This document shows, piece by piece, positions 1 through 64,000 of a stretch of 64,000 nt of DNA. Within the stretch, counting starts at the first letter, position 1; each line of letters begins with the position of its first letter. The stretch is from Verrucomicrobiota bacterium. GTDB lineage: Bacteria; Verrucomicrobiota; Verrucomicrobiia; Opitutales; UBA2995. The stretch is taken from contig JAQBYJ010000014.1 in assembly GCA_027622555.1 (NCBI GenBank), positions 1-64,000 on the forward strand, written 5' to 3'. The position numbers and the translations under genes were made by a program. The notes under the pieces were generated by a model. That model saw nothing but the letters and a program-made list of their open reading frames with translations, made no database searches and was not told the origin of the DNA.

Positions 1-98
1 GTAGCTAGACACTTTCAAGCCCAAAATAAAGGGTTTCAGCGATACGGAAAGAATTTGTCCTGCACCCGACTCCGGAAAGCATCAATTCGCAATCCTCC

Positions 99-572
99 AT
101 GTACCTAAGGGCTACAACTGCCCGCTGGGCCAATGCTTTAGCCTACAAAGTGACGGGAGACGAGGACAACGCCCGAAAATTACTGACTGAATTGAGAGAC
201 CAGTATCTGGCAGGCGTTCGGAGGTTCAATTTTAACAACTATAACGAAAGCCAACTTGCAATAACCTATGCCGCATTGGGAGATGAGGATAAGTCCGCGG
301 AGATTTTCGACGAATTGCTGCAAGGTCAGACTGGAGGAAGACCAGACTATAAACTGGATATTGAAGTCGACCGGGCCATTGCCATGGCTTGGCTGGGGAA
401 GAAGGACGAAGCGGTTGCGGAACTGGACCGCCTCATCAAGGAGCCCTCCATGCTCAATGTCCACTTCATGCGTCACTGCCTGGACTTCTGGCCCTTGCGA
501 GACCATCCCGGCTTCCAGGCCATCCTCAATGACCCGGCGAATAGCCAACCTTTGCCCCCGGATAAGCTATAG
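99..572 (+). CDS. TPR-repeat protein, C-terminal fragment (5' end missing)
   Basis: A 157-residue product made of helical TPR-like pairs (ALAYKVTGDEDNARKLL, AITYAALGDEDKSAEIF, AMAWLGKKDEAVAEL), ending in a 'WPLRDHPGFQAIL' segment typical of the C-terminus of TolB-like/TPR proteins. The same reading frame is open back to base 30 but stops at 27-29. A neighbouring frame reads plausibly up to about base 60, so a frameshift or truncation near the window edge is likely. It lacks the membrane hairpin and TolB-like domain of the full-length copies downstream. Probably a remnant of an older TPR paralogue, or the tail of a gene cut by the window edge. Its C-terminus differs from the NRELDLWFIFDRLRG ending of the other copies, so it is a different subfamily. 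Confidence 0.55.
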   Translation: MYLRATTARWANALAYKVTGDEDNARKLLTELRDQYLAGVRRFNFNNYNESQLAITYAALGDEDKSAEIFDELLQGQTGGRPDYKLDIEVDRAIAMAWLGKKDEAVAELDRLIKEPSMLNVHFMRHCLDFWPLRDHPGFQAILNDPANSQPLPPDKL

Positions 573-763
573 CTTAAGCTTCTTTAAATGATACCTATTT
601 TAACATCACTCCTGATAGTCGCTGAATACCGCGTTGCGGTAACAGGATGGCTGACGCCAACAGGAAACCATTCAAATCCTGTTATCCTTCCCAGAAGGAT
701 ATCCTGTTCCCGTGAAACGGGATCCAGTGCGCGCAACGAACGTTGTTAGGCTTTTAATAGAAC
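573..763. other. intergenic with short inverted repeats
   Basis: No gene seen. The stretch holds several short complementary runs: CCGCGTTGCGG near 630, and 'taacaggat' facing 'atcctgtta' near 640-685, with a further 'atcctgtt' copy near 700. They could form a terminator or leader hairpin ahead of the next TPR gene, but no T-run marks a clear terminator. Confidence 0.3.
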
Positions 764-2857
764 ATGCCCGAAGAAAAACATAGACCATCAGATTCAGAGG
801 ATAAGCCTCCTTTAGGCCTCGCCGCCTTCTGGGCCGAGCTGAAGCGCCGCAAGGTTATGCGGGTGGCGATTACCTATGCGGTGGTGGCGTGGTTGGTGAT
901 ACAGATTGCGGTTTCCACGTTTCCCAGCCTCTATATTCCCCAGTGGGCCTTGAGTCTGGTTATCATGTGCGTGTTGTTGGGCTTCCCGGTGGCCATCATC
1001 CTGGCCTGGGCATTTGAGCTGACGCCCGATGGTATCAAGACCACCCGGCATGCCCGCGAAGAGCAGGGCGCAATACCCCTGTCTGCCGGACAACAGAAGA
1101 AACGCAACTGGATGGCGTATCTGGTAGGCGCCTTGATACCCACCCTCATCTTCGGCACCCTGGCCCTCGTCTTTTATTTCCAGGCCAAGCCTGAGCAAGA
1201 ACCCCAGGAACCATTAACCAATAACTTAATAACCCAATCGACTGAAAAGTCGATTGCAGTCCTTCCCCTCGCCAACATGTCACCTGATCCGGAGAACGCC
1301 TTCTTCGCCGACGGCGTGCACGAGGATGTGCTGACCAACCTGTCCCGCATCAAGGACCTGCTGGTCATCGGCCGGACCTCGACACTTCAGTACCGGGACA
1401 CGGTCAAGACCTTACAGCAGATTGGTGAAGAGCTGGGCGTGCGCTACCTGGTGGAGGGTTCAGTGCGCCGGGCCCGCAATCATGTGCTGGTGACCGTGCA
1501 GCTCATTGATGCCCAAACCGAGGGCCACCTCTGGGCCGAGAACTACAGCCGGGAGCTGGACGACATCTTCGCCATCCAGGCCGAGGTGGCCAAGGCCATT
1601 GCCGGTCAATTAAAAGCGGTCCTTTCCCCTGAGGAAATCGAGAAGATCGAATACCGGCCCACCGAAAACCAGGATGCTTACGATTTATTCCTCAAGTATC
1701 GATTGTCCTGGAAAACCACCCGATTCGACCTGGAGGAAAAGATCCCTTTATTAGAGAAAGCGGTGGCCCTGGACCCCGCCTTTGGAGAGGCCTGGGCCAA
1801 TCTGGCGGCCGACTATCTCGTCAGGTCCCAAAGGTCCCGAAGAAATCCTGCTGATTCGTTGAACAAGGCTCACGAAGCGTTGGCGAAAACCCAGACTTTA
1901 ATCCCCGATTCGGCCCCACTAAAATACGCTCAAGCGTGCTTTGAAGATATTGAAAACCAAAATCTGGAAGGCGCAATAAAACTGCTGCTGAACGCCTTGA
2001 GCATCGATCCTTCGGCCTACGAAGCCAAACGCTACCTTTGCAGGCTCTATTACGTCGCAGGCAGGTTGGAAGAGGCTATTTTCCTGGCGGAAACCATCCT
2101 CCGATCAGATCCCTTGGACAAGTTGACCGAGACACAACTGATGATGAATCATATCGGGCTGGGCATGTGGGATCGAGCCCGCCAGTTCTTTAATAAACAT
2201 GACGAAAAAGCGGGAGCACTCCTGGTCGATTACCTGCAATACGGGAGCAGAAAGGCATTTCTTGAATACAGTGAGTATAATTCAACACCCAACCCGCGTG
2301 ATTCGATCGACAATTCCTGGGTCCAAGTAATTCAGGCACTCGTGAATCGTGATCTCGATATCGCCAAATCCGGCTATGACGACTGGCAATTCAGTCGATT
2401 TCGATTCTTCCTGAACGGAGAAGGCGTATTGTCCATACGTCGGGAGCTATTGATGGCCCTCATACACTTTGAGCTGGGAGAAATGGATGAGATCACATCA
2501 TTAATCGACTCGTCCAAGCGGGTAATTGAAACAGAAGATTTCGAAGATCCCCGAGGCCATGGCGAACGGGCTATTTGGTTTGCCCTTATGAATGAACCCG
2601 ACCGCGTGGAACAAGAAGTCAGTCGTATTCGGGAAATAACTGCGAAGCCCTATTGGAAATACCTGAGACAGGAAGAATGCGAGATGTACATCGCCATTTG
2701 TTATCTCGTTCTTGGCAATAACGACAAGGCCCTCGAAATTCTGGAGGCTGCCAGCAATACGAAAGGCGCGGGCTTCATCAATCGCGAGCTCGACCTTTGG
2801 TTTATCTTCGACCGACTGCGGGGGAATCCACGTTTCGATGCATTATTGGAGGATTAG
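764..2857 (+). CDS. TolB-like/TPR membrane protein, copy 1
   Basis: A 697-residue protein. Residues 22-33 carry the FWAELKRRKVMRV motif. Three hydrophobic segments follow (about 36-56, 61-83, 117-139), with ELTPDGIKTTRHAREEQG between the second and third. Residues 161-290 match the TolB N-terminal/FlgO-like domain found in COG5616-type proteins (KSIAVLPLANMSPDPENAFF, then LVEGSVRRA), and the rest is TPR-like repeats ending in NRELDLWFIFDRLRGNPRFD. This architecture is often annotated 'adenylate cyclase', but there is no cyclase domain here. A membrane-anchored scaffold or sensor is the safest reading; no substrate can be named. It is the first of four large paralogues and is followed 120 bases later by an AbrB-Doc module. 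Confidence 0.85.
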   Translation: MPEEKHRPSDSEDKPPLGLAAFWAELKRRKVMRVAITYAVVAWLVIQIAVSTFPSLYIPQWALSLVIMCVLLGFPVAIILAWAFELTPDGIKTTRHAREEQGAIPLSAGQQKKRNWMAYLVGALIPTLIFGTLALVFYFQAKPEQEPQEPLTNNLITQSTEKSIAVLPLANMSPDPENAFFADGVHEDVLTNLSRIKDLLVIGRTSTLQYRDTVKTLQQIGEELGVRYLVEGSVRRARNHVLVTVQLIDAQTEGHLWAENYSRELDDIFAIQAEVAKAIAGQLKAVLSPEEIEKIEYRPTENQDAYDLFLKYRLSWKTTRFDLEEKIPLLEKAVALDPAFGEAWANLAADYLVRSQRSRRNPADSLNKAHEALAKTQTLIPDSAPLKYAQACFEDIENQNLEGAIKLLLNALSIDPSAYEAKRYLCRLYYVAGRLEEAIFLAETILRSDPLDKLTETQLMMNHIGLGMWDRARQFFNKHDEKAGALLVDYLQYGSRKAFLEYSEYNSTPNPRDSIDNSWVQVIQALVNRDLDIAKSGYDDWQFSRFRFFLNGEGVLSIRRELLMALIHFELGEMDEITSLIDSSKRVIETEDFEDPRGHGERAIWFALMNEPDRVEQEVSRIREITAKPYWKYLRQEECEMYIAICYLVLGNNDKALEILEAASNTKGAGFINRELDLWFIFDRLRGNPRFDALLED

Positions 2858-2943
2858 CAGCAAAGGTGGAGATGATGGCATTGGGCAAATGGATAGCGAT
2901 GGTTTTTGTAAGGCGCGGAGGGGTTCGCTCTCCCAGAGGATTC

Positions 2944-2966
2944 TTGACAGACTCCATGTAATACAT
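2944..2966 (+). promoter_or_regulatory. putative promoter/operator of AbrB-Doc module
   Basis: A TTGACA box at 2944-2949 is followed by the perfect palindrome ATGTAATACAT at 2956-2966, twelve bases before the AbrB start codon. Type II antitoxins of this class usually repress their own promoter through such palindromes. The -10 element is weak (TAGTTT at 2966-2971), so the exact promoter is uncertain. Confidence 0.4.
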
Positions 2967-2977
2967 AGTTTTACGTC

Positions 2978-3205
2978 ATGATAAAGAAGATCTCTAAAGT
3001 CGGAAATTCCCAGGGAGTCGTCTTTGACGCGGCATTGATGGAGATGGCGCACCTTAAGGTCGGAGATGAATTGAACGTGGAAATTCACAACGGAGGAACC
3101 ATTACGCTGACTCCGATTCGTTCCCAGCCGTCCGATGAAGCAATCAAAAAGACCATCGAAAGCACGATGGAGGATTATGCGGAAACAATGAAGAAATTGT
3201 CATGA
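2978..3205 (+). CDS. AbrB/MazE-type antitoxin (partner of Doc)
   Basis: A 75-residue SpoVT/AbrB-fold DNA-binding protein: the N-terminal MIKKISKVGNSQGVVF swapped-hairpin motif, then LKVGDELNVEIHNGGTITL, then a charged helical C-terminus (residues 48-75) expected to wrap and neutralise the toxin. It overlaps the downstream Fic/Doc gene by four bases (ATGA), the usual antitoxin-first arrangement. An AbrB-type antitoxin paired with Doc is less common than Phd. It probably autorepresses through the palindrome just upstream. Confidence 0.88.
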   Translation: MIKKISKVGNSQGVVFDAALMEMAHLKVGDELNVEIHNGGTITLTPIRSQPSDEAIKKTIESTMEDYAETMKKLS

Positions 3206-3603
3206 GCAAAACTCCGGAAGACTGCTTCCACCTCTCGGTGGAAATTGTCCGGGAAATTCATAGGCAAGCCATTGCGAGGTTTGGTGGTTCAGAAGGGGAT
3301 CGTGATCTCAACATGCTCGAATCCGCAGTAGCCGCGCCCCAGGCCAGCTTTGGTGGAAAATCCCCATTCGCCGATTTGGCAGAAGTTGCGGCTGCCTATT
3401 TATTTTATCTGTGCAAAAACCATCCCTTTCTTGATGGAAATAAACGAACCGCTTTGGGTGCCTGTATCGTTTTTCTGCGCTTAAATGATGTCGAAACGCC
3501 GCCCGACAGCTCTCAATGGGAGGAACTGACACTAGCGGTTGCGAGCAGTGCCATTGACCGCGAGGAGACAACCAATCAACTTCGAACTCTGCTCGGATCC
3601 TGA
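3202..3603 (+). CDS. doc: Doc-type toxin (Fic fold)
   Basis: A 133-residue Fic/Doc protein with the signature HPFLDGNKRTAL at residues 74-85 (catalytic His74, anion-binding Asn80-Lys81-Arg82). Characterised Doc toxins phosphorylate EF-Tu and stop translation; the short length and the HxFxDGNKR form fit Doc better than large AMPylating Fic enzymes. The N-terminus LSVEIVREIHRQAIARFGG also matches Doc. It overlaps the AbrB-type antitoxin by ATGA and is followed by a 5' stump of a TPR gene, so the module sits between TPR gene ends. Confidence 0.9.
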   Translation: MSKTPEDCFHLSVEIVREIHRQAIARFGGSEGDRDLNMLESAVAAPQASFGGKSPFADLAEVAAAYLFYLCKNHPFLDGNKRTALGACIVFLRLNDVETPPDSSQWEELTLAVASSAIDREETTNQLRTLLGS

Positions 3604-3606
3604 AGG

Positions 3607-3840
3607 ATGAATAAAGACAACAGAGACAAGCCCGTTCGGCAAGTTCCCGCCTCTGCTCGACCGCAACGGCGAGGCAAGCAGGATGATTCACCGTCATCGG
3701 ACGATGTTGCCCCGCAATCGGATGGCTTGGCCCCTCGACACATCTCGGGGTGGACGGGTTTATGGACCGAGCTGACGTGTCCCTCACAGCTCATCGAGCG
3801 ACGTGGGAAGCGCCGCAAGGTCATGCGGGTGGCGATCTGG
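3607..3840 (+). pseudogene. 5' remnant of a TolB-like/TPR gene with small insertion
   Basis: Translation from the ATG at 3607 gives a Ser/Asp/Pro-rich leader and then LWTEL followed by KRRKVMRVAI, the conserved start of the TPR paralogues. The two halves are separated by about 33 extra bases reading TCPSQLIERRG. Homology ends after about base 3835, where an unrelated sequence begins. The same insertion is present in the remnant near 25.35 kb. It is a dead stump, not a functional gene. Confidence 0.7.
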
Positions 3841-3931
3841 GGAAATTGGAGAGCGTGGAACTTGGGAGTGAGTGAACAGACAGAACCCTTAGTTCTTTAC
3901 AAATCTTACTTGCGTCTTACTTTTGAGCCCC

Positions 3932-4183
3932 ATGAGGACTAAAGTTTCCAGCAAGGGTCAAGTTGTGATACCTAAATCGGTGAGAAACCATTATCAGTGG
4001 AAGCCGGGAACGGTGTTGAATATTGAAGAAACCGACCATGGCGTTGTGCTGAGTCCTGTCACTGATTCCTGCATTTCTCAGGATGAGGTCTTCGGCTGCC
4101 TAAAAGGGAAGGTGTCTCGGAGGGTGACGTTGAAAGAAATGGATGCCATTATTGAGGAGCTTGCCCAGAGATCGCGCGCATGA
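3932..4183 (+). CDS. AbrB-type antitoxin (VapB-like)
   Basis: An 83-residue SpoVT/AbrB-domain protein beginning MRTKVSSKGQVVIPKSVR, followed by KPGTVLNIEETDHGVVL and a helical tail (about 50-83) that should bind the toxin. The ATG at 3932 is preferred over an in-frame TTG at 3923 because family members start directly at the MRxxVSSKGQ strand. It overlaps the VapC gene by four bases (ATGA). With VapC and two TPR genes it forms a run of four genes, three of the junctions being ATGA. Confidence 0.88.
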   Translation: MRTKVSSKGQVVIPKSVRNHYQWKPGTVLNIEETDHGVVLSPVTDSCISQDEVFGCLKGKVSRRVTLKEMDAIIEELAQRSRA

Positions 4184-4566
4184 TTGCCGTTGATACCAAT
4201 GTGGTCGTTCGATTTTTAACAGCGGACGATGCTCAGCAGGCGAAAAAGAGCCGTACTCTGTTCAAGGATAATGAGGTCTGGTTGTCCCGAACCGTTTTTC
4301 TGGAAACCGAGTGGGTGCTTCGGGGAGCCTATAAACTCGATCGAAAGAGCGTGAACAAGGCGCTGGCGACCTTGAGTCAGATGGAGGGCGTGCAGGTAGA
4401 GAATATTTCGCAAGTAACAGAGGCATTGACCCTTCATCAATCAGGGTGGGATTTTGCGGATGCCCTTCACGTCGTCTCCTGTCCTCCTGAGGTAACCGAT
4501 TTTTTTAGTTTTGATCGGCGTCTGACAAAAATGAAATGGGGAGCCCTCAGGCTAGGGATGCCATGA
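4180..4566 (+). CDS. vapC: VapC toxin, PIN-domain ribonuclease
   Basis: A 128-residue PIN-domain protein. Acidic catalytic residues are visible in order: Asp5 (AVDTNVVVRFL), Glu in FLETEWVLRG (about 43), Asp in WDFADALH (about 98) and a late Asp in FFSFDRRL. VapC toxins are Mg-dependent endoribonucleases acting on tRNA or rRNA; the target here cannot be told. Its stop codon overlaps the start of the following TPR gene (ATGA at 4563-4566), with an AGGG purine run about seven bases upstream, so toxin and TPR protein are probably translationally coupled, which is unusual. Confidence 0.9.
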   Translation: MIAVDTNVVVRFLTADDAQQAKKSRTLFKDNEVWLSRTVFLETEWVLRGAYKLDRKSVNKALATLSQMEGVQVENISQVTEALTLHQSGWDFADALHVVSCPPEVTDFFSFDRRLTKMKWGALRLGMP

Positions 4567-6881
4567 CCGAAGATCCTCAATCAGAAACTCCCAAACCTTC
4601 CGGCCCCACTTCCTTCTGGGCCGAGCTAAAGCGCCGCAAGGTTATGCGGGTGGCGATCACCTACGCGGTGGTGGCGTGGGTGATTATGCAGGTGGCGGCG
4701 ACAACGTTTGCGAGCTTCGGTATTCCGGAGTGGGCTTTCCGCTTTGTGGTGATCATGCTTTGCATTTTCTTCCCGGTCGCGGTCATTCTGGCTTGGGCGT
4801 TTGAACTGACGCCGGATGGGATCAAAACGACCAAACACGCCCGGGAAGAACAGGGCGAAGTTCCCCTATCGGAAAACCAGGAACGCAAACGAAACCGGTT
4901 CACCTTTTTATTCGGAGCTGCCGTGCCCACTCTGATCTTCGGCGCCCTGGCCATCTTCTTTTACTTCCGGGCCAACCCCCCTGTCACGCCGGATCAAGGA
5001 GAAGGCGGATCGCCCCCTGCCCTGAGCTTGTCGAATGGGCTTCAAGTCGAAGACTTGGACAAGTCCATTGCCGTCCTGCCCCTTATCAACATGAGCGCCG
5101 AGGACGACAACCGCTACTTTGCGGATGGCGTCCACGAAGACATCCTCACGGGCCTCACCGGCCTTGAGGGCTTCAAGGTGATATCACGTACGACCATGCT
5201 GCGTTATGCGGTCTCCGATCTAACCCTGTCTGAAATCGGAAAAGCCCTGAACTCCCAGTACGTAGTCGAAGGCTCGGTTCGAAAGATCGGGAATCACGTA
5301 CGCATCACCATTCAGCTCATCGATGCGATTAACGATCACCATATCTGGGCCAGCAATTTTGATCGTGAACTCGTGGATGTTTTTGCCGTGCAGAGCGAGC
5401 TGGCCAAGGAGATCAGCAACTCCATTCACCTGGAGATCCAGCCCGAGACGGTTCAGGAACTTGAGGGAACCTTATCCAAAAATCCCCTGGCCTATGATCT
5501 TTATTTAAAAGCTCAGAGCATCGATAAGTCGGAAGGCGAGACGGAGGACTCCATGCGAAGGCGTCTGGACTTATTGGAGCGAGCTGTCGCAGCGGATCCA
5601 GGATTTGTCGAAGCCTGGGGTATCCTGAAACGCGATTATGACCTCATGCTTAACAAGCGTATACCCGAACGAGCCTGGTTTTATGATACACCTGAGGAGC
5701 GCAAGGAAGTGGAGAAAGACTTCAGTTCCAAATCAGCACGGGCGCTATCCAAAGCCATGATTCTGGATCCCAACAACCCGGAGGCCCTGCTTGCCAGTAT
5801 CATCAATCATATCGAGCCTCAACCTCCCGAAGTGCTGGCGGAAAGAAAGGAGATCTTTGAACGTATTCTCGCCGAGCATCCTAACCATGCCATGACTTTG
5901 ATTAATTATGGTTGGTGGCACATCCATATCACCCCGCGCGATCCTGAGGCCGGAAAACGATATTTCGACAAAGCACTGGAAATGGATCCATTCAACGTAC
6001 GCATTCTGGAAATAGTAAAGACGTTCTATCGCATCAACGATTGGTCGACTGAATTTCTGGACGAACGGCTTGAACAGATACTGCCTCAAGACTTGGAACA
6101 GCGACGACTCAACTCCCTATCGTTATATATGCGCCTGGGTAATTTGTTCGAAGCCTTTGTCGATTCGGCGGATGAGACCTTGATGGAACAATATCGCACC
6201 AGTTTCGAAAAAATCGGAGTGGATAACTTCAATCACACCCATTCATACCATAGTAGAAAGGCAACGTTACTGGAGTATGACAACAACCTGGATGGTTTAG
6301 TGCAGATATCGAATCAGTTGCCGATTCCAGATAGTTTCTCAGAGGAGACCTGCCCTGGGGAACTCGCAGACTATTGTATGATTACTTCCACAGCCATGGT
6401 CGCACATTATATTAGGGAAGAGCCAGAAGAAGCCCGCAACTATGCCCAAAGAATCATTGCAGCTGATTTCCAAATACAGGCTATAGAAAACGTGAAAGAG
6501 AATGCGCCGTTTGTCTTAGACATTTCAGAGGTATCTCTGAGTATGGCTTATTCCATCCTGGGCAATGAGGCAAGGGCGGTAGAAATTGCTGAAAAACGAT
6601 CTGCGTTAGTCACTGAAGAATCCGACGAAGATAGCTTGATACCTCCTCTTATTGCCTGGACATGGGCCGACTCGGATAAAGCCTCAAAACTATTGTTTGA
6701 ATATCTGGAGAATAATCCTTCTCTAAAGTTGATCGACTATGTGGCAGCGGATTTCCTGATTTTTTATCCGCTTCTCCAGGAACCAGCGGTTAAAGATGCC
6801 TTGTTTCAGGACGGTAAATGGACCCACTACCTGGCGGAACGTATTCCGGAGTACGCGGAGCTCAAGAACACTGCAAAATGA
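4563..6881 (+). CDS. TolB-like/TPR membrane protein, copy 2
   Basis: A 772-residue paralogue when started at the ATG overlapping the vapC stop; an upstream in-frame start at 4536 lies inside vapC and is less likely. It carries FWAELKRRKVMRV, three membrane segments, the ELTPDGIKTTKHAREEQG loop, the TolB N-terminal-like domain (DKSIAVLPLINMSAEDDNRYF to VVEGSVRKIGNHVRITIQLI) and TPR-like repeats. Unlike copies 1, 3 and 4 it lacks the NRELDLWFIFDRLRG ending and finishes FLIFYPLLQEPAVKDALF, so its tail is diverged or recombined. The linker before the TolB-like domain contains a CTTCGACAAGCTCAGG-type repeat in reverse orientation (5016-5037), read in frame. The gene ends in ATGA with copy 3. Confidence 0.85.
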   Translation: MTEDPQSETPKPSGPTSFWAELKRRKVMRVAITYAVVAWVIMQVAATTFASFGIPEWAFRFVVIMLCIFFPVAVILAWAFELTPDGIKTTKHAREEQGEVPLSENQERKRNRFTFLFGAAVPTLIFGALAIFFYFRANPPVTPDQGEGGSPPALSLSNGLQVEDLDKSIAVLPLINMSAEDDNRYFADGVHEDILTGLTGLEGFKVISRTTMLRYAVSDLTLSEIGKALNSQYVVEGSVRKIGNHVRITIQLIDAINDHHIWASNFDRELVDVFAVQSELAKEISNSIHLEIQPETVQELEGTLSKNPLAYDLYLKAQSIDKSEGETEDSMRRRLDLLERAVAADPGFVEAWGILKRDYDLMLNKRIPERAWFYDTPEERKEVEKDFSSKSARALSKAMILDPNNPEALLASIINHIEPQPPEVLAERKEIFERILAEHPNHAMTLINYGWWHIHITPRDPEAGKRYFDKALEMDPFNVRILEIVKTFYRINDWSTEFLDERLEQILPQDLEQRRLNSLSLYMRLGNLFEAFVDSADETLMEQYRTSFEKIGVDNFNHTHSYHSRKATLLEYDNNLDGLVQISNQLPIPDSFSEETCPGELADYCMITSTAMVAHYIREEPEEARNYAQRIIAADFQIQAIENVKENAPFVLDISEVSLSMAYSILGNEARAVEIAEKRSALVTEESDEDSLIPPLIAWTWADSDKASKLLFEYLENNPSLKLIDYVAADFLIFYPLLQEPAVKDALFQDGKWTHYLAERIPEYAELKNTAK

Positions 6882-8977
6882 TCGACAAACCAACCCCATC
6901 TGGCCCTGAAGAAAAAACGTCCACTTTCTGGACCGAGCTGAAACGGCGCAAGGTGATGCGGGTGGGGATTACCTATGCGGTGGTGGCGTGGATCATCATT
7001 CAGGTGGCGGCGACAACATTTGCAAGCTTCGGGATTCCCGAATGGGCTTTTCGCTTTGTAGTGATCATGCTGGTACTGGGCCTGCCGGTGGCGTTGATCA
7101 TCACCTGGGCCTTCGAGCTGACACCGGACGGGATCAAGACGACCAAACACGCCCGGGAAAAGCAGGGCACAAAGCCCCTGTCTGAAGGACAGCAGAAGAA
7201 ACGCAACTGGATGGCGTATCTGGTAGGCGCCTTGATACCCACCCTCATCTTCGGCGCCCTGGCTTTGTTCTTTTACTTCCAGGCAAAGCCCGCACAAGAA
7301 CCCCTTCCATCTTCGATCTCCCAACTCCCATCTACAGATAACGACAAATCCATCGCCGTACTCCCTCTCACCAACATGTCTCCCGATCCGGACAATGCCT
7401 TCTTTGCGGACGGGGTGCACGAGGAGATTCTGACCAACCTGGCGAAGATCAGGAAATTGCTGGTCATAGGACGCACATCGACTCTCCAGTACCGCGATAC
7501 GGTCAAACCGCTTAAACAAATCGGAAGTGAACTGGGTGTGAAATATCTGCTGGAGGGCTCCGTTCAGCGAGCCGGCGACCAGGTTCGGGTAACGGTCCAG
7601 TTGATCGAAACCGAATCCGAAGGACACATCTGGGCGCAAAGCTACACCCGCAAACTCGACGACTTTTTTGCCATCATCAGTTCCATTTCCAAGGAAATAT
7701 CCGGGGAGCTTCAAACCGTCTTGTCTCCGGAAGAAATTGCCGGAATCGAGCGCCGCCCCACTCAAAACCAGGAAGCTTACGATTTATATCTCAAGGGGCT
7801 TCAGGCTGATTCTAGAAGCGCGGAGAGGTTCACGCTATTAGAGAAGGCGGTTGAACTCGATCCCGATTTCTATGAAGCATGGCATCGTTTATTGGTTGAT
7901 GGCGCTATGGCGTTTCGATATAATCAGAGAATCGATCAGGCGCTACTGGCCAAGACCCGCTACGCTCTTTCCCAGATCAAAAGAACGGCTCCAAATCCTT
8001 CAATGTATCTCCACGCCCAGGCGGTGTTGGTCTACAACGAGCGTAACGATATGGAGGGGTCGATCGGGCTTCTGCTGAAGGCCGCCCAGAACCCGGACGA
8101 TTACGAGGCCCAGGCCACTTTGGCTTGGAGATATATGGAAATGGGGAAAATGCTAGAAGCGCTGCCCTTCCTTGAAGCCGCCATTCGCGCTGATCCTTTA
8201 GATTTTCCGATCATCTTCAGGACTGTCTCATGCTATCAAAGGCTAGGCATGTGGGAGAAAGGGCGGGCTCAGATTCAGAGAAACTTGGAACGGCGGCCTG
8301 ACCTCATTTTTTGGAGCACGTTGTTGGCGTCTCATAACTATCTTCAGACTGGCGATCGTGATGCCTATGTTGAAGGCCTGAAATCCCTTCGAGGAAGCGA
8401 TGAGGGAAATAGCTATATCGAAGCCGTAGTGGCAACGATATCACGGGACCTGAGTCGAGCTTTGGAATTAGTCGATGATTCCCCCGCTAAAAATACTTAC
8501 GATCTAAGCTTGGCCCATTATTTTGATTTTAAATTCTCGCTCCGTTCTCGAGAAAGCATGAAGGCGCTGATCTGGTTCGAGCTTGGGAATCGAGAGCAAT
8601 GGCAGATCGCAGCAGAAAAAGCTAAGGTCGGTTTTAAGGATATCGTGGCAATGGATCCGATTGCTGATCCTGACTTTTGGTCAAACTTGGCGATCTGCCA
8701 TGCGCTGACCGGTGAACGGGACCTGATGGAGCAAACTATAGCTGAAGTCCGGAAACGGACCAGCTCGCCAAATTGGCGTTACCGGCGCGGAGATCTAACC
8801 GAGATGCACATCGTCATCTGTTACCTCGTCTTCGGCGATAACGACAAAGCCATCGAAACCTTGGAAGCCGCCAGCAAGATGGACGGCCCCATCTTCCTCA
8901 ACCGCGAACTCGACCTCTGGTTCATCTTCGACCGGCTCCGAGGGGATCCTCGGTTTGATAAGTTGTTGGTGGATTAG
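6878..8977 (+). CDS. TolB-like/TPR membrane protein, copy 3
   Basis: A 699-residue paralogue starting at the ATG that overlaps the stop of copy 2. It has the FWTELKRRKVMRV motif at about 15-27, three hydrophobic segments, the TolB N-terminal-like domain (DKSIAVLPLTNMSPDPDNAFF, LLEGSVQRAGDQVRVTVQLI) and TPR-like repeats ending NRELDLWFIFDRLRGDPRFD. Its first 130 residues are nearly identical to copies 1 and 2 while the TPR region is much more diverged, the pattern expected from gene conversion at the 5' end or selection on the membrane hairpin. Function unknown; probably a membrane scaffold co-expressed with the AbrB-VapC module upstream. Confidence 0.85.
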   Translation: MIDKPTPSGPEEKTSTFWTELKRRKVMRVGITYAVVAWIIIQVAATTFASFGIPEWAFRFVVIMLVLGLPVALIITWAFELTPDGIKTTKHAREKQGTKPLSEGQQKKRNWMAYLVGALIPTLIFGALALFFYFQAKPAQEPLPSSISQLPSTDNDKSIAVLPLTNMSPDPDNAFFADGVHEEILTNLAKIRKLLVIGRTSTLQYRDTVKPLKQIGSELGVKYLLEGSVQRAGDQVRVTVQLIETESEGHIWAQSYTRKLDDFFAIISSISKEISGELQTVLSPEEIAGIERRPTQNQEAYDLYLKGLQADSRSAERFTLLEKAVELDPDFYEAWHRLLVDGAMAFRYNQRIDQALLAKTRYALSQIKRTAPNPSMYLHAQAVLVYNERNDMEGSIGLLLKAAQNPDDYEAQATLAWRYMEMGKMLEALPFLEAAIRADPLDFPIIFRTVSCYQRLGMWEKGRAQIQRNLERRPDLIFWSTLLASHNYLQTGDRDAYVEGLKSLRGSDEGNSYIEAVVATISRDLSRALELVDDSPAKNTYDLSLAHYFDFKFSLRSRESMKALIWFELGNREQWQIAAEKAKVGFKDIVAMDPIADPDFWSNLAICHALTGERDLMEQTIAEVRKRTSSPNWRYRRGDLTEMHIVICYLVFGDNDKAIETLEAASKMDGPIFLNRELDLWFIFDRLRGDPRFDKLLVD

Positions 8978-8991
8978 TCCGGAATATCAGT

Positions 8992-9009
8992 GCCCTCAAT
9001 TAATTGGGC
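8992..9009. terminator. possible bidirectional terminator hairpin
   Basis: GCCCTCAATTAATTGGGC lies between the convergent TPR copy 3 and the DUF2442 gene. It can fold with one bulge into a weak stem. There is no long T-run, so this is only a guess from position. Confidence 0.25.
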
Positions 9010-9015
9010 CGACTG

Positions 9016-9291
9016 CTAGTCATTTGAGCCAGGTTCCGGTGGTAGTTGAAAGTGACCAGCAACAACTCCTGGAACAGTTAAATCTTCGTCGAGTTCCTCC
9101 CATCGCAGGGCAAAGCCATTAACTTCTATAGTAACGGCGGCGAGTTGCTCATCCGTCGCATCCTTCAGCAGACTGAATCGGCTAGCTGGAAATCCAAAAA
9201 TTCGCTGATCGGCAAGTTCCAGATAAATGTGGCGTTTTTCTGCCCACGCTCGGATGGCTAATGGCTCAGTGCTGACGGTCTCTGTGCTCAT
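9016..9291 (-). CDS. DUF2442 protein
   Basis: A 91-residue protein matching DUF2442 in length and pattern (residues 8-35 WAEKRHIYLELADQRIFGFPASRF, then EVNGFALRWEELDEDLTVPGV). DUF2442 genes commonly sit beside DUF4160 genes in compact two-gene units often suspected of being toxin-antitoxin pairs; no activity is established that I know of. It overlaps the upstream DUF4160 gene by 26 bases, and the pair sits between a TPR gene and a TPR remnant on the opposite strand, in the position TA modules hold elsewhere in this array. Confidence 0.75.
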   Translation of the reverse strand: MSTETVSTEPLAIRAWAEKRHIYLELADQRIFGFPASRFSLLKDATDEQLAAVTIEVNGFALRWEELDEDLTVPGVVAGHFQLPPEPGSND

Positions 9292-9508
9292 TGTATTTTT
9301 CTATAAATAGGTTTCTGTGTTCGTGAACCAAACGTTCGATTTCGTTCAAACGATGGGTTGGGATTCCACGATTGGAAGCTAAGGCAACAGGTATTAACCA
9401 AAATTTGCAATCATTCCCGTCGAATCGAATGTGGATATGCGGAGGCTCATTTCCTTCGTCTGAGAAAAAGTGAAACCGATAGGGGCCAAGGGTGAGAACT
9501 GTGGGCAT
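9266..9508 (-). CDS. DUF4160 protein
   Basis: An 80-residue protein starting MPTVLTLGPYRFHFFSDEG with EPPHIHIRFDGNDCKFWL, the hallmark of DUF4160 (conserved Phe-Phe-Ser-x-Glu and Pro-Pro-His-Ile-His). The ATG at 9508 is preferred over one at 9544 because the family begins at MPT(V/I)xxxxGxRxxF. It is the first gene of a two-gene minus-strand unit with DUF2442. The biochemical role is unknown. Confidence 0.75.
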   Translation of the reverse strand: MPTVLTLGPYRFHFFSDEGNEPPHIHIRFDGNDCKFWLIPVALASNRGIPTHRLNEIERLVHEHRNLFIEKYNEHRDRQH

Positions 9509-9732
9509 TTTTGGCACTAAACAGGATCGGTAGATTCGCGGCAATATCTGACTTCAAGTTTGATAAATACGCCTCATACAAATTGCCACGTGCAATATCA
9601 CGCTTGAGTATGGATTGAACGTTCTTACTGACTGAACGGCCAGTTCGCTCTCTCTTCCCATGGGCCAGGGAGATCTTCCAACAAAAGAATTCAAAATTAG
9701 CCAGAGTCGTGAGACTATGAAAAGCCGCCTAA

Positions 9733-9852
9733 ATCCTGGAAGCCGCCAGCAAAATGGACGGCCCTCTCTTCGTGAACCGCGAATTGGACCTCTGGTTCAT
9801 CTTCGACCGACTGCAGGGGAATCCGCGCTTTGATAAGTTGCTGGAGGATTGA
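9733..9852 (+). pseudogene. 3' remnant of a TolB-like/TPR gene
   Basis: Thirty-nine codons reading ILEAASKMDGPLFVNRELDLW, IFDRLQGNPRFDKLLED and a stop, clearly the last part of a TPR paralogue. An in-frame stop at 9730-9732 lies directly before it and no other part of the gene is present. It ends 71 bases before the BrnT toxin gene. Bases 9545-9732 upstream show nothing recognisable. Confidence 0.8.
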
Positions 9853-9869
9853 GAGCTACGGGCTCCGTG

Positions 9870-9888
9870 CACATTTTGAATAAATGTG
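9870..9888. promoter_or_regulatory. putative BrnA operator
   Basis: A perfect inverted repeat, CACATTT-TGAAT-AAATGTG, 36 bases before the BrnT start codon. BrnA antitoxins are known to bind and repress their own promoter, so this is a likely operator by position and symmetry only. Confidence 0.4.
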
Positions 9889-9923
9889 TTGAAATTCATA
9901 AATCCTTCAGCTTTCTTAATTAA

Positions 9924-10202
9924 GTGTGGTTCGAATGGGATCTTGCCAAGGAAAAGGAAAATCTGGCCAAACACGGAGTTGATTTTTCGACTGTGGGTGA
10001 GGCTTGGAGTGATCCAGACCGGTTGATTTTCCGAAACCCTGGCATGACGCGTGACGAACTTCGCTATCAATTTACAGGATTCGATGGAACCGGAATTCTT
10101 ACTGTGCGTTTCACTATGCGGTCGGGAAACATCCGAGTCATTGGAGCGGGCTATTGGAGAAAGCAAAAGCGGATTTATGAAAAGCAAAGCAAAGCAACCT
10201 AA
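9924..10202 (+). CDS. brnT: BrnT toxin
   Basis: A 92-residue protein of the BrnT family: FEWDLAKEKENLAKHGVDFSTVGEAWSDPDRLIF at the N-terminus, then ELRYQFTGFDGTGILTVRFT and IRVIGAGYWRKQKRIYE, the usual order of RelE-like fold elements with conserved Lys-His-Gly-Val and the Arg-rich tail. BrnT is a ribonuclease that blocks translation. The GTG start fits the family's N-terminus, as there is no upstream ATG. Toxin precedes antitoxin, the normal brnTA order, with a 26-base overlap. Confidence 0.88.
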   Translation: MWFEWDLAKEKENLAKHGVDFSTVGEAWSDPDRLIFRNPGMTRDELRYQFTGFDGTGILTVRFTMRSGNIRVIGAGYWRKQKRIYEKQSKAT

Positions 10203-10518
10203 GTATACCAAGGAACCCCGGGACGGTTTGGAGCTCACTGATACTGCTCAAATCATGACTCGGGATGAGGAAAAGGCGTTGGGACTGCAGCCGCCTGAAG
10301 GCACTGCAGGACTTGAATGGGAACGCACCGAGGGAAAGAACCAAGTCACCCTGAAGCCGCGTCGTGGAGGAAAGCGTCCGGGAGCCGGGCGTAAATCCAA
10401 AGGGCATGTGCGCATGCAAGTTCTGGTTAGCAAAAGCACTCGTGATAAAATCAGTCGTCTGGCGCGGAATCGTGGAGTTTCCATGTCGGCAGTCGTATCG
10501 GATGCATTTAAGGAGTAA
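10177..10518 (+). CDS. brnA: BrnA-type antitoxin
   Basis: A 113-residue protein from the ATG at 10177; an earlier in-frame start at 10051 would lie deep inside brnT. The central part (about 10-45, LELTDTAQIMTRDEEKALGLQ) should bind toxin, a basic PRRGGKRPGAGRK stretch follows, and residues 76-113 (RMQVLVSKSTRDKISRLARNRG to SDAFKE) look like a ribbon-helix-helix DNA-binding domain. It is somewhat longer than typical BrnA because of the Gly/Arg/Lys insert. It should neutralise BrnT and repress the operon. Confidence 0.8.
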   Translation: MKSKAKQPKYTKEPRDGLELTDTAQIMTRDEEKALGLQPPEGTAGLEWERTEGKNQVTLKPRRGGKRPGAGRKSKGHVRMQVLVSKSTRDKISRLARNRGVSMSAVVSDAFKE

Positions 10519-10550
10519 GAACGAGTTGCCGAATGGGTCCAGTTCTGAAA

Positions 10551-10634
10551 TCTATCAACCGCGAGCTCGACCTCTGGCTCTTCTTCGACCGACTGCTGGG
10601 GAATCCGCGGTTTGATGCGTTGTTGAAAGACTGA
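10551..10634 (+). pseudogene. 3' remnant of a TolB-like/TPR gene
   Basis: Bases 10551-10634 read SINRELDLWLFFDRLLGNP, RFDALLKD and a stop, the terminal 27 codons of a TPR paralogue with nothing upstream. It lies between BrnTA and the next VapBC module, repeating the pattern of a TPR 3' end placed just before a TA module. Confidence 0.8.
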
Positions 10635-10698
10635 TGGCTACGAGTGGACCGAAGACCGAGATTGTCAAAAAGTTCGATAGAAAGTCTAATTTGTTTCC

Positions 10699-10731
10699 TT
10701 GACCAATACCCATATAGCAATATTTATTGCT
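10699..10731 (+). promoter_or_regulatory. putative vapBC promoter with operator
   Basis: TTGACC (10699-10704) and TATTTA (10721-10726) are 16 bases apart. The inverted repeat AGCAAT-ATTT-ATTGCT (10716-10731) covers the -10 region and ends three bases before the antitoxin start codon at 10735. The layout suggests autorepression and a very short leader. Confidence 0.5.
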
Positions 10732-10734
10732 TTT

Positions 10735-10956
10735 ATGAAAACCACGATTGATCTGCCGGACGAATTGTTGGAGAGGTCTAAAATTACGGCGGCAAAACGA
10801 CGGACCAGCTTCAAGAAACTCGTTATCGAAGGCCTTGAGAAAGTGATCTCAGCAGAGGATAATGTTCCGTCGTCAACCAATGCATTGAAGCGTCTGAAGC
10901 GCGGTTACGACCTGGGAAATAAACCCCTCAGCCGCGACGAAATTCATGCCCGTTGA
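10735..10956 (+). CDS. vapB: RHH antitoxin (VapB-like)
   Basis: A 73-residue protein starting MKTTIDLPDELLERSKITAA, a ribbon-helix-helix N-terminus, followed by KKLVIEGLEKVIS and a basic tail. The ATG at 10735 is chosen over an upstream alternative start at 10699 because RHH antitoxins begin at MKTTIDLP and the promoter/operator occupies the extra stretch. It overlaps the PIN toxin gene by 11 bases. Confidence 0.88.
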   Translation: MKTTIDLPDELLERSKITAAKRRTSFKKLVIEGLEKVISAEDNVPSSTNALKRLKRGYDLGNKPLSRDEIHAR

Positions 10957-11362
10957 GCGTTTCATCGATACCAATATCCTATTGTACGGGTATGATCTTG
11001 CCGCAGGCAGAAAAAGGGAAATTGTTCTAACGATTATTGAGGAAGGCTGGACGCGTCCCGGATGTATGGCGATCAGCGTCCAGGTGCTTCAGGAGTTCTA
11101 TGTAAATTTCATACGATCTGGCCAAACCCACGAAGCGACCTGCCAGGTCATTGAAGACCTTTCACAATGGCCGGTGGTAGATAATTCATTGGAAAGATTT
11201 GGTCAGGGCTTAGAGATATGTAGACGGTTCCAAATTTCACTTTGGGATGGTATGATACTTTCCGCTGCAAAGTTCAGTGGAGCAAACATCCTTCTGACTG
11301 AGGATTTAAATCATGGCCAGGACTACGAAGGAATTCAGGTGATCAATCCTTTTGTGAGTTAG
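10946..11362 (+). CDS. vapC: VapC toxin, PIN-domain ribonuclease
   Basis: A 138-residue PIN protein. The acidic residues are visible in FIDTNILLYGYD (Asp8), QVLQEFYVN (Glu about 53), LWDGMILSAA (Asp about 101) and LLTEDLNHGQ (late Asp). It is expected to be an Mg-dependent endoribonuclease; the target is unknown. The antitoxin-first overlap is standard. Bases 11363-11600 after it hold no recognised feature. Confidence 0.9.
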   Translation: MPVERFIDTNILLYGYDLAAGRKREIVLTIIEEGWTRPGCMAISVQVLQEFYVNFIRSGQTHEATCQVIEDLSQWPVVDNSLERFGQGLEICRRFQISLWDGMILSAAKFSGANILLTEDLNHGQDYEGIQVINPFVS

Positions 11363-11600
11363 TAGAACGGGTATTAAATTTAAAGAACCCACAAGTGAAA
11401 ATATCATTGGAAGACCTAGACTCAAAGCACATTGTGATTCAGTTGGGAGTTACCCCAGGTTTTAAAAGATAAACCCAAACCTTTGTGGACCGATCGAAGC
11501 AAGGCGCACAAACGTTTGGGTTGAGTTATAACGGAAGCTGATCAGCCGACAGCATGGGCATGTAATTGAATCTTTATTTAGGACTTGAATAAGGGGTATC

Positions 11601-11610
11601 TGTAATTACA
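11601..11610. promoter_or_regulatory. putative MazE operator
   Basis: The perfect palindrome TGTAATTACA lies 11 bases before the mazE start codon. By analogy with other mazEF operons it may be where the antitoxin represses transcription. Confidence 0.35.
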
Positions 11611-11621
11611 TTGTAACTATT

Positions 11622-11879
11622 ATGAAAGCGACCATTGTAAAAGTAGGAAACTCGCGGGGCATACGTATCCCGAAGCCCGTTTTTGAGCAATGTGGATTTG
11701 ACCATGAAGTGGAAATGCACATCCATGAGAATACGCTTATCATCAGCTCTCCTCACCAGACCCGGCAGGGATGGGATGAAGCATTCCAATCGATGGCCAA
11801 GTCAGGCGACGACAAAATGCCCGAAGAACTGGAAGAAATTTCTTCAACTTGGGATGATATGGAATGGGAATGGAAGTAA
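11622..11879 (+). CDS. mazE: MazE antitoxin
   Basis: An 85-residue AbrB/MazE-fold protein: MKATIVKVGNSRGIRIPKPV, then HEVEMHIHENTLIISS, then an acidic, aromatic C-terminus (SSTWDDMEWEWK) of the kind that occupies the RNA-binding groove of MazF. It overlaps mazF by 16 bases. Confidence 0.9.
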   Translation: MKATIVKVGNSRGIRIPKPVFEQCGFDHEVEMHIHENTLIISSPHQTRQGWDEAFQSMAKSGDDKMPEELEEISSTWDDMEWEWK

Positions 11880-12193
11880 ATCGCTTTGATGTCTTTCTGA
11901 TATCACTGAATCCTGCCAAAGGTCACGAAATCAGAAAAACTCGACCCTGTGTGGTTATTTCTCCGAATGAAATGAACCCTCATATTTCAACCGTAATTGT
12001 TGCTCCCATGACCTCTCGGGGACGGAATTATCCTACGAGGGTGAAGTGCACTTTTCAGGGGATCCAAGGTCAGGTTGTTTTAGACCAGATTCGCACTGTG
12101 GACAAGGTCCGCTTTGTGAAGAAGTTAGGAAAACTTTCCAAACACACTCAAAATGTTATTTTAGAATCTTTAGCGGAACTGTTCGCCCCCTGA
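11864..12193 (+). CDS. mazF: MazF toxin endoribonuclease
   Basis: A 109-residue MazF/PemK-family protein: VNRFDVFLISLNPAKGHEIRK, TRPCVVISPNEMN, STVIVAPMTSRGRNYPTRV, then GQVVLDQIRTVDKVRF, the ordered SH3-like barrel motifs of the family. MazF cleaves mRNA and rRNA at short sequence motifs. The start may be 11864 or the ATG at 11870. It ends the TA cluster; the tricorn gene begins 56 bases later. Confidence 0.92.
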   Translation: MGMEVNRFDVFLISLNPAKGHEIRKTRPCVVISPNEMNPHISTVIVAPMTSRGRNYPTRVKCTFQGIQGQVVLDQIRTVDKVRFVKKLGKLSKHTQNVILESLAELFAP

Positions 12194-12248
12194 TTCCAAT
12201 CTCAGATCGCGCTGTCACAGTTCGGCCTTCACACTCCCTATTTTATTT

Positions 12249-15200
12249 ATGACAAAACTCCTTCGTCTCGGCTTCTTTCTCCTGTTAACAAAAAGCATTG
12301 CGTGCGGCTATGTGCTTCAACCTGCCCTGAGTCCGGATGGTAAGCAGGTGGCATTCTGCTATCAGGGGGATATCTGGACCGTGTCATCAGAGGGAGGTCG
12401 TCCGTATCGACTCACGGTGCACGAAGGCTATGACTCGAATCCTCGTTGGAGTGTGGATGGGAAACGCCTGGCCTTTCAAAGTGATCGTTTTGGAAACGAC
12501 GATATTTTTTCCATGCCCAGTCAGGGTGGGGTGCCGGCGCGTCATACGCATCATTCTGCCAATGATCTTCTATCCAGTTATAGCCCGGATGGGTCCATCC
12601 TTTTTCTGACCAGACGCGTTTATGCACAAGTGGAACGGGAGTATGAAATCTATCGAGCCGATCAAGCTACGGGCACACCTCGTCGTTTCATGGATGCTCT
12701 GGGTTTTGATCCGGTGGTGTCGCCCGATGGCTCGAAGATCGCTTTCGTTCGCGGCACTTGTCGAATCGAACGGGAAGCCTACCGAGGTCCGGCCAATCGT
12801 GATATCTGGATCTATGACCTATCAAGCGAAGAGTATACTCAGTTAACGGACTTTGATGGAAATGACTTTTCGCCTAAGTGGCTGAATGACTCCACCGTGC
12901 TTTTCATTTCCTCACGCGAGGGGAAGTATAACGTGTTTCAAAACAGTCTTGGCGGATCCGTTAAACAAATTACTTTTGAGGAAGCGTTTGGGGTTAACAG
13001 TTTCGACCTGAGTGCTGCCAGGAAGACAATCGTCTATCAGCACGGAGCCGAAGTCTCCATTCAATTGATAAGCAAGAAAACAAGTACGCCTATGGAGATC
13101 GAGTTGTCGGCTGATTTCAGATTCGACCCGGTTGTTTCAGAAACGGTCAAAGACAAGATCGATGAATACGCCGTTTCGCCCAATGGAAAATTATCTGCTT
13201 ATACCATTCGCGGTGATATCTTCGTTACACGGAATGATAAGGAAGATGACCGCAGCGTGAGGATCACAAAAAGCGCCTCCCGGGAAAGGGATGTTATTTG
13301 GTTGAATGACGGGGCGATCCTTTATGTTTCGGACATGGAGGGGCAGAATGAACTCTACATCACCCAGTCCGATGACGATGAAGAAAAGGACCTGTTCAAT
13401 ACGCTCAAAACCAAAACGCTTCGACTCACGGAGACTCCTGAGGATGAGTTTCAACCCATCCTTGCTCCGAATGGAAAACAGCTTCTCTACCTGGTAGGCA
13501 ACAGCAAGCTGATTGCAGCAGACATCGATAAGGCCGGTTCGATATCCAACCCGATCACCTTGCTCGATGGCTGGGCAAGACCTGGGGGAATTAGCTGGTC
13601 ACCGGATAGTAAGTGGATCGCCTATGATTTGAGCGACCTGAATTTTAATTCAGAAGTCTTTATTCACCCCGTTAATAATTCTTCCACGCCGGTCAATGTG
13701 TCCATGCATCCAGGGGCGGATACAAACCCGGTGTGGAGTCGCGATGGAAGCAAGCTGGGGTTTGTTTCTGAGAGGAATAATGGAGATGCTGATGTGTGGT
13801 TTGCCTGGCTCAAAAAAGCAGATTGGGAGAAGTCGGACGAGCAATGGGAACGAGAGCGTAAACAAAAGGACGACAAGAAAGACGAGAAGAAGGAGCCCGA
13901 AAAGAAGAAGAGCGAGGAGCCGAAAGAAGTTTCTGAAGAATCCAAGGCAGACGAAGAGGAAGAGAAAGACGAAAAGAAAAGCGATGAGGAGGAAGAGGTT
14001 CCTGCGCTCGAGATCGATTTTGACAGAATTTATCTAAGAGTGGAACAAGTCACGGCCATGCCAGGAAACGAGGGCGAATTCGTTTTCGATAAAGACGGGG
14101 AAATGGTTTTCTTCACGATCGATAATCCCGGTAGACAAAATTATAAGACCAAACGAAACCTCTATAAAATTCGTTGGGATGGAGAGGAGCAGAAAGAGCT
14201 CATAGGAGATGATAGCTCACCAGGACAATTACATCTCTCAAAGAAGGCAGACTATATTTTCGCGCTGACCAAGGGTGGGTTACTAAGACGTATCGTCACC
14301 AAAGACGATAAGGTCGAAAAGCTGTCCGTCTCATCCAAGACGCATATAGATAGTATTGGAGAGAAGGAACAAATATACCACGACGCGTGGCGCGCTCTGG
14401 ATCGTGGATTTTATGATCCCCATTTTCATGGTCACGATTTTGAGGCCTTGAGGGACAAATACCTGCCCCTGGCTAAGGTAGCCTCCACGACGGAGGATTT
14501 TCAATACACCTTCAATCTGATGTTGGGACAATTGAACGCCAGTCACATGGGCATGCGCGGGGTTGATAACCCTAAAGACACACAGTCCCAAAAGTCAGGC
14601 CTCCTGGGCATCGAGGGTATGAATACCGAAGCAGGATTTAAAGTGACGGTGGTCGTTCCCAACAGTCCTCTGGTTAAAGCATCCAAGCCCGTTCAGGTGG
14701 ATGACATTATTGTCTCTGTGGACCGGGAGCCCGTTAATATCGAAACCAACTTTTTCTCACTATTAACCGACCAGGTGAATGACTCGGTTTTATTGGCAGT
14801 GAAGCGCGGTGATGAGACTTTTGAGAGTATCGTCTGGCCGACGGGTTCCTTGGACTCGGAGAACTACGATGCCTGGGTGGAAGACCGACGGGAGCTGGTA
14901 AATCAATACTCCAACAATCGTTTGGGTTACCTGCACATCCGCGCTATGGGCTGGGAAAGTTTCGAACGTTTTGAAACCGAATTGGTGGCAGCGGGTTACG
15001 GAAAGGAAGGCATCGTGATCGATGTGCGCTACAATGGCGGCGGTTGGACTACGGATTATCTGATGGCGGTACTGAACGTGAAACAACATTCCTACACCAT
15101 TCCCCGGGGAGCAGCCTCCAACCTCGAGCAGGAACATCTCAATTTTAAGGACAGCTATCCATTCAGTGAACGACTTCCGATGGCCTACTCAACCAAGCCA

Positions 15201-15524
15201 TCGATCGCGCTTTGCAATGAGTCCAGCTACAGCAATGCCGAAATATTTTCTCATGCTTATAAAGCACTGGGCCTTGGAACCCTGGTCGGTCAACCCACTT
15301 TTGGCGCGGTTATTTCAACTGGTAGCTATGAGTTGGTCGACGGCTCCGCTGTTCGGATGCCTGGACGTGGTTGGTTCGTAAAAGGAACCGAGACCGGTAT
15401 GGAGCATCACCCGGCCGTTCCGGATATCCTGGTAGAGAATCCTCCGGCCTACAAAGCCCGTGGCGTGGATCCGCAGGTCAAACGCGCGGTTGAGGAATTG
15501 CTGAAACAACTGGACGCAAATTAA
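12249..15524 (+). CDS. tricorn-like S41 protease, secreted
   Basis: A 1091-residue protein with an N-terminal hydrophobic signal (about 1-20), TolB/WD-like propeller repeats (LSPDGKQVAFCYQGDIW, SPDGSKIAFVRG, SPDSKWIAYDLSD) over about 20-540, a low-complexity Lys/Glu/Asp linker at about 550-600, a second propeller part, then a C-terminal core with helical domain, PDZ (about 780-860) and S41 protease. The tricorn-type nucleophile region CNESSYSNAEIF is near residue 990 and VIDVRYNGGG lies before it. Archaeal tricorn degrades peptides downstream of the proteasome; bacterial homologues with signal peptides probably work in the periplasm. The extended charged linker is unusual. Confidence 0.9.
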   Translation: MTKLLRLGFFLLLTKSIACGYVLQPALSPDGKQVAFCYQGDIWTVSSEGGRPYRLTVHEGYDSNPRWSVDGKRLAFQSDRFGNDDIFSMPSQGGVPARHTHHSANDLLSSYSPDGSILFLTRRVYAQVEREYEIYRADQATGTPRRFMDALGFDPVVSPDGSKIAFVRGTCRIEREAYRGPANRDIWIYDLSSEEYTQLTDFDGNDFSPKWLNDSTVLFISSREGKYNVFQNSLGGSVKQITFEEAFGVNSFDLSAARKTIVYQHGAEVSIQLISKKTSTPMEIELSADFRFDPVVSETVKDKIDEYAVSPNGKLSAYTIRGDIFVTRNDKEDDRSVRITKSASRERDVIWLNDGAILYVSDMEGQNELYITQSDDDEEKDLFNTLKTKTLRLTETPEDEFQPILAPNGKQLLYLVGNSKLIAADIDKAGSISNPITLLDGWARPGGISWSPDSKWIAYDLSDLNFNSEVFIHPVNNSSTPVNVSMHPGADTNPVWSRDGSKLGFVSERNNGDADVWFAWLKKADWEKSDEQWERERKQKDDKKDEKKEPEKKKSEEPKEVSEESKADEEEEKDEKKSDEEEEVPALEIDFDRIYLRVEQVTAMPGNEGEFVFDKDGEMVFFTIDNPGRQNYKTKRNLYKIRWDGEEQKELIGDDSSPGQLHLSKKADYIFALTKGGLLRRIVTKDDKVEKLSVSSKTHIDSIGEKEQIYHDAWRALDRGFYDPHFHGHDFEALRDKYLPLAKVASTTEDFQYTFNLMLGQLNASHMGMRGVDNPKDTQSQKSGLLGIEGMNTEAGFKVTVVVPNSPLVKASKPVQVDDIIVSVDREPVNIETNFFSLLTDQVNDSVLLAVKRGDETFESIVWPTGSLDSENYDAWVEDRRELVNQYSNNRLGYLHIRAMGWESFERFETELVAAGYGKEGIVIDVRYNGGGWTTDYLMAVLNVKQHSYTIPRGAASNLEQEHLNFKDSYPFSERLPMAYSTKPSIALCNESSYSNAEIFSHAYKALGLGTLVGQPTFGAVISTGSYELVDGSAVRMPGRGWFVKGTETGMEHHPAVPDILVENPPAYKARGVDPQVKRAVEELLKQLDAN

Positions 15525-15544
15525 CCAAAAATAGTCGTAAATCT

Positions 15545-15627
15545 CGATTGTTGGTAGGGCTCGATCGCCGAGCGAGCCGTCTAAGATTCGACGGTTTCGA
15601 GGAACGAAGAGACTACACCAACAATCG
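15545..15627. repeat. MITE-like palindromic element
   Basis: Perfect 11-base terminal inverted repeats, CGATTGTTGGT at 15545-15555 and ACCAACAATCG at 15617-15627, bound an 83-base element containing an inner stem GGCTCG (15558-15563) / CGAGCC (15573-15578). It lies between the convergent tricorn and DUF1501 genes. The left end runs into GGTAGGG, as in the other palindromes of this window. Confidence 0.5.
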
Positions 15628-15786
15628 CCTTACCCAGTTTGGTCGCAAGGGAACTTTCTTCAACTTATCCGTCTAAAAGAGGGCCAGATGCTCACCGCAC
15701 ATTTACTGACACCCTCAAACAAAATTTTCATTCGTCTCCGTTTCCTCCGTTATCTCTAGCGAAGCCGGTGGTTCAATAACTTATGC

Positions 15787-17229
15787 TTAAGCAATCACAT
15801 CCTGCACCACTTTGCCGTGCACATCGGTCAGTCGGTAATCCCGGCCCTGGAAGCGGTAAGTGAGTCGTTCGTGGTCGAAGCCGAGGAGGTGCATGATCGT
15901 TGCCTGGAAATCGTGGATGTGGACTTTGTTTTCAGTGACAGCGAATCCGAGCTCATCGGTTGCGCCATAGGAGTAGCCACCTTTAACGCCACCACCAGCC
16001 ATCCACATGGTGAAACAATCCGGGTAGTGGTCTCGACCAAGAACGGCGGATGCAGAAGTGCGACCTTCCCGGAAGGGAGTGCGGCCAAATTCTCCGCCAC
16101 AAATAATCAGCGTCTCATTGAGCATACCTCGTTCCTTGAGGTCCTTGATCAGGGCTGCGATCGGTTTGTCTACCGTGGCGGCCTTGTCGACCAAACCTTG
16201 GCCAACTCCTGTTTCAGCCTTGGTGCCGTGAAAGTCCCAACCCCAATCGAAGAGTTGAACGAAACGTACTCCTTTTTCGACTAACCTGCGCGCGAGCAAA
16301 CAGTTGTTGGCAAAACTGGATGCGCCGGGTTCGGCCCCATAAGCCTCGATGGTCTGTTGAGACTCGGCTTTGATGTCCATAACCTCGGGGACGGACATTT
16401 GCATCCGGTAGGCGAGTTCGTATTGGGAAATGCGGGTTCGTGTTTCCGGGTGTCCGTATTCTTCGGCTTGAAGCTCGTTGATTTCGTGAATGGCATCTAG
16501 GCTGCGGCGACGAGTTTCGCGATCCATACCATTGGGGTCGGACACATAGAGTACGGGGTCGCCACTGGATCGGCATTGTACCCCCTGGTAAACCGGAGGC
16601 AGGAATCCGTTGTTAAAAGAATTTTTTCCGCCGTTGGGTTGGGAGCCGCTTGAGATGAGTACGATGAAACCCGGTAAATCGCTGTTCTCGGTTCCGAGAC
16701 CATAGGTAACCCAGGATCCAAAAGAAGGTCGCCCTGGTCGGGGAGATCCGGTCAAGGTAAACAATTCTGCCGGAGCATGGTTGAATTGATCTGTATTCAA
16801 GGAATGGATCATGCACAACTCATCGGCCACTTCTTGCAGATGCGGAATCGCGTTGGACATCCAGAGACCTCCTTTACCATATTGATTGAAAGTCTGTCTG
16901 GTCCCGAGTAACTTCGGCGTGCCTGATGTGAATGCGAATTTTTTGCCCTTTAAAAATTCTGCCGGGCAATCTTGACCGTCTCGCTTGATCAATTCCGGCT
17001 TGTAGTCATACAAGTCCAGGTTGGGTGGTGAACCGGTAAGGTGAAGGTAGATGACCTGTTTTGCCTTTGCAGGAAAGTGAGCAATTTTCGGTGCAAGAGG
17101 ATCGACCGATTTGGCAAAGGCATCGGGGCTCATGAGTGAACCTAGCGCAACGCCACCCAGTCCGGCGAAGGTCTGTTTTAAAAAATGCCGCCTGGTGGTT
17201 TGCTGGATCTGTTCGAGATAGGGATTCAT
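15787..17229 (-). CDS. DUF1501 protein (Tat-exported, sulfatase-like fold)
   Basis: A 480-residue member of DUF1501. The N-terminus has a Tat-type signal with TTRRHFLKQTF followed by a hydrophobic stretch ending SPDAFA. Motifs typical of the family are visible: VIYLHLTGSPPNLDLYDYKP, ICGGEFGRTPF, GRDHYPDCFTMWMAGGGVKGG and a C-terminal DFQATIMHLLGFDHERLTYRFQGRD. The fold is related to alkaline phosphatases and sulfatases, but the substrate is unknown. Its start overlaps the stop of the upstream PSD1 gene (ATGA), the regular pairing in Planctomycetes and Verrucomicrobia. Confidence 0.92.
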   Translation of the reverse strand: MNPYLEQIQQTTRRHFLKQTFAGLGGVALGSLMSPDAFAKSVDPLAPKIAHFPAKAKQVIYLHLTGSPPNLDLYDYKPELIKRDGQDCPAEFLKGKKFAFTSGTPKLLGTRQTFNQYGKGGLWMSNAIPHLQEVADELCMIHSLNTDQFNHAPAELFTLTGSPRPGRPSFGSWVTYGLGTENSDLPGFIVLISSGSQPNGGKNSFNNGFLPPVYQGVQCRSSGDPVLYVSDPNGMDRETRRRSLDAIHEINELQAEEYGHPETRTRISQYELAYRMQMSVPEVMDIKAESQQTIEAYGAEPGASSFANNCLLARRLVEKGVRFVQLFDWGWDFHGTKAETGVGQGLVDKAATVDKPIAALIKDLKERGMLNETLIICGGEFGRTPFREGRTSASAVLGRDHYPDCFTMWMAGGGVKGGYSYGATDELGFAVTENKVHIHDFQATIMHLLGFDHERLTYRFQGRDYRLTDVHGKVVQDVIA

Positions 17230-20200
17230 CGTTTCAAAAACATTTCATCAAGGTTCAAGAGTGCATTCCCCACTAGCGTCCATGCTGCAAATGCTGCGGC
17301 ATCGGCGTGGTCAGGTAAATCACCAATAGGATCCGTTGCCATGATTACCGCATTCTCTTGATTATTGGAGTAGTGCTGTTTGGTGGCATGAAACAGTTTG
17401 ACGAGAGCGGCTGTTTCCTTCGATGAGGGTGCCCTGACCAGACTCAGTTGAAAGCCGTGAGCTATCTTCGCTTCAACACCACCGTCGAAAGCAGCCATAC
17501 GTCGACCGAGACCTTGAGCAGCTTCGATGTAAACGGGATCATTTAACGTGACGAGAGCCTGAAGTGGAGTGTTGGTATTGGCTCGACGGATAGTGCATAT
17601 CTCGCGATTGGGGGCATCGAACGCAGTCATGGAAGGGTAGGGGTTGGACCTTCTCCAGGTGGTATAAATCCCGCGTCGATGTTTGTCCTCCCCCTCACTG
17701 GTTTTCCAGTCGGTCTTCCCTCCAAATGCGGCTGTCAGCCCCATTTCAGGCTGTAGCGGTCGAACAGATGGGCCAAACATCGTTGGGCTAAGCAGTCCAC
17801 TGACTGCGAGTGCCTGGTCGCGAATCATCTCCGCCGAGAGGCGGAATCGAGGTCCACGAGCCAGCAGTCGGTTATCCGGATCTCGGACGTAGTGTTCGGG
17901 AGTGACTTTGGACGTTTGCCGATAGGTTGCGGAGCTTACCATCAAATTCAAAAGATGTTTTATGTCCCATCCACTTTCAATCAGCTCGACTGCCAGCCAA
18001 TCCAATAACTCGGGATGAGAGGGCACTTCTCCTTGCGAGCCAAAATCTTCTGAGGTGGCGACTAGTCCAATTCCAAAAATGGCTTCCCAATAGCGGTTGG
18101 CAACGACCCGGGCTGTGAGTGGGTTGTTCTTGTCTGTCAGCCAATAGGCTAAGCTCAACCGGTTGGGTTTCTGTTCACCAGCTAATGCATGAAATGCTCC
18201 TGGGATTCCTGGGGATACTTCGGGTCCAATATCCGTATAGCTTCCACGATATTGGAGAAAGGTTTGGCGTTGGTGGCCCTTGGCCACTTCACGCATCACA
18301 GGAACTTCGGTCTCCGGTTTAATCGCCTCCAAGGCTTTTTCAATGCTCGCGATCTTTTTAAGTTCAGCCTTGGAGCCTGGGTCATGTTGGGCAAAGAATT
18401 CAAACAACTGAGCTTCCTCTTCTGCCGTTCGTTGCTTCGCTTGTGTTCTTAAAGCGGATTCCAGCTCCTGGGGAATGGCCGGCATCGGTGCATCCTCATA
18501 GCTTACGAATAACCTGAAGCGTTTTAACTTTTTGTTGGGGAAGTTTTGTCGGAAAATAAATTCCAGTTTTGCGTCCTCCGGAATGGTTAAAGGTGTTTCC
18601 AATTCGAACACGGCTTCGTTAACCGCATTCAAATTTCCATCCACCGCCCAACCGGTAAACCGGTCACTCGAATTTCCATCCAACAGGTCCTTGGCTACAT
18701 ACCATTCCTGCTCGAAGCTGGCGGTGGGATTAGTGAACTTGAGTCTTGGAACTCTCTTTTTCTTGGTCTCTGCCTCTTCCGTTTCTTCTGACTCTTCCTC
18801 CTCTCCCTCAGATTCTGTTTCCTCTTGTCCAAACTCAACCAATCGAACCTCGAACTCGTTCAGCACCCAGACTTTCTCATGCGCCTGCACTTCCAGTTTG
18901 ATTCCTGTGATCTGACCCTGTCCTTCGGGGGCTGCTGTGGTAATCGTCAGATGCTCTTGTGGTGCGGGGTTGTCAGTTACTTCAATGATTCCCTGCTCAT
19001 CGATGGTGAGTGGTGCCTTTGAGCTGGCCTTCATTTCTGTTGGAGAAGGCCGTAGGGTTTGCCAACTGCCTCCTTTAGTCAGTGCCTTTTCCCACTCGCC
19101 TCTGTGTTTATGTTGATTCTGATTCCTTAGCTTGTTCCTCAGCTCTTGTTTAAGAGTAACTAACTCAGCTTGTAGCTCCTCTCGTTCTTCGATTTGTGTG
19201 TTTGTGTAAATAGGCAAGAGAGGTCGCTCATCCTTGCGATCTTCGTCAGCCGTATTGTTAAAAATCGCGAACATGTTGAAATATTCCGTCTGCGTTATCG
19301 GATCGTATTTGTGGGTGTGGCATTGCGCGCAATCGATCGTCGTGCCCATCCAAACAGCCATGGTGGTGTTGACTCGATCCACCACTGCCTCGTTACGAAA
19401 TTCCTCATCGTCCGTGCCTCCCTCGCTGTTCGTCTTGGTATTGCGATGAAAGGCGGTGGCCACAAGTTGGTCGACACCGGGATTTGGCAACAGGTCACCA
19501 GCGATTTGTTCGATGGTAAATTGATCGAAGGGTTTGTTTTCGTTGAAGGAGCGGATGACGTAATCTCGAAATGCCCAGATGGTACGCAGCGGGTCATCCG
19601 CATATCCAGCTGAGTCAGCATAACGTGCCAGATCCAACCACATCCGCGCCCAGTGTTCTCCGTAGGCAGGCTTCTCCAATAATCGTTCCACATAGCGTTC
19701 GTAGGCGCCGTTTTTTTTGTCGGCGAGGAATGCCTCAACTTCTTCAGGAGTCGGTGGGAGGCCCGTGAGATCAAATGCCGCTCGCCGAGCCAGTGCGTTT
19801 CGATCGGCTTCGGCTGAGAGTGCCAGGTTTTCGGATACAAGTTGTTTTGCTATGAAATGATCGATTGTATTTTTTAGACCTTTTGCTTTTACTTTTGGGA
19901 CTTTTGGACGTTCCGGCTTTTTGTAGGCCCAATGGACATCGTACTTTCCTCCTTCCTCAATCCACTGCTTAAGCAAGGCAATTTTACTTTCGTCCAAAGG
20001 CTCACCCTCTTTCTTTGGAGGCATACGATCGTCCTCATCCTCCGTGGTGATTAAATAAATCAGTTCACTCTCCTCGGGCTTTCCAGGAACTACCGCCGCG
20101 TAGTCGCCCAAATCCATGCGTGAACCGTCCTGAGTGTCGAGGCGGAGCCGCCCTGTTTTTTTGGAACCTCCTTTTCGAGCCTCTTCATCCGGACCATGAC

Positions 20201-20348
20201 AGGTATAACAATTTTCAGAAAGAATCGGCCGAATATCCCTGTTGAAATCCACCTTGGCCGTCACTGGGCCATGAATAGCAAACAGCAGGCTCCCCAGCGC
20301 GGTGCAGCGGGTGAGTTTAATAATACAATTCGGGGATATCTTGATCAT
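17226..20348 (-). CDS. PSCyt1-DUF1549-DUF1553 (PSD1) cytochrome-like protein
   Basis: A 1040-residue secreted protein with an N-terminal signal, one heme-binding motif CYTCHG at about residue 48 inside the planctomycete cytochrome c region (IRPILSENCYTCHGPDEEARKGG), a DUF1549/PSCyt2 domain (about 160-370, LAFDLTGLPPTPEEVEAFL-type, CAQCH at about 330), an acidic Glu/Ser linker near 500-530, and a C-terminal DUF1553/PSD1 domain (about 700-1000, RVVANRYWEAIFGIGLV, QALVTLNDPVY). These proteins pair with DUF1501 partners and are often tied to glycan or sulfatase loci; the reaction is unknown. The pair is read away from a 220-base upstream gap. Confidence 0.92.
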   Translation of the reverse strand: MIKISPNCIIKLTRCTALGSLLFAIHGPVTAKVDFNRDIRPILSENCYTCHGPDEEARKGGSKKTGRLRLDTQDGSRMDLGDYAAVVPGKPEESELIYLITTEDEDDRMPPKKEGEPLDESKIALLKQWIEEGGKYDVHWAYKKPERPKVPKVKAKGLKNTIDHFIAKQLVSENLALSAEADRNALARRAAFDLTGLPPTPEEVEAFLADKKNGAYERYVERLLEKPAYGEHWARMWLDLARYADSAGYADDPLRTIWAFRDYVIRSFNENKPFDQFTIEQIAGDLLPNPGVDQLVATAFHRNTKTNSEGGTDDEEFRNEAVVDRVNTTMAVWMGTTIDCAQCHTHKYDPITQTEYFNMFAIFNNTADEDRKDERPLLPIYTNTQIEEREELQAELVTLKQELRNKLRNQNQHKHRGEWEKALTKGGSWQTLRPSPTEMKASSKAPLTIDEQGIIEVTDNPAPQEHLTITTAAPEGQGQITGIKLEVQAHEKVWVLNEFEVRLVEFGQEETESEGEEEESEETEEAETKKKRVPRLKFTNPTASFEQEWYVAKDLLDGNSSDRFTGWAVDGNLNAVNEAVFELETPLTIPEDAKLEFIFRQNFPNKKLKRFRLFVSYEDAPMPAIPQELESALRTQAKQRTAEEEAQLFEFFAQHDPGSKAELKKIASIEKALEAIKPETEVPVMREVAKGHQRQTFLQYRGSYTDIGPEVSPGIPGAFHALAGEQKPNRLSLAYWLTDKNNPLTARVVANRYWEAIFGIGLVATSEDFGSQGEVPSHPELLDWLAVELIESGWDIKHLLNLMVSSATYRQTSKVTPEHYVRDPDNRLLARGPRFRLSAEMIRDQALAVSGLLSPTMFGPSVRPLQPEMGLTAAFGGKTDWKTSEGEDKHRRGIYTTWRRSNPYPSMTAFDAPNREICTIRRANTNTPLQALVTLNDPVYIEAAQGLGRRMAAFDGGVEAKIAHGFQLSLVRAPSSKETAALVKLFHATKQHYSNNQENAVIMATDPIGDLPDHADAAAFAAWTLVGNALLNLDEMFLKR

Positions 20349-20570
20349 TGGGTAGTATGGAAACAGTCCCTAGCACATGCCTGACCATTCGCCAATCGGA
20401 TTCAGTCCTTCTGAATGGCAACGATAAGTTGAAAGCAGAAGTCCACTATTCAGTTATCTTTCGATGAAAAAAAGTTTCGATGGATGAACGAAGCGTTTCA
20501 GATTCTACGAAACTGCTAACAGGAGATCGATTGACAGCGATTAATTTCAATACCCGAGACTGAATATCGC

Positions 20571-20813
20571 TTAACGGCATAATCGTTCTGCTCGTTCCCA
20601 GCCTGCTTGCCCACCATGCCGTTTCAATTGTTCAACCACCCAGTCTATATCGGTCATGCTTACCTGGAAGTTGGGCGGGCTACTCCAGAAGCAAGTGTCA
20701 TGAAAATCACGGAAGGCCTTCCGCGCTTCTCGAACGCGGACCATTTGCTTGGCATTTGTGGAAGCCAGAGCGCGTTTGCTTTTTCTCCCTCCAGACCGAC
20801 CAATCTTAGCCAT
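20571..20813 (-). CDS. small conserved hypothetical protein
   Basis: An 80-residue protein from the ATG at 20813 (MAKIGRSGGRKSKRAL), or 89 residues from 20840. A basic N-terminus is followed by MVRVREARKAFRDFHDTCFW and a C-terminal DIDWVVEQLKRHGGQAGWERA helix. I have the impression that similar short proteins recur next to nucleotidyltransferase or TA-type genes, but none lies beside it here. No function can be given. Bases 20349-20570 upstream of PSD1 hold nothing recognised. Confidence 0.6.
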   Translation of the reverse strand: MAKIGRSGGRKSKRALASTNAKQMVRVREARKAFRDFHDTCFWSSPPNFQVSMTDIDWVVEQLKRHGGQAGWERAERLCR

Positions 20814-20957
20814 ATAAGCCGATATTTCTTTGTTAACCATTGGGAATACAACAACATAAGCCGCTTATGATAACAAGCCTATTATCTAAAAGTGCCTAAG
20901 TTGCTGTTAGCTGGGGATTCAGTGCGTTTCCTTCAATATCGATGCTTGAGTCTTCGA

Positions 20958-20979
20958 TTGAAATATATAGTACTTTCAA
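20958..20979. promoter_or_regulatory. inverted repeat upstream of TPR copy 4
   Basis: TTGAAA and TTTCAA, separated by ten bases, form an inverted repeat 37 bases before the TPR copy 4 start. TTGAAA could also serve as a -35 box. No equivalent was seen before the other TPR copies. Confidence 0.25.
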
Positions 20980-21016
20980 GGGTCTACTCGTATTCTCCTA
21001 GCCATTTCTCTTCCTA

Positions 21017-21571
21017 ATGGATAAAGATTCTTCTACTGACTCATCCAAGCCCTCCTCTTCGACAGGCTCAAGAAAAGTGGCCCTCGCCGCATTCTGGCAA
21101 GAGCTGAAGCGGCGTCATGTCGTGCGGGTGGGAACCGTCTACGCGGTGGTGGCATGGTTGATCATCCAGATAGCCGCAACGACCTTTGAAGGCTTCGGTA
21201 TACCGGATTGGGCGTTTCGTTTTGTGGTGCTTATGGTTCTTTTGGGATTTCCTGTTTCCCTGATCATCGCCTGGGCGTTTGAGCTGACGCCGGATGGGAT
21301 CAAAACGACCAAACACGCCCGGGAAGAACAGGGCGAAGTTCCCCTATCGGAAAAGCAGGAACGCAAACGAAACCGGTTCACCTTTTTATTCGGAGCAGCC
21401 ATTCCCACCCTCATTTTTGGAGCCCTGGCCATTTATTTCTACTCGACTCGATCAGGTCCCCCTGTCTCGCCGGATGTCTCAGGAGGCGGATCGCCCCTCG
21501 CCTCTCTCCATCGCCCCTCCAAGTCACAGACTTGGACAAATCGATTGCCGTCCTCCCCCTCGCCAACATGA
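21017..21571 (+). CDS. TolB-like/TPR membrane protein, copy 4, N-terminal part (frameshifted)
   Basis: A 184-residue open frame with a Ser-rich leader (containing a CTTCGACAGGCTCA-type repeat), FWQELKRRHVVRVGTVYAVVAW, the three hydrophobic segments and the ELTPDGIKTTKHAREEQG loop. In the proline/serine linker (about 21490-21530) the paralogue continues in the next frame, so this product ends with about 20 non-homologous residues. The total span to the C-terminal stop is not a multiple of three. A real frameshift, an assembly error or an ongoing decay are all possible; there is no long homopolymer at the site. Confidence 0.7.
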   Translation: MDKDSSTDSSKPSSSTGSRKVALAAFWQELKRRHVVRVGTVYAVVAWLIIQIAATTFEGFGIPDWAFRFVVLMVLLGFPVSLIIAWAFELTPDGIKTTKHAREEQGEVPLSEKQERKRNRFTFLFGAAIPTLIFGALAIYFYSTRSGPPVSPDVSGGGSPLASLHRPSKSQTWTNRLPSSPSPT

Positions 21572-23175
21572 GTCCCGATCCTGAAAATGCTTTTTTTGCT
21601 GATGGAGTGCAGGAGGATATTTTGACTAACCTGTCGAAGATCGAAAAGCTTCTGGTCATCTCCCGCACTTCAACGCTCGGATACAAAGGCACGACCAAGA
21701 AGCTTAAAGAGATCGGCGAGGAACTGGGGGTCAGATACTTGGTTGAAGGCTCTGTCAGGCGTGCCGGCAATCAGGTCCTGGTGACCGCTCAGTTGATTGA
21801 CACCCAAACCGACGCCCACCTCTGGGCGGAGCAATACAATCGGTCGCTCGACGACATCTTCGCCATCCAGGCAGAGGTGGCCAAGGCAATCGCACGGCAA
21901 CTCAAAGCGGCCATTTTGCCTGAGGAAATCGTAAAGATCGAATACCGTCCCACTGAAAACCAGCAGGCCTACGATGCCTTTGTGCAGGCTCGATTGCAAA
22001 GTGGAGAAGAGGCCATTAATCTATTAGAAAAGTCCGTAGTGCTCGACCCTCAGTTTGCCGAAGCCTGGGCCTTACTTGCCCGGGAGCGCTGCAGGCTATG
22101 GGCCTTTCAGAGACGTCGGAATGATTCCAAACTATTGGCTGAAGCCCATTTTGCCTTCGAACTAGCCAAGCGGTTTGGACCTGAATTACCTGATATTCCC
22201 TGGGTTAAATCCTGTTTTGAAGAATTGGAGAATTTGGATTGGAAAGCTGAAACAGATTCTCTGTTGGAGGCCTTGGTGATCGATCCGGGATTTCACCCGG
22301 CAAGACGGGATTTGGCATTTAGGTACATCCTCGTGGGACGTTTCTCAGACGCACAATTCCATTTGGAATCCATTATTCGCTCCGACCCATTAGATTCCGC
22401 AACCAATGAAAGACTCATGGATATCTACGCACACCGGGGACTTTGGGAAAAGGCGGATGAGCTAATTCAGCTCAATCTCAACCGGAGCGATGACAAGGCA
22501 TCCTGGCAGATGAGGCAAGCAAACACCCATTACCTGCAAAGCGGCAATAAGGAGGCTTATATCAGGGCAATGGAGGAAATCCCCGAGTTTATAGACGAAC
22601 CGGGAGGCTTAGCCTGGAAAGCCGTGGTGGCTCGTGACTTTCAAAACGCCCTGCTTCATCTGGAAGAAATGGATTCCAGTAGTTCCGAGAGTTCCAAGCG
22701 CTTCCAACTTAATATTCGCAGCGCGGGATTATACTTAATGCCCCACCATTTGCTCTCCGCAATCTTGTGGCGTGAATTGGATGACGAGGTAAAATCTCGG
22801 GACGAACTGTCCAAGGCTAAAACTTATTTAGAAAGCTCCATTGAAAAGAGTCCGCTTGTTGGGTTGGATTTCTATTCTAATCTGATGATTAGCTATGCTC
22901 TGGAAGGAAACCGCGAAGAGTTTTTTGCCATTAGCAAACAGGTGGAAGAACGTATATCGAATCAAGCGGAATATCGTCGTGGTCATCAACCCTACCACTA
23001 TGTCTACAGAGCGATGGGACTGTTGTTACTCGGCGACGAGGAGGCCGCAATCGATGACTTGATTGTGGCCAGCAAATTCAAGGGACTTATCTTCCTCAAC
23101 CGCGAGCTCGACCTCTGGTTCATCTTCGACCGGCTGCGTGGGAATCCGCGCTTTGATAAATTGTTGGAGGATTAA
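21532..23175 (+). CDS. TolB-like/TPR protein, copy 4, C-terminal part (frameshifted)
   Basis: The continuation of copy 4 in another frame. It could be read alone from a TTG at 21532 as a 547-residue soluble protein but more likely belongs to the gene starting at 21017. It has the TolB N-terminal-like domain (DKSIAVLPLANMSPDPENAFF, LVEGSVRRAGNQVLVTAQLI) and TPR-like repeats ending in NRELDLWFIFDRLRGNPRFD. The stop codon overlaps, tail to tail, that of the AAA/DUF4143 gene on the other strand. Confidence 0.75.
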   Translation: MDKSIAVLPLANMSPDPENAFFADGVQEDILTNLSKIEKLLVISRTSTLGYKGTTKKLKEIGEELGVRYLVEGSVRRAGNQVLVTAQLIDTQTDAHLWAEQYNRSLDDIFAIQAEVAKAIARQLKAAILPEEIVKIEYRPTENQQAYDAFVQARLQSGEEAINLLEKSVVLDPQFAEAWALLARERCRLWAFQRRRNDSKLLAEAHFAFELAKRFGPELPDIPWVKSCFEELENLDWKAETDSLLEALVIDPGFHPARRDLAFRYILVGRFSDAQFHLESIIRSDPLDSATNERLMDIYAHRGLWEKADELIQLNLNRSDDKASWQMRQANTHYLQSGNKEAYIRAMEEIPEFIDEPGGLAWKAVVARDFQNALLHLEEMDSSSSESSKRFQLNIRSAGLYLMPHHLLSAILWRELDDEVKSRDELSKAKTYLESSIEKSPLVGLDFYSNLMISYALEGNREEFFAISKQVEERISNQAEYRRGHQPYHYVYRAMGLLLLGDEEAAIDDLIVASKFKGLIFLNRELDLWFIFDRLRGNPRFDKLLED

Positions 23176-24347
23176 ACCAGGAAATTCCTGTATCCGACAA
23201 CACGGATGCCGCTCCTGGTGTAATCTTGTTCGCCTCCGGTAACCAAAACCTTTTCTGGTGTAGTTGTTTTATGAGCACGATCCCACGCGTTGAATCCTTT
23301 ATTGAATTCCTTCGTCACTGTGAGAGCGGATTTGATTTCCAGCAAGTTCCACTCATCTTCTTTCCAAACGACGTCCACTTCATTGCCAATGTTGTCCCGA
23401 TAGAAATGCAAATCGGGTCGTTGACCTCGGTGGTATCGCTTTTTTACCAATTCACTGACCACAAGATTTTCGAATAATTGCCCGCGAAGAGGATGCGATT
23501 CCAGATGCCGCGGATTTTCGATTCCCAGCAAGTAGGAAACTAAGCCCACATCGTGGAAATAGAGTTTGGGAGTTTTCACCAAGCGCTTGCCTATATTGGC
23601 GTGATAGGGCGAAAGACGAAACAGGATGTAGCCGCTTTCCAGCAAGCTGATCCATTCTTTTACCGTTGTCTGCGAAACCCCCACTTCACTACCCAGGCTT
23701 TGCATGTTGAGCATCTGTCCTACACGACCGGCGCAAAGACGAGTTAACCTCACGAACGCATCCAGGTTTTTGATACTGCTGACCTGCAGCAAATCTCTTT
23801 GCACATAGGTTTCGAAGTAATCGCCGAGCGCTTGCGTTGGTGACAGGTTCTGCTCGTAGATACGGGGAAACCCACCCGTATAGAGCAGTTGGTCGATTGA
23901 AAGGTTTGTTCTGCTTTTTCCCAGCTCCTCCAAGGCGAACGGCAGCAGGCGGAACAACGCGGTTCGTCCTGCGAGTGATTGGCTGAGCGCTTCCCGCAAT
24001 GAATATTGCTGGCTGCCGGTCAAAACAAACATCCCATTTCGCTGGGCTTGGTCGACTACGACTTGAATCTCTGATAGGATTTCAGGTACATTCTGGATCT
24101 CGTCGATAATGGCGCCTTCGGGAAATCGTTGCAGAAAACCCTCGGGATCTTCCCGGGCAAATTCCCGCTCCGACAAACGTTCCAGATTGACGTAAGGCAA
24201 CTTTTTGAAGACGTGACGGCACAGGGTTGTTTTTCCTGACTGCCGGGGACCGGTAATGGTGATTACAGGGAACTGATGGAAACTTTCTTCCAAGTACTTT
24301 CCCAGTGTTCGCTCGATAAACATCTTTACAATTTCAAAGTAAAACAT
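23172..24347 (-). CDS. AAA_14 / DUF4143 ATPase
   Basis: A 391-residue protein of the AAA_14-DUF4143 type. The N-terminal ATPase shows Walker A GPRQSGKTT (about 33-41), Walker B AIIDEIQNV and sensor LTGSQQYSL. The C-terminal DUF4143 part contains a winged-helix-like segment (SLGSEVGVSQTTVKEWISLLESGYILFRL) and a nuclease-like strand EVDVVWKEDEWNLLEIKS. The start may be the ATG at 24347 or at 24323. These ATPases are common in bacterial accessory regions, with function poorly known. It sits between TPR copy 4 and a 3' TPR remnant, in a position that elsewhere holds a TA module. Confidence 0.88.
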   Translation of the reverse strand: MFYFEIVKMFIERTLGKYLEESFHQFPVITITGPRQSGKTTLCRHVFKKLPYVNLERLSEREFAREDPEGFLQRFPEGAIIDEIQNVPEILSEIQVVVDQAQRNGMFVLTGSQQYSLREALSQSLAGRTALFRLLPFALEELGKSRTNLSIDQLLYTGGFPRIYEQNLSPTQALGDYFETYVQRDLLQVSSIKNLDAFVRLTRLCAGRVGQMLNMQSLGSEVGVSQTTVKEWISLLESGYILFRLSPYHANIGKRLVKTPKLYFHDVGLVSYLLGIENPRHLESHPLRGQLFENLVVSELVKKRYHRGQRPDLHFYRDNIGNEVDVVWKEDEWNLLEIKSALTVTKEFNKGFNAWDRAHKTTTPEKVLVTGGEQDYTRSGIRVVGYRNFLV

Positions 24348-24362
24348 TGATATTGCAATATA

Positions 24363-24468
24363 TTTCTCAACCGCGAGCTCGATCTCTGGTTCATCTTCGA
24401 CCCTTCGACAAAGCTCAGGACAGGCCGGTTGCGGGGGAATCCCGGGCTTTGATGCGTTGTTGGATTGA
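24363..24468 (+). pseudogene. 3' remnant of a TolB-like/TPR gene with repeat insertion
   Basis: The stretch reads FLNRELDLWFIFD, then a 24-base insertion of the CTTCGACAAGCTCAGGACAG type (24402-24424), then the GNP...FDALLD ending, which is additionally shifted by one base. It is a decayed 3' end placed 50 bases before the next RHH-PIN module. Confidence 0.75.
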
Positions 24469-24490
24469 GTGGTGAATTAAGAATTGAAAG

Positions 24491-24514
24491 ATATGGATAA
24501 TATGATAGCCATAT
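24491..24514. promoter_or_regulatory. putative operator of RHH-PIN module
   Basis: ATATGG (24491-24496) and CCATAT (24509-24514) face each other five bases before the antitoxin ATG, with a TTGAAA box at 24484. Position and symmetry suggest autorepression. Confidence 0.35.
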
Positions 24515-24518
24515 ACAT

Positions 24519-24761
24519 ATGAATAAAACCACCATATTGTTGCCGGATGACCTGCAGAAGCGAGCCCGGAGTCTGGCTAAGAAAAACGGGACGACTTTGA
24601 GTGGGCTTATTCGAAAACAATTGGAGCAAGCGGTGACGGAGGATGGAGGTGCGACTCAAATCCGAAGTGAGGACCCGCTATTCAGCAATTGGAAACCTTC
24701 CGATGCGGATATTCCCTCCGATATGTCGGTTAATCACGATCGATACCTGTACGGAGAATGA
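24519..24761 (+). CDS. RHH antitoxin (VapB-like)
   Basis: An 80-residue protein with a ribbon-helix-helix N-terminus (MNKTTILLPDDLQKRARSLAKKNG, SGLIRKQLEQAV) and an acidic, aromatic tail (FSNWKPSDADIPSDMSVNHDRYLYG) that should occupy the PIN active site. It overlaps the toxin gene by four bases (ATGA). Confidence 0.85.
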   Translation: MNKTTILLPDDLQKRARSLAKKNGTTLSGLIRKQLEQAVTEDGGATQIRSEDPLFSNWKPSDADIPSDMSVNHDRYLYGE

Positions 24762-25174
24762 TTCCCGAAAAACTGTTCCTGGATACCGGTTGTTTTATTG
24801 CCCGCGAATTGGTGCGTGATCAATTTCACGAAAAGGCTTCGAGCGCCTGGACTAAGCTGGCAGATTCCCCATGCCAACTGTACAGTTCCGAACATGTTTT
24901 CGACGAATGCATAAGCTTGTTAGGCCGTCGCCACTCTTATGCCTTTGCCGCTGAATGCGGTGTCAATTATCTTAATACTCAATTAATTCACTGGTTGACT
25001 ACTACCGATGAGGATCTGCGGAACGCCCTTCGAATAATGAAGAAGTATGCTGATCAGGGAATCTCATTCACGGATTGCATCTCCATTGTATTAATGCAGC
25101 GCGAAGGATTGAAGCATGTATTCGGATTTGATCCTCATTTCACAGCCGCCCGGTTTAAACTTTGGCCGGAGTAA
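24758..25174 (+). CDS. vapC: PIN-domain toxin (VapC-like)
   Basis: A 138-residue PIN protein with acidic residues in KLFLDTGCFIARE (Asp8), SEHVFDECISLLG (Asp/Glu about 50) and GISFTDCISIVLM (Asp about 106), and a closing VFGFDPHFTAARF. It should be an endoribonuclease neutralised by the overlapping RHH protein. The module is flanked by a TPR 3' stump upstream and a TPR 5' stump downstream. Confidence 0.88.
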   Translation: MIPEKLFLDTGCFIARELVRDQFHEKASSAWTKLADSPCQLYSSEHVFDECISLLGRRHSYAFAAECGVNYLNTQLIHWLTTTDEDLRNALRIMKKYADQGISFTDCISIVLMQREGLKHVFGFDPHFTAARFKLWPE

Positions 25175-25252
25175 TCTGGGAGAATGTTCAACTCTCCTAC
25201 TCCTATTTAATCATACTTAAGTCTAATACGAATACTTCATGTTGTTGATTAG

Positions 25253-25410
25253 ACACCTTTAACTCCAAAGGACATTAATGCTCCTCCCAGTCCAGGCAAA
25301 GACTCTTCTCCGGATCCGATTGAACCTTCAGACCTCGCCTCCTTTTGGCAAGAGCTGACGTGTCCCTCATAGCCTGGCGACATGGGAAGGGCCGGGAGGT
25401 CGTCCTTGTT
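25253..25410 (+). pseudogene. 5' remnant of a TolB-like/TPR gene with small insertion
   Basis: The frame from 25253 reads a Pro/Ser/Asp leader, then DLASFWQELTCPS and a stop at 25370. DLASFWQEL is the start of the TPR paralogues and TCPS is the beginning of the insertion also seen at about 3770. Beyond it, GCGAC, GGGAAG and an AGGTCGTCC-like stretch align with the other remnant. There is no start codon, so it is a dead stump. Confidence 0.65.
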
Positions 25411-25420
25411 GCCAATCGTC

Positions 25421-25849
25421 CTACAATTCACCCGCTGACCAGAGGTCGATGATATCGATTTCCTCTTCGGTGACTTTCGCATTTCGGTGAATCCAAAGGT
25501 AGCTTTCTATGGGCATGTCCCCATCGAGCACTTCATCAAAGGTTTCACCTGCTTTTTCTTCCTGCTTGTCCGATGAATAGGTATCCCATTTGGAGTAGTT
25601 CACCTCGCCGCGGCCGTCTTTGACATGTTCGGCTACTTTCCAGGAAATGGGAGCAATGTAAGAATACCAGGGCCAGGTAACTTCGTTCGAATGGCAGTCG
25701 TAGCACTTGGCTTTGAGGATGGCTTTTACTTCGTCGGGAATTTCGGAATCGGCAATCTCCGGAGGATTCGTGCGATCGACAGGAACGAATTGGATGCCGA
25801 GGAATACGATTAGCAGGATGAGACCGGTTATTTTGAAAATCTTCTTCAT
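25421..25849 (-). CDS. heme-binding domain protein
   Basis: A 142-residue protein from the ATG at 25849, with an N-terminal membrane segment (about 7-22, ITGLILLIVFLGIQFVP) followed by AILKAKCYDCHSNEVTWPWYSYIAP, in which Cys49, Cys52 and His53 form a c-type heme site. This matches the Haem_bd family, small membrane-anchored periplasmic proteins. A longer start at 25939 is rejected because it would place the signal anchor internally. Partner and redox role are unknown. Confidence 0.85.
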   Translation of the reverse strand: MKKIFKITGLILLIVFLGIQFVPVDRTNPPEIADSEIPDEVKAILKAKCYDCHSNEVTWPWYSYIAPISWKVAEHVKDGRGEVNYSKWDTYSSDKQEEKAGETFDEVLDGDMPIESYLWIHRNAKVTEEEIDIIDLWSAGEL

Positions 25850-26020
25850 GGGAATTTGGAAACGCAGTTGCATCATTTCTCCTAGAGACTTATGCATTTG
25901 TCTATGATTAATTCGCTGGCTGGTTTTCCTGTAACCCATTTAGGGTGTTTTGAGTTTGCTGAGTAGCCAATAAATTTTCTTGGTTCGAAGGAATCTCTCG
26001 CATTGAATGAACGCTCACCT

Positions 26021-26815
26021 ATGCCTCTTTTTCGTCTTCCACCCCTATTACTCCAGATCGTTTTAGTTTTTCCACTCCTCGGGGGTTTCCTATATGCCGA
26101 TACGGTTGGGGACATAGCCGAGACGCGGGAGAATTTATTGGAGGTGGTCAGGCTGCGCGAATCGCTGTCGAATGAGAAACGAGCCTGGCGCGAGCAAAAG
26201 GAATTGATGGAAGGGCAACTGGCACTCGATACCCAGGCACTCAGTATTCTGGAGGCAGCGCTTAACGAACTGAGGCCCCAGTTGGAAAGCATCCAATCCG
26301 AAACAACTCGCTTAACCACTGACCTGGAAGCCTCCGATGAATTAGTTAATTTTTGGACGGGTAAACTGGAGATTTTGAAACAACGCGTTTCAAACGTGTT
26401 TGCAGGATTTCCGCCAAGCCTCAAGCTCGACCTCAATGCGAATTTAAGGGATGTCCTGACGCTGGATTATTCGAAAGATTCTGCTGACCTAAAGCAGGTG
26501 TTCGACCTTTGCCTGGATATTATTACTGAGGCGAATGAATTCCATCAATCGATTCACCTGCTAACAGAAGTAAACGATTTGGGAGACGGTCAGCGTAGAG
26601 AATTTAGTGTCGTTTATCTTGGCCTTTCGGGAGGTTATTATTTTTCCGAAAAATCAGGCTTGGCTGGGATCATCCTACGGGACGGTAACGACTGGAATTG
26701 GGTGGAGGATAATGAACTGCTCGACGATTTGCTTAGTTTGGGCGCGGTGCTATCCGGACAGGAGGCACCTCGCTATTTGGCACTACCCATGCCGACAGAA
26801 GGGAGTGTTCAATGA
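26021..26815 (+). CDS. DUF3450 periplasmic protein
   Basis: A 264-residue protein with a signal peptide (MPLFRLPPLLLQIVLVFPLL, cleaved near YADT), a long coiled coil (about 25-120, ENLLEVVRLRESLSNEKRAW, ALNELRPQLESIQSETTRL) and a C-terminal globular part with YLGLSGGYYFSEKSGLAGI, the DUF3450 hallmark. DUF3450 genes head TonB/ExbB/ExbD clusters of the TonB2 type in marine bacteria. The ATG at 26021 is used; an in-frame TTG lies at 26003. It overlaps the next gene by ATGA. Confidence 0.85.
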   Translation: MPLFRLPPLLLQIVLVFPLLGGFLYADTVGDIAETRENLLEVVRLRESLSNEKRAWREQKELMEGQLALDTQALSILEAALNELRPQLESIQSETTRLTTDLEASDELVNFWTGKLEILKQRVSNVFAGFPPSLKLDLNANLRDVLTLDYSKDSADLKQVFDLCLDIITEANEFHQSIHLLTEVNDLGDGQRREFSVVYLGLSGGYYFSEKSGLAGIILRDGNDWNWVEDNELLDDLLSLGAVLSGQEAPRYLALPMPTEGSVQ

Positions 26816-28155
26816 GATCTCTAATCCCTTGTTTCATTTTGTTTATTGTTTCTTCCGCTTTTAGTGGAGCTGAAACGCTTGAAGAAGCACTTGCCTGGAG
26901 TCGCGAAGAATTAACGGCGGTTCGAAAAGAATTGTCGGAGCAGCGTGACAAGATCGTTGATGAAAAGCTTCCGATTGCTCGTGAACTTCGGGAGATTCGT
27001 GAGAAGCTGGTAGAAGAACAGAAAAATAAACGCTTTCTGGATGCTCAGCAGGAAGGCGGAAACTTTGAGTTGGACCAGCTAAAGTCCAGGCAAAGCACAT
27101 CAAAGGAATTAGCGGGTTACCTGGGGAGCCAGGCAATTCGGTTTCGACAAAACTTCGAATCGGACCTGGTTGTGGGTGAGCGGTATTCCTATGTGGATAC
27201 TTTATTGTCGACTGGAGCCCAAGCAGGGACCTCTCCGATCAAGCATGCCGAGGCTCAATGGGAGGTGATAGAAGCATCTTTGAATCGCCTGGATCGTTTG
27301 CCTGGCGGTACGAAGTTTGAAACGGAAGCTGTTTCAGATACGGGTGTGTTGGTTGGAGGTTCGGCAATACAATTCGGACCGTTGGTGTTTTTCAAAGGAG
27401 CGAACGATAATGTGGTTGGCAACCTGGCGGCGAGTGAGAGTTTGCAACCACAGATACGAAGCCTGGATGATAACCATAAAGCAGCCGTTCGCGGATTGTT
27501 TGCAGGTAATGAAGTTCTGATCCCGGTGGATCCTACCTTGGGTCAGGCCGCTTTGATTCAACAGGAATCTGTATCGTTTATGGAGCACCTGGCTTTGGGT
27601 GGATTTTGGATGATTCCTATCTGTCTTTTTGGGCTTCTTGCATTCTTAACCAGCATCTTCAAATGGATCTCGATACAGCGGGTCAGGCTTCCAAGTATTC
27701 TGGAGTTTGAGGAATTGCGAAACCTATCCCCGGATAAGTTAAATAACGAATATAAGAGTGATAGCAGGCGGTTGGTCGCCAGCCTTATTGCGGTAAAAGA
27801 TGTGTCCCCGGATATTCAATCCGCTGAGCTGGATGTGGCTTACCAGGAATTTAAGTTCAATATGAATCGATGGCTCCCGATCATTGCACTGACTGCTGGC
27901 GTTTCTCCTTTGTTGGGTTTGTTGGGTACCGTAACCGGGATGATTAAAACTTTTCAGCTTATCAGTTTGTTTGGTGCGGGAGACGCAAAGCTACTTTCCA
28001 GTGGAATATCGGAAGCGTTAATAACTACCGAGTTTGGTTTGGTTGTGGCGATTCCTGCCCTGGTGTTGCACGCATTTTTGCAACGACGCGTAAAAAAGAT
28101 CCTGGTTGGTTCAGCCACTTTAATGGAGCAGGTGAGTAGGGGAGTTGAATGGTAG
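26812..28155 (+). CDS. MotA/TolQ/ExbB proton channel with extended N-terminus (TtpC-like)
   Basis: A 447-residue protein with a signal peptide, a periplasmic coiled-coil region (about 20-240) and a C-terminal ExbB channel: a membrane segment at about 262-282 (LALGGFWMIPICLFGLLAFLTS) and the TolQ/ExbB core WLPIIALTAGVSPLLGLLGTV then SGISEALITTEFGLVVAIPALV. The extended periplasmic part matches TtpC of Vibrio TonB2 systems, which is needed for energy transfer to outer-membrane receptors. It lies between DUF3450 (ATGA overlap) and, after a REP-like palindrome, a short ExbB. Confidence 0.88.
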   Translation: MRSLIPCFILFIVSSAFSGAETLEEALAWSREELTAVRKELSEQRDKIVDEKLPIARELREIREKLVEEQKNKRFLDAQQEGGNFELDQLKSRQSTSKELAGYLGSQAIRFRQNFESDLVVGERYSYVDTLLSTGAQAGTSPIKHAEAQWEVIEASLNRLDRLPGGTKFETEAVSDTGVLVGGSAIQFGPLVFFKGANDNVVGNLAASESLQPQIRSLDDNHKAAVRGLFAGNEVLIPVDPTLGQAALIQQESVSFMEHLALGGFWMIPICLFGLLAFLTSIFKWISIQRVRLPSILEFEELRNLSPDKLNNEYKSDSRRLVASLIAVKDVSPDIQSAELDVAYQEFKFNMNRWLPIIALTAGVSPLLGLLGTVTGMIKTFQLISLFGAGDAKLLSSGISEALITTEFGLVVAIPALVLHAFLQRRVKKILVGSATLMEQVSRGVEW

Positions 28156-28204
28156 TTTCTTATCAAATGAAGATAGATATTTTTGAAGCAAGGATGCGGC
28201 AGAG

Positions 28205-28261
28205 CGGGGACGCTCTTGCCCTACCAATTCAGCAATTTGTGGTAGGGCAGCTGCGTCCCCG
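28205..28261. repeat. paired REP-like palindrome inside the exb operon
   Basis: Two 22-base arms (28205-28226 and 28240-28261) are reverse complements except for three central bases. The right arm reads TGGTAGGGC, AGC, TGCGTCCCCG. The same unit, also with a three-base mismatch, occurs at 42678-42755. The element splits the first exbB from the second and could attenuate or stabilise the mRNA. Confidence 0.75.
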
Positions 28262-28341
28262 CAGCACCGGGCAAGTTAAGGCCAGCAAGTGTCATAATGA
28301 CGGTAAAATATACCACAGTGTTCATTTATTTAAGCGGTAAT

Positions 28342-28797
28342 ATGGCATTTCAAAATATTACAGATTACATTGATAAAGGAGGTTGGATGATGGTCCCGTT
28401 GCTGGTTCTCGGTGCGCTGCTGTTTACGATGCAGTTGAGAGCATTGCTTTACTTGCACTTTAGCGTTGGGAATGAACATGAAGTGTCGTTTGAGCGACGC
28501 CTCAGGTATCTGAAAGTGCTGACCGGGATTGCGCCTTTGTTGGGGCTATTGGGAACGGTGGCCGGTATGTTGAAAACGTTTCGTGGGTTGGCGAGCAAAG
28601 GAATTTCCTACACAGAGAACCTGGTGGCAGTTGGAATCTCTGAAGCGTTGGTAACAACGCAAATGGGATTGTCCATCGGCGTGATCGGATTAACCGGCAT
28701 CATGCTTTACCGGCATTTTCATGAGAAGTACCTCCTGCGTGAATACAAAGGAACTGTGAATCGATTGCGAGGATTTCAAGCGGGAGGGGCTCGATGA
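28342..28797 (+). CDS. exbB: ExbB-type proton channel subunit
   Basis: A 151-residue ExbB/TolQ protein with membrane segments at about 14-34 (GGWMMVPLLVLGALLFTMQ), 64-84 and 100-122, and the family core LTGIAPLLGLLGTVAGMLKTF plus SEALVTTQMGLSIGVIGL. The ATG at 28342 gives the usual N-terminus; an earlier in-frame start at 28297 lies in the palindrome-containing leader. It overlaps exbD by ATGA and should form the channel that converts proton motive force for TonB. Confidence 0.9.
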   Translation: MAFQNITDYIDKGGWMMVPLLVLGALLFTMQLRALLYLHFSVGNEHEVSFERRLRYLKVLTGIAPLLGLLGTVAGMLKTFRGLASKGISYTENLVAVGISEALVTTQMGLSIGVIGLTGIMLYRHFHEKYLLREYKGTVNRLRGFQAGGAR

Positions 28798-29204
28798 AAA
28801 AAGCCTGGTCATCCGATTTGGAAGAAGAGAGCGGTGAAGGTATCAATATATCTCCTCTCATCGACATCGTATTTATTTTGTTACTTTTCTTTATTGTGAC
28901 TTCGGTGTTCGTACAGGAAACGGGAGTGGAAATTGAGCGTCCTCAATCGAGTCAGTCAGTTGCGCTCGATCGTGAGAGTATTTATCTGGCAGTAAGTGAA
29001 GATCTTAAGATTTACTATGGTGGAGCTGAGATTGGTCTTCAAGGCATCGTGCCCACGTTGGAGCGTCTTCACCCGGAGGAGGATCAACCGGTCATTATCC
29101 AGGTGGACGGGCGTGTGCCGACCCGTTTTCTTGTGGAAGTAATTGACGAGATTAAACGGGCTGGGATCGAAGTGGTGAATGTGGCCACCATTGAACGAAC
29201 ATGA
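28794..29204 (+). CDS. exbD: ExbD-type subunit
   Basis: A 136-residue ExbD/TolR protein with a single membrane helix (about 17-40) carrying the conserved Asp in ISPLIDIVFILLLFFIV, and a periplasmic domain ending QVDGRVPTRFLVEVIDEIKRAG. The Asp is the proton-transfer residue of the family. It overlaps exbB and tonB by four bases on either side, so the three are translationally linked. Confidence 0.92.
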   Translation: MKKAWSSDLEEESGEGINISPLIDIVFILLLFFIVTSVFVQETGVEIERPQSSQSVALDRESIYLAVSEDLKIYYGGAEIGLQGIVPTLERLHPEEDQPVIIQVDGRVPTRFLVEVIDEIKRAGIEVVNVATIERT

Positions 29205-29902
29205 ATGCGGTCGCAGAAAATAATCCTATCGCGGTTACCGGTGTCTCTGGCTTGGGAGGTGTACTTATGTTGTTTGGGTTATTGTATCTGTTGTCGTTTG
29301 TGCAGCGGGAGCGGCCTCCGACTAACGAATTGGAAAGCCTCGATATTCGAAGTGTTCAGATTCAAAGCCCGGAAAATGAATCAGAGGAAGCCGTTCATTC
29401 TTCTTCCTCTCAACCCTCATCGCTTCCCAAACTACCCACTCCCGTCCGGACAATCCCTTCCAGGACTATCGAGCCGATGCCTTTGAACCTGCAGGTTGAC
29501 GTTTCCCAGGTGTTAAAGGAGCGAGATACCTTGGAGTATCTGATGGAGCAGCGTGATCTGTTTGGCGCTTTTGGTTCGGTCCGTCTGGAAGGCGTGGATT
29601 CTGCTCCAAAGACGATTTATATCCCGGGTAATGTATTCCCGAAATCTTTAAAAGAGCAGGGTATTTTCTCGGGTGATGTCTTATTATTGATCGAAATAAG
29701 TGAGCAAGGTGTCGGGCGGGTTCGGCGGGTGATTGAGGCCGATTACCCGGAACTCATTGATCCCGTGGTTGAGTCAGTTCATGCTGCGATTTATAGTCGA
29801 CCCAAGCGACATGGGAAACCAACACGGACCATAATCAAGAGCGTGATCCATTTCCGTTCCGGACCTGATGGAGATAATCTTACACAAGAGGTTCAGGAAT
29901 GA
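29201..29902 (+). CDS. tonB: TonB-like energy transducer
   Basis: A 233-residue protein with an N-terminal membrane anchor (about 15-35, GLGGVLMLFGLLYLLSFVQ), a Ser/Pro-rich spacer (about 60-100, SSSSQPSSLPKLPTPVRTIP) and a C-terminal region (about 145-230, GDVLLLIEISEQGVGRVRRV, AIYSRPKRHGKPTRTIIKSV) that fits the TonB C-terminal fold in layout. The spacer is short. It should couple the ExbB/ExbD motor to outer-membrane receptors, none of which is encoded in this window. Confidence 0.8.
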   Translation: MNAVAENNPIAVTGVSGLGGVLMLFGLLYLLSFVQRERPPTNELESLDIRSVQIQSPENESEEAVHSSSSQPSSLPKLPTPVRTIPSRTIEPMPLNLQVDVSQVLKERDTLEYLMEQRDLFGAFGSVRLEGVDSAPKTIYIPGNVFPKSLKEQGIFSGDVLLLIEISEQGVGRVRRVIEADYPELIDPVVESVHAAIYSRPKRHGKPTRTIIKSVIHFRSGPDGDNLTQEVQE

Positions 29903-29934
29903 TGGATGTGAGTATAGGGAAATTCGAACCGATG

Positions 29935-29962
29935 TGTAGGAGCTACCTTCGTGGCGAATCGG
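29935..29962. repeat. REP-like element (TGTAGGAG type)
   Basis: TGTAGGAGCTACC-TTC-GTGGC followed by GAATCGG, between tonB and the TPR gene. It shares the TGTAGGA flank with the elements near 33.1 kb and 49.8 kb. The stem here is imperfect. Confidence 0.5.
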
Positions 29963-29993
29963 AGATAATCTTGATGAAAGTTGCATGGGACAT

Positions 29994-31397
29994 ATGAAAG
30001 CGATTATAAAAGAGTTTCTCATCTGGATCTGTTTGGTCTGCCTGTGCCAGTTCCCGGTTTTGGCACTGGATGAGCTCCCTTTTATATTGCCCACGGATCC
30101 TGATGGTTGGAGAGAGGATGACTTTGAGAAACGATTTAAGGGCAGCTATGGGATCAATTCCTACCTGGAGCCAGAGTTGGATGTCGATAATTTTAATGTG
30201 TATGAAGGCGTGCTGGCGTTTCTCGATAATAGTGAGGGAGCGATTACTTTCATCACAAACTCGATGGCGACATTGGAGGAACAGGGAATTGAAGTCAGTG
30301 CTTCCTTACACTTCTTGCTCGGGAATTTCTTCTTTGAAAGTGACGAGCATGATCTGGCGGAGGAGCAATATATTTTGGCGATCCATAAGCATCCGAATTT
30401 TCTGAGAGCGTATGAAAATCTTGGGTACTCGTTTATGCAGAACGACCAGAATGAAAAAGCACTTCCTGTTTTGCTCAAGGCACTCGAGCTCGGGAGTAAT
30501 GATTCCCAGATTCACGGGTTGATCGGATTTCTCTACCTCGATAAAGAATTGTATTTAAGTGCATTGTCCGCCTTCGAATCGGCCATGCTTTTCAATCCTA
30601 GAAACAATACCTGGCGGTTTGGGATATTTCAAAGTCTTATCAATTTGAACCGCAATGACAGTGCTCTGGGCGTCGCGGAGGAGATACTATTGTTTGATCC
30701 GGACAATCCTGTTAATTGGCAAAATGTGGCCAGTTTGCTGATGCGGCTTAACCGGGAGGATGAAGTAATATCCCATGTGGAAATGGTTCATCAATTAGGT
30801 GGTTCCAGTTATCGAACTCATCGTTTGCTGGGCAATCTGTATTTTAATCGAGAGATGGTTGAGCAGGCGAACCTGGAGTTCAAAGTAATGATCGACTTGG
30901 CCAGCGAGGCCGCTGACCTGGAAGATGTATTGGAGGTTTGTGAGGGCATGCTGTATTTTGGTTTTGTAGAGGAAGCTCAGAGCTTGTTTGGAAAGCTTAC
31001 CAACAAAGGGACGGAACTTGGATTAGTCATCGATCCGGAGTCAACTGATATGATCCAGGCCATGTTCTACATGGAAGATGGACGATTGGACCAGGCGGAA
31101 ACAATTTTTCTTCGAGTCTTGAATGCGAATCCGGCGCAGCCCAGGGCACTTTTGTTTCTAGCACAAATTTTAGTTCAACAAAGGGATTTCGACCAGGCCG
31201 GTATATATTTTGAACTGGCCCAGATGTATCCGGAAGTCAGCTATAATGCATACTATGCCCATGCGCAGCTACTGCTTGGGCTGGAACAAAGAGAAGAGGC
31301 CTTGGCAAAACTGAGGCAGGCTCAATCCATCGATGCCAGCGATGAACTTTCTGAGATTATCTCCTCCTTGGAAGAGACGGGTCGTTTGATCCGGTGA
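29994..31397 (+). CDS. TPR protein of the TonB/ExbBD operon
   Basis: A 467-residue secreted protein with a signal peptide (MKAIIKEFLIWICLVCLCQF, cleaved near LALD) and TPR-like repeats from about 85 to the C-terminus (AEEQYILAIHKHPNFLRAYENLG, LGSNDSQIHGLIGFLYLDKELYLSA, AETIFLRVLNANPAQPRALLFLA). A TPR protein closes many DUF3450-TonB2 clusters and probably assists the transducer in the periplasm. An ATG three codons upstream is also possible. It does not belong to the TolB-like/TPR family of the array: no membrane hairpin and no TolB-like domain. Confidence 0.85.
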   Translation: MKAIIKEFLIWICLVCLCQFPVLALDELPFILPTDPDGWREDDFEKRFKGSYGINSYLEPELDVDNFNVYEGVLAFLDNSEGAITFITNSMATLEEQGIEVSASLHFLLGNFFFESDEHDLAEEQYILAIHKHPNFLRAYENLGYSFMQNDQNEKALPVLLKALELGSNDSQIHGLIGFLYLDKELYLSALSAFESAMLFNPRNNTWRFGIFQSLINLNRNDSALGVAEEILLFDPDNPVNWQNVASLLMRLNREDEVISHVEMVHQLGGSSYRTHRLLGNLYFNREMVEQANLEFKVMIDLASEAADLEDVLEVCEGMLYFGFVEEAQSLFGKLTNKGTELGLVIDPESTDMIQAMFYMEDGRLDQAETIFLRVLNANPAQPRALLFLAQILVQQRDFDQAGIYFELAQMYPEVSYNAYYAHAQLLLGLEQREEALAKLRQAQSIDASDELSEIISSLEETGRLIR

Positions 31398-31413
31398 AAA
31401 TTAGTAGCTCAAC

Positions 31414-32775
31414 TCAATTTTCAAAATTATTTCCCGAGTCGCCGAATTCGTCGCCAGTGTTTCCGCCGTCAGCGTATTGTTCCGTTAGGTCAGTAAGCCG
31501 CCTTGTCATTTGATCAAACTGTTTAAGGAGGCTATCCGACTGGTTTCGGGATCTTGGCTCCGTAGATTCTTCGGGTAATAGATTCAAAGCAGATTTTCCG
31601 TTTTGTTGAATGAAATACAACATGCGCTGGGTTATTTTCTTCGCAGAATCTGCATCATAAGAAAATCGTGGATCCGGTTCCTGATTTTCCGAGGCTTCAC
31701 TGTCACCACCTTCCTGAGTGCCCAAACGTCTTAATGGGTAATCTGTCAAACTCATGAACAGAGGACGTTTCCAGCCCATGAGTGGTTTCAAAATGAGTGC
31801 ATCGTTCATGTTGAGAGCCGGATTTTGTTTGTGCCGGAAAATCAGGGTAGGGCATTCAAGGTCTTTTAGTGTTGCTTCATAGGTTTCCTGAAGCGCCATC
31901 ATTTTTACTGCATCGCCCTGATCTTGTGGGAATCGGGTTTCAAATATTCCCTCCTCAGGTTCTTCGAGCATGAGCCCTATGAACGGATAGGACGAAGCCA
32001 GGCGAATCGCCAAGCCTGCAAACTCTTTGGTCGCTACAAGAAACAGGCTTTGAGGATCCAGCTGCTTTTTCTTGGAGTAGTATTCAAGAATCGACTTCCA
32101 ATCCTCCAGCGCGATCTCATTGGCCTTTTCCAGAGAATCTCGAATGGGGATAATTACACTCACGCCATGACACATTAATTGATTTCCGATTGGGCTGTGA
32201 GTGATGTAACGACCGCGGTAGGGCTCTTCCCAGGGAGGGTCTGCTTCGACTGGCATCCGCCGGACCACTTGATTATATTCTTCTAACCCGGCCACAAATT
32301 GCTGGGCAATTTCCGGATCAAGCACCAATGCAGTTGGAAAGGGACCTGAGGCATTGGGAGTACAGTAGATAAAAGGATACCGATTGCCCGAGGCGGCTTT
32401 GACATTCGTCTCGGACCAACTGAGCACCGGAGGGTAAATCCTTCGCATGACTGAGTTGGCTCCTGAAACATTTCCACCCAAAGTGTATTCATCCATCAGC
32501 ACCTGTTCATCTTCTGTCAGGAACATGCCAATCTGCTGTTTTTGGAGGAGTTTTTCCATCTCTGGATTGTCAGCTGACTTCACCACACTGAAGAAAGTTT
32601 CCCGCGGTTTGATCTTAAAGTTCGACGATTTTACCGGCGGTTCACCTAAAACCTCTTTGAGTGAAAGGATCAGATCTTCTCTGGCCTCTAACCCTTGCTC
32701 GCCCAATGACACCATTAGCATCAACCCAAAGAGGCAGTGCAATAGTCCATGCTTTATGGAAATTCTGGTATTCAA
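31414..32775 (-). CDS. secreted protein of unknown function
   Basis: A 453-residue protein read from a TTG at 32775 (ATGs lie at codons 19 and 21). The first 31 residues look like a signal peptide (LLHCLFGLMLMVSLG). The middle, with NRYPFIYCTPNASGPFPTALVL, LMCHGVSVIIPIRDSL, LFLVATKEFAGLAIRLASSYPFIGLML and CPTLIFRHKQNPALN, has the strand-helix rhythm of an alpha/beta-hydrolase, but no GxSxG nucleophile elbow is visible, so a degenerate or divergent fold is only a guess. The tail is rich in Asn, Gly and Asp. It is convergent with the TPR gene, 16 bases apart. Confidence 0.55.
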   Translation of the reverse strand: MNTRISIKHGLLHCLFGLMLMVSLGEQGLEAREDLILSLKEVLGEPPVKSSNFKIKPRETFFSVVKSADNPEMEKLLQKQQIGMFLTEDEQVLMDEYTLGGNVSGANSVMRRIYPPVLSWSETNVKAASGNRYPFIYCTPNASGPFPTALVLDPEIAQQFVAGLEEYNQVVRRMPVEADPPWEEPYRGRYITHSPIGNQLMCHGVSVIIPIRDSLEKANEIALEDWKSILEYYSKKKQLDPQSLFLVATKEFAGLAIRLASSYPFIGLMLEEPEEGIFETRFPQDQGDAVKMMALQETYEATLKDLECPTLIFRHKQNPALNMNDALILKPLMGWKRPLFMSLTDYPLRRLGTQEGGDSEASENQEPDPRFSYDADSAKKITQRMLYFIQQNGKSALNLLPEESTEPRSRNQSDSLLKQFDQMTRRLTDLTEQYADGGNTGDEFGDSGNNFEN

Positions 32776-33259
32776 GACTCTACAGGTAAAACTTTACTAG
32801 TTGCCTGACAAGGCTTCTCCGCAGTGATGTCCATAATTTTCTGATGATGTGTTTTTGTTTCTTAACCCGCAATCGAAGTTCGGAATACCGGTCCAATATT
32901 AACAATGTTAACTTAGAGTGGATTTCTTATGTTACCTAATTCGAAAAGGAGTCTCGATCGGGTGCAAGACAGAAGGATTTAAACTTGTTATTCCCCGTGG
33001 TCTTGCTGCGGGGTCGGTGACTGAAGGGAAAGTTTGAAATCGCGGAGATCGCCAGCAAGCTGGCTCCTACATTTTGACACGCGAAAGTAGCTGTAGGAGT
33101 GACCTTGGTCGCGAATCGAATACCAACGATGTCAGATGGATTCTTGCGAGCAAAAGAGAAAAGAGCTTGTTCTTATATTTCATACCCTGTGGTTGTTGTT
33201 CGCTTTGCTGTCGGCCAAGGCCTCGGTAACTGCCACAGGGTTTTGATTCTCACCAAGTT
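32776..33259. other. repeat-bearing intergenic region
   Basis: No gene recognised. The stretch holds a stem CCCCG (32993-32997) / CGGGG (33009-33013) and a head-to-head pair of REP-like elements at 33051-33113, annotated separately. Transcription runs away from it on the left, and it lies at the 3' end of the helicase gene on the right. Confidence 0.6.
33051..33113. repeat. inverted pair of REP-like elements
   Basis: The left unit is GCCAGC-AA-GCTGGC followed by TCCTACA (33051-33071). The right unit is TGTAGGAG then GACC-TT-GGTC (33092-33110). The two units face each other, sharing the TCCTACA/TGTAGGA flank but with different stem sequences. This matches the layout of bacterial BIME/REP pairs. 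Confidence 0.7.
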
Positions 33260-35059
33260 TCAGCGACTGGTACGCTTACTCCAGGACGGTTTGCCTTTGT
33301 CTTTGTCGGTGCGATTTTTCTTGGTGCGTTTATCACCCACTTTTCTCTCACCGAACGGATGACCGCCGGGTTTAGGCGCTGAATCTGTCTTTGGGCGAAA
33401 GGCTGTCTTTGGGCGAAAGGCTGGCTTTGGTCTGTCTGAAGAAGATGGTCTTTCAGGGCGAGGCCGTTCTGTGCGAGGTCCATCGGAACGAGGTCCGCCG
33501 GACGAAGGGCGTTCAAAACGCGGTCTGTCTGTGGCCGGACGCTCTGACTTGGAACGATCTGGACGAGGGCGATCCGAACGAGGGCGGTCTGAGGAACGTC
33601 GGTCCGAAGAATCACTTCCTCGCTCGCGTGAAAACCTGGAGCCTCCACCTCCTGATTTTCCCCTGGAGTAGGAGCGTTTGCGTTGTTCAGGTCTACCGGA
33701 TGAGGACGACCGACTGCGTTCGGGTTTTAAGAGTTCTGTATCCTCGGCGATTGCTTCCCCGTCGCGTCCTTTTTGTTCTCTTAACAATGAAAGCAACGCG
33801 CTGGCGATATCGGTGGTAGTGTGACCCTGGTCATGGAGCCTGTCCATCCAATCGCCATAGTTTTTAAAATCACCGGCTTCCAATTTGCTCTTCACCAGTT
33901 CCAGGATCACGTCGGCCTTTTTCCCTTCGATGTCTTCCTGGGATGGGATTTTCGATCTTTGAATGGTGTGTTTGGTGTAACGCTCGATTGAGCCTAGGCG
34001 GTAAATGTCTTTACCGAAAACAAAACTGTAGGCTTTCCCTTCACGGCCCGCGCGCCCTGTCCGACCAATACGATGAACGTAATCTTCGGGATCCTGAGGA
34101 AGGTCGTAGTTAAACACGGCATCTACTTCATCGATATCCAGACCTCTGGCAGCCACATCCGTTGCTACTAGAATCTCTACCTGTCCGCCTCTAAATTTTT
34201 TCAACACTCTTTCACGGCCAATTTGGGTAATATCACCATGAATTCGGTCCGCAGAATAGCCTCGGTTGATCAGTGCATCGCAGCATTCATCTACCATGCG
34301 TTTGGTGTTACAAAAGATAATGGCCAGTCTAGGCGGGTCAATATCGAGGAGTCGGGATACGACTTCAATTTTTGAACGATTGCGTACTTCAAAGTAAAAC
34401 TGCTCAACGGTGGAAACTGTCAGGGTTTTCCGATGAATGCGCACCTGCTCAGGCTCGTTACCGAAATGTTCGATGAGGCGTTCAACGCCTTTGTTCATCG
34501 TTGCTGAGAAAAATAGCGTTTGTCGTTCCTTGGGTGCTTGTCCAAGAATGTGCTCCATATCGTCGCGAAATCCCATGTCCAACATGCGGTCCGCTTCATC
34601 GAGAATAATCATTCGAGTCTGGCTCAAGTCGAGAGTGCCGCGTTCCATGTGATCCATGAGACGTCCCGGGGTGCCGACTACGATGTGGGAACCTTGTTTT
34701 AAATAACGAATTTGCCGGTCAATAGGTGCTCCGCCATACACGGGGATAGCAGCCAGATTTTTAACATGCGACCCCAGCTTGTGGATTTCCTCACACACCT
34801 GAACTGTCAGTTCGCGTGTGGGGCACAGGATCAATACTTGAGTCGCTTTCACGGAAGTGTCGATCATCTGCAGTGCCGGAAGTCCGAATGCAGCCGTTTT
34901 TCCGGAACCCGTTTCGGACAAGCCAACCACGTCTTTTCCGCTCAATAGGAGCGGTATGGTCAAAGCTTGGATTGGAGATGGGCTCTCGTAACCGAGCTTA
35001 TCGATGGCCTTAATTAATTCGGGTTCGAGGCCCAGTTCGGAAAATGCAGGTGTGTCCAT
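33260..35059 (-). CDS. DEAD-box RNA helicase with basic Ser/Arg/Pro tail
   Basis: A 599-residue helicase from the ATG at 35059; a TTG at 35074 would add five residues. Motifs in order: Q motif SPIQALTIP, motif [11 protein letters not shown] (about 50), [17 protein letters not shown] (about 155), [16 protein letters not shown] and HRIGRTGR (about 330). Residues from about 455 to the end are low-complexity, rich in Arg, Ser, Pro, Asp and Lys ([28 protein letters not shown]), an extended RNA-binding tail as in RhlE- or CsdA-like helicases involved in ribosome assembly and cold adaptation. The tail is coded by near-repetitive DNA, so its length may vary between strains. Confidence 0.93.
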
Positions 35060-35399
35060 GTCGACGGTGATCAAATACTTAGCCGCTTCGGAAAGCTTTT
35101 CCTATGCGGGCGGGCAGTCTTATCATCGGATTATTGAATGCAACGCAAAAGTCCTGCCAGATTGATTCGCCATTTGTTCGTTGTTGCAAGGCCCTTAGCG
35201 TCGAGTTTCAATCGGGCTTTTACAGGAAAACTCATCTTCGATTCCCGCTAGGAATCGTCGACAATTTATTAAGGACAGCCCATTCGCAGCGGCCGCTACC
35301 GCTCTGGTAACGGGTAATGCATCTGCTGCTCACCATGCCAGAATTCTTTTCCCATGGCATTGGATCTGTGAGAGCTTCCACTAAAATAAAAATGACCTA
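35060..35399. other. intergenic, nothing recognised
   Basis: A 340-base gap upstream of the helicase gene and downstream of the epimerase gene. It must carry the helicase promoter. I see no RNA gene or strong palindrome apart from a weak run around the CAGCGGCCGCTACCGCTCTG stretch near 35290. Confidence 0.5.
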
Positions 35400-36530
35400 T
35401 TAGAAGTGGGAAATTGAGATCCCGAATCCGCATTCCTGAGGAGTCAGGAAATCCTTTGGGTTCAGGTGGCCATTTTCTCCGAACATAAGTGGATTTTCAG
35501 TGATGTCCCTGGAAAGGAGATAGGTTCCGAACGCGCCTTCCTGGGAGAGAATATTGTTTCGGTGGGCGTGGGCAACAGTCAAAGCGGCCCGGGTAAGCAG
35601 GCTGGTTTCACCCACTTGCGCTCCAATGATGAGAGGGATTTTTAGTGTGGTCGCTTTTTCCGCTATTTCGAGAGACCGCAGAATGCCGCCCATTTTTGAA
35701 ACCCGCAGGTTGATGATCCAATACTCTGGATTTGAAAGCAGATTTTCAAACTGCTCGAGACGGACCAAGCTCTCGTCCAGGATGATACGTTTGCCGGTTT
35801 CCTGAGCGACTTCCATCATTTCCTCGAAGCGACCGGCTAGAAGAGGTTCCTCAACTGCCGTGAAGGGGCTATCCAGTGCGTTTAAGTAGCGACTGGCTTC
35901 CTTCGGATTCGACCAGAGGTTGTTTGCGTCAAGTCGCAGGCTATTCTCATCGCTCCAGTGGTCCCCGAGGATCTGGAAACGTGCTTGATCGTCCTCCAGA
36001 TTCCCGGAGAGTTTCACTTTAAACTGGCTGAATTTTAAATGCAGGTATTGCTGCAGTTGTTTTTGAAAAGTTTCTGGTTTTTCGATACCAAGAATGGCGC
36101 TGTATCTGAAGACGCCCTCAAGCTGCGGCAAGCCTAGCAGTGCTTCCACCGTTTGGTTTGATTCGCGTGCAAAGAGGTCCAGCAAAGCGAGTTCAATGGC
36201 ACACCAGGCGGATGGTTGTTCGTCGATCCGGGCCTTGTTGGAGGACATCCAGGATATTAATGCATCGAGACTGTTGAGCTGGTAAATAGAGTTGTGGTGT
36301 CTCTCAAAAAACTCAATGGCGCTGGCAACAGATTCTCCAGTGACATATTCCCTGGGACAGGATTCTCCATGACCCATGTGTCCACTATCAGAACGAACTG
36401 TGATCCAGATACTTTGGGTGGAAGTTCTTTCGGCTGAGGCATGCTTGAAGCTAACGTTGAACGGAATATTGATTTCCTTAATGGAGAGATGATTGATCAC
36501 TGGATAATAGGAAATAAGGGGTGAAGTCAA
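35400..36530 (-). CDS. enolase-superfamily enzyme, dipeptide epimerase-like
   Basis: A 376-residue member of the mandelate racemase/muconate lactonizing branch. The capping domain (about 15-130) precedes a barrel with all superfamily residues: Lys171/Lys173 in KVKLSG, metal ligands Asp201 (LRLDANN), Glu227 (VEEPL) and Asp252 (LDES), and catalytic Lys279 (LRVSKMGG). The KxK plus late Lys set fits dipeptide epimerases and o-succinylbenzoate synthases; substrate unknown. The start is a TTG at 36530 or a GTG at 36500; either overlaps the upstream GH3 gene, so the two are co-translated. Confidence 0.85.
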   Translation of the reverse strand: MTSPLISYYPVINHLSIKEINIPFNVSFKHASAERTSTQSIWITVRSDSGHMGHGESCPREYVTGESVASAIEFFERHHNSIYQLNSLDALISWMSSNKARIDEQPSAWCAIELALLDLFARESNQTVEALLGLPQLEGVFRYSAILGIEKPETFQKQLQQYLHLKFSQFKVKLSGNLEDDQARFQILGDHWSDENSLRLDANNLWSNPKEASRYLNALDSPFTAVEEPLLAGRFEEMMEVAQETGKRIILDESLVRLEQFENLLSNPEYWIINLRVSKMGGILRSLEIAEKATTLKIPLIIGAQVGETSLLTRAALTVAHAHRNNILSQEGAFGTYLLSRDITENPLMFGENGHLNPKDFLTPQECGFGISISHF

Positions 36531-38160
36531 AGGATTGCTTGTTTTTGTATTGGAGGCAGAGGTATTTGAATTGAGCCTCCCGCTGACCTGACTGGAGGCA
36601 GTGTCTCTTGTAGGTGTCTCCTGTTCCCTTGCGCAACAGAGTTAGATCCGGAGCGTGCAAGCGACCACTGGCTCTTTTGCTTTTGTACTCGATATTGGAA
36701 TAGGTAAGGATGGAATCGAGCTCGGAGGCTATATCGGAAATAAAAGCGGCCCGTTCTTCAATGAACAGGTGATACCTCCTGGTTTCTTCGCAGGCGAGTA
36801 AGAGAAAAAACGTATAGCTGATCCCATGGAATTGAAAGATTTGTGTCATGGCCTCATTGACCTGGTTTTCGTGTAGTTTTTCTCCAGTGAGGTTGGTGAC
36901 TCCGGAGCCTTTTTCCAGGAACTTCAAGGTTGGAGTTTTCTGGTAAAGTTCTCCAAAAACGACCACGTCGTTAATGAAATACCGGTAAAGTCCGGACTGG
37001 GTGGTGGTAATGATATAGTATTCCTTGCCTGGCACAACTTTCTCAATGGTTTGTGTATCTTTCTTCCCGGACTCCCACTCCAAGCGATCGGCAAATTCAT
37101 AGAAGTTCTCGTGGATGGCGGGAACGGCGTGGTTGTTGCGGGAATCCACTGTGATGCTGCCTCGGAATTCACTGGCCAGGTATCCCATTTCAATAATGCG
37201 GACATCCTCATGGAGCAAGTTTCTGAGAGTGGGCACATATACGTGGCAACTGCCGCCTAGCCAAGTGAAGATGGCCTTCAGTTGGGGCCAGACTTGATCG
37301 GACTTCGGTGGCAAAGGTCGGCCAAAGAGCGTATCCAGCTCGCGAGCACGAGCCTCGTTTTTGTGGAATGCCGCTTTGATTTTATCCTTCTTTTCCGGGT
37401 CCAGCGTATCAACGCCGGAGATGGTACCGGTACTAATATCGTGAATCAGGGAGGCCGAGTTCTTCCATATAACACTGGCGATTTTTAAAAAAGTGGAGGG
37501 ATTAGCAGAAGCAATGAACGAAATGTCTCTCACCGACAAAGCGAAAGCGGCAAGGATATAGTATTTTGTAGCGTAGTCTTCGATGGCAAATACCTCGACG
37601 GGAAGGATATATTTCGAGCGAAGCAGCCGAGGCATGCTTTCATAAATCAGACCGGACATGGAACCATAGGGTGTCCCGGTTGGCAGGACCCCTTCGATGG
37701 CCGGGCTGACAATGGCAAGAATTCTTCCGTCGTAGAGACCTGGAATGGTGGAATAGCTTGCGTAGGAAAATATTTGCTGACTGGCCTGGTAGTTGGAAAC
37801 GGTTTTTGGCAGGATTGGGATTAGTTTCGGTCTTGAGGTGGTGCCGCTGGTCTGAGCATACATAACAGGATGCTCTGAACAGAGTACATGAACTTTTCCC
37901 GATTCCTGCCGGTCCAGGTAGGGCCTCAATTCCTCGTATTGATGGATCGGTACTTTCGCCGCGTATTCGGAAAATTCCCGGATGCTCTCAAACCCGTATT
38001 GCCTGCCGAATTCGGTATCTTTGTTCGTTTGCAGTATTTTGCGAAGAAGTACTTTCTGGCTGGCTTCCGGTTGGGACAATTTCTTGAGGAACGGTTTCCA
38101 CAGGCAAAAACGGATGAGAAGCATTTTCAAATGAATGACCCACAGAATTAGCCTGTTCAT
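36478..38160 (-). CDS. GH3-family acyl-adenylating enzyme
   Basis: A 560-residue GH3-type protein from the ATG at 38160, one base after the stop of the hydroxylase gene. The adenylation signature YAQTSGTTSRPKLIP is at about 100-114, followed by PVEVFAIEDYATKYY, the second ATP motif FTWLGGSCHVYVPTLRNLL and the C-terminal NLTGEKLHENQVNEAM. Plant GH3 enzymes couple amino acids to jasmonate or auxin; bacterial homologues are hardly characterised and may conjugate fatty acids or other acids with amines. Its neighbours, a hydroxylase and a dipeptide-type epimerase, suggest formation of a hydroxylated acyl-amino acid or peptide product. Confidence 0.88.
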   Translation of the reverse strand: MNRLILWVIHLKMLLIRFCLWKPFLKKLSQPEASQKVLLRKILQTNKDTEFGRQYGFESIREFSEYAAKVPIHQYEELRPYLDRQESGKVHVLCSEHPVMYAQTSGTTSRPKLIPILPKTVSNYQASQQIFSYASYSTIPGLYDGRILAIVSPAIEGVLPTGTPYGSMSGLIYESMPRLLRSKYILPVEVFAIEDYATKYYILAAFALSVRDISFIASANPSTFLKIASVIWKNSASLIHDISTGTISGVDTLDPEKKDKIKAAFHKNEARARELDTLFGRPLPPKSDQVWPQLKAIFTWLGGSCHVYVPTLRNLLHEDVRIIEMGYLASEFRGSITVDSRNNHAVPAIHENFYEFADRLEWESGKKDTQTIEKVVPGKEYYIITTTQSGLYRYFINDVVVFGELYQKTPTLKFLEKGSGVTNLTGEKLHENQVNEAMTQIFQFHGISYTFFLLLACEETRRYHLFIEERAAFISDIASELDSILTYSNIEYKSKRASGRLHAPDLTLLRKGTGDTYKRHCLQSGQREAQFKYLCLQYKNKQSFDFTPYFLLSSDQSSLH

Positions 38161-38161
38161 G

Positions 38162-39049
38162 TTAATCCTCAGGAATTCCCGGTTGGTCGGCACCTTTGAT
38201 AAAAGGCGTTTGCATCTGGTGCAGAAAATCCAAGGGATAGTCCCGGTTTAGCAGTCCCAGTGTTTGAACTTCCCGGTCTGCTGGAAGGTAACGGGACCGG
38301 AAAAGCACGTCCCAGATAATGAGGTTGTTTCCGTAGTTTTTATTAGATTCGTGCGGTAACCTGGAGTGATGCCAACGGTGGAGTTCGGGACCGCTGATCA
38401 AGTAATTGAGGAGGCCCAGTTTCACATCAATATTGCAATGTTGGAAGAAGCCATTGACGGCATAAAAAACAAAATACAGCGCAAGGACTTCCTCGGACAC
38501 TCCCAGCAAAATAAAAGGAAGCGCATCCAGAAGAAACTGGATCGATTTTTCGATGGGATGAAAGCGACCCACGTTGAGCCAATAAAGTTTGTGCGGCGAA
38601 TGGTGCACAGCATGCAACCTCCACAAGGGTTCACTCCATTCGTGACTAGTCCGGTGCAACAGATAGCGGAATAAATCAGCCGTGGCCAGCATGATCACCG
38701 CTTGCAATGCCAATGGCCATCCATGCGGCCAGATGCCATTGAGGGATTCAATCGATGGCAATTGCCTTAGCAGTGTGATTGCAACGAAAAATGAAAGTAA
38801 TTTCGGCAAAACAATCTGAACAACGACCATGAAAGTGAAGTCGCTTCCAACATCGGTCCTTCCTGGAGCCCACTCATTGCGGTGTGGAAAAATGCATTCC
38901 AGGCCGGTGACAAGGAAGGCCCCCAGAAATACTGCGATGTAAGTGCTCAACTGGATAGGTAATTCAGTCAGTCTTAAGAGGTGATAAACAGCAAAGCAAC
39001 CGATGATAACTGTCGGATAGATACTAAATTGAACGACTTTTTTTGTCAT
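38162..39049 (-). CDS. fatty acid hydroxylase / sterol desaturase family protein
   Basis: A 295-residue integral membrane di-iron enzyme. Four or five hydrophobic helices are interspersed with the histidine motifs HRTSH, HAVHHS and HRWHHS, plus an additional His in FFQHCNID, as in the FA_hydroxylase family. It would hydroxylate or desaturate a lipid-like chain using O2. It is the first gene of a three-gene minus-strand operon with the GH3 and enolase-superfamily enzymes. Confidence 0.9.
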   Translation of the reverse strand: MTKKVVQFSIYPTVIIGCFAVYHLLRLTELPIQLSTYIAVFLGAFLVTGLECIFPHRNEWAPGRTDVGSDFTFMVVVQIVLPKLLSFFVAITLLRQLPSIESLNGIWPHGWPLALQAVIMLATADLFRYLLHRTSHEWSEPLWRLHAVHHSPHKLYWLNVGRFHPIEKSIQFLLDALPFILLGVSEEVLALYFVFYAVNGFFQHCNIDVKLGLLNYLISGPELHRWHHSRLPHESNKNYGNNLIIWDVLFRSRYLPADREVQTLGLLNRDYPLDFLHQMQTPFIKGADQPGIPED

Positions 39050-39136
39050 TTAAGCTGTCTCTAGCTTTCCGGTTCAGTCCTTATATAATCGGGCTAGATT
39101 GTAAGATGTATAACGACGATTTTCGACCAAACGGAT

Positions 39137-39188
39137 GCAGCATCCAGCTACTTTAAAAAATAGCCAAGAACAATCTGCTGGATGCTGC
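39137..39188. repeat. 12-base perfect inverted repeat
   Basis: GCAGCATCCAGC (39137-39148) and its exact complement (39177-39188) are separated by 28 bases. The left arm overlaps a smaller palindrome GGATGC-A-GCATCC. The remaining 39050-39423 gap between the divergently placed lipid operon and the RraA gene shows no gene. It could be a terminator or an operator upstream of the hydroxylase. Confidence 0.5.
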
Positions 39189-39423
39189 TTTCACTTATTT
39201 TCCCGGCGATCACACAAATAGTTCTTCGATGCGCATAGCGATGGAAGATCTAAAACTGGATTTGTTGTATGTCGTTTACCCCGGTGAAAGGAATTGCGAC
39301 AAAAGCGACAAGATACGGGTGCTATCGATAAAGAAACTTCAATCGATTCTCTAACATTGGACAACATGCGCAGGATCTTAAACTGCCTTGAGAAATTAAA
39401 GCATAGCGACCTGCGGTAACAAA

Positions 39424-40269
39424 TTACTTTTTCATTTTTTCCAGGTGTTCTTCGAAGGCTTTCAGGGTCTCTTCATTGGGTGGATAGACACCGATCATGG
39501 ATCTTCCTTCCAGTATCAGTTGGCGCTGGAAGTCTTCCCTAAAGGTGTGGTGCTCGGCGTCCGCCAGGACCTCTTCGACCATATGGGCGGGAATCACCAA
39601 AATTCCGTGAATGGCACCCACGATGTAGTCGCCGGGCACGATGGTCACTTCCCCCACCTGAACCGGTGCCTGATAATCCCAACTAGTGGTTCGGGGTTTG
39701 ACCGCACCAGCGTGTCCTTTGCCGTCTTTGGTAAACAAAGGCATGCCCATGGTTATAAAGGCTGGGACATCGCGCATCGCACCGTTAACGATGATTCCGG
39801 AACAGCCGTTTACCATGGCCCGGGTGGAGGTCACATCGCCGCTCGGACTGGCGAGAATATCTCCTCCCATATCAAACACAATCACGTCGCCTGGCTGCGC
39901 GTCTTCCGCTGAGCGGTAGTTGAGTTGTAACTCTTTGTATTCATCCGCCAGGTCCTGCCTGAAAGGCAAATACCGTCCCGTGCGTGCGCGGCCAACCAGC
40001 CGCATATCATCGGCAACCGGTTCCACCGCATTGGTAAAACAGTAGGGATAGCCATGCGACCTCAAATAACCCCAGGCGGACTCAATGTTGATGTTCAGTA
40101 AACGGGTATAAAGCTCCCTGTCTTCCTTGCTCAACAGGTCAGCCAAATACTCCGGCAGTTCATACCTGGGATGCTCAAAGCTTAATTTGGCATTCTTGGA
40201 AAAAGAAGAACTGCCGCAGAGAACCAGTGGAATAACAACAGAGAATACTCGTAAAAAATGAGAAGACAT
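39424..40269 (-). CDS. RraA-family protein with signal peptide
   Basis: A 281-residue protein with an N-terminal signal (MSSHFLRVFSVVIPLVLCGS) and an RraA/HMG-aldolase-like domain at about 50-250: AQPGDVIVFDMGGD, STRAMVNGCSGIIVNGAMRDV (the usual Gly-x5-Gly-x2-Arg-Asp substrate/metal site), then PVQVGEVTIVPGDYIVGAIHGILVIP. Family members are 4-hydroxy-4-methyl-2-oxoglutarate/oxaloacetate aldolases or RNase E inhibitors; a secreted form excludes the RNase E role. Genes of this kind with signal peptides recur in Verrucomicrobia and Planctomycetes, with unknown substrate. Confidence 0.85.
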   Translation of the reverse strand: MSSHFLRVFSVVIPLVLCGSSSFSKNAKLSFEHPRYELPEYLADLLSKEDRELYTRLLNINIESAWGYLRSHGYPYCFTNAVEPVADDMRLVGRARTGRYLPFRQDLADEYKELQLNYRSAEDAQPGDVIVFDMGGDILASPSGDVTSTRAMVNGCSGIIVNGAMRDVPAFITMGMPLFTKDGKGHAGAVKPRTTSWDYQAPVQVGEVTIVPGDYIVGAIHGILVIPAHMVEEVLADAEHHTFREDFQRQLILEGRSMIGVYPPNEETLKAFEEHLEKMKK

Positions 40270-40652
40270 AAAATTGGGGGTTAGGTTGTTTCGGGTAGGT
40301 GAATAAACATCAGCCGATCAAAAAGGCGGCAGGCGAATTTGATTCAAAGGTAGAAACTTAAACATTGAAAGGCGAGAAACTTTTCCTGCTTCCCTTGGCG
40401 AAAAGTTGAGGAAGGATGGCAGGACGGGGACAGGTTTTAGTATATTTGTATCGATCTACAACCGGACGAAGAAGACTAAAATTCCCTTGTTACGCCGAGC
40501 TTCACATACAAAGCAAACTAGGAGCTACCTGTCCCTGTTTTCCGTCTTATTTCCTGAAGCTAACCCACATCCAAACCAAAATAATGGTATTCCAGCGATT
40601 ATGTTAATGTTTTGCGTAGAACCCCCTTTTTTTCACTGTAAAATATAGAATC
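40270..40652. other. intergenic with decayed inverted repeat
   Basis: No gene recognised in 380 bases. ACGGGGACAGGT (40424-40435) faces ACCTGTCCC (40527-40535), about 90 bases apart; the right arm continues less perfectly. Such 'acctgtcccc' ends often flank REP-associated transposase remnants, but the interior has no recognisable transposase residue pattern. Confidence 0.3.
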
Positions 40653-40687
40653 TTGACATATGTATGTCACGTGACAGATTTCTGTCA
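40653..40687 (+). promoter_or_regulatory. nested operator/promoter of VapBC module
   Basis: A TTGACA box (40653-40658) opens an array of four TGACA/TGTCA half-sites. Three overlapping inverted repeats are formed: TGACAT-ATGT-ATGTCA (40654-40669), the perfect TGTCACGTGACA (40665-40676) and TGACAG-ATTT-CTGTCA (40672-40687). The last half-site runs into the ATG of the antitoxin gene, implying a nearly leaderless transcript. It fits cooperative binding of RHH antitoxin dimers. Confidence 0.65.
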
Positions 40688-40944
40688 TGCAAACAACCTT
40701 GCGCATTGATGACCAGCTTTACCGCAAGGCTAAAATGGAAGCTGCACGGGAAGGTATTTCTTTAACGAAATATCTTGAGGACAGCCTTCGTAGACGACTT
40801 GACCAGGGTTCGGCCAGCGTGGCTGGCGAATGGAATCTCCGGGTATGCGAAGGCAAGGCTCCCTATCCATCCGGCGAGGATTTGAAGAAGTCCATTGAAG
40901 CGGTTTTGCTGGAAGACGACTTGCAGAAATTGGGAAGTGCCTAG
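40687..40944 (+). CDS. vapB: RHH antitoxin (VapB-like)
   Basis: An 85-residue protein with a ribbon-helix-helix N-terminus (MQTTLRIDDQLYRKAKMEAA, SLTKYLEDSLRRRL) and a C-terminal acidic helix (SGEDLKKSIEAVLLEDDLQK). The gene lies two bases before the PIN toxin gene. Its start codon is inside the operator, so occupancy by the antitoxin would block both transcription and any leader. Confidence 0.88.
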   Translation: MQTTLRIDDQLYRKAKMEAAREGISLTKYLEDSLRRRLDQGSASVAGEWNLRVCEGKAPYPSGEDLKKSIEAVLLEDDLQKLGSA

Positions 40945-40946
40945 GA

Positions 40947-41378
40947 ATGGCACTTTACATTCCAGATGCCAATATCTTGTTGAATGCACTGCGGAAGGAT
41001 GCGCCTTGCCACAAAGTTTGTCGGTCCTGGTTGCAGGCGCGGGCCAGGCAGGGTGATTCGATTGGACTGACCGAAGTGGTGGAAATCTCTCTTCTCCGTA
41101 TCGGAACCCACCCGAAAATTCTATCTATGCCGTCAAGTGATGTCCTGGCGTTCTGGAATGAAGACCTGTGGTCATATAAAGGAGTCTCCCGCTTGGCACC
41201 TGGATCCCGTCATTCCGAAATCTTTTCAAAGCTCCTAAGCCAGCTGGAACTGAGTGGAAACGATGTGAACGACGCGTGGTTGGCGGCTATTGCCATGGAA
41301 AACCAGGCGACTTTGGTTAGCCTCGATCAGGGCTTTTCACGATTCAAGCAACTGAGTTGGCTGGATCCGTCTATATGA
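40947..41378 (+). CDS. vapC: VapC toxin, PIN-domain ribonuclease
   Basis: A 143-residue PIN protein with acidic residues in YIPDANILLNAL (Asp7), LTEVVEISLLR (Glu about 45), GNDVNDAWLAAIA (Asp about 113) and LVSLDQGFSRF (Asp about 131), a complete set. It belongs to the PIN branch that cleaves structured RNA; the target is unknown. It is followed at once by dead gene fragments, so this module too sits at a recombination-prone site. Confidence 0.9.
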   Translation: MALYIPDANILLNALRKDAPCHKVCRSWLQARARQGDSIGLTEVVEISLLRIGTHPKILSMPSSDVLAFWNEDLWSYKGVSRLAPGSRHSEIFSKLLSQLELSGNDVNDAWLAAIAMENQATLVSLDQGFSRFKQLSWLDPSI

Positions 41379-41384
41379 TACCGA

Positions 41385-41687
41385 CGCCACCTTTACCAAA
41401 ATGGCTGGGACGGCGTCATCGGCATGGAGCACGGCGTCAGCCCCAAAGCCAAGGAAGCCGAGACACGATTTATCGAGCTGACTTTGTATACATCGCAACC
41501 GGATGCCTTGTTCTCGTGTTACGCCAATGATCTCGGCATGAAAGTGACCGAAGGTAAGGATCAATACTTTGCGGTGGAGCTGGGAGAATCCGTATTGATT
41601 TGGGAACCGGCGGAAAACGGAACCTGCCCGATTTACCATTACGCCATCAACATTGCGTTGGCCCCAATTTTTCCCGCCGAATCTTAA
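41385..41687 (+). pseudogene. joined remnants of hydroxypyruvate isomerase and VOC protein
   Basis: From 41385 the frame reads RHLYQNGWDGVIGMEHGVSPKAKE, which resembles the C-terminus of hydroxypyruvate isomerase-like TIM-barrel proteins. It continues directly into RFIELTLYTSQPDALFSCYAND and LGMKVTEGKDQYFAVELGESVLIWEP, the start of a VOC/glyoxalase-fold domain. That domain stops at 41687; a following frame (LVGDVVEVLPGV) looks like its broken continuation. Neither gene is complete, so this is a scar of two degraded genes. The identification rests on short motifs. Confidence 0.5.
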
Positions 41688-41825
41688 CGGCTCGTGGGTG
41701 ATGTCGTCGAGGTGCTCCCCGGGGTGGCGATCAGGTCCTACCAATAATTCAGACATAAGACAGTTTATGATTAAACTGCTCTCGGTCAGCCCCCATCATC
41801 CTTTTCCTGACGCTTTCCGATTTAA

Positions 41826-41872
41826 CAGGTACTTGAAATATTGCAATCAGGTTGCAATATTTCAAGTACCTG
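41826..41872. repeat. perfect 21-base hairpin
   Basis: A 21-base arm beginning CAGGTACTTGAAATATTG (41826-41846) and its exact reverse complement (41852-41872) flank the 5-base loop TCAGG. It is the most perfect stem of the window. No T-run follows, so it is not an obvious terminator. It lies in the gene graveyard between VapBC and a peptidase remnant. Confidence 0.9.
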
Positions 41873-42102
41873 GACGAAGTTCTACTTGCCCTGAAACGGA
41901 GTCCAGTTGTTGCATTGCTCTGAACCAGACTGTGCGGCAAGGGGCGAAAAATGGGAACGAACCAAGTTGTTTAGAGCAATTTGATTTCAGGTACAAGAGG
42001 AATTGAAATCCGGGATGAGAGTATTGATTGAGAATTCGGAAAAGGCACTAACACAAACTGTTTTAGATCAAGAGCAAATTCGCAATAAAACACTAAACAA
42101 CT

Positions 42103-42150
42103 AGGTCCGTCCCCATACCCTTGGCCAGGTCCGTCCCCATACCCTTGGCC
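42103..42150. repeat. two tandem copies of a 24-base unit
   Basis: The unit starts AGGTCCGTCCCCATACCCTT and is present twice, identically and without a spacer. Two copies only; there is no array and no cas gene. Its 'GGTCCGTCCCC' start recalls the ends of decayed REP-associated elements. Confidence 0.85.
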
Positions 42151-42162
42151 CTTGATACGTGA

Positions 42163-42375
42163 AGAAGGATTACCCTACGTCCGTGGTTTCGTCATCAGGT
42201 TTACGCACCGGGATTTTACACCGGTTATGGAGTTAAATCCTTTCCAGGAATTCGCGAAGCCATCGAAGAACGCAAGTGGAGCGAAGAGGAGGAGCAAGTG
42301 CAGAATGCCACAGTTTCCCTTCTGAAATACACGCTTCAAGTGAAGAAGGCCGCTGGTTTATTGGTTATTGAGTAA
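42163..42375 (+). pseudogene. C-terminal remnant of an M28 peptidase (TFR-dimer domain)
   Basis: About 70 codons without a start read LRPWFRHQVYAPGFYTGYGVK, then PGIREAIEERKWSEEEEQ, and end VKKAAGLLVIE. RPWFRHxxYAPGFYTGYGVK is a signature of the transferrin-receptor-like dimerisation domain at the end of glutamate carboxypeptidase II-type M28 peptidases. An in-frame stop at 42160 and the absence of the catalytic part show a stump. Bases 42376-42677 downstream hold nothing recognised. Confidence 0.7.
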
Positions 42376-42677
42376 AAAAAAATCCCGCACAAGAAATATA
42401 CCGTTACCTTTCTTCGATTCTGGCTATTGAATCATTGATGAAATGATTTGTCAGGATTTCGTTTTACACATTGTAATAGATCGGGAATTTCCCTGTCCTT
42501 TTAACCATCCCACCACCCATTCCTAAGAAAGATCCCTAAACAACCGTGACTTGTCTCCTTCATACTGCTTATGGGGTCCTTTTTTCTCTATGAATATGTT
42601 ACGTGCAAGGGTGTAATTAAAAGTGCGGGGAGTTGGAACATTACCGCAGTTGGTTTCCAGATTCGGGTTGTAAAACA

Positions 42678-42755
42678 GGTAGGGCGAGTGCGTCCCCGCA
42701 CCGCCGCCGAATGTTCTGGAAATACACGGCACTGCGGGGACGCAGTAGCCCTACC
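42678..42755. repeat. paired REP-like palindrome
   Basis: Two 23-base arms (42678-42700, 42733-42755) are reverse complements except for three central bases; each has the form GGTAGGGC, three variable bases, TGCGTCCCCGCA. The spacer is 32 bases. It belongs to the same family as 28205-28261. Confidence 0.8.
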
Positions 42756-42962
42756 CATCCCGGTTGCAAGGAAATTGGATTGAGTGGTTCTGTAGACAGA
42801 GAAACCGGATTCTCCCCGTGGATAAAATTGAACCCCGCATTTGCTCAGATTGCAAAGAATTGTGGGCCATTCCGGACACACTATGATTGTCATTGTGTCC
42901 GGGGCTCTTTATGTTGCTCGGATCAAATTTAATTGACCACCCTAAGTACGAATCAGTTTCCC

Positions 42963-44882
42963 ATGAAAAAACCCGTTTCTAATACATACCTCTCCGGACT
43001 TACCTGCATCCTGCTCTTGTGGATACCCTGTCTCTCCGCGCAAACCCTCACCGTCACCACGCCGATGCCGGCTCCGAACTGGGCTCTCCTGGAGAGGGAA
43101 GTTCTTAAGGCCAATACGGCATCGATCGAAGAATTCTGCCGGGTCTACCTGGACGAGCGGGGCTACCTGTTGCACACCCCGCGCAATTGCAGCCTGGACG
43201 GACCCGACGATGCCATTGAGACCTTTGCCAACATGACACTGCTTCCCGCGCTGGGAGCTTCGAAAAACATTTATCAGCTCTTTCTGAAAGGGCAGGAAGG
43301 ACACCTGCGGCAATACAAGGAAGTCACCTCGGTAACCACCAAGATCGCCCGGAATTCCGATTACTACAAAGATTTCCGTCGCCAGACCGACTGGTTTCAC
43401 CAGGGGGAAGGCCTGCGCGGCTTCTTCTTTCAGCCCCTGTTCGATCCTCAGGATGCCATTTTCCAGGAGCGCATCCGCCGCTTCGCCGGTTTTTACATGA
43501 ACGAGGATCCCCACGCCCCAAACTACGATCCGGAAGTGAAGATTATCCGGAGCATTTTCAACGGCAGTGACGGACCCCTCATCGGCATGGCCACCCAGGA
43601 GGATTGGATGGGCGACCCGGTGGAAGGCCGTTTTATCCTCAACCACACCAGCGGCGGTGAAATGTTCGACTTCATGGAAAACTACGAGCTGATGCTCTCC
43701 CACTTTGACGGCTTCGGCAACAGCACCGGCGACAATCCGCTCAACCTGGTTACCACCATTCTGGCCCTGAACGCCTACATGCTGGAACACGAACCGAAAT
43801 ACAAGGACTGGCTGCTGGAATACGTGAATGCCTGGAAGGAGCGTATCGAGCGGAACGGGGGCAATATTCCCTCCAACATCGGACTCGACGGCTCCATCGG
43901 GGGTGAGTTCGGCGGCAAATGGTACGGCGGGACCTATGGCTGGGATTTTTCATTCTGGGAACCGGCCTACAACAAGCAACAGTATCACAACAACGTGCAT
44001 CACGGGATGTGGCCCGGATTTGCCAACGCCCTGCTGCTGACCGGCGACCAGCGTTATATCGACGTCCTGCGGCGTCAGATGGACAATCTGTATGCCGAAA
44101 AGAAAGTGGAAAACGGCCAAACCCTGATCCCGCGTCAATACGGCATCGGTTACGACAAGACCAGGCCGCTCAAAGGCCCGCTGCCCGAAGGCCACATGTG
44201 GGATCTGGAACACGAACGGGGCAAGGAGCCGAAGTGGTATCATTACGTGCCGGAAAGCTACTGGACGCCGCGCATGACCGAAATTTACCTCTGGTCGATG
44301 AACCGCAAGGATCTGGAGCGCATTCCGAAAAAAGGCTGGATTGGTTTTCTGGAAGGCGAGGAACCGGACTACCCGGAACAGGCGCTACGCAGACAGTTGT
44401 CCATTATCCGCGAAAGCATGGAAGAATTGCGTAATGATCCCACCACCGCAGATACCCGGCTGGCTGACTGGCCTGCCCAGTACAATCCTCTGGAACCGAT
44501 GATGGAACTCAACCGCCTGATGCAGGGCGGCTACATCGCCGCGAAGATGTATGTGCTGCACTGCCGCGTGCGTTATTTCGATCCGGCAGGGTATCGTGCC
44601 GGGCTGCCCGAAGACGTGGCCTCCCTGGTCACGGGCATGCACGAGGACTGGACCAAGGTCACGCTGGTTAACATCAACCAAGTGGAAGCCCGCGACGTGG
44701 TTTTGCAAACCGGTGGATATGGAGAACACCAGTGTACGCGCGTCGAAACCGGGGAAACATCCCTGGCGGTTAATAACAACCATTTCGTGGTGCGCCTGGA
44801 ACCTGGGGCCGGCGCTGAGCTAACCATCTACCACGATCGTTACACCAACCAACCTACGCTGAAATTCCCCTGGCACCATTGA
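42963..44882 (+). CDS. secreted protein, possible alpha-barrel glycoside-active protein
   Basis: A 639-residue protein from the ATG at 42963 with a signal peptide (about 1-27, ending LSAQTL). The central part, with LNLVTTILALNAYMLEHEPKYKDWLLEYVNAWKERI, GWDFSFWEPAYNKQQYHNNVHHGMWPGFANALLLTGDQRY and PRMTEIYLWSMNRKDLERI, has the helix-pair rhythm of (alpha/alpha)6 barrel enzymes or lyases. The C-terminus (about 560-639) looks like a beta-sandwich. No catalytic motif is certain. Base composition is clearly more GC-rich than its neighbours, with strong G/C third positions, suggesting transfer. It lies next to the sulfatase cluster and may act on the same glycan. Confidence 0.6.
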   Translation: MKKPVSNTYLSGLTCILLLWIPCLSAQTLTVTTPMPAPNWALLEREVLKANTASIEEFCRVYLDERGYLLHTPRNCSLDGPDDAIETFANMTLLPALGASKNIYQLFLKGQEGHLRQYKEVTSVTTKIARNSDYYKDFRRQTDWFHQGEGLRGFFFQPLFDPQDAIFQERIRRFAGFYMNEDPHAPNYDPEVKIIRSIFNGSDGPLIGMATQEDWMGDPVEGRFILNHTSGGEMFDFMENYELMLSHFDGFGNSTGDNPLNLVTTILALNAYMLEHEPKYKDWLLEYVNAWKERIERNGGNIPSNIGLDGSIGGEFGGKWYGGTYGWDFSFWEPAYNKQQYHNNVHHGMWPGFANALLLTGDQRYIDVLRRQMDNLYAEKKVENGQTLIPRQYGIGYDKTRPLKGPLPEGHMWDLEHERGKEPKWYHYVPESYWTPRMTEIYLWSMNRKDLERIPKKGWIGFLEGEEPDYPEQALRRQLSIIRESMEELRNDPTTADTRLADWPAQYNPLEPMMELNRLMQGGYIAAKMYVLHCRVRYFDPAGYRAGLPEDVASLVTGMHEDWTKVTLVNINQVEARDVVLQTGGYGEHQCTRVETGETSLAVNNNHFVVRLEPGAGAELTIYHDRYTNQPTLKFPWHH

Positions 44883-44995
44883 CCCTTTCCGGCTAAAAAA
44901 CCACACAAAGTGAGCTGATGCAGAAGGTCCCGTTCCATCCTTCGCCATAGCTGTGGATTCCTGAGGAAAGCTACTCCTGCAAATAAGGTAAAAAC

Positions 44996-46417
44996 TCAAA
45001 TTCTCGGATAGGGAATCTGCGAGCCGGTTTCCGCCTGCAACGCCTTGAGTTTGGCGAGCAGTTCCGCTGTTTTTTCCGGACGTGTTTTGGAAAGATCGTT
45101 GGTTTCGCCGATGTCGTCCTTGAGGTTATACAGCTCCACCTTTTCGTATTCGTAAAATTGAATGAGCTTCCAATCTCCGTCCCGGATGGCAGCGCCCGGC
45201 GTCCAGGTTGACCCATGATAATGGGGGTAGTGCCAGAAGAGGGAGCGGTCCTTAACCGACTTTCCGTCTATCAAAGGTTTGAGGCTGATGCCGTCCCTGT
45301 GTAGTTCCGGTCGTGCAGGAAGTCCGGCCAGGTCGAGTAAGGTGGGAAAGAAATCCATGCTGATAGCTGGTGTATCAATGGTTTTATTGGAGGTCTTTAT
45401 TCCTGGTGCGCGAATGATTAGCGGTACTCGAATTCCGCCTTCGTAACACCAGCCCTTGCCAGCTCGTAGTGGAACGTCTGAGGTAGGGCCTGGTCTCGCC
45501 AAAGTGGATAATCCTCCGTTGTCCGAAGAGAATAGGATGATGGTGTCGTCTTCGAGGTTCATCGCCTTAACCGCGTCGAGGATTCGTCCCACACTGTTAT
45601 CGAGTGCTTTCATCATCGCGGCGTATTTATGATCCGATTGGTTGAGCCTGGTAACTCCCATGTGCTCCTGGCGTGTGACGATTTCACCGCCATTGGGAAG
45701 ACCCTTCTTCTTCTCTTCGAAATAGTCATCGTATTCGTCCCATCCCTGGATCGGTGTGTGGACGGTATAGTAAGCCATATACATGAGAAATGGTTTTTCG
45801 GCATCGCGCGTTTCGAGGAATTCGATGCATTCGTTGGTCAAGCGATCCGTGAGGTAGCGGTCATCGGGTTTATCTTCCAATTGAGGATTGTTGAAGGGTG
45901 CATAATAGCCTCCAGGAGGACTGCCCCTGTCGTGGCCGCCCTTGTTGATGTCAAATCCCTGGTCTTGTGGATAATGGCCCTCGTCGCCCAAATGCCATTT
46001 GCCTGCATAGAAGGTTTGGTAGCCGTGTTCTTTGAGTGCTTCCGCAAGGGTGACTTCTTCAAGTGCCAGGTTGTAACGATCTTCCGGAGTTACAAGCCGT
46101 GCATCGGGTTCTTCCTTTCCGGGAATCCAATCGGTGATGTTCACACGAGAGGGATACTTGCCCGTCATGATGGCTGCGCGGGTAGGGGAGCAAACAGGGT
46201 TGGGGGTATACGCGTTGGTGAAGCGAGCTGACTCTTTGGCGAAGGCGTCGATTCGTGGAGATTCATAGAAGGTGCTTCCGTAACAGCCGAGGTCCGCCCA
46301 GCCGAGGTCATCAACTAATAGTACGATAACATTTTTAGGAGTGCTTGCCTCTTTTTGCTTGTTACAGCCTGTGAAGCCTAATGAGAGCGCTAGTATGAGA
46401 ATGGTGAAATATTTCAT
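44996..46417 (-). CDS. sulfatase (lipoprotein)
   Basis: A 473-residue sulfatase of the Cys type. The N-terminus is a lipoprotein signal (MKYFTILILALSLGFTGC, lipobox Cys18). The metal site NVIVLLVDDLGWADLG (about 30-45), the formylglycine motif CSPTRAAIMTGKYPSR (about 75-90), KWHLGDEGHYPQ and FSSDNGG are visible. The Cys must be converted to formylglycine by a maturase not present here. The specific sulfate ester cannot be told. It lies 7 bases downstream of another sulfatase gene on the same strand, forming an operon. Confidence 0.93.
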   Translation of the reverse strand: MKYFTILILALSLGFTGCNKQKEASTPKNVIVLLVDDLGWADLGCYGSTFYESPRIDAFAKESARFTNAYTPNPVCSPTRAAIMTGKYPSRVNITDWIPGKEEPDARLVTPEDRYNLALEEVTLAEALKEHGYQTFYAGKWHLGDEGHYPQDQGFDINKGGHDRGSPPGGYYAPFNNPQLEDKPDDRYLTDRLTNECIEFLETRDAEKPFLMYMAYYTVHTPIQGWDEYDDYFEEKKKGLPNGGEIVTRQEHMGVTRLNQSDHKYAAMMKALDNSVGRILDAVKAMNLEDDTIILFSSDNGGLSTLARPGPTSDVPLRAGKGWCYEGGIRVPLIIRAPGIKTSNKTIDTPAISMDFFPTLLDLAGLPARPELHRDGISLKPLIDGKSVKDRSLFWHYPHYHGSTWTPGAAIRDGDWKLIQFYEYEKVELYNLKDDIGETNDLSKTRPEKTAELLAKLKALQAETGSQIPYPRI

Positions 46418-46424
46418 ATTGGGA

Positions 46425-47894
46425 TTATCTTCCGTTGTTGTTTAAACTTTTGATCAAGAAATCGGCTGCCAAAACTGGATGGTATTCAGGATTGGGATCT
46501 GTGGGAACCTGGGCGTTTACACGGTTGCGCCAGGCTTTCAATTCTTCATAGAGCTCCTTCGCCACCTTGGGATGAGATTTTATAACGTTGTTGGTTTCTC
46601 CGAGATCCGTGGCGAGGTTGTAGAGTTCCAGGGCTCCGTCCTCAAAGTATTCGTGGAGTTTCCAGTCCCCCTTCCTGATTATAGAACCGGGTCGTGTTCT
46701 GAAAAGAGGATCTCGTCCGTCATCCTTGTTGGGATGGTAAGTTTGCAGATAAATAGGGAAATGAAAATACAAAGAGCGTTCCGGCATTTTCCCTTTGCCC
46801 AACAGTACGGGAGAAAAATCGATACCGTCCAACGGTTGATTTGGTAAACTTGCTCCCAAGAGAGTGGCGAATGTTGGCATCCAATCCACAAAGGTGACTT
46901 GTGCATCTGATTGGGTGCCCGGTTGAATATGTCCTGGCCAGGATACCGTCATAGGAACCCGGATACCGCCTTCGTAATAGGATCCTTTTCCTGCGCGTAA
47001 GGGGTCCTGAGGTGCGATCGCACGAATACCTCCATTGTCTGAGGAAAAGACGATTAAGGTGTCTTTCTTTAAGTCTTCACTTTCGAGGTAGCTGAGGACG
47101 CGTCCGATTTGAGTGTCCATATTATCCACCATCCCTGCATAAACCGGATTGTCGACACCACCTTGAGGTCCTTTCTTTTCGTACTTTTCTATCAACTCGG
47201 GTTTAGCCTGCAAGGGCGTGTGGACGGCGTAGTAGGGGAGGTAGAGAAAGAAAGGCCGATTCCTGTCTCTTTCTTCAAGCCATCCTAATGCCTCAGTGGT
47301 AATCCGGTCGGTCAGGTATTCGCCATCAGGTCCGCTTTCGAGGAATGGATTTTCCCAGGGTGCGAAGTAGCCTCCTTTCGGACTTCCCACTGTCCAGCCA
47401 CCAATGTTGCGGTCGAACCCCTGGGTGCGCGAGTCGTCGCCCAAGTGCCATTTTCCTGCCTGACAGGTTTGATAGCCCAGCCCACGCAGTACCTCTGCGA
47501 GCGTTACGGCTTCGTCGTAAAGGTGGTCGACGTTTTTTGTAGGTATCAGTTTTCTGGTGACCGCGTTTCCCCTGTCCGATGGACTCACCGTGTAAATGCC
47601 GTGTCGTGGTGAAGCTTGTCCCGACATGAGGCAGGCTCTCGATGGTGCGCAATTTGCAGCCCCTGCATAGGCTTGGGTAAAGACCATGCTTTGTGCAGCC
47701 AATTTATCAAGATTCGGCGTCTCAAAATAAGTAGACCCCATAAAGCCTGTATCCTTCCAGCCGAGGTCGTCGGCCAGTATGAACAAGACGTTTGGCTTCG
47801 ACGAGCTCACCACAGGTGGCCGTTCTTGGCCGCTAAGACCTACTAAGGTTGAACAGATTAAGAGAAGTGAAAGGAATCGGGTCATAAATCTCAT
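46425..47894 (-). CDS. sulfatase (secreted)
   Basis: A 489-residue sulfatase when started at the ATG at 47894 (another ATG lies at 47885; the longest frame begins at 47951). A signal peptide (TRFLSLLLICSTLVGLSG) precedes NVLFILADDLGWKDTGFMG, the formylglycine motif CAPSRACLMSGQASPRHG, KWHLGDD and IVFSSDNGG. Family-typical metal residues are present. First gene of a two-sulfatase operon; the substrate is probably a sulfated polysaccharide or small ester. The divergent third sulfatase begins 167 bases away. Confidence 0.92.
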   Translation of the reverse strand: MRFMTRFLSLLLICSTLVGLSGQERPPVVSSSKPNVLFILADDLGWKDTGFMGSTYFETPNLDKLAAQSMVFTQAYAGAANCAPSRACLMSGQASPRHGIYTVSPSDRGNAVTRKLIPTKNVDHLYDEAVTLAEVLRGLGYQTCQAGKWHLGDDSRTQGFDRNIGGWTVGSPKGGYFAPWENPFLESGPDGEYLTDRITTEALGWLEERDRNRPFFLYLPYYAVHTPLQAKPELIEKYEKKGPQGGVDNPVYAGMVDNMDTQIGRVLSYLESEDLKKDTLIVFSSDNGGIRAIAPQDPLRAGKGSYYEGGIRVPMTVSWPGHIQPGTQSDAQVTFVDWMPTFATLLGASLPNQPLDGIDFSPVLLGKGKMPERSLYFHFPIYLQTYHPNKDDGRDPLFRTRPGSIIRKGDWKLHEYFEDGALELYNLATDLGETNNVIKSHPKVAKELYEELKAWRNRVNAQVPTDPNPEYHPVLAADFLIKSLNNNGR

Positions 47895-48060
47895 AGGGTA
47901 ATTGAGTCGTTTCGGAAAAGCTCCGAATCGAAGACGAATATGCAAAAGCAACCAGAATTTAAAAGCAGATACAAGCCTGTCGAGAATTCAGCGAATTATT
48001 AAACCAAATTTGTTGGCGGAGGGTTGACTCGTTTCTTGGAGCCGGATTCGCTCTGTCCTC

Positions 48061-49518
48061 ATGTTCAATCGTTTACCCTATAGTTTGTTGCTGCTTTGCG
48101 CGGTATTTTTTTTCGTGGGTTGTTCGCCCAGCTCCGACCTCGCCGAGAGTCGACCGACCAATATAATCTATATTTTAGCGGACGATCTCGGTTACGGTGA
48201 TTTGAGCAGCTGGGGCCAGACGCATTTCAAGACGCCGAATCTGGATGCGTTGGGAGCTAGCGGCATGCGTTTTACCAGGCACTATTCTGGAAGTACCGTT
48301 TGTGCGCCGTCACGCTCCTGTCTTATGACGGGGCTGCACACCGGGCATACACCCATCCGCGGAAATAAAGAAATTCAACCGGAAGGGCAGGAACCTTTAC
48401 CTGACGAGACGGTGACTCTGGCAGAAGTTCTTAAAGAACAAGGCTATGCCACAGGTGCCTTTGGTAAATGGGGACTTGGTTTCCCCGGAAGTGAAGGGGA
48501 TCCAATAAAGCAGGGCTTTGATGAATTTTTCGGCTATAACTGTCAGCGCTTCGCCCATAATTATTATCCGTATCATCTATGGCATAATGAGCAGCGGGTT
48601 GAACTGACGGAAAATACAGGAACTGCCGAAGGTGTTTACGCGCCGGTATTGATTCAGGAAAAAACACTCGAGTTTATTGAAGCAAACAAGGATCAGCCTT
48701 TTTTCTGTTATGTGCCTCATGTGGTGCCACACGCCGAAATGTTTGCTCCTGAGGAATACATGGCTCGTTTTCGCGGAAAATTTCCTCCAGAAAAATCGTA
48801 CGAAGGGGCCGATGAAGGCCACCCGATGTATCGCGTGGGTTCCTACGGTTCACAAAAAGAAGGACATGCGGCTTTTGCCGCCATGGTTACCATGCTCGAT
48901 GAGCACGTGGGTCAAATTGTTGCCAAGGTCAAAGAGCTGGGGCTGGAGGAGAACACCCTCATTATTTTCACATCAGACAACGGACCACACCAGGAGGCCG
49001 GCCACGACCCCGCCTATTTCAACAGCAATGGTGGATTGCGTGGTGTTAAGCGCGATCTTTACGAAGGCGGAATTCGCGTGCCGATGATTGCCAGCTGGAA
49101 AGGAGTGGTTGAAGCAGGGTCAGAATCGGATCACAAATCTGCTTTCTGGGATGTATTCCCGACCGTGGCTGAGGTAGCTGGAGTTGCTTCACCTGCATCA
49201 ATCGATGGCATCTCATTTCTGCCAACCCTGACCGGAAATGGCGAGCAATTTGAACATGAATACTTGTACTGGGAGTTCCACGAAAGAGGCGGTCGTCAGG
49301 GGATTCTAAAAGGTAATTGGAAGGGCGTGAAGTACGACATAGACAAAGTCCCACGTGCGGCTTTGGAGCTTTATGATTTGTCCAAGGATCCGTATGAGCA
49401 AACCAATGTGGCCGCTCGTTTTCCAAAGGTGATCGCTGAACTCGAATCTTTAATGAAGGAAGCTAACACGCCTTCACCCATAGAGAAATTCAATTTCTCA
49501 CCTCCGTCTGGAGAATAG
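48061..49518 (+). CDS. sulfatase (lipoprotein)
   Basis: A 485-residue arylsulfatase-like protein with a lipoprotein signal (LLLLCAVFFFVGC, lipobox Cys21), NIIYILADDLGYGDLSSWG, the formylglycine motif CAPSRSCLMTGLHTGHTP (about 81-98), KWGLGFPGSEG and IIFTSDNGPH. It ends KFNFSPPSGE. It is transcribed divergently from the other two, from a shared 100-170-base promoter region. Three sulfatases of different subtypes suggest stepwise desulfation of one glycan. Confidence 0.93.
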   Translation: MFNRLPYSLLLLCAVFFFVGCSPSSDLAESRPTNIIYILADDLGYGDLSSWGQTHFKTPNLDALGASGMRFTRHYSGSTVCAPSRSCLMTGLHTGHTPIRGNKEIQPEGQEPLPDETVTLAEVLKEQGYATGAFGKWGLGFPGSEGDPIKQGFDEFFGYNCQRFAHNYYPYHLWHNEQRVELTENTGTAEGVYAPVLIQEKTLEFIEANKDQPFFCYVPHVVPHAEMFAPEEYMARFRGKFPPEKSYEGADEGHPMYRVGSYGSQKEGHAAFAAMVTMLDEHVGQIVAKVKELGLEENTLIIFTSDNGPHQEAGHDPAYFNSNGGLRGVKRDLYEGGIRVPMIASWKGVVEAGSESDHKSAFWDVFPTVAEVAGVASPASIDGISFLPTLTGNGEQFEHEYLYWEFHERGGRQGILKGNWKGVKYDIDKVPRAALELYDLSKDPYEQTNVAARFPKVIAELESLMKEANTPSPIEKFNFSPPSGE

Positions 49519-49960
49519 AACTCGGCAGCCTACCCCCTGGAAAGAATCGGATTCGACCTGCCACCCCTTCAAAGGGATCAAAACAACTATGATTCTGTAC
49601 CCATTATTCTGTTAAAAAAAGAGACAGAATCATTGTTAACAAAATCATAGGGTTGGATTTTTGATCCGCCGCAAAATGGGGTATAAAGATCTGGTTAGGA
49701 AGTCTGTGCTGTATTTTACTGCACTTCTTTCCAGTCTTGAGCACAAACAATTTTCTTCAGTCCGCCAACGTGTTTTGCCATTGCCCTTAGGCGACGGATG
49801 GAAACCGCGATTCGTGAATCCCGGCTTCCCGACTAAAGTCGGTCCTACATTTGTTTTGGATGAATATTACCCACTCAGAAGGAATCGGCTCCTTGTCTAA
49901 ATTATGGGAAAGCTCTCAGATTGACTTCCACGAAATCGACCAAAACTCTATTCAGCTGAT
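49519..49960. other. intergenic with hairpins
   Basis: No gene recognised. It contains a 10-base perfect inverted repeat, ATGATTCTGT (49589-49598) / ACAGAATCAT (49624-49633), with an inner ATTCTGT (49606-49612) as an alternative partner to ACAGAAT. It also carries a REP-like element at 49829-49849. Confidence 0.6.
49829..49849. repeat. REP-like element (TCCTACA type)
   Basis: CCGACT-AA-AGTCGG (49829-49842) followed by TCCTACA. It has the same layout as the units at 33.05-33.11 kb but a different stem sequence, paired in each case. Confidence 0.7.
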
Positions 49961-52900
49961 ATGCGCCTTAGTACACGTTTCTCTCTCTCGTTTCTTTTAA
50001 TAATAATTTTGTCTTCAGTGGTTTGGCTTCGATTCCAGCCGGTAGTGGAGCAGCAGGATTCTGCTTCAAACCAATCGGTTGAAAGCGTTGCCCGAAACAC
50101 TGATTCAACACCGGCAGCAGGCTTAGCGATCGATACTAAAGAAATCCTGGATTTTCAGTCTTGGATGTCTGAATTTCGTGGAGGTAATCGAGAGGACGGA
50201 TTCTTGCAGCAAGGGTTGCAAATCGCCGAGGCACGGCGGTCTCCCATGCTTCAATTAATTCAAACCAATAGTGCTGCCGCATTGGGAGCCGCCATAGGCT
50301 ATGCTGATTATGCTGCGCTGCCCCAAAACATTAAGGCTATGGTTGAAGAACCGTTTACTACAACGGGCGATGTTCAAGTAACTGCCATTTGTGACCATGA
50401 GGACCATACCCCTCAATATCATGTGAGTGTTTACCTCGAGGATAAAACTCGGCTTCGAATTGGAGACGAGTACGAGGCTCGTACCGGTCTCTCCAAATTG
50501 GATGTCCCCATCCAGGGAATAGAGTTGGATGGTTGGGCAGTTCTCGATTCCAAAGTATTTGATGTCGTGGACGGGGAAGATGCAGATTGGGCTCACGAAA
50601 CCTTACCCATCGGGAATCCGGATCCTGAGTTGGACTTCTTAACCGGAGAGGAGCTTGGACCAAACCCGGTTACCACGGTAGCCGGTGGATTTGTTTTCTT
50701 TTTCTCAAATGAAGAGACTTTGGCTGAGTTGGAGCAATTGGTGCATGGGTTTGATCAGTTGCCTGGAAAATATACAGGAAGTTCGGTCATCTATTCAGAG
50801 GAGGTTCAGAATGTTCAGGCAAAAGGATTTCCAATTAAACAAATTCAGGATAGTCAATTGCAACTCTCCATAAACGATACGACCGGGGATAAAACCTCGC
50901 TGTTTATCCGGGTCGTTTTCTCGGACAAACCCGATGCTCCGATCAGCAAGTCGGATTTGGAAACTCAGATTAATGGACCTGTTTCGGATGCACTTGTGAA
51001 TTACTCCTACGACCAAACGTCGATGACGGCGACCGTTACAGAGGCGATTTATGAGGTGAGCATGGTTAGTACGGAATATGCCTTCACTGGAGGTGGTGAT
51101 AGTGTCGATGAGTCGGATCTGTTCGATGAGGCTGTCGCATTATATCAGGTAGATGTACCCGGAGATCCGTATAATACTTATGATATCGTAGGGGTTGTTT
51201 TCCCAAAAATTGATGGAGTAGGCTGGGCTGGGCTGGGAACCGTCGGTGGCGCCGATTCTCGCCACTGGCTGAATGGCGTAGCCAGCTCGGAAACGATCAT
51301 CCATGAGTTTGGCCATAATTATGGACTCAGTCATTCAAACTACTGGGTATTTAACAGCACAAATACTGCCTCTACTAACCCAGTCGATACCTCTGGGGCG
51401 AATGAAGAATACGGCGACTTCTGGGATGTTATGGGTGATGGAGATTCCACACGTGGGCACTTCCATATGGCTGCGAAGCGTTATCTAAGTTGGTTGGGGG
51501 AAAGTCAGGTTGAAACCATCGACAGTGATGGGACATATGAACGCACAATTTTTCGCTTCGACCATGAGAACGCCAAGTCTGACGGATTGCAGGGCCTGGA
51601 AATCAAAAAAACCAACAACGAAAATTACTGGGTAGGTTTCCGTCGAGCTTTTGAATCGAACGCCAATTATTATCGAGGGGCATACATTTTGTGGGAGCGA
51701 CCTCCATCCGGGACTGATAGAAACCAGGGTTGGATTATTGATACAACTCCCGGGTCGGAAGGGGAACGTCAGGATGCTGGGATTTCTCTCGGTCGGACCT
51801 ATTCAGATACGACAGCTCAAGTGCACATCACCCCCATCGCGGTCGGTGGTAGTTCACCAAATGAGTATCTGGATGTCGTGGTAAATGTAGGGGCCTTCAC
51901 TGGAAATAGTGCCCCAACCGTTTCGATCACCGCGCCGGCTACTGGAGATGCGCGAGCTTCTATCGCTTTTTCTGCCACGGGTAACGACACCAATGGCGAT
52001 ACCCTTGCCTATTCCTGGGATCTCGGAAATGGAGAAGTATACGAAAGTTCCGATTCTATCAACGCGTCTTTTACGGTAGGAGGTACTTATACGGTATCAG
52101 TCACTGTAAGTGATATGAAGGGCGGAACCATGACAGCCTCTGAGCAGATTACCATTTCAGATCCATTGAACACCTGGACAGACCGAAGCTTTGGCTCTAC
52201 AAAAGATATGTTTTCTCTGGCCAAAAATGGCACTCATGTTGTGGCTGGTGGGAAGTCGACTCTACTCCGATCGACTGACGGTGAGACATGGACCAATGTG
52301 AGCCCAAGCGGTATGTTAAATGTTTCCATTAACAGTATTTGCTGGACCGGGTCCGAGTTTGTGGCCGTTGGCCAAGACTATGACTTCGATGTGAATGGAT
52401 GGCAGGGCGTGATTTACACTTCGTCGGATGGCGAGACCTGGACTCGAGATTTTGAGGCTTCAGCGTTGGCAGGAGGGGCCAGTAACGGGTTTGTAGATGT
52501 TGCCTGCAATGAAGAAGGCAGCTTGATCATTCTGGTCGGAGACCGAGACCTGGTATACAAGCAGGAAGATGGAGGCGACTGGACCGCAGTGGATCTTGGA
52601 TTGAGTGTTTCCACAAGACTGGGTATAGGATTCGGCGGAGGCGTATTTGTGGTCGGTGGGTTCGATTTCACCAATCAACTGGAAGGACTGTACCTATTCC
52701 GTACTTCCGATGGAGTTAATTGGACGGATCTGGAAGACAATAGCGATCTGAACTCGAATGCCGGGTTAGATACGATTGCCCACTTTAATGACATCTTTAT
52801 CGGGAGCGGATTCAACTCCCGAGTCGTATTTTCAGAAAATGGTGGCATCAGTTGGCAGACTTTACAGCAAGGAAACCGACACGATGTGCACGCCTTTGGA

Positions 52901-53746
52901 TTCGGAGCCGGGGTTTTTTACGCGATCGGTGAAGACGAGGACAATGCGGATGCCACGGTGAACTTGGTATCCAGCGACGGAAAGATATGGGAAGAAGTCG
53001 AGGCCGAGGCGACTGAAGAAGGAAATGCGGTCATCTTTTTCAACAACTCATTCATCATTGCTGGTGGAGGGCGTTTTAATAATGAGGATGATGGCTTTAT
53101 CAAGCAGTCCGGTCTTGTGGAGGCTGCTGATGAAGTGCTGGCTGCTCCGATTATTTCTCCTTCCTTTGGAGGATTCAGCGATTCTGTTGATGTAACGATC
53201 ACCACGGATGCCGAAGGTGCTCAGATAAGGTACACCTTGAATGGATCGGAACCGACAGCGAGTTCAACCCTCTATTCCGGTGCCATCACTATTACCGAAA
53301 CCACAACCGTAAAAGCCAAAGTCTTTAAAAGCGAACTCGACCCGAGTGTCACAGCTTCACGGACATACACCAAGGCTTTAGAGGGGTTTGCCGCCTGGAT
53401 TGATGGCTTCGAAGTAGGTGATGAAACTGTTGCCTCAGACAATCCAGACGGAGACTGGGCGAATAATTTCTTTGAGTGGGCTGTGGGCAGTCTTCCCAAT
53501 GATGGTGACTCGGTTCCTGACGCTCCTGAACTATCCTTTAACTCTTTAGGGAGAGCGGTATTTACAATCAGTCGATTTGCTAAGTCCGCCGATGTGACTT
53601 TGTCGATTGAGAAATCGACAGATATGAAGACATGGGATCCGTTGCCAACCACCCCCACCACGGATAGCGCAACCATGTTGGTCCTGGTTTCGGATTCGGC
53701 TATCAACACCTTCCCCTGTTTCCTGAGAATTAGGGCGAAAGATTAA
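49961..53746 (+). CDS. large secreted zinc metalloprotease, multidomain
   Basis: A 1261-residue secreted protein. The N-terminal signal anchor (about 7-23) is followed by a metalloprotease domain with the zinc site HEFGHNYGLSH at 448-458 and MGDGDSTRGHFHMAAKRYLSW after it (gluzincin/metzincin-like, M12/M11-type). A PKD domain follows (about 645-735, SWDLGNGEVYESSDSINASFTV), then BNR/YCF48-like repeats (about 740-1040, RSTDGETWTNVS, TSSDGETWTRD, FSENGGISWQTL), a chitobiase C-terminal-like domain (about 1060-1135, TDAEGAQIRYTLNGSEPTAS) and a C-terminal domain ending FLRIRAKD. It is probably surface-attached or secreted and degrades proteins or peptidoglycan-linked polymers. Domain borders are approximate. 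Confidence 0.82.
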   Translation: MRLSTRFSLSFLLIIILSSVVWLRFQPVVEQQDSASNQSVESVARNTDSTPAAGLAIDTKEILDFQSWMSEFRGGNREDGFLQQGLQIAEARRSPMLQLIQTNSAAALGAAIGYADYAALPQNIKAMVEEPFTTTGDVQVTAICDHEDHTPQYHVSVYLEDKTRLRIGDEYEARTGLSKLDVPIQGIELDGWAVLDSKVFDVVDGEDADWAHETLPIGNPDPELDFLTGEELGPNPVTTVAGGFVFFFSNEETLAELEQLVHGFDQLPGKYTGSSVIYSEEVQNVQAKGFPIKQIQDSQLQLSINDTTGDKTSLFIRVVFSDKPDAPISKSDLETQINGPVSDALVNYSYDQTSMTATVTEAIYEVSMVSTEYAFTGGGDSVDESDLFDEAVALYQVDVPGDPYNTYDIVGVVFPKIDGVGWAGLGTVGGADSRHWLNGVASSETIIHEFGHNYGLSHSNYWVFNSTNTASTNPVDTSGANEEYGDFWDVMGDGDSTRGHFHMAAKRYLSWLGESQVETIDSDGTYERTIFRFDHENAKSDGLQGLEIKKTNNENYWVGFRRAFESNANYYRGAYILWERPPSGTDRNQGWIIDTTPGSEGERQDAGISLGRTYSDTTAQVHITPIAVGGSSPNEYLDVVVNVGAFTGNSAPTVSITAPATGDARASIAFSATGNDTNGDTLAYSWDLGNGEVYESSDSINASFTVGGTYTVSVTVSDMKGGTMTASEQITISDPLNTWTDRSFGSTKDMFSLAKNGTHVVAGGKSTLLRSTDGETWTNVSPSGMLNVSINSICWTGSEFVAVGQDYDFDVNGWQGVIYTSSDGETWTRDFEASALAGGASNGFVDVACNEEGSLIILVGDRDLVYKQEDGGDWTAVDLGLSVSTRLGIGFGGGVFVVGGFDFTNQLEGLYLFRTSDGVNWTDLEDNSDLNSNAGLDTIAHFNDIFIGSGFNSRVVFSENGGISWQTLQQGNRHDVHAFGFGAGVFYAIGEDEDNADATVNLVSSDGKIWEEVEAEATEEGNAVIFFNNSFIIAGGGRFNNEDDGFIKQSGLVEAADEVLAAPIISPSFGGFSDSVDVTITTDAEGAQIRYTLNGSEPTASSTLYSGAITITETTTVKAKVFKSELDPSVTASRTYTKALEGFAAWIDGFEVGDETVASDNPDGDWANNFFEWAVGSLPNDGDSVPDAPELSFNSLGRAVFTISRFAKSADVTLSIEKSTDMKTWDPLPTTPTTDSATMLVLVSDSAINTFPCFLRIRAKD

Positions 53747-53847
53747 GAAGAGGTTTCCCGGTCTTCGATGGACGTTTGGCTAATGTTCGCGAGGACTTGC
53801 TGGAGATGGGTAATTTCCAGTGACGCAAATCCCGTATGCTATGGTTC

Positions 53848-56706
53848 TTATGGACCTGTTATAGTGAATGTACCATTGACCGTATTTCGAGCTGTAGGAA
53901 AGAAGACGGCGACTGTTCCAGAAGTAGCTGTGTTGTACTTTAGGAATATTTGCTGATCGAGGAGGAAGTCGTTCGTAGTGATTACCTGGTCAATCCCACC
54001 GCCGATATTTTCAAACCACTGATAATCCGTTACCAAACCATTAGTTGGCGTGGCATTGTCCGGAAAGAAACGTGAATACGTTCCTGTGCGACTCGTGAGA
54101 AAAGTAAACTCTTCTTTGTCAATTAAAGAATTTCCATTGGCTAGCTCCAAATCGATAATCAACTTTACGCCTGTCTTGTTTACAGATTCACGTGGTGGGC
54201 TTGCTGTTCCGATTTGGAAGGAAACCGTGCTAACGTTACCGCTATCAAGAAAGAGTACTTCAGCCATTCCTGTTGTTTTTCCCGTGCCCGTATACGTAAG
54301 AATGACCTGTATGGGTGAGATGTTTGAGAAGCTGAAAGCCATTAGGTCTGTTCCGTCCGGTCTTTCGAACCAATTGTAGAGATTTAATACTCCTGTTGGT
54401 TTGGCGATAGAGCTTGCCTGTGTAGAACTGTAAACACCTGAAAGGTTATCAAAAATATCTATGGTAAGCGTATCAATGGTCTGGCCCCCAAGTGCTAAGA
54501 CCAATTGCGTTCCGGTTTTATCAACTGTTTCAAGCCTTGGATTCCCTCCCCCTACAATGTATTCATAAGTGGCATCTCCGACAGCGCCTGCGAATGGAAA
54601 ATGAACTTTCGCCGTTCCCATGGAAGAGGCGCCATTGGGTTGAGGTGTCAGATATACCTGCATTGGGGGTATCCCATTGTCATCGTATACAATATCCACC
54701 CGAGTTTCATCTGTTGTTTTTATCCAGGCATATTCAACTATGTTGCCAAATTGATTAACATCTGAATCCGTTCTAGTTGTTTCGTAACCTCCTTCGAAAT
54801 TGTCGTAGAAGTCTATATTGATCGTAGATTGAACTATGGTGGACAGATCCGGATTCGATACATCCAATACCAGGATGAGCTTATCGCCTTCTTTATCTAA
54901 AGCCGGAGGCTTTGGTTCACCAGGCTCGATTTTAAATGTACCGTCCTGGAATTGACGATTGTTTAGAAAGAATACTTTAGCGTTTCCAGTGGTTTCGCCC
55001 TCCAGCAAAACTTGTATATCCGCAATTTGATCAAAATCCAGAGTAACGTAAGTTTGCCCGTTAACAACCTGCCACCTGTACAGGACCCCGCCCGTTTGAA
55101 TAAATTCAGTATTATTACGACTGAGTCTGTAGTTTCCTTCATGTAATCTGCTAAGGGTTTGATCAGTTGAATCAAAAAGTCCGAATAAATCGATTCTGTA
55201 GGTTGAAATAACCGACTCTTGGCTAGTATTGGTTGGGACAAATGTTGTGATTATTGTTAACCTCGTTAGATCTTTATTTTCTCTTACGGGCTCTGGTTGG
55301 CCATCTTCGAATGAAAAGGTGCCAGTCGCTGTGAAACCTTCAGGTCTGCCCGTTGGATAGTAAAAGTATGCCGACCCTGAGCTTGTTGTTTCGTAGGACA
55401 GGTAGGCTTGAACAGGCGAGAATATGTCTGAGGTTATAAACGCTTGATCTCGGTCCATTTCCCCGGGGCCGAGATCGAAGTTCTGGTAGCCGAACACAGT
55501 TCCGAATGGTTTCATGTTGGCTTGATCTGAGCGGGTAAATTGCACCCCTCCGGTCAATTCATCGTAGAAATCGACAGTGAGTTGTTCAGGAAGGAAGGTG
55601 ATAAATAATTGTTCGTTCTCCGTAAGCTCTTTAGGATCAAAATTCAAAATGAGTCTTTTGCCACTTAGGGATGGAGTTGCAGGGAACACTGTCTCCAGCA
55701 TTCTGTAGAAATGACGTCTGTCAGATGAAATATCCGAGGATGGAAATCTCTGTATGTAGGTTGGTTCCTCGCCTACCTCCAAGTTATCGTTGTCCGGACT
55801 AAATCCTCGATCAAAGAAGTCCGTCTTTCTCCAGGACTCCAGGTCGTTACTATCTTCCAATAAGTATTGGCTATTTCTATTGCGCAGCCAAACGGCCTTC
55901 AAAACACGAGTTTTGGGTGTATCGGGATTGGAATCCGTATCTTCTAAATTATTTGAAAGAGTTGGATGCGGAGAACGAAAAGTTGGCTGAGGCCAATACT
56001 TTGAAGGATCCCAATTGTTGGCTACTGCACCTTCACGGATGATTTTCACTGATTGAATGGTCGCTGTCCAGGCTTCAATGGGGAAGCTGCCTGATGATGG
56101 CGCTCGCGCAATTCTCTGCGCGACAAGTTGTCCTTCTACTATCTGACCAAAAATTGAGTGGTTTCCATTTAAATTATCCAGACGTGGTTGCCCTTCTGGA
56201 AACTGAGCCATAGTTATAAAAAACTGGCTTCCACCGGAATTTCGATTGATTGCACCATTTGCAGAATTGGCCATGGAAACGACTCCGCCCCCGGTATGAT
56301 TGAGTACCGGGGAAACTTCGTCTGGAATTTGCCATCCAGGGCCATCGCTTCCCGAACCGTTTCTTGAACCGGTTTGAATCACAAAATTCGGTACGATTCG
56401 GTGAAAAATCAAACCATCAAAGTAGGGTTCCGGGTTATCTGGACCTCCGCGAATCGTTTGGGTTTCAAAATCGTACCATTTGATCTTTCCCTCCGCTAGC
56501 CCGATAAAGTTGGCTGAAGTGACTGGCGCCTCGGCAAAAAAGAACTGAAAAACAATCTCTTCAGTCACCTGAGCTTGTTCACCTGGGTCAGGATCTCGGT
56601 ATGTTACTTCAATAACTCCGTAGATACCTTCACTACTAGGAGTGAATGCCGATAGTTGAAAGGCGGTGCTAATGAGGAAACAGACACAAGAAATAAAACG
56701 CTTCAT
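53848..56706 (-). CDS. secreted cyclophilin-type peptidyl-prolyl isomerase with five novel repeats
   Basis: A 952-residue secreted protein. The signal peptide (about 1-20) is followed by a cyclophilin domain at about 28-235: VTSANFIGLAEG, YFDGLIFHRIVPNFVIQTG, GGVVSMANSANGAINRNSGGSQFFIT and FGQIVEGQLV match the active-site blocks. A linker (about 240-340) has a QYLLEDSNDLESW segment. From about 345 to the end come five copies of a roughly 120-residue repeat (K-x-G-x-x-LxLxL..., Y.W..., PxQxxLxY..., G-x-AxVxFP, G-x-FxI) that I cannot assign. Repeats look beta-rich and may bind polymers or form a stalk. It is convergent with the large metalloprotease gene. Confidence 0.85.
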   Translation of the reverse strand: MKRFISCVCFLISTAFQLSAFTPSSEGIYGVIEVTYRDPDPGEQAQVTEEIVFQFFFAEAPVTSANFIGLAEGKIKWYDFETQTIRGGPDNPEPYFDGLIFHRIVPNFVIQTGSRNGSGSDGPGWQIPDEVSPVLNHTGGGVVSMANSANGAINRNSGGSQFFITMAQFPEGQPRLDNLNGNHSIFGQIVEGQLVAQRIARAPSSGSFPIEAWTATIQSVKIIREGAVANNWDPSKYWPQPTFRSPHPTLSNNLEDTDSNPDTPKTRVLKAVWLRNRNSQYLLEDSNDLESWRKTDFFDRGFSPDNDNLEVGEEPTYIQRFPSSDISSDRRHFYRMLETVFPATPSLSGKRLILNFDPKELTENEQLFITFLPEQLTVDFYDELTGGVQFTRSDQANMKPFGTVFGYQNFDLGPGEMDRDQAFITSDIFSPVQAYLSYETTSSGSAYFYYPTGRPEGFTATGTFSFEDGQPEPVRENKDLTRLTIITTFVPTNTSQESVISTYRIDLFGLFDSTDQTLSRLHEGNYRLSRNNTEFIQTGGVLYRWQVVNGQTYVTLDFDQIADIQVLLEGETTGNAKVFFLNNRQFQDGTFKIEPGEPKPPALDKEGDKLILVLDVSNPDLSTIVQSTINIDFYDNFEGGYETTRTDSDVNQFGNIVEYAWIKTTDETRVDIVYDDNGIPPMQVYLTPQPNGASSMGTAKVHFPFAGAVGDATYEYIVGGGNPRLETVDKTGTQLVLALGGQTIDTLTIDIFDNLSGVYSSTQASSIAKPTGVLNLYNWFERPDGTDLMAFSFSNISPIQVILTYTGTGKTTGMAEVLFLDSGNVSTVSFQIGTASPPRESVNKTGVKLIIDLELANGNSLIDKEEFTFLTSRTGTYSRFFPDNATPTNGLVTDYQWFENIGGGIDQVITTNDFLLDQQIFLKYNTATSGTVAVFFPTARNTVNGTFTITGP

Positions 56707-57260
56707 AAAAATGAGTAATCGTGGTTGCTAGCACAGTTGATACCGGTGATCAAGTCGGTAAGTCTTGCTGGCTTTAACATGCAAAATTGGTGGAGTTTCC
56801 CAGGAAGTTTAACTCTTCAGCATATCTGGAGAATCCAAAAAACGTGGACACAGTATTTAGTCCTTTGTTTCGAGGCTCTTCGGATTCTTGACCTCTCATC
56901 TCGTCGTTCAACCTATGATACATGCTTTCTTTGAGTTAAATAGCTTCGGGAATTAGAAAAAGCGTGTCACTGAATAGTGTTAGCTGTCTTCGATCAACTA
57001 CGAATTTAACCTGCTTTTGGATGCTTTGCTATTTAGAGAAACTCAATTTCTCCCGGATGCCATGGCGAAAAGCAATACAGGCCTCCAATACCATGACTTT
57101 ATTGGTTATTTGTCTTTATTGTAAAGAGCGCGTCTTTCTGAGGTTGGTTACTTGACTGACTAGCTTGAGGAACTTTATATACCTCCTAATTGTTATAAGA
57201 ATCTGCAATTTACCGCTTATCCCCTTTCAAATCCTTAAACCTGTATAACCCTTACGGCCA
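56707..57260. other. AT-rich intergenic, nothing recognised
   Basis: A gap of 554 bases between divergent genes. Short open frames in it lack ribosome binding sites and recognisable residues. It must contain the promoters of the cyclophilin and amidase genes. Confidence 0.5.
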
Positions 57261-57962
57261 ATGAACCGGCAGAAATTCCTCCTTAGAAGTGCAGCTATGA
57301 TCCTGGCTGGTCCTACTATCCTTCGCGCTGCTGTTTCTGAGCATACTTACACGGTTCGTAAAGGTGATACTCTAAGTCAAATCGCTCAAAAGCAAGGGAT
57401 GACGGTAAAACAACTCAAAAGTTACAATGGCCTGACAAAAGATCTAATCGTTGTTGGGCAAAAATTAAAGATTCCGTCTGGTCATCAATTTCTGGAGGGA
57501 GTTAGAGCGCAAACGACCAAACTTCAATTGAACCGTCCGAAGTGGAAATACATCATTGCCCATCACAGCGCCACCCCGTACGGTAATGCCTCTTCCTACG
57601 ATAAAGTGGATCGTACCCATGGCATGGAAAACGGGCTGGCCTACCACTTTGTTATAGGTAGCGGTAAAGATTCCGGGGATGGCGAGATTGAAATCGGTTC
57701 TCGATGGACCAAACAATTACATGGAGGTCACGTCAGCAAGCAAAGCTACAATGATCATGGCATTGGAATTTGTTTGGTTGGAAATTTTGAAAAAACCAAA
57801 CCCACGAGTCGCCAGATGGTAGCTTTTACCGAACTGGTGGATTATCTCGGCAATGATTTGTTAAATGGGAACTACAAATTCATGGTTCACCGTGAGGTGA
57901 ATGCTACGCTTTGTCCCGGGCGCAATTTCCCAACCACCGCCATGCACAAGCGGTTCAACTAA
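57261..57962 (+). CDS. LysM-domain N-acetylmuramoyl-L-alanine amidase
   Basis: A 233-residue secreted enzyme with a signal (about 1-24, RSAAMILAGPTILRA), one LysM peptidoglycan-binding repeat (about 28-72, HTYTVRKGDTLSQIAQKQGM, LKSYNGL, VGQKLKIPSG) and an Amidase_2/PGRP-type domain with KYIIAHHSATP (zinc His101/102), LAYHFVIG and HREVNATLCPG (second His and Cys ligand). It would cleave the amide bond between MurNAc and L-Ala in wall turnover. The stop codons of this gene and the epimerase overlap tail to tail. Confidence 0.88.
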   Translation: MNRQKFLLRSAAMILAGPTILRAAVSEHTYTVRKGDTLSQIAQKQGMTVKQLKSYNGLTKDLIVVGQKLKIPSGHQFLEGVRAQTTKLQLNRPKWKYIIAHHSATPYGNASSYDKVDRTHGMENGLAYHFVIGSGKDSGDGEIEIGSRWTKQLHGGHVSKQSYNDHGIGICLVGNFEKTKPTSRQMVAFTELVDYLGNDLLNGNYKFMVHREVNATLCPGRNFPTTAMHKRFN

Positions 57963-58765
57963 AGATTGTAACAGGATTGGTCTTCCGGCACATAGCCTAC
58001 TGTTTTTTTTGCATTTGAGATATCCGGCCACAGGTATTTGTTGCCGGACATACCGTAAAAAATGTCAAACTTGAGGCTCTCAGGTGCATTGATACAGCAT
58101 TCCGCTAGTCGGCCAATGTCGTTCTGCGAGCAATAGAGGGGACTTAAATGTTTGGGATGCTCGTCTCGCGAATTCACAGCTCCTATCCTAATGCAGATAC
58201 ATGAAAGGTCGCTGGAGCTGGAGTAGGCTCTAGCCAGGGTTTCCCCAAAAACCTTACTGGCCGCGTACAAGTTTATCGGCCAAGTCGCATCCGTTGTTTT
58301 TATGGGATCAATAGTTTCCGGAACCTTATCGAATTCGCCTATTGGTATATACTTGTAAGGCTCAACAAAGCGAGCCCAGCCCGTGCTTACCTGGATGGTA
58401 CTGGCTAATACTACCCGGCTGACACGAGCTCTTTTGGCCGCCTCCAACACATGGTAAGCCCCACAGATATTATTCTCCAACAGACTGTCCCAGCCAGCAT
58501 CGGTATTGGGGTTCCCGGCCATATGTACCACCGTATGTTTTCCCTCAAAGATGTTTGTCAGCTTATCAATATCCGCCAAATCCGATTGAAAAAATTTATC
58601 TGCCGGGACTTCAATCGCCTCCTCCGGAGCTACCCGGTCCGACATGATTGAGGATCGATCCATACCAAATACCTCGAAGGCTTCGGGCGATTTTTGGAGC
58701 CGTTTATAAATCACACTACCCACCAGTCCATATACTCCAGTCACTAAAACGGATTTTTTAGCCAT
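57959..58765 (-). CDS. NAD-dependent epimerase/dehydratase
   Basis: A 268-residue extended SDR from the ATG at 58765. Rossmann motif TGVYGLVGS (about 8-16), MAGNPNTDAGW, VLASTIQVSTGW and the active-site YAASKVFGE (Tyr/Lys). C-terminal YCSQNDIGRLAECCINAPESL is typical of nucleoside-sugar epimerases. Substrate unknown. A longer frame from 58816 is rejected because it precedes the nucleotide-binding strand by non-conserved residues. Confidence 0.85.
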   Translation of the reverse strand: MAKKSVLVTGVYGLVGSVIYKRLQKSPEAFEVFGMDRSSIMSDRVAPEEAIEVPADKFFQSDLADIDKLTNIFEGKHTVVHMAGNPNTDAGWDSLLENNICGAYHVLEAAKRARVSRVVLASTIQVSTGWARFVEPYKYIPIGEFDKVPETIDPIKTTDATWPINLYAASKVFGETLARAYSSSSDLSCICIRIGAVNSRDEHPKHLSPLYCSQNDIGRLAECCINAPESLKFDIFYGMSGNKYLWPDISNAKKTVGYVPEDQSCYNL

Positions 58766-59047
58766 AAGGTAGGAATTCTGATAACAGTGATTCTTGAGGC
58801 AAGCCTCGCGATTCAACTTCTGAGTGAAATTCAGCGACTCAGACCAAGGACTGGTTTAGCTGCTGCTGAATTTAATGGAGTCCACGGGGGAGATTCCATT
58901 ATATTTGTTTAACGAATCAAATACTCGACATTACCTCAGCTTATAAAATAGACCCTTTGTCCTGATCCTAAAAAATTCGCTGGGAAAAATGCATTGTAAA
59001 ATAGAAATTCCATCCCCACATTTCCGCATTTCTATCTAATAGAAGTA

Positions 59048-59713
59048 ATGTTCCAAAGAATAATTCCTTCCACTATGTCCTTTCGCTCTATCGCAGTGGC
59101 ATTCACCACTTCACTCGCTCTTCTTGGGTCATCGCTTTCTGCGCAAGACCTCGTCAGAGGTAAAACGCTGTTCCAAAACTGCGTCGCTTGCCATGGACCT
59201 GATGCCCACGGCAACCAGCTTTTGAGTGCTCCTGCCCTGGCAGGTTTGTCTGCCAGCTACATAGAAACACAGACTCTCAACTTTAAGCATAGCATACGTG
59301 GTGCCGATGCACGCGACCAAACGGGGCTGCTCATGCGTCCCATGTCGATGATTCTGCAAGACGAGCAAGCGGTCAAAGATGTCTCCGCCTACATCGCTAC
59401 CCTTACAGCGAAGCCACCGGTTGATACCTTTGTAGACGGCGATGCGACTAAAGGCCAGGCGTCCTACATGTTATGTTTGGCTTGTCACGGTCCAGATGCG
59501 GAAGGAAACGAACTTCTCAAATCACCATCTTTGAAATACCAGAGCGATTGGTATATGCTGGCCCAGCTTAAGAAATATAAGGAGGGTATTCGCGGAACCA
59601 ACCCCAAAGACGTGGGTGGTATGCAGATGCGCCCCATGTCAATGACCCTCGTCGATGAGCAAGCGATGAAAGATGTGATTGCTTATATTCGTTCCATTAG
59701 TCCCAAAGAATAA
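59048..59713 (+). CDS. diheme cytochrome c
   Basis: A 221-residue secreted cytochrome c (start 59048 or the ATG at 59075) with a signal ending near SLSAQDLV and two tandem class I domains, each with CxxCH: CVACHGPDAHGN (about 47) and CLACHGPDAEGN (about 141), and each with a distal MRPMSM that could supply the axial Met. The form resembles cytochrome c4 or the soluble electron donors of cytochrome oxidases. It is followed immediately by the cox operon and probably hands electrons to the CuA site. Confidence 0.9.
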   Translation: MFQRIIPSTMSFRSIAVAFTTSLALLGSSLSAQDLVRGKTLFQNCVACHGPDAHGNQLLSAPALAGLSASYIETQTLNFKHSIRGADARDQTGLLMRPMSMILQDEQAVKDVSAYIATLTAKPPVDTFVDGDATKGQASYMLCLACHGPDAEGNELLKSPSLKYQSDWYMLAQLKKYKEGIRGTNPKDVGGMQMRPMSMTLVDEQAMKDVIAYIRSISPKE

Positions 59714-59734
59714 TTTACCTGGTCCACTCTATTC

Positions 59735-59836
59735 ATGAAAAAAGATATTTCCGATACCATCGCCACAAAGACCTTTCTTGTTCTTGCTGCAGTATGCATA
59801 TTGTATGCGGCTGCGGTTTTCATTTTTATTCTTTAA
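59735..59836 (+). CDS. 33-residue membrane peptide of the cox operon
   Basis: A short open frame from ATG 59735 to TAA 59834-59836. It has a charged start (MKKDISDTIATK) and one hydrophobic helix of about 20 residues (FLVLAAVCILYAAAVFIF). It lies between the cytochrome c and coxB genes, 21 bases after the former and 30 before the latter. Small single-helix subunits occur in several heme-copper oxidases, so a role as an accessory subunit is inferred from position and form. Confidence 0.55.
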   Translation: MKKDISDTIATKTFLVLAAVCILYAAAVFIFIL

Positions 59837-59866
59837 AGCCTGATTTAGTTTCATTCGCTACTTATT

Positions 59867-60571
59867 ATGATCGAAGCTTACGTTGAACGAGCCTCCACCT
59901 ACGCAGGAGATATCGATAACCTTTTTTCGATGGTCTTTTGGATCGTCGCCCTTTGGTTTGTTGCCGCAGAAGTCGTGTTGTTTTATTTTTGTTTCCGCTA
60001 TCGAAAAGTGGATGGGGTCGCTACCCAATACATCACAGGAGAGAAAAAATATCACAAGAAGTGGATTTCAATTCCGCATTACCTGGTTTTGTTTTTTGAT
60101 GTTTTTATCGTAGCGGGTGCCATTGCGGTTTGGTACGATGTTAAACAGAGATTACCCGAGCCGGATTTAGTGGTCGGAGTTATTGCACAGCAGTGGGCGT
60201 GGACCTTCATTCATCCTGGAGCGGACGGCGTGCTTCATACCAATGATGATATAACTACTATCGACGAACTCCATATCATGGAGAATGTCACTTACCATGT
60301 TGAGATGGAGTCTAAGGATGTATTGCATTCTTTCTCCGTTCCGGTTTTCCGGCTTAAACAGGATGTTATTCCAGGTCGGAAAATTACGGGCTGGTTCAAG
60401 GCCACCAAAACGGGTGAGTGGGATATTCAGTGCACGGAAATTTGTGGTATCGGCCATGGCTTGATGCCTGCCCGCATTCATATCAAATCCGCCTACGACC
60501 ATAAACAATGGGTGGAGCAAAATAGCCCGAATGGTTCGGGTCAAGCTCTCGCATCGATCTCCCAACCCTGA
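59867..60571 (+). CDS. coxB: cytochrome c oxidase subunit II
   Basis: A 234-residue CoxB with two membrane helices (about 24-48 and 70-92) and a periplasmic cupredoxin domain. The CuA ligands are complete: His in KDVLHSFSVP, then CTEICGIGHGLM (Cys, Glu, Cys, His, Met). QQWAWTF is the usual entry-site motif. There is no fused cytochrome c; the separate diheme protein upstream is the likely donor. Confidence 0.95.
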   Translation: MIEAYVERASTYAGDIDNLFSMVFWIVALWFVAAEVVLFYFCFRYRKVDGVATQYITGEKKYHKKWISIPHYLVLFFDVFIVAGAIAVWYDVKQRLPEPDLVVGVIAQQWAWTFIHPGADGVLHTNDDITTIDELHIMENVTYHVEMESKDVLHSFSVPVFRLKQDVIPGRKITGWFKATKTGEWDIQCTEICGIGHGLMPARIHIKSAYDHKQWVEQNSPNGSGQALASISQP

Positions 60572-60597
60572 ATCTTTGACCGTTTCTTTTTTATAAC

Positions 60598-62307
60598 ATG
60601 TCTCACGCGCACGAAATGAGTTTCTCGGAAAAGTATATCTTTTCCACTGACCACAAAGTAATTGGACTCCAATATATGTTTACAGGGATCTTTATGGCCC
60701 TGATTGGAGGATTCTTTGTTTATGTTTTCCGCATGCAGCTGGCATTCCCGGGTATTGAAGTTCCCTTTTATGGAACGGTAACACCGCTTGCCTACAATTC
60801 CCTGGTTACCAATCACGGAACCATTATGATTTTCTGGTTCGCGATGCCTGTCTTAATTGCGGCATTTGGAAATATTCTGATTCCGCTGATGATTGGTTGC
60901 GATGATATGGTATTCCCCAGGATCAATCGCCTATCCTACCAGATTTTCCTGCTGAGTGCGATAGTCCTGATCGCTTCATTCTTCGTGCCTAATGGTGGTT
61001 TTGGTGGAGCCTGGACAGCTTATCCGCCTTTATCAGCCAATGCAGCCTATAACGCGACTCCATTAGGAGCCCCGATGTGGTTGATTGCGGTCGCTCTGGA
61101 ATTCGTCGCGTTTCTTCTTGGTGGTATTAACTTTATCACAACCCTGATGAATGCCCGTGCACCGGGAATGACGATGTACCGAATTCCAATGGCTTGTTGG
61201 ATGATTGTCATCGCGAGTATCCTTTTCATGTGTTCTGTGGGCCCCCTGATTGCAGGAGCCGTAATGCTTCTTTTCGACCAAACACTGGGAACACATTTCT
61301 TTGACGCCGCTGGTGGTGGGGATCCTTTACTCTGGCAGCATTTATTCTGGTTCTTCGGTCATCCTGAAGTATATGTGGTACTTCTTCCCGCCATGGGATT
61401 TGTTGCAGATATCATGGCCGTAATGGCTCGGAAAAAGCTCTTTGGTTACAAAACCATTCTCTATTCGGTTTTCGCTACTGGTATTCTTAGTTTTGTCGTT
61501 TGGGCTCACCACCAATTCATTGCCGGCATAGATCCTCGCATGGCTAACTTGTTTACCGTGACGACTCTTCTGATTTCAGTTCCCATTGCGGAGCTGTGCT
61601 TTGTTTACATCGCCACCTTATATGGAGGATCCATTACCTTCAATACGCCTATGCTTTGGGCACTTTCCTTTATGGTAGAATTCCTTATTGGAGGTGTAAC
61701 CGGAATCTTCCTGGGTGCGAGTGGGGCGGATATTTATTTCCATGATACTTATTTTGTGGTGGCCCACTTTCATTATACTTTCGTGCCGATTGCTATTATT
61801 GGCTTCTACTGCGGAATCACTTTCTGGTTCCCCAAGATTTTCGGAAAAATGATGAATGATACTTTAGGTAAGATTCATTTCTGGGGAACGATCATTCCAT
61901 TCAATTTCATTTTCATTCCACTCTTCTTGTTAGGGGCCGCCGGCCAACACCGCCGTATTTACAACTTTGAACATTTTCAGGACCTGGCTCTACCAGAGTT
62001 TTTCAATCTTCGGGTAATCGCCACGGTTTCCCTGATTGTGATGATCGCTTTCCAGTTAGTTTTTGTGGTCAACTTTATCCTTACCCTTCGTAATGGAAAG
62101 AAGGCTCCGAAGAATCCATGGAATTCCAATACCTTGGAGTGGACAGCAGAGTCTCCACCCCCTCACGGCAATTGGCCGGTACTGCCTTCTGTTTATCGTG
62201 GTCCTTACGAGTATGGTCACCCTGATCGTCTTAATTCCGATTTTTGGCCGCAAGATGAACCAGGCCCTGATCCGGCCGATCCTGATTACAAATCCACCCA
62301 AGCATAA
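60598..62307 (+). CDS. coxA: cytochrome c oxidase subunit I
   Basis: A 569-residue heme-copper oxidase subunit I with about 12 membrane helices. Heme a ligand region NHGTIMIFWFAMP, the cross-linked His-Tyr and K-pathway region WFFGHPEVYVVLLPAMG (A1-type Glu present), the CuB histidines WAHHQFIAGIDPRM, and the heme a/a3 histidines DTYFVVAHFHYTF are all visible. It reduces O2 to water while pumping protons. Second large gene of the cox operon. Confidence 0.97.
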   Translation: MSHAHEMSFSEKYIFSTDHKVIGLQYMFTGIFMALIGGFFVYVFRMQLAFPGIEVPFYGTVTPLAYNSLVTNHGTIMIFWFAMPVLIAAFGNILIPLMIGCDDMVFPRINRLSYQIFLLSAIVLIASFFVPNGGFGGAWTAYPPLSANAAYNATPLGAPMWLIAVALEFVAFLLGGINFITTLMNARAPGMTMYRIPMACWMIVIASILFMCSVGPLIAGAVMLLFDQTLGTHFFDAAGGGDPLLWQHLFWFFGHPEVYVVLLPAMGFVADIMAVMARKKLFGYKTILYSVFATGILSFVVWAHHQFIAGIDPRMANLFTVTTLLISVPIAELCFVYIATLYGGSITFNTPMLWALSFMVEFLIGGVTGIFLGASGADIYFHDTYFVVAHFHYTFVPIAIIGFYCGITFWFPKIFGKMMNDTLGKIHFWGTIIPFNFIFIPLFLLGAAGQHRRIYNFEHFQDLALPEFFNLRVIATVSLIVMIAFQLVFVVNFILTLRNGKKAPKNPWNSNTLEWTAESPPPHGNWPVLPSVYRGPYEYGHPDRLNSDFWPQDEPGPDPADPDYKSTQA

Positions 62308-62330
62308 CCTTTCCATTTTTGATTTAAGCT

Positions 62331-62909
62331 ATGTCATTCCAAGTTCCAGTAGCAACTAACCGCAGCTCAACCGGAATCCCAACCTCACGGCTCGCAGTCT
62401 GGTGGATCCTCGCTTCCGAAATCGTAATCTTCGGTGGGTTGATCATGTGTTACCTTATGCTTCGCCTACACCACGAAAGTTGGGGTTTTGAAGCAGCTCA
62501 CACCAACCCCATTGCCGGTGGCGTCAATACCTTCGTGCTTCTGACTTCGAGTCTGTTTGTCGTTTTGGCCCACCAGGCGGCAGAAGCCAAAGAGACCGAT
62601 AAATCCGTTCGCTATATCTGGTATACGATTTTCGGCGGATTCATCTTCATGATGGTCAAAGCCTACGAATATACCACCGAAATTACGCATGGGTATGTTT
62701 TGACCAAATCTGTGTTCTGGTCTTTTTATTACACCGCTACCGGGTTGCACGGCTTTCACGTTATGGCCGGAATGTTCATCATGTGGATGATTTCCAGAGA
62801 TGTGAAAAAAGGCAAAAACCTGCATCGTGTGGAAGTGATCGGGATCTACTGGCATTTCGTCGATGTGGTATGGATCTTTCTTTTTCCGCTCCTTTATATC
62901 GCTAAATAA
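62331..62909 (+). CDS. coxC: cytochrome c oxidase subunit III (first copy)
   Basis: A 192-residue subunit III with five membrane helices. Family motifs are seen in WWILASEIVIFGGLIMCYLML, SFYYTATGLHGFHVMAGMFIMW and VEVIGIYWHFVDVVWIFLFPLLY. It is shorter than seven-helix forms, as in many bacterial oxidases. A second subunit III gene lies two genes downstream. Confidence 0.93.
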   Translation: MSFQVPVATNRSSTGIPTSRLAVWWILASEIVIFGGLIMCYLMLRLHHESWGFEAAHTNPIAGGVNTFVLLTSSLFVVLAHQAAEAKETDKSVRYIWYTIFGGFIFMMVKAYEYTTEITHGYVLTKSVFWSFYYTATGLHGFHVMAGMFIMWMISRDVKKGKNLHRVEVIGIYWHFVDVVWIFLFPLLYIAK

Positions 62910-62925
62910 TTTACTCCTTTTTCTT

Positions 62926-63315
62926 ATGTCCGAAACCGCAGAACATCACGACGATCATCATCCACCTAAGTACTATGTAAAAATCTGGATCATCCTTCTG
63001 GTTCTTCTTGGAGTCAGTATTGTGGGTCCTTTGGCTGAAATAAAATGGCTTACCTTGATTACCGCTTTTGGAATCGCACTGGTAAAAGGCGGTATGGTTT
63101 GTGCCTATTTCATGCACCTTAACATCGAAAAGAAAGTAGCCTGGTATATACTCTGTGCGACGCTTCTTCTTTTGTTGGTGTTCTTCACCGGAGTTGCTCC
63201 AGACGTTATGAAGCCATCCGGGACAAACTGGGAGAGTCTATACCACGAGCCAACGGAGGAAGAATCCAGGGTCCACCATAGTGATGAACATGGTACGCAT
63301 GACTCGGGTCATTAA
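62926..63315 (+). CDS. cytochrome c oxidase subunit IV
   Basis: A 129-residue protein with a His/Asp-rich N-terminus (EHHDDHHPPKYYVKIW), three helices, the family motif ALVKGGMVCAYFMHLNIEK and a Glu/His-rich tail. This matches prokaryotic cytochrome C oxidase subunit IV. The ATG at 62926 is used because the frame further upstream is coxC. The His-rich ends may hold metal. Confidence 0.9.
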   Translation: MSETAEHHDDHHPPKYYVKIWIILLVLLGVSIVGPLAEIKWLTLITAFGIALVKGGMVCAYFMHLNIEKKVAWYILCATLLLLLVFFTGVAPDVMKPSGTNWESLYHEPTEEESRVHHSDEHGTHDSGH

Positions 63316-63326
63316 AACTACTTCCA

Positions 63327-63920
63327 ATGCAATCTGCCACAGTAAGACCTGCTGGATCGAATCCAGTTGAACGGAAGAAACTCATCCCAAGCAATGTACT
63401 TGGAGTGGTGGTCTTCGTGCTTACTGAAATGATGTTTTTCGGTGGACTCATCAGCGCTTACATGATCGTAAAAGCAGGCAACATCATGTGGCCTCCGCCC
63501 GATCAGCCCCGGCTTCCTGTTACTTTAACCGCATTCAATACGCTTTTCCTGGTGGGTAGTGGCGTTCTGGTTTATCTCTCAAACAAGTCGCTGGCTCGTG
63601 GGGATACTGCTGCGTCTAAGAAGCAACTCGGATTGGCTATTCTTCTAGGTCTCGTTTTTGTTGGCGTCCAGGGATTCGAGTGGGTTCGCATGCTGGGTCA
63701 CGGCTTAACCATGACCTCCAGCACCTATGGTAGCTTTTTCTATATGATTATCGGTTGCCATGCCTTGCATGTATTTGGTGCCTTGGCAGTTTTGATTAAT
63801 GTGTTCTTCAAATTCTCCAACTCCGATTTTAAGCATTCCAGCTATTGGGGAGTGCAGGTTTTCTGGTATTTTGTAGTGGGTGTGTGGCCGATCTTATACG
63901 TTTTGGTCTACCTATCATGA
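63327..63920 (+). CDS. cytochrome c oxidase subunit III (second copy)
   Basis: A 197-residue subunit III-like protein with five helices: LGVVVFVLTEMMFFGGLISAYMI, GSGVLVYLSN, LGLAILLGLVFVGVQGFEWV, STYGSFFYMIIGCHALHVFGALAV and VQVFWYFVVGVWPILYVLVYL. Like the first copy it has the Glu and Trp of the family. Two subunit III genes in one operon may be a split form of the larger protein. It overlaps the next gene by ATGA. Confidence 0.9.
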   Translation: MQSATVRPAGSNPVERKKLIPSNVLGVVVFVLTEMMFFGGLISAYMIVKAGNIMWPPPDQPRLPVTLTAFNTLFLVGSGVLVYLSNKSLARGDTAASKKQLGLAILLGLVFVGVQGFEWVRMLGHGLTMTSSTYGSFFYMIIGCHALHVFGALAVLINVFFKFSNSDFKHSSYWGVQVFWYFVVGVWPILYVLVYLS

Positions 63921-64000
63921 AAATGAAATCGATAGCCAGCTTCACTTTCGTGTGTTTCTTCTTGGCGATAAACCAGGCAGAAGCTTGTCCGGTTTGCTTC
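63917..64000 (+). CDS. small exported protein (3' end beyond window)
   Basis: Starts at the ATG overlapping the previous stop. A signal peptide (MKMKSIASFTFVCFFLAINQ) ends at AEA and is followed by CPVCF, then the window ends. A short membrane protein with a CPVCF start is familiar from the ends of cox operons in this group; function unknown, possibly metal handling. Confidence 0.5.
   Translation, partial: MKMKSIASFTFVCFFLAINQAEACPVCF

Follow-up and report, generated by a model that had tools for sequence, protein, structure and literature searches.

The window, a stretch of 64,000 nucleotides of Verrucomicrobiota DNA, contains a gene for a 952-residue protein that is made up of an apparent export signal, a cyclophilin domain, a linker module and five tandem barrel repeats (Table 1), and this architecture is well supported. 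The repeats, named R1 to R5, are 131, 127, 126, 115 and 111 residues long and together occupy residues 343-952. The N-terminus is hydrophobic and its Ala20 is the same in all five proteins aligned there, so that the cyclophilin is apparently exported, as judged from the signal read in its first residues. Both cysteines of the protein, Cys7 and Cys9, lie inside the putative signal peptide, which leaves a mature chain with 0 Cys and an acidic pI of 4.43. By eye, neither an anchor or sorting motif at the C-terminus nor a membrane anchor at either end of the protein was seen. Promoter- and terminator-like sites were not more numerous than in shuffled sequence.

Table 1. The barrel-bearing cyclophilin gene of the window and the parts of its product
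Feature	Coordinates	Strand	Basis
Whole gene, 952 aa	53848..56706	(-)	Open ORF, ATG start; orthologues with conserved gene order
Putative signal peptide, residues 1-20	56647..56706	(-)	Judged from the sequence, with Ala20 identical in all five aligned proteins
Cyclophilin domain, Pfam match residues 49-211 (fold ~25-233)	56074..56562	(-)	PF00160
Linker module with 'S-DL--W ... FYR', residues 225-342; several strands predicted	55681..56034	(-)	Without Pfam match
Barrel repeat R1, residues 343-473	55288..55680	(-)	Repeat HMM, full-length model
Barrel repeat R2, residues 474-600	54907..55287	(-)	Repeat HMM, full-length model
Barrel repeat R3, residues 601-726	54529..54906	(-)	Repeat HMM; modelled alone, pLDDT 91.2
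Barrel repeat R4, residues 727-841	54184..54528	(-)	Repeat HMM, full-length model
Barrel repeat R5, residues 842-952	53851..54183	(-)	Repeat HMM, full-length model

The cyclophilin domain is matched by PF00160 with an E-value of 6e-30 and 105 bits, against a curated cut-off of 21.7. In the alignment, the catalytic equivalents R103, F108, Q111, F163 and H183 are all present, together with A146, and we take them to correspond to R55, F60, Q63, F113, H126 and A101, respectively, of human CypA. The core motifs align with those of Mycobacterium tuberculosis PpiA (1w74) and others, with an insertion preceding the conserved histidine. From the catalytic residues that are kept, we infer that the 952-residue protein is a cyclophilin-family prolyl isomerase; with the Pfam match and the apparent export signal, the original prediction of a secreted cyclophilin fused to repeats is supported. 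The cyclophilin fold and the catalytic residues are common to exported bacterial cyclophilins of the PF00160 family, such as the PpiA proteins of M. tuberculosis and Lactococcus lactis, but the 1w74 chain has 191 residues, whereas in the protein of the window the cyclophilin is followed by a linker module and five barrels. For the surface-exposed L. lactis cyclophilin, a published study reports PPIase and chaperone activity in vitro and little phenotype (PMC3307742).

Conservation of the active site extends to most relatives. The equivalents of R55, F60, Q63 and F113 are complete in 41 of 46 aligned proteins, a set made of the 952-residue protein, five orthologues and 40 single-barrel relatives; sub-threshold domain rows and duplicates of the same protein from several loci were removed before this count and the count of 31 single-copy proteins given below. 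The catalytic arginine is missing in two of the 46. One is encoded in Verrucomicrobiae bacterium DG1235 (L044), where two tandem barrel-bearing cyclophilin genes (6001-7296 and 7292-8575) overlap by a few bases and FHA replaces FHR in the second, whose catalytic arginine is gone. The other, a 424-residue ORF (L182), matches PF00160 at 3.4e-13; it is a divergent cyclophilin whose active site is degraded but whose barrel is still recognisable, possibly a pseudoenzyme. In these two barrel-bearing relatives, therefore, the barrels can outlive catalytic residues.

Between the cyclophilin domain and the first repeat lies a separate module of about 118 residues ('SNDLESW ... RHFYRM') that had been missed at first, so the repeats are C-terminal to the cyclophilin, as had been described, but do not directly adjoin it. 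The module was found, by reading or by profile, in all 46 proteins of the family alignment, and may represent a separate domain family. A cyclophilin of 315 residues (L045) has the linker module without a barrel. The linker-module profile takes in some of the cyclophilin tail in several rows, and its list of proteins with the module and no barrel was kept out of the counts. The C-terminal part of the metallopeptidase encoded next door was considered as a relative of the module, but no link was found: the profile matched no other protein of the window at E≤10.

The five repeats are mutually related. When each is scored with a profile hidden Markov model of the other four, R1 to R5 obtain 47.1, 40.3, 59.8, 58.9 and 48.8 bits, while the best of 2000 shuffles per repeat reaches at most 12.9 bits, which rules out a chance pattern and upholds the claim that the five belong to one family; all ten repeat pairs have Smith-Waterman z-scores between 5.7 and 18.4. 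The motifs originally quoted as consistent throughout are roughly right but not literally present in all five copies: Y-x-W occurs in 4 of 5 (R1 has YQN instead), P-x-Q in 3 of 5, although every copy has its Q and, three positions later, the L, and the terminal F-x-I in 3 of 5.

The original prediction also held that the repeat matches no known family and named a clear hit to a known domain family as what would overturn it; the corresponding searches left the claim standing, because the repeats drew no match in Pfam or NCBIfam, either as single repeats or, for Pfam, with 25 members of the family. Searched with the whole protein, NCBIfam gives cyclophilin matches and nothing else, and neither the barrel nor the linker module is matched by any Pfam-A model. 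Profiles of Ig-like and PKD adhesin domains gave no significant match, the sole row being Ig_7 at E 0.11 in one of the 25 members, and Pfam profiles of lipocalins and calycins gave 0 matches with single repeats or with the 25 members. The sole PDB sequence-profile match to the repeat, 9ny2, has an E-value of 0.88 and is taken as chance.

An AlphaFold2 model of R3, made with 15 other sequences taken from the window and from named loci, has eight strands, a pLDDT of 91.2 and a pTM of 0.85, and nearly every strand shows alternating hydrophobic residues; the single-repeat modelling that had been suggested thus leads to a predicted small beta-barrel of a known kind. The full-length model, made with 8 sequences, has a mean pLDDT of 74.4 and a similar series of strands in all five repeats, and much of its cyclophilin part is of low confidence, presumably because few sequences were aligned. 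A fold search with the full-length model gave a list filled with cyclophilins and was uninformative on the other parts. Compared with the PDB by Foldseek, R3 finds fatty-acid-binding proteins and lipocalins, with a best E-value of 8.6e-3 and none at E≤0.001; among viral structures no fold match was obtained at E≤0.001, and one MoaF-like viral protein appeared at E 0.24. On realignment the best match is to Burkholderia cenocepacia MoaF (4q51), in its C-terminal half, with Z 10.2 and 2.7 Å over 102 residues at 5% identity. Unrelated barrels come next, namely haemoglobin linker chains (Z 8.9, 8.8 and 8.5) and, at 8.0, a designed barrel; the remaining matches have Z below 8. Values of Z below 8 may reflect merely a common arrangement, and the 10.2 for MoaF is slightly above that range. 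From the models, we conclude that the repeat is predicted to be a small calycin-like beta-barrel, with MoaF as its nearest known shape and without demonstrated kinship.

MoaF is the nearest solved shape to one repeat, yet sequence comparison does not place the repeat in MoaF or in MoaF_like (PF22036): 0 of the 25 members match MoaF models at E≤1, and PF22036 has no match in the window's own genome. Comparison by hhalign with two single sequences of MoaF_like regions gave probabilities of at most 0.9, a weak test in which one sequence was below the family cut-off. The repeats resemble lipocalins and fatty-acid-binding proteins, the calycins, in their predicted small antiparallel beta-barrel and have weak Foldseek matches to them, but they have no profile match to them and form tandem arrays on a cyclophilin.

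When the window's own genome (6.0 Mb in 238 contigs) is searched with a profile made from R1 to R5, these five copies alone are found; a second cyclophilin, on contig C66, has a single barrel that was detected with a broader profile and missed by the five-repeat one. Among same-genus orthologues, two (L013 and L014) have five copies each at full length, and a third (L012) has two whole copies and part of another before its contig ends, while the proteins of the sister genus (L015 and L016) have three copies each. Two other genomes of the genus, G002 and G005, yielded other cyclophilins only and no match to the barrel domain; these are fragmented assemblies of 850 and 370 contigs respectively, and G002 is 75% complete.

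The repeat is not peculiar to one protein: the same domain is found once at the C-terminus of many Verrucomicrobiota cyclophilins, and several comparisons support the view that the repeat is an amplified form of it. Single-copy, secreted-looking cyclophilins of the order carry about 105-140 C-terminal residues behind a linker module of similar kind. The profile made from 11 of these single domains, cut by hand, aligns with the array-repeat profile (23 copies) over 99 columns with a score of 73.6 and a probability of 97.8, against 9.2 for a reversed control and 20.3 for the best of 60 column shuffles. The repeats-only profile matches the ends of L071 (1.2e-7), L042 (4.1e-6) and L050 (2.5e-4), and the single-domain profile matches the L041 array at E 1.3e-8; L041 and G003 are very probably one genome and were counted once. 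With the profiles combined, the barrel domain is found in at least 21 of 273 genomes of the order, at least 16 of 387 in the phylum sample and at least 18 of 335 in the class sample, sets that overlap, were drawn from larger groups and are not pooled, and in many of whose genomes only part of the first-look candidates was scored.

A survey for the repeat apart from cyclophilins, as first proposed, turned up almost exclusively cyclophilins: by motif or Pfam, 38 of the 39 distinct single-copy proteins found (31 and 8 in two sets) belong to that family. The exception is a 247-residue ORF (L156), a weak candidate (E 6e-4 in the phylum sample and 3.4e-4 in the class sample) with no Pfam match for the residues submitted. 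Cyclophilins and similar barrel folds are already known; what is new is a barrel and a linker module that lack a Pfam-A model, and these look like two domain families absent from the libraries searched. No description of barrel-tailed Verrucomicrobiota cyclophilins was found in full-text literature, a corpus that mostly leaves out subscription journals, and, to our knowledge, extracytoplasmic protein folding in Verrucomicrobiota has been little studied. Cyclophilins with one, three or five barrels, together with barrel-less ones, form a natural series on how accessory domains alter a prolyl isomerase.

The history of the array can be read from a maximum-likelihood tree of 47 domains, comprising 23 array copies and 24 single domains. 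All the array copies fall on one side of one branch, with a support of 96/90; R1, R2 and R3 group with the first, second and third copy of the sister genus, respectively, and R4 and R5 are seen solely in the genus of the window. Because the array forms one clade with position-specific subclades, the tree indicates that it is an old tandem amplification of a single barrel, and the position-wise grouping across genera therefore points to an array of at least three copies in the common ancestor of both genera. R4 and R5 were either gained in the window's genus or lost in its sister. The single-copy rows nearest to the array come from Verrucomicrobiae bacterium DG1235 (S_A6_15) and Pelagicoccus (S_A6_16); Pelagicoccus and Cerasicoccus are single-barrel relatives that are in culture. 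In pairwise identity with the copies of L013 and L014, 8 of 10 rows have their best match at the same position; the pairing of the sister genus's second copy with R2 is invisible from identity alone.

That the barrel occurs almost only together with a PPIase domain suggests that it serves this enzyme. The explanation that we place first, and hold tentatively, is that of an exported prolyl isomerase whose five tandem-duplicated barrels hold or dock client proteins, a function that we infer for the barrels. The cyclophilin would work outside the cytoplasm, in the periplasm or beyond, as a folding catalyst, a role that the original prediction had raised and that is plausible because the active site appears intact. 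The barrels would hold or dock clients close to the isomerase site, like the separate binding domains of other PPIases, and more barrels would provide more contacts or a longer reach. In SlyD-type PPIases, a binding domain likewise lies beside a prolyl isomerase domain, an analogy and not a membership, given that SlyD is an FKBP-type enzyme with an inserted domain, whereas the protein of the window is a cyclophilin with C-terminal barrels; a published study reports that chaperone domains inserted in FKBP12 greatly raise its folding activity (PMC11013033). It is conceivable, though rather doubtful, that the barrel is a cyclophilin-specific chaperone or substrate-binding module of Verrucomicrobiota whose copy number (1, 3 or 5) tunes the length or size of the client.

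Conservation within the barrel bears on what kind of function can be expected. The conserved positions are mainly glycines and residues of the hydrophobic core, and a single glutamine, Q83 in the model numbering, is conserved as well (18 of 25); for this reason no enzyme-like polar cluster is apparent, and neither a conserved surface patch nor conserved polar pocket residues were found. Without a conserved surface patch, one shared binding site is not favoured. The same pattern, together with a copy number that varies (1, 3 or 5) behind a constant linker module, agrees with a purely structural role, in which the barrels would be spacers, stalks or oligomerisation units that set the distance between the enzyme and a membrane or partner and would bind no substrate. 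This role, the foremost of the rivals, is itself somewhat unlikely, since the single barrel is the common state and one small barrel would make a poor stalk, and the protein shows no membrane anchor to the eye.

Next in order, and improbable, is a lipocalin-like role, in which the barrels would be pockets for a glycan or for a ligand that is small or lipophilic, and the cyclophilin would fold or regulate either the barrels or some associated protein. The resemblance in shape to fatty-acid-binding proteins, lipocalins and MoaF is what recommends such pockets, but the Foldseek matches stay above E 0.001, no conserved polar residues stand out for a pocket and a fold alone shows no function. The remaining rival, adhesion, depends partly on the genes nearby and ranks last.

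Gene order around the locus is largely kept within the window's genus. The sister genus has the same outer flanks but lacks the sulfatase, metallopeptidase and LysM-amidase neighbours, and the neighbourhood is therefore not a fixed unit. Adhesive modules are usually common to many surface proteins. That the repeats bind cells or polysaccharides, with the cyclophilin as a passenger or presenter, is very unlikely. In its favour, the protein is apparently exported, repetitive and acidic, a metallopeptidase-like gene adjoins it here and in the same-genus relatives G001 and G003, and a sulfatase gene is a further neighbour in the window and in G003. This part of the original prediction nevertheless found no direct support, as no anchor was seen and no adhesin-type or Ig-like domain matched significantly, the sulfatase and metallopeptidase do not accompany the gene in the sister genus, and the domain occurs on cyclophilins only, bar one weak match.

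The convergent neighbour (49961-53746, plus strand) encodes an apparently exported protein of 1261 residues with a zinc-metallopeptidase-like HEFGHNYGLSH motif, a Peptidase_M11 match of 21.1 bits (cut-off 21), and PKD and CHB_HEX_C_1 domains. On the other side, cytochrome oxidase genes COX2 and COX1 (59867-62307, plus strand) lie next to the cyclophilin locus in an order that the two genera share. Farther away, the window encodes a Tricorn-like protease with a PD40 propeller, Tricorn_C1, PDZ and Peptidase_S41 (12249-15524, plus strand), and a PSCyt1-PSCyt2-PSD1 protein, a Planctomycete-type cytochrome with DUF1549/DUF1553 (17226-20348, minus strand).
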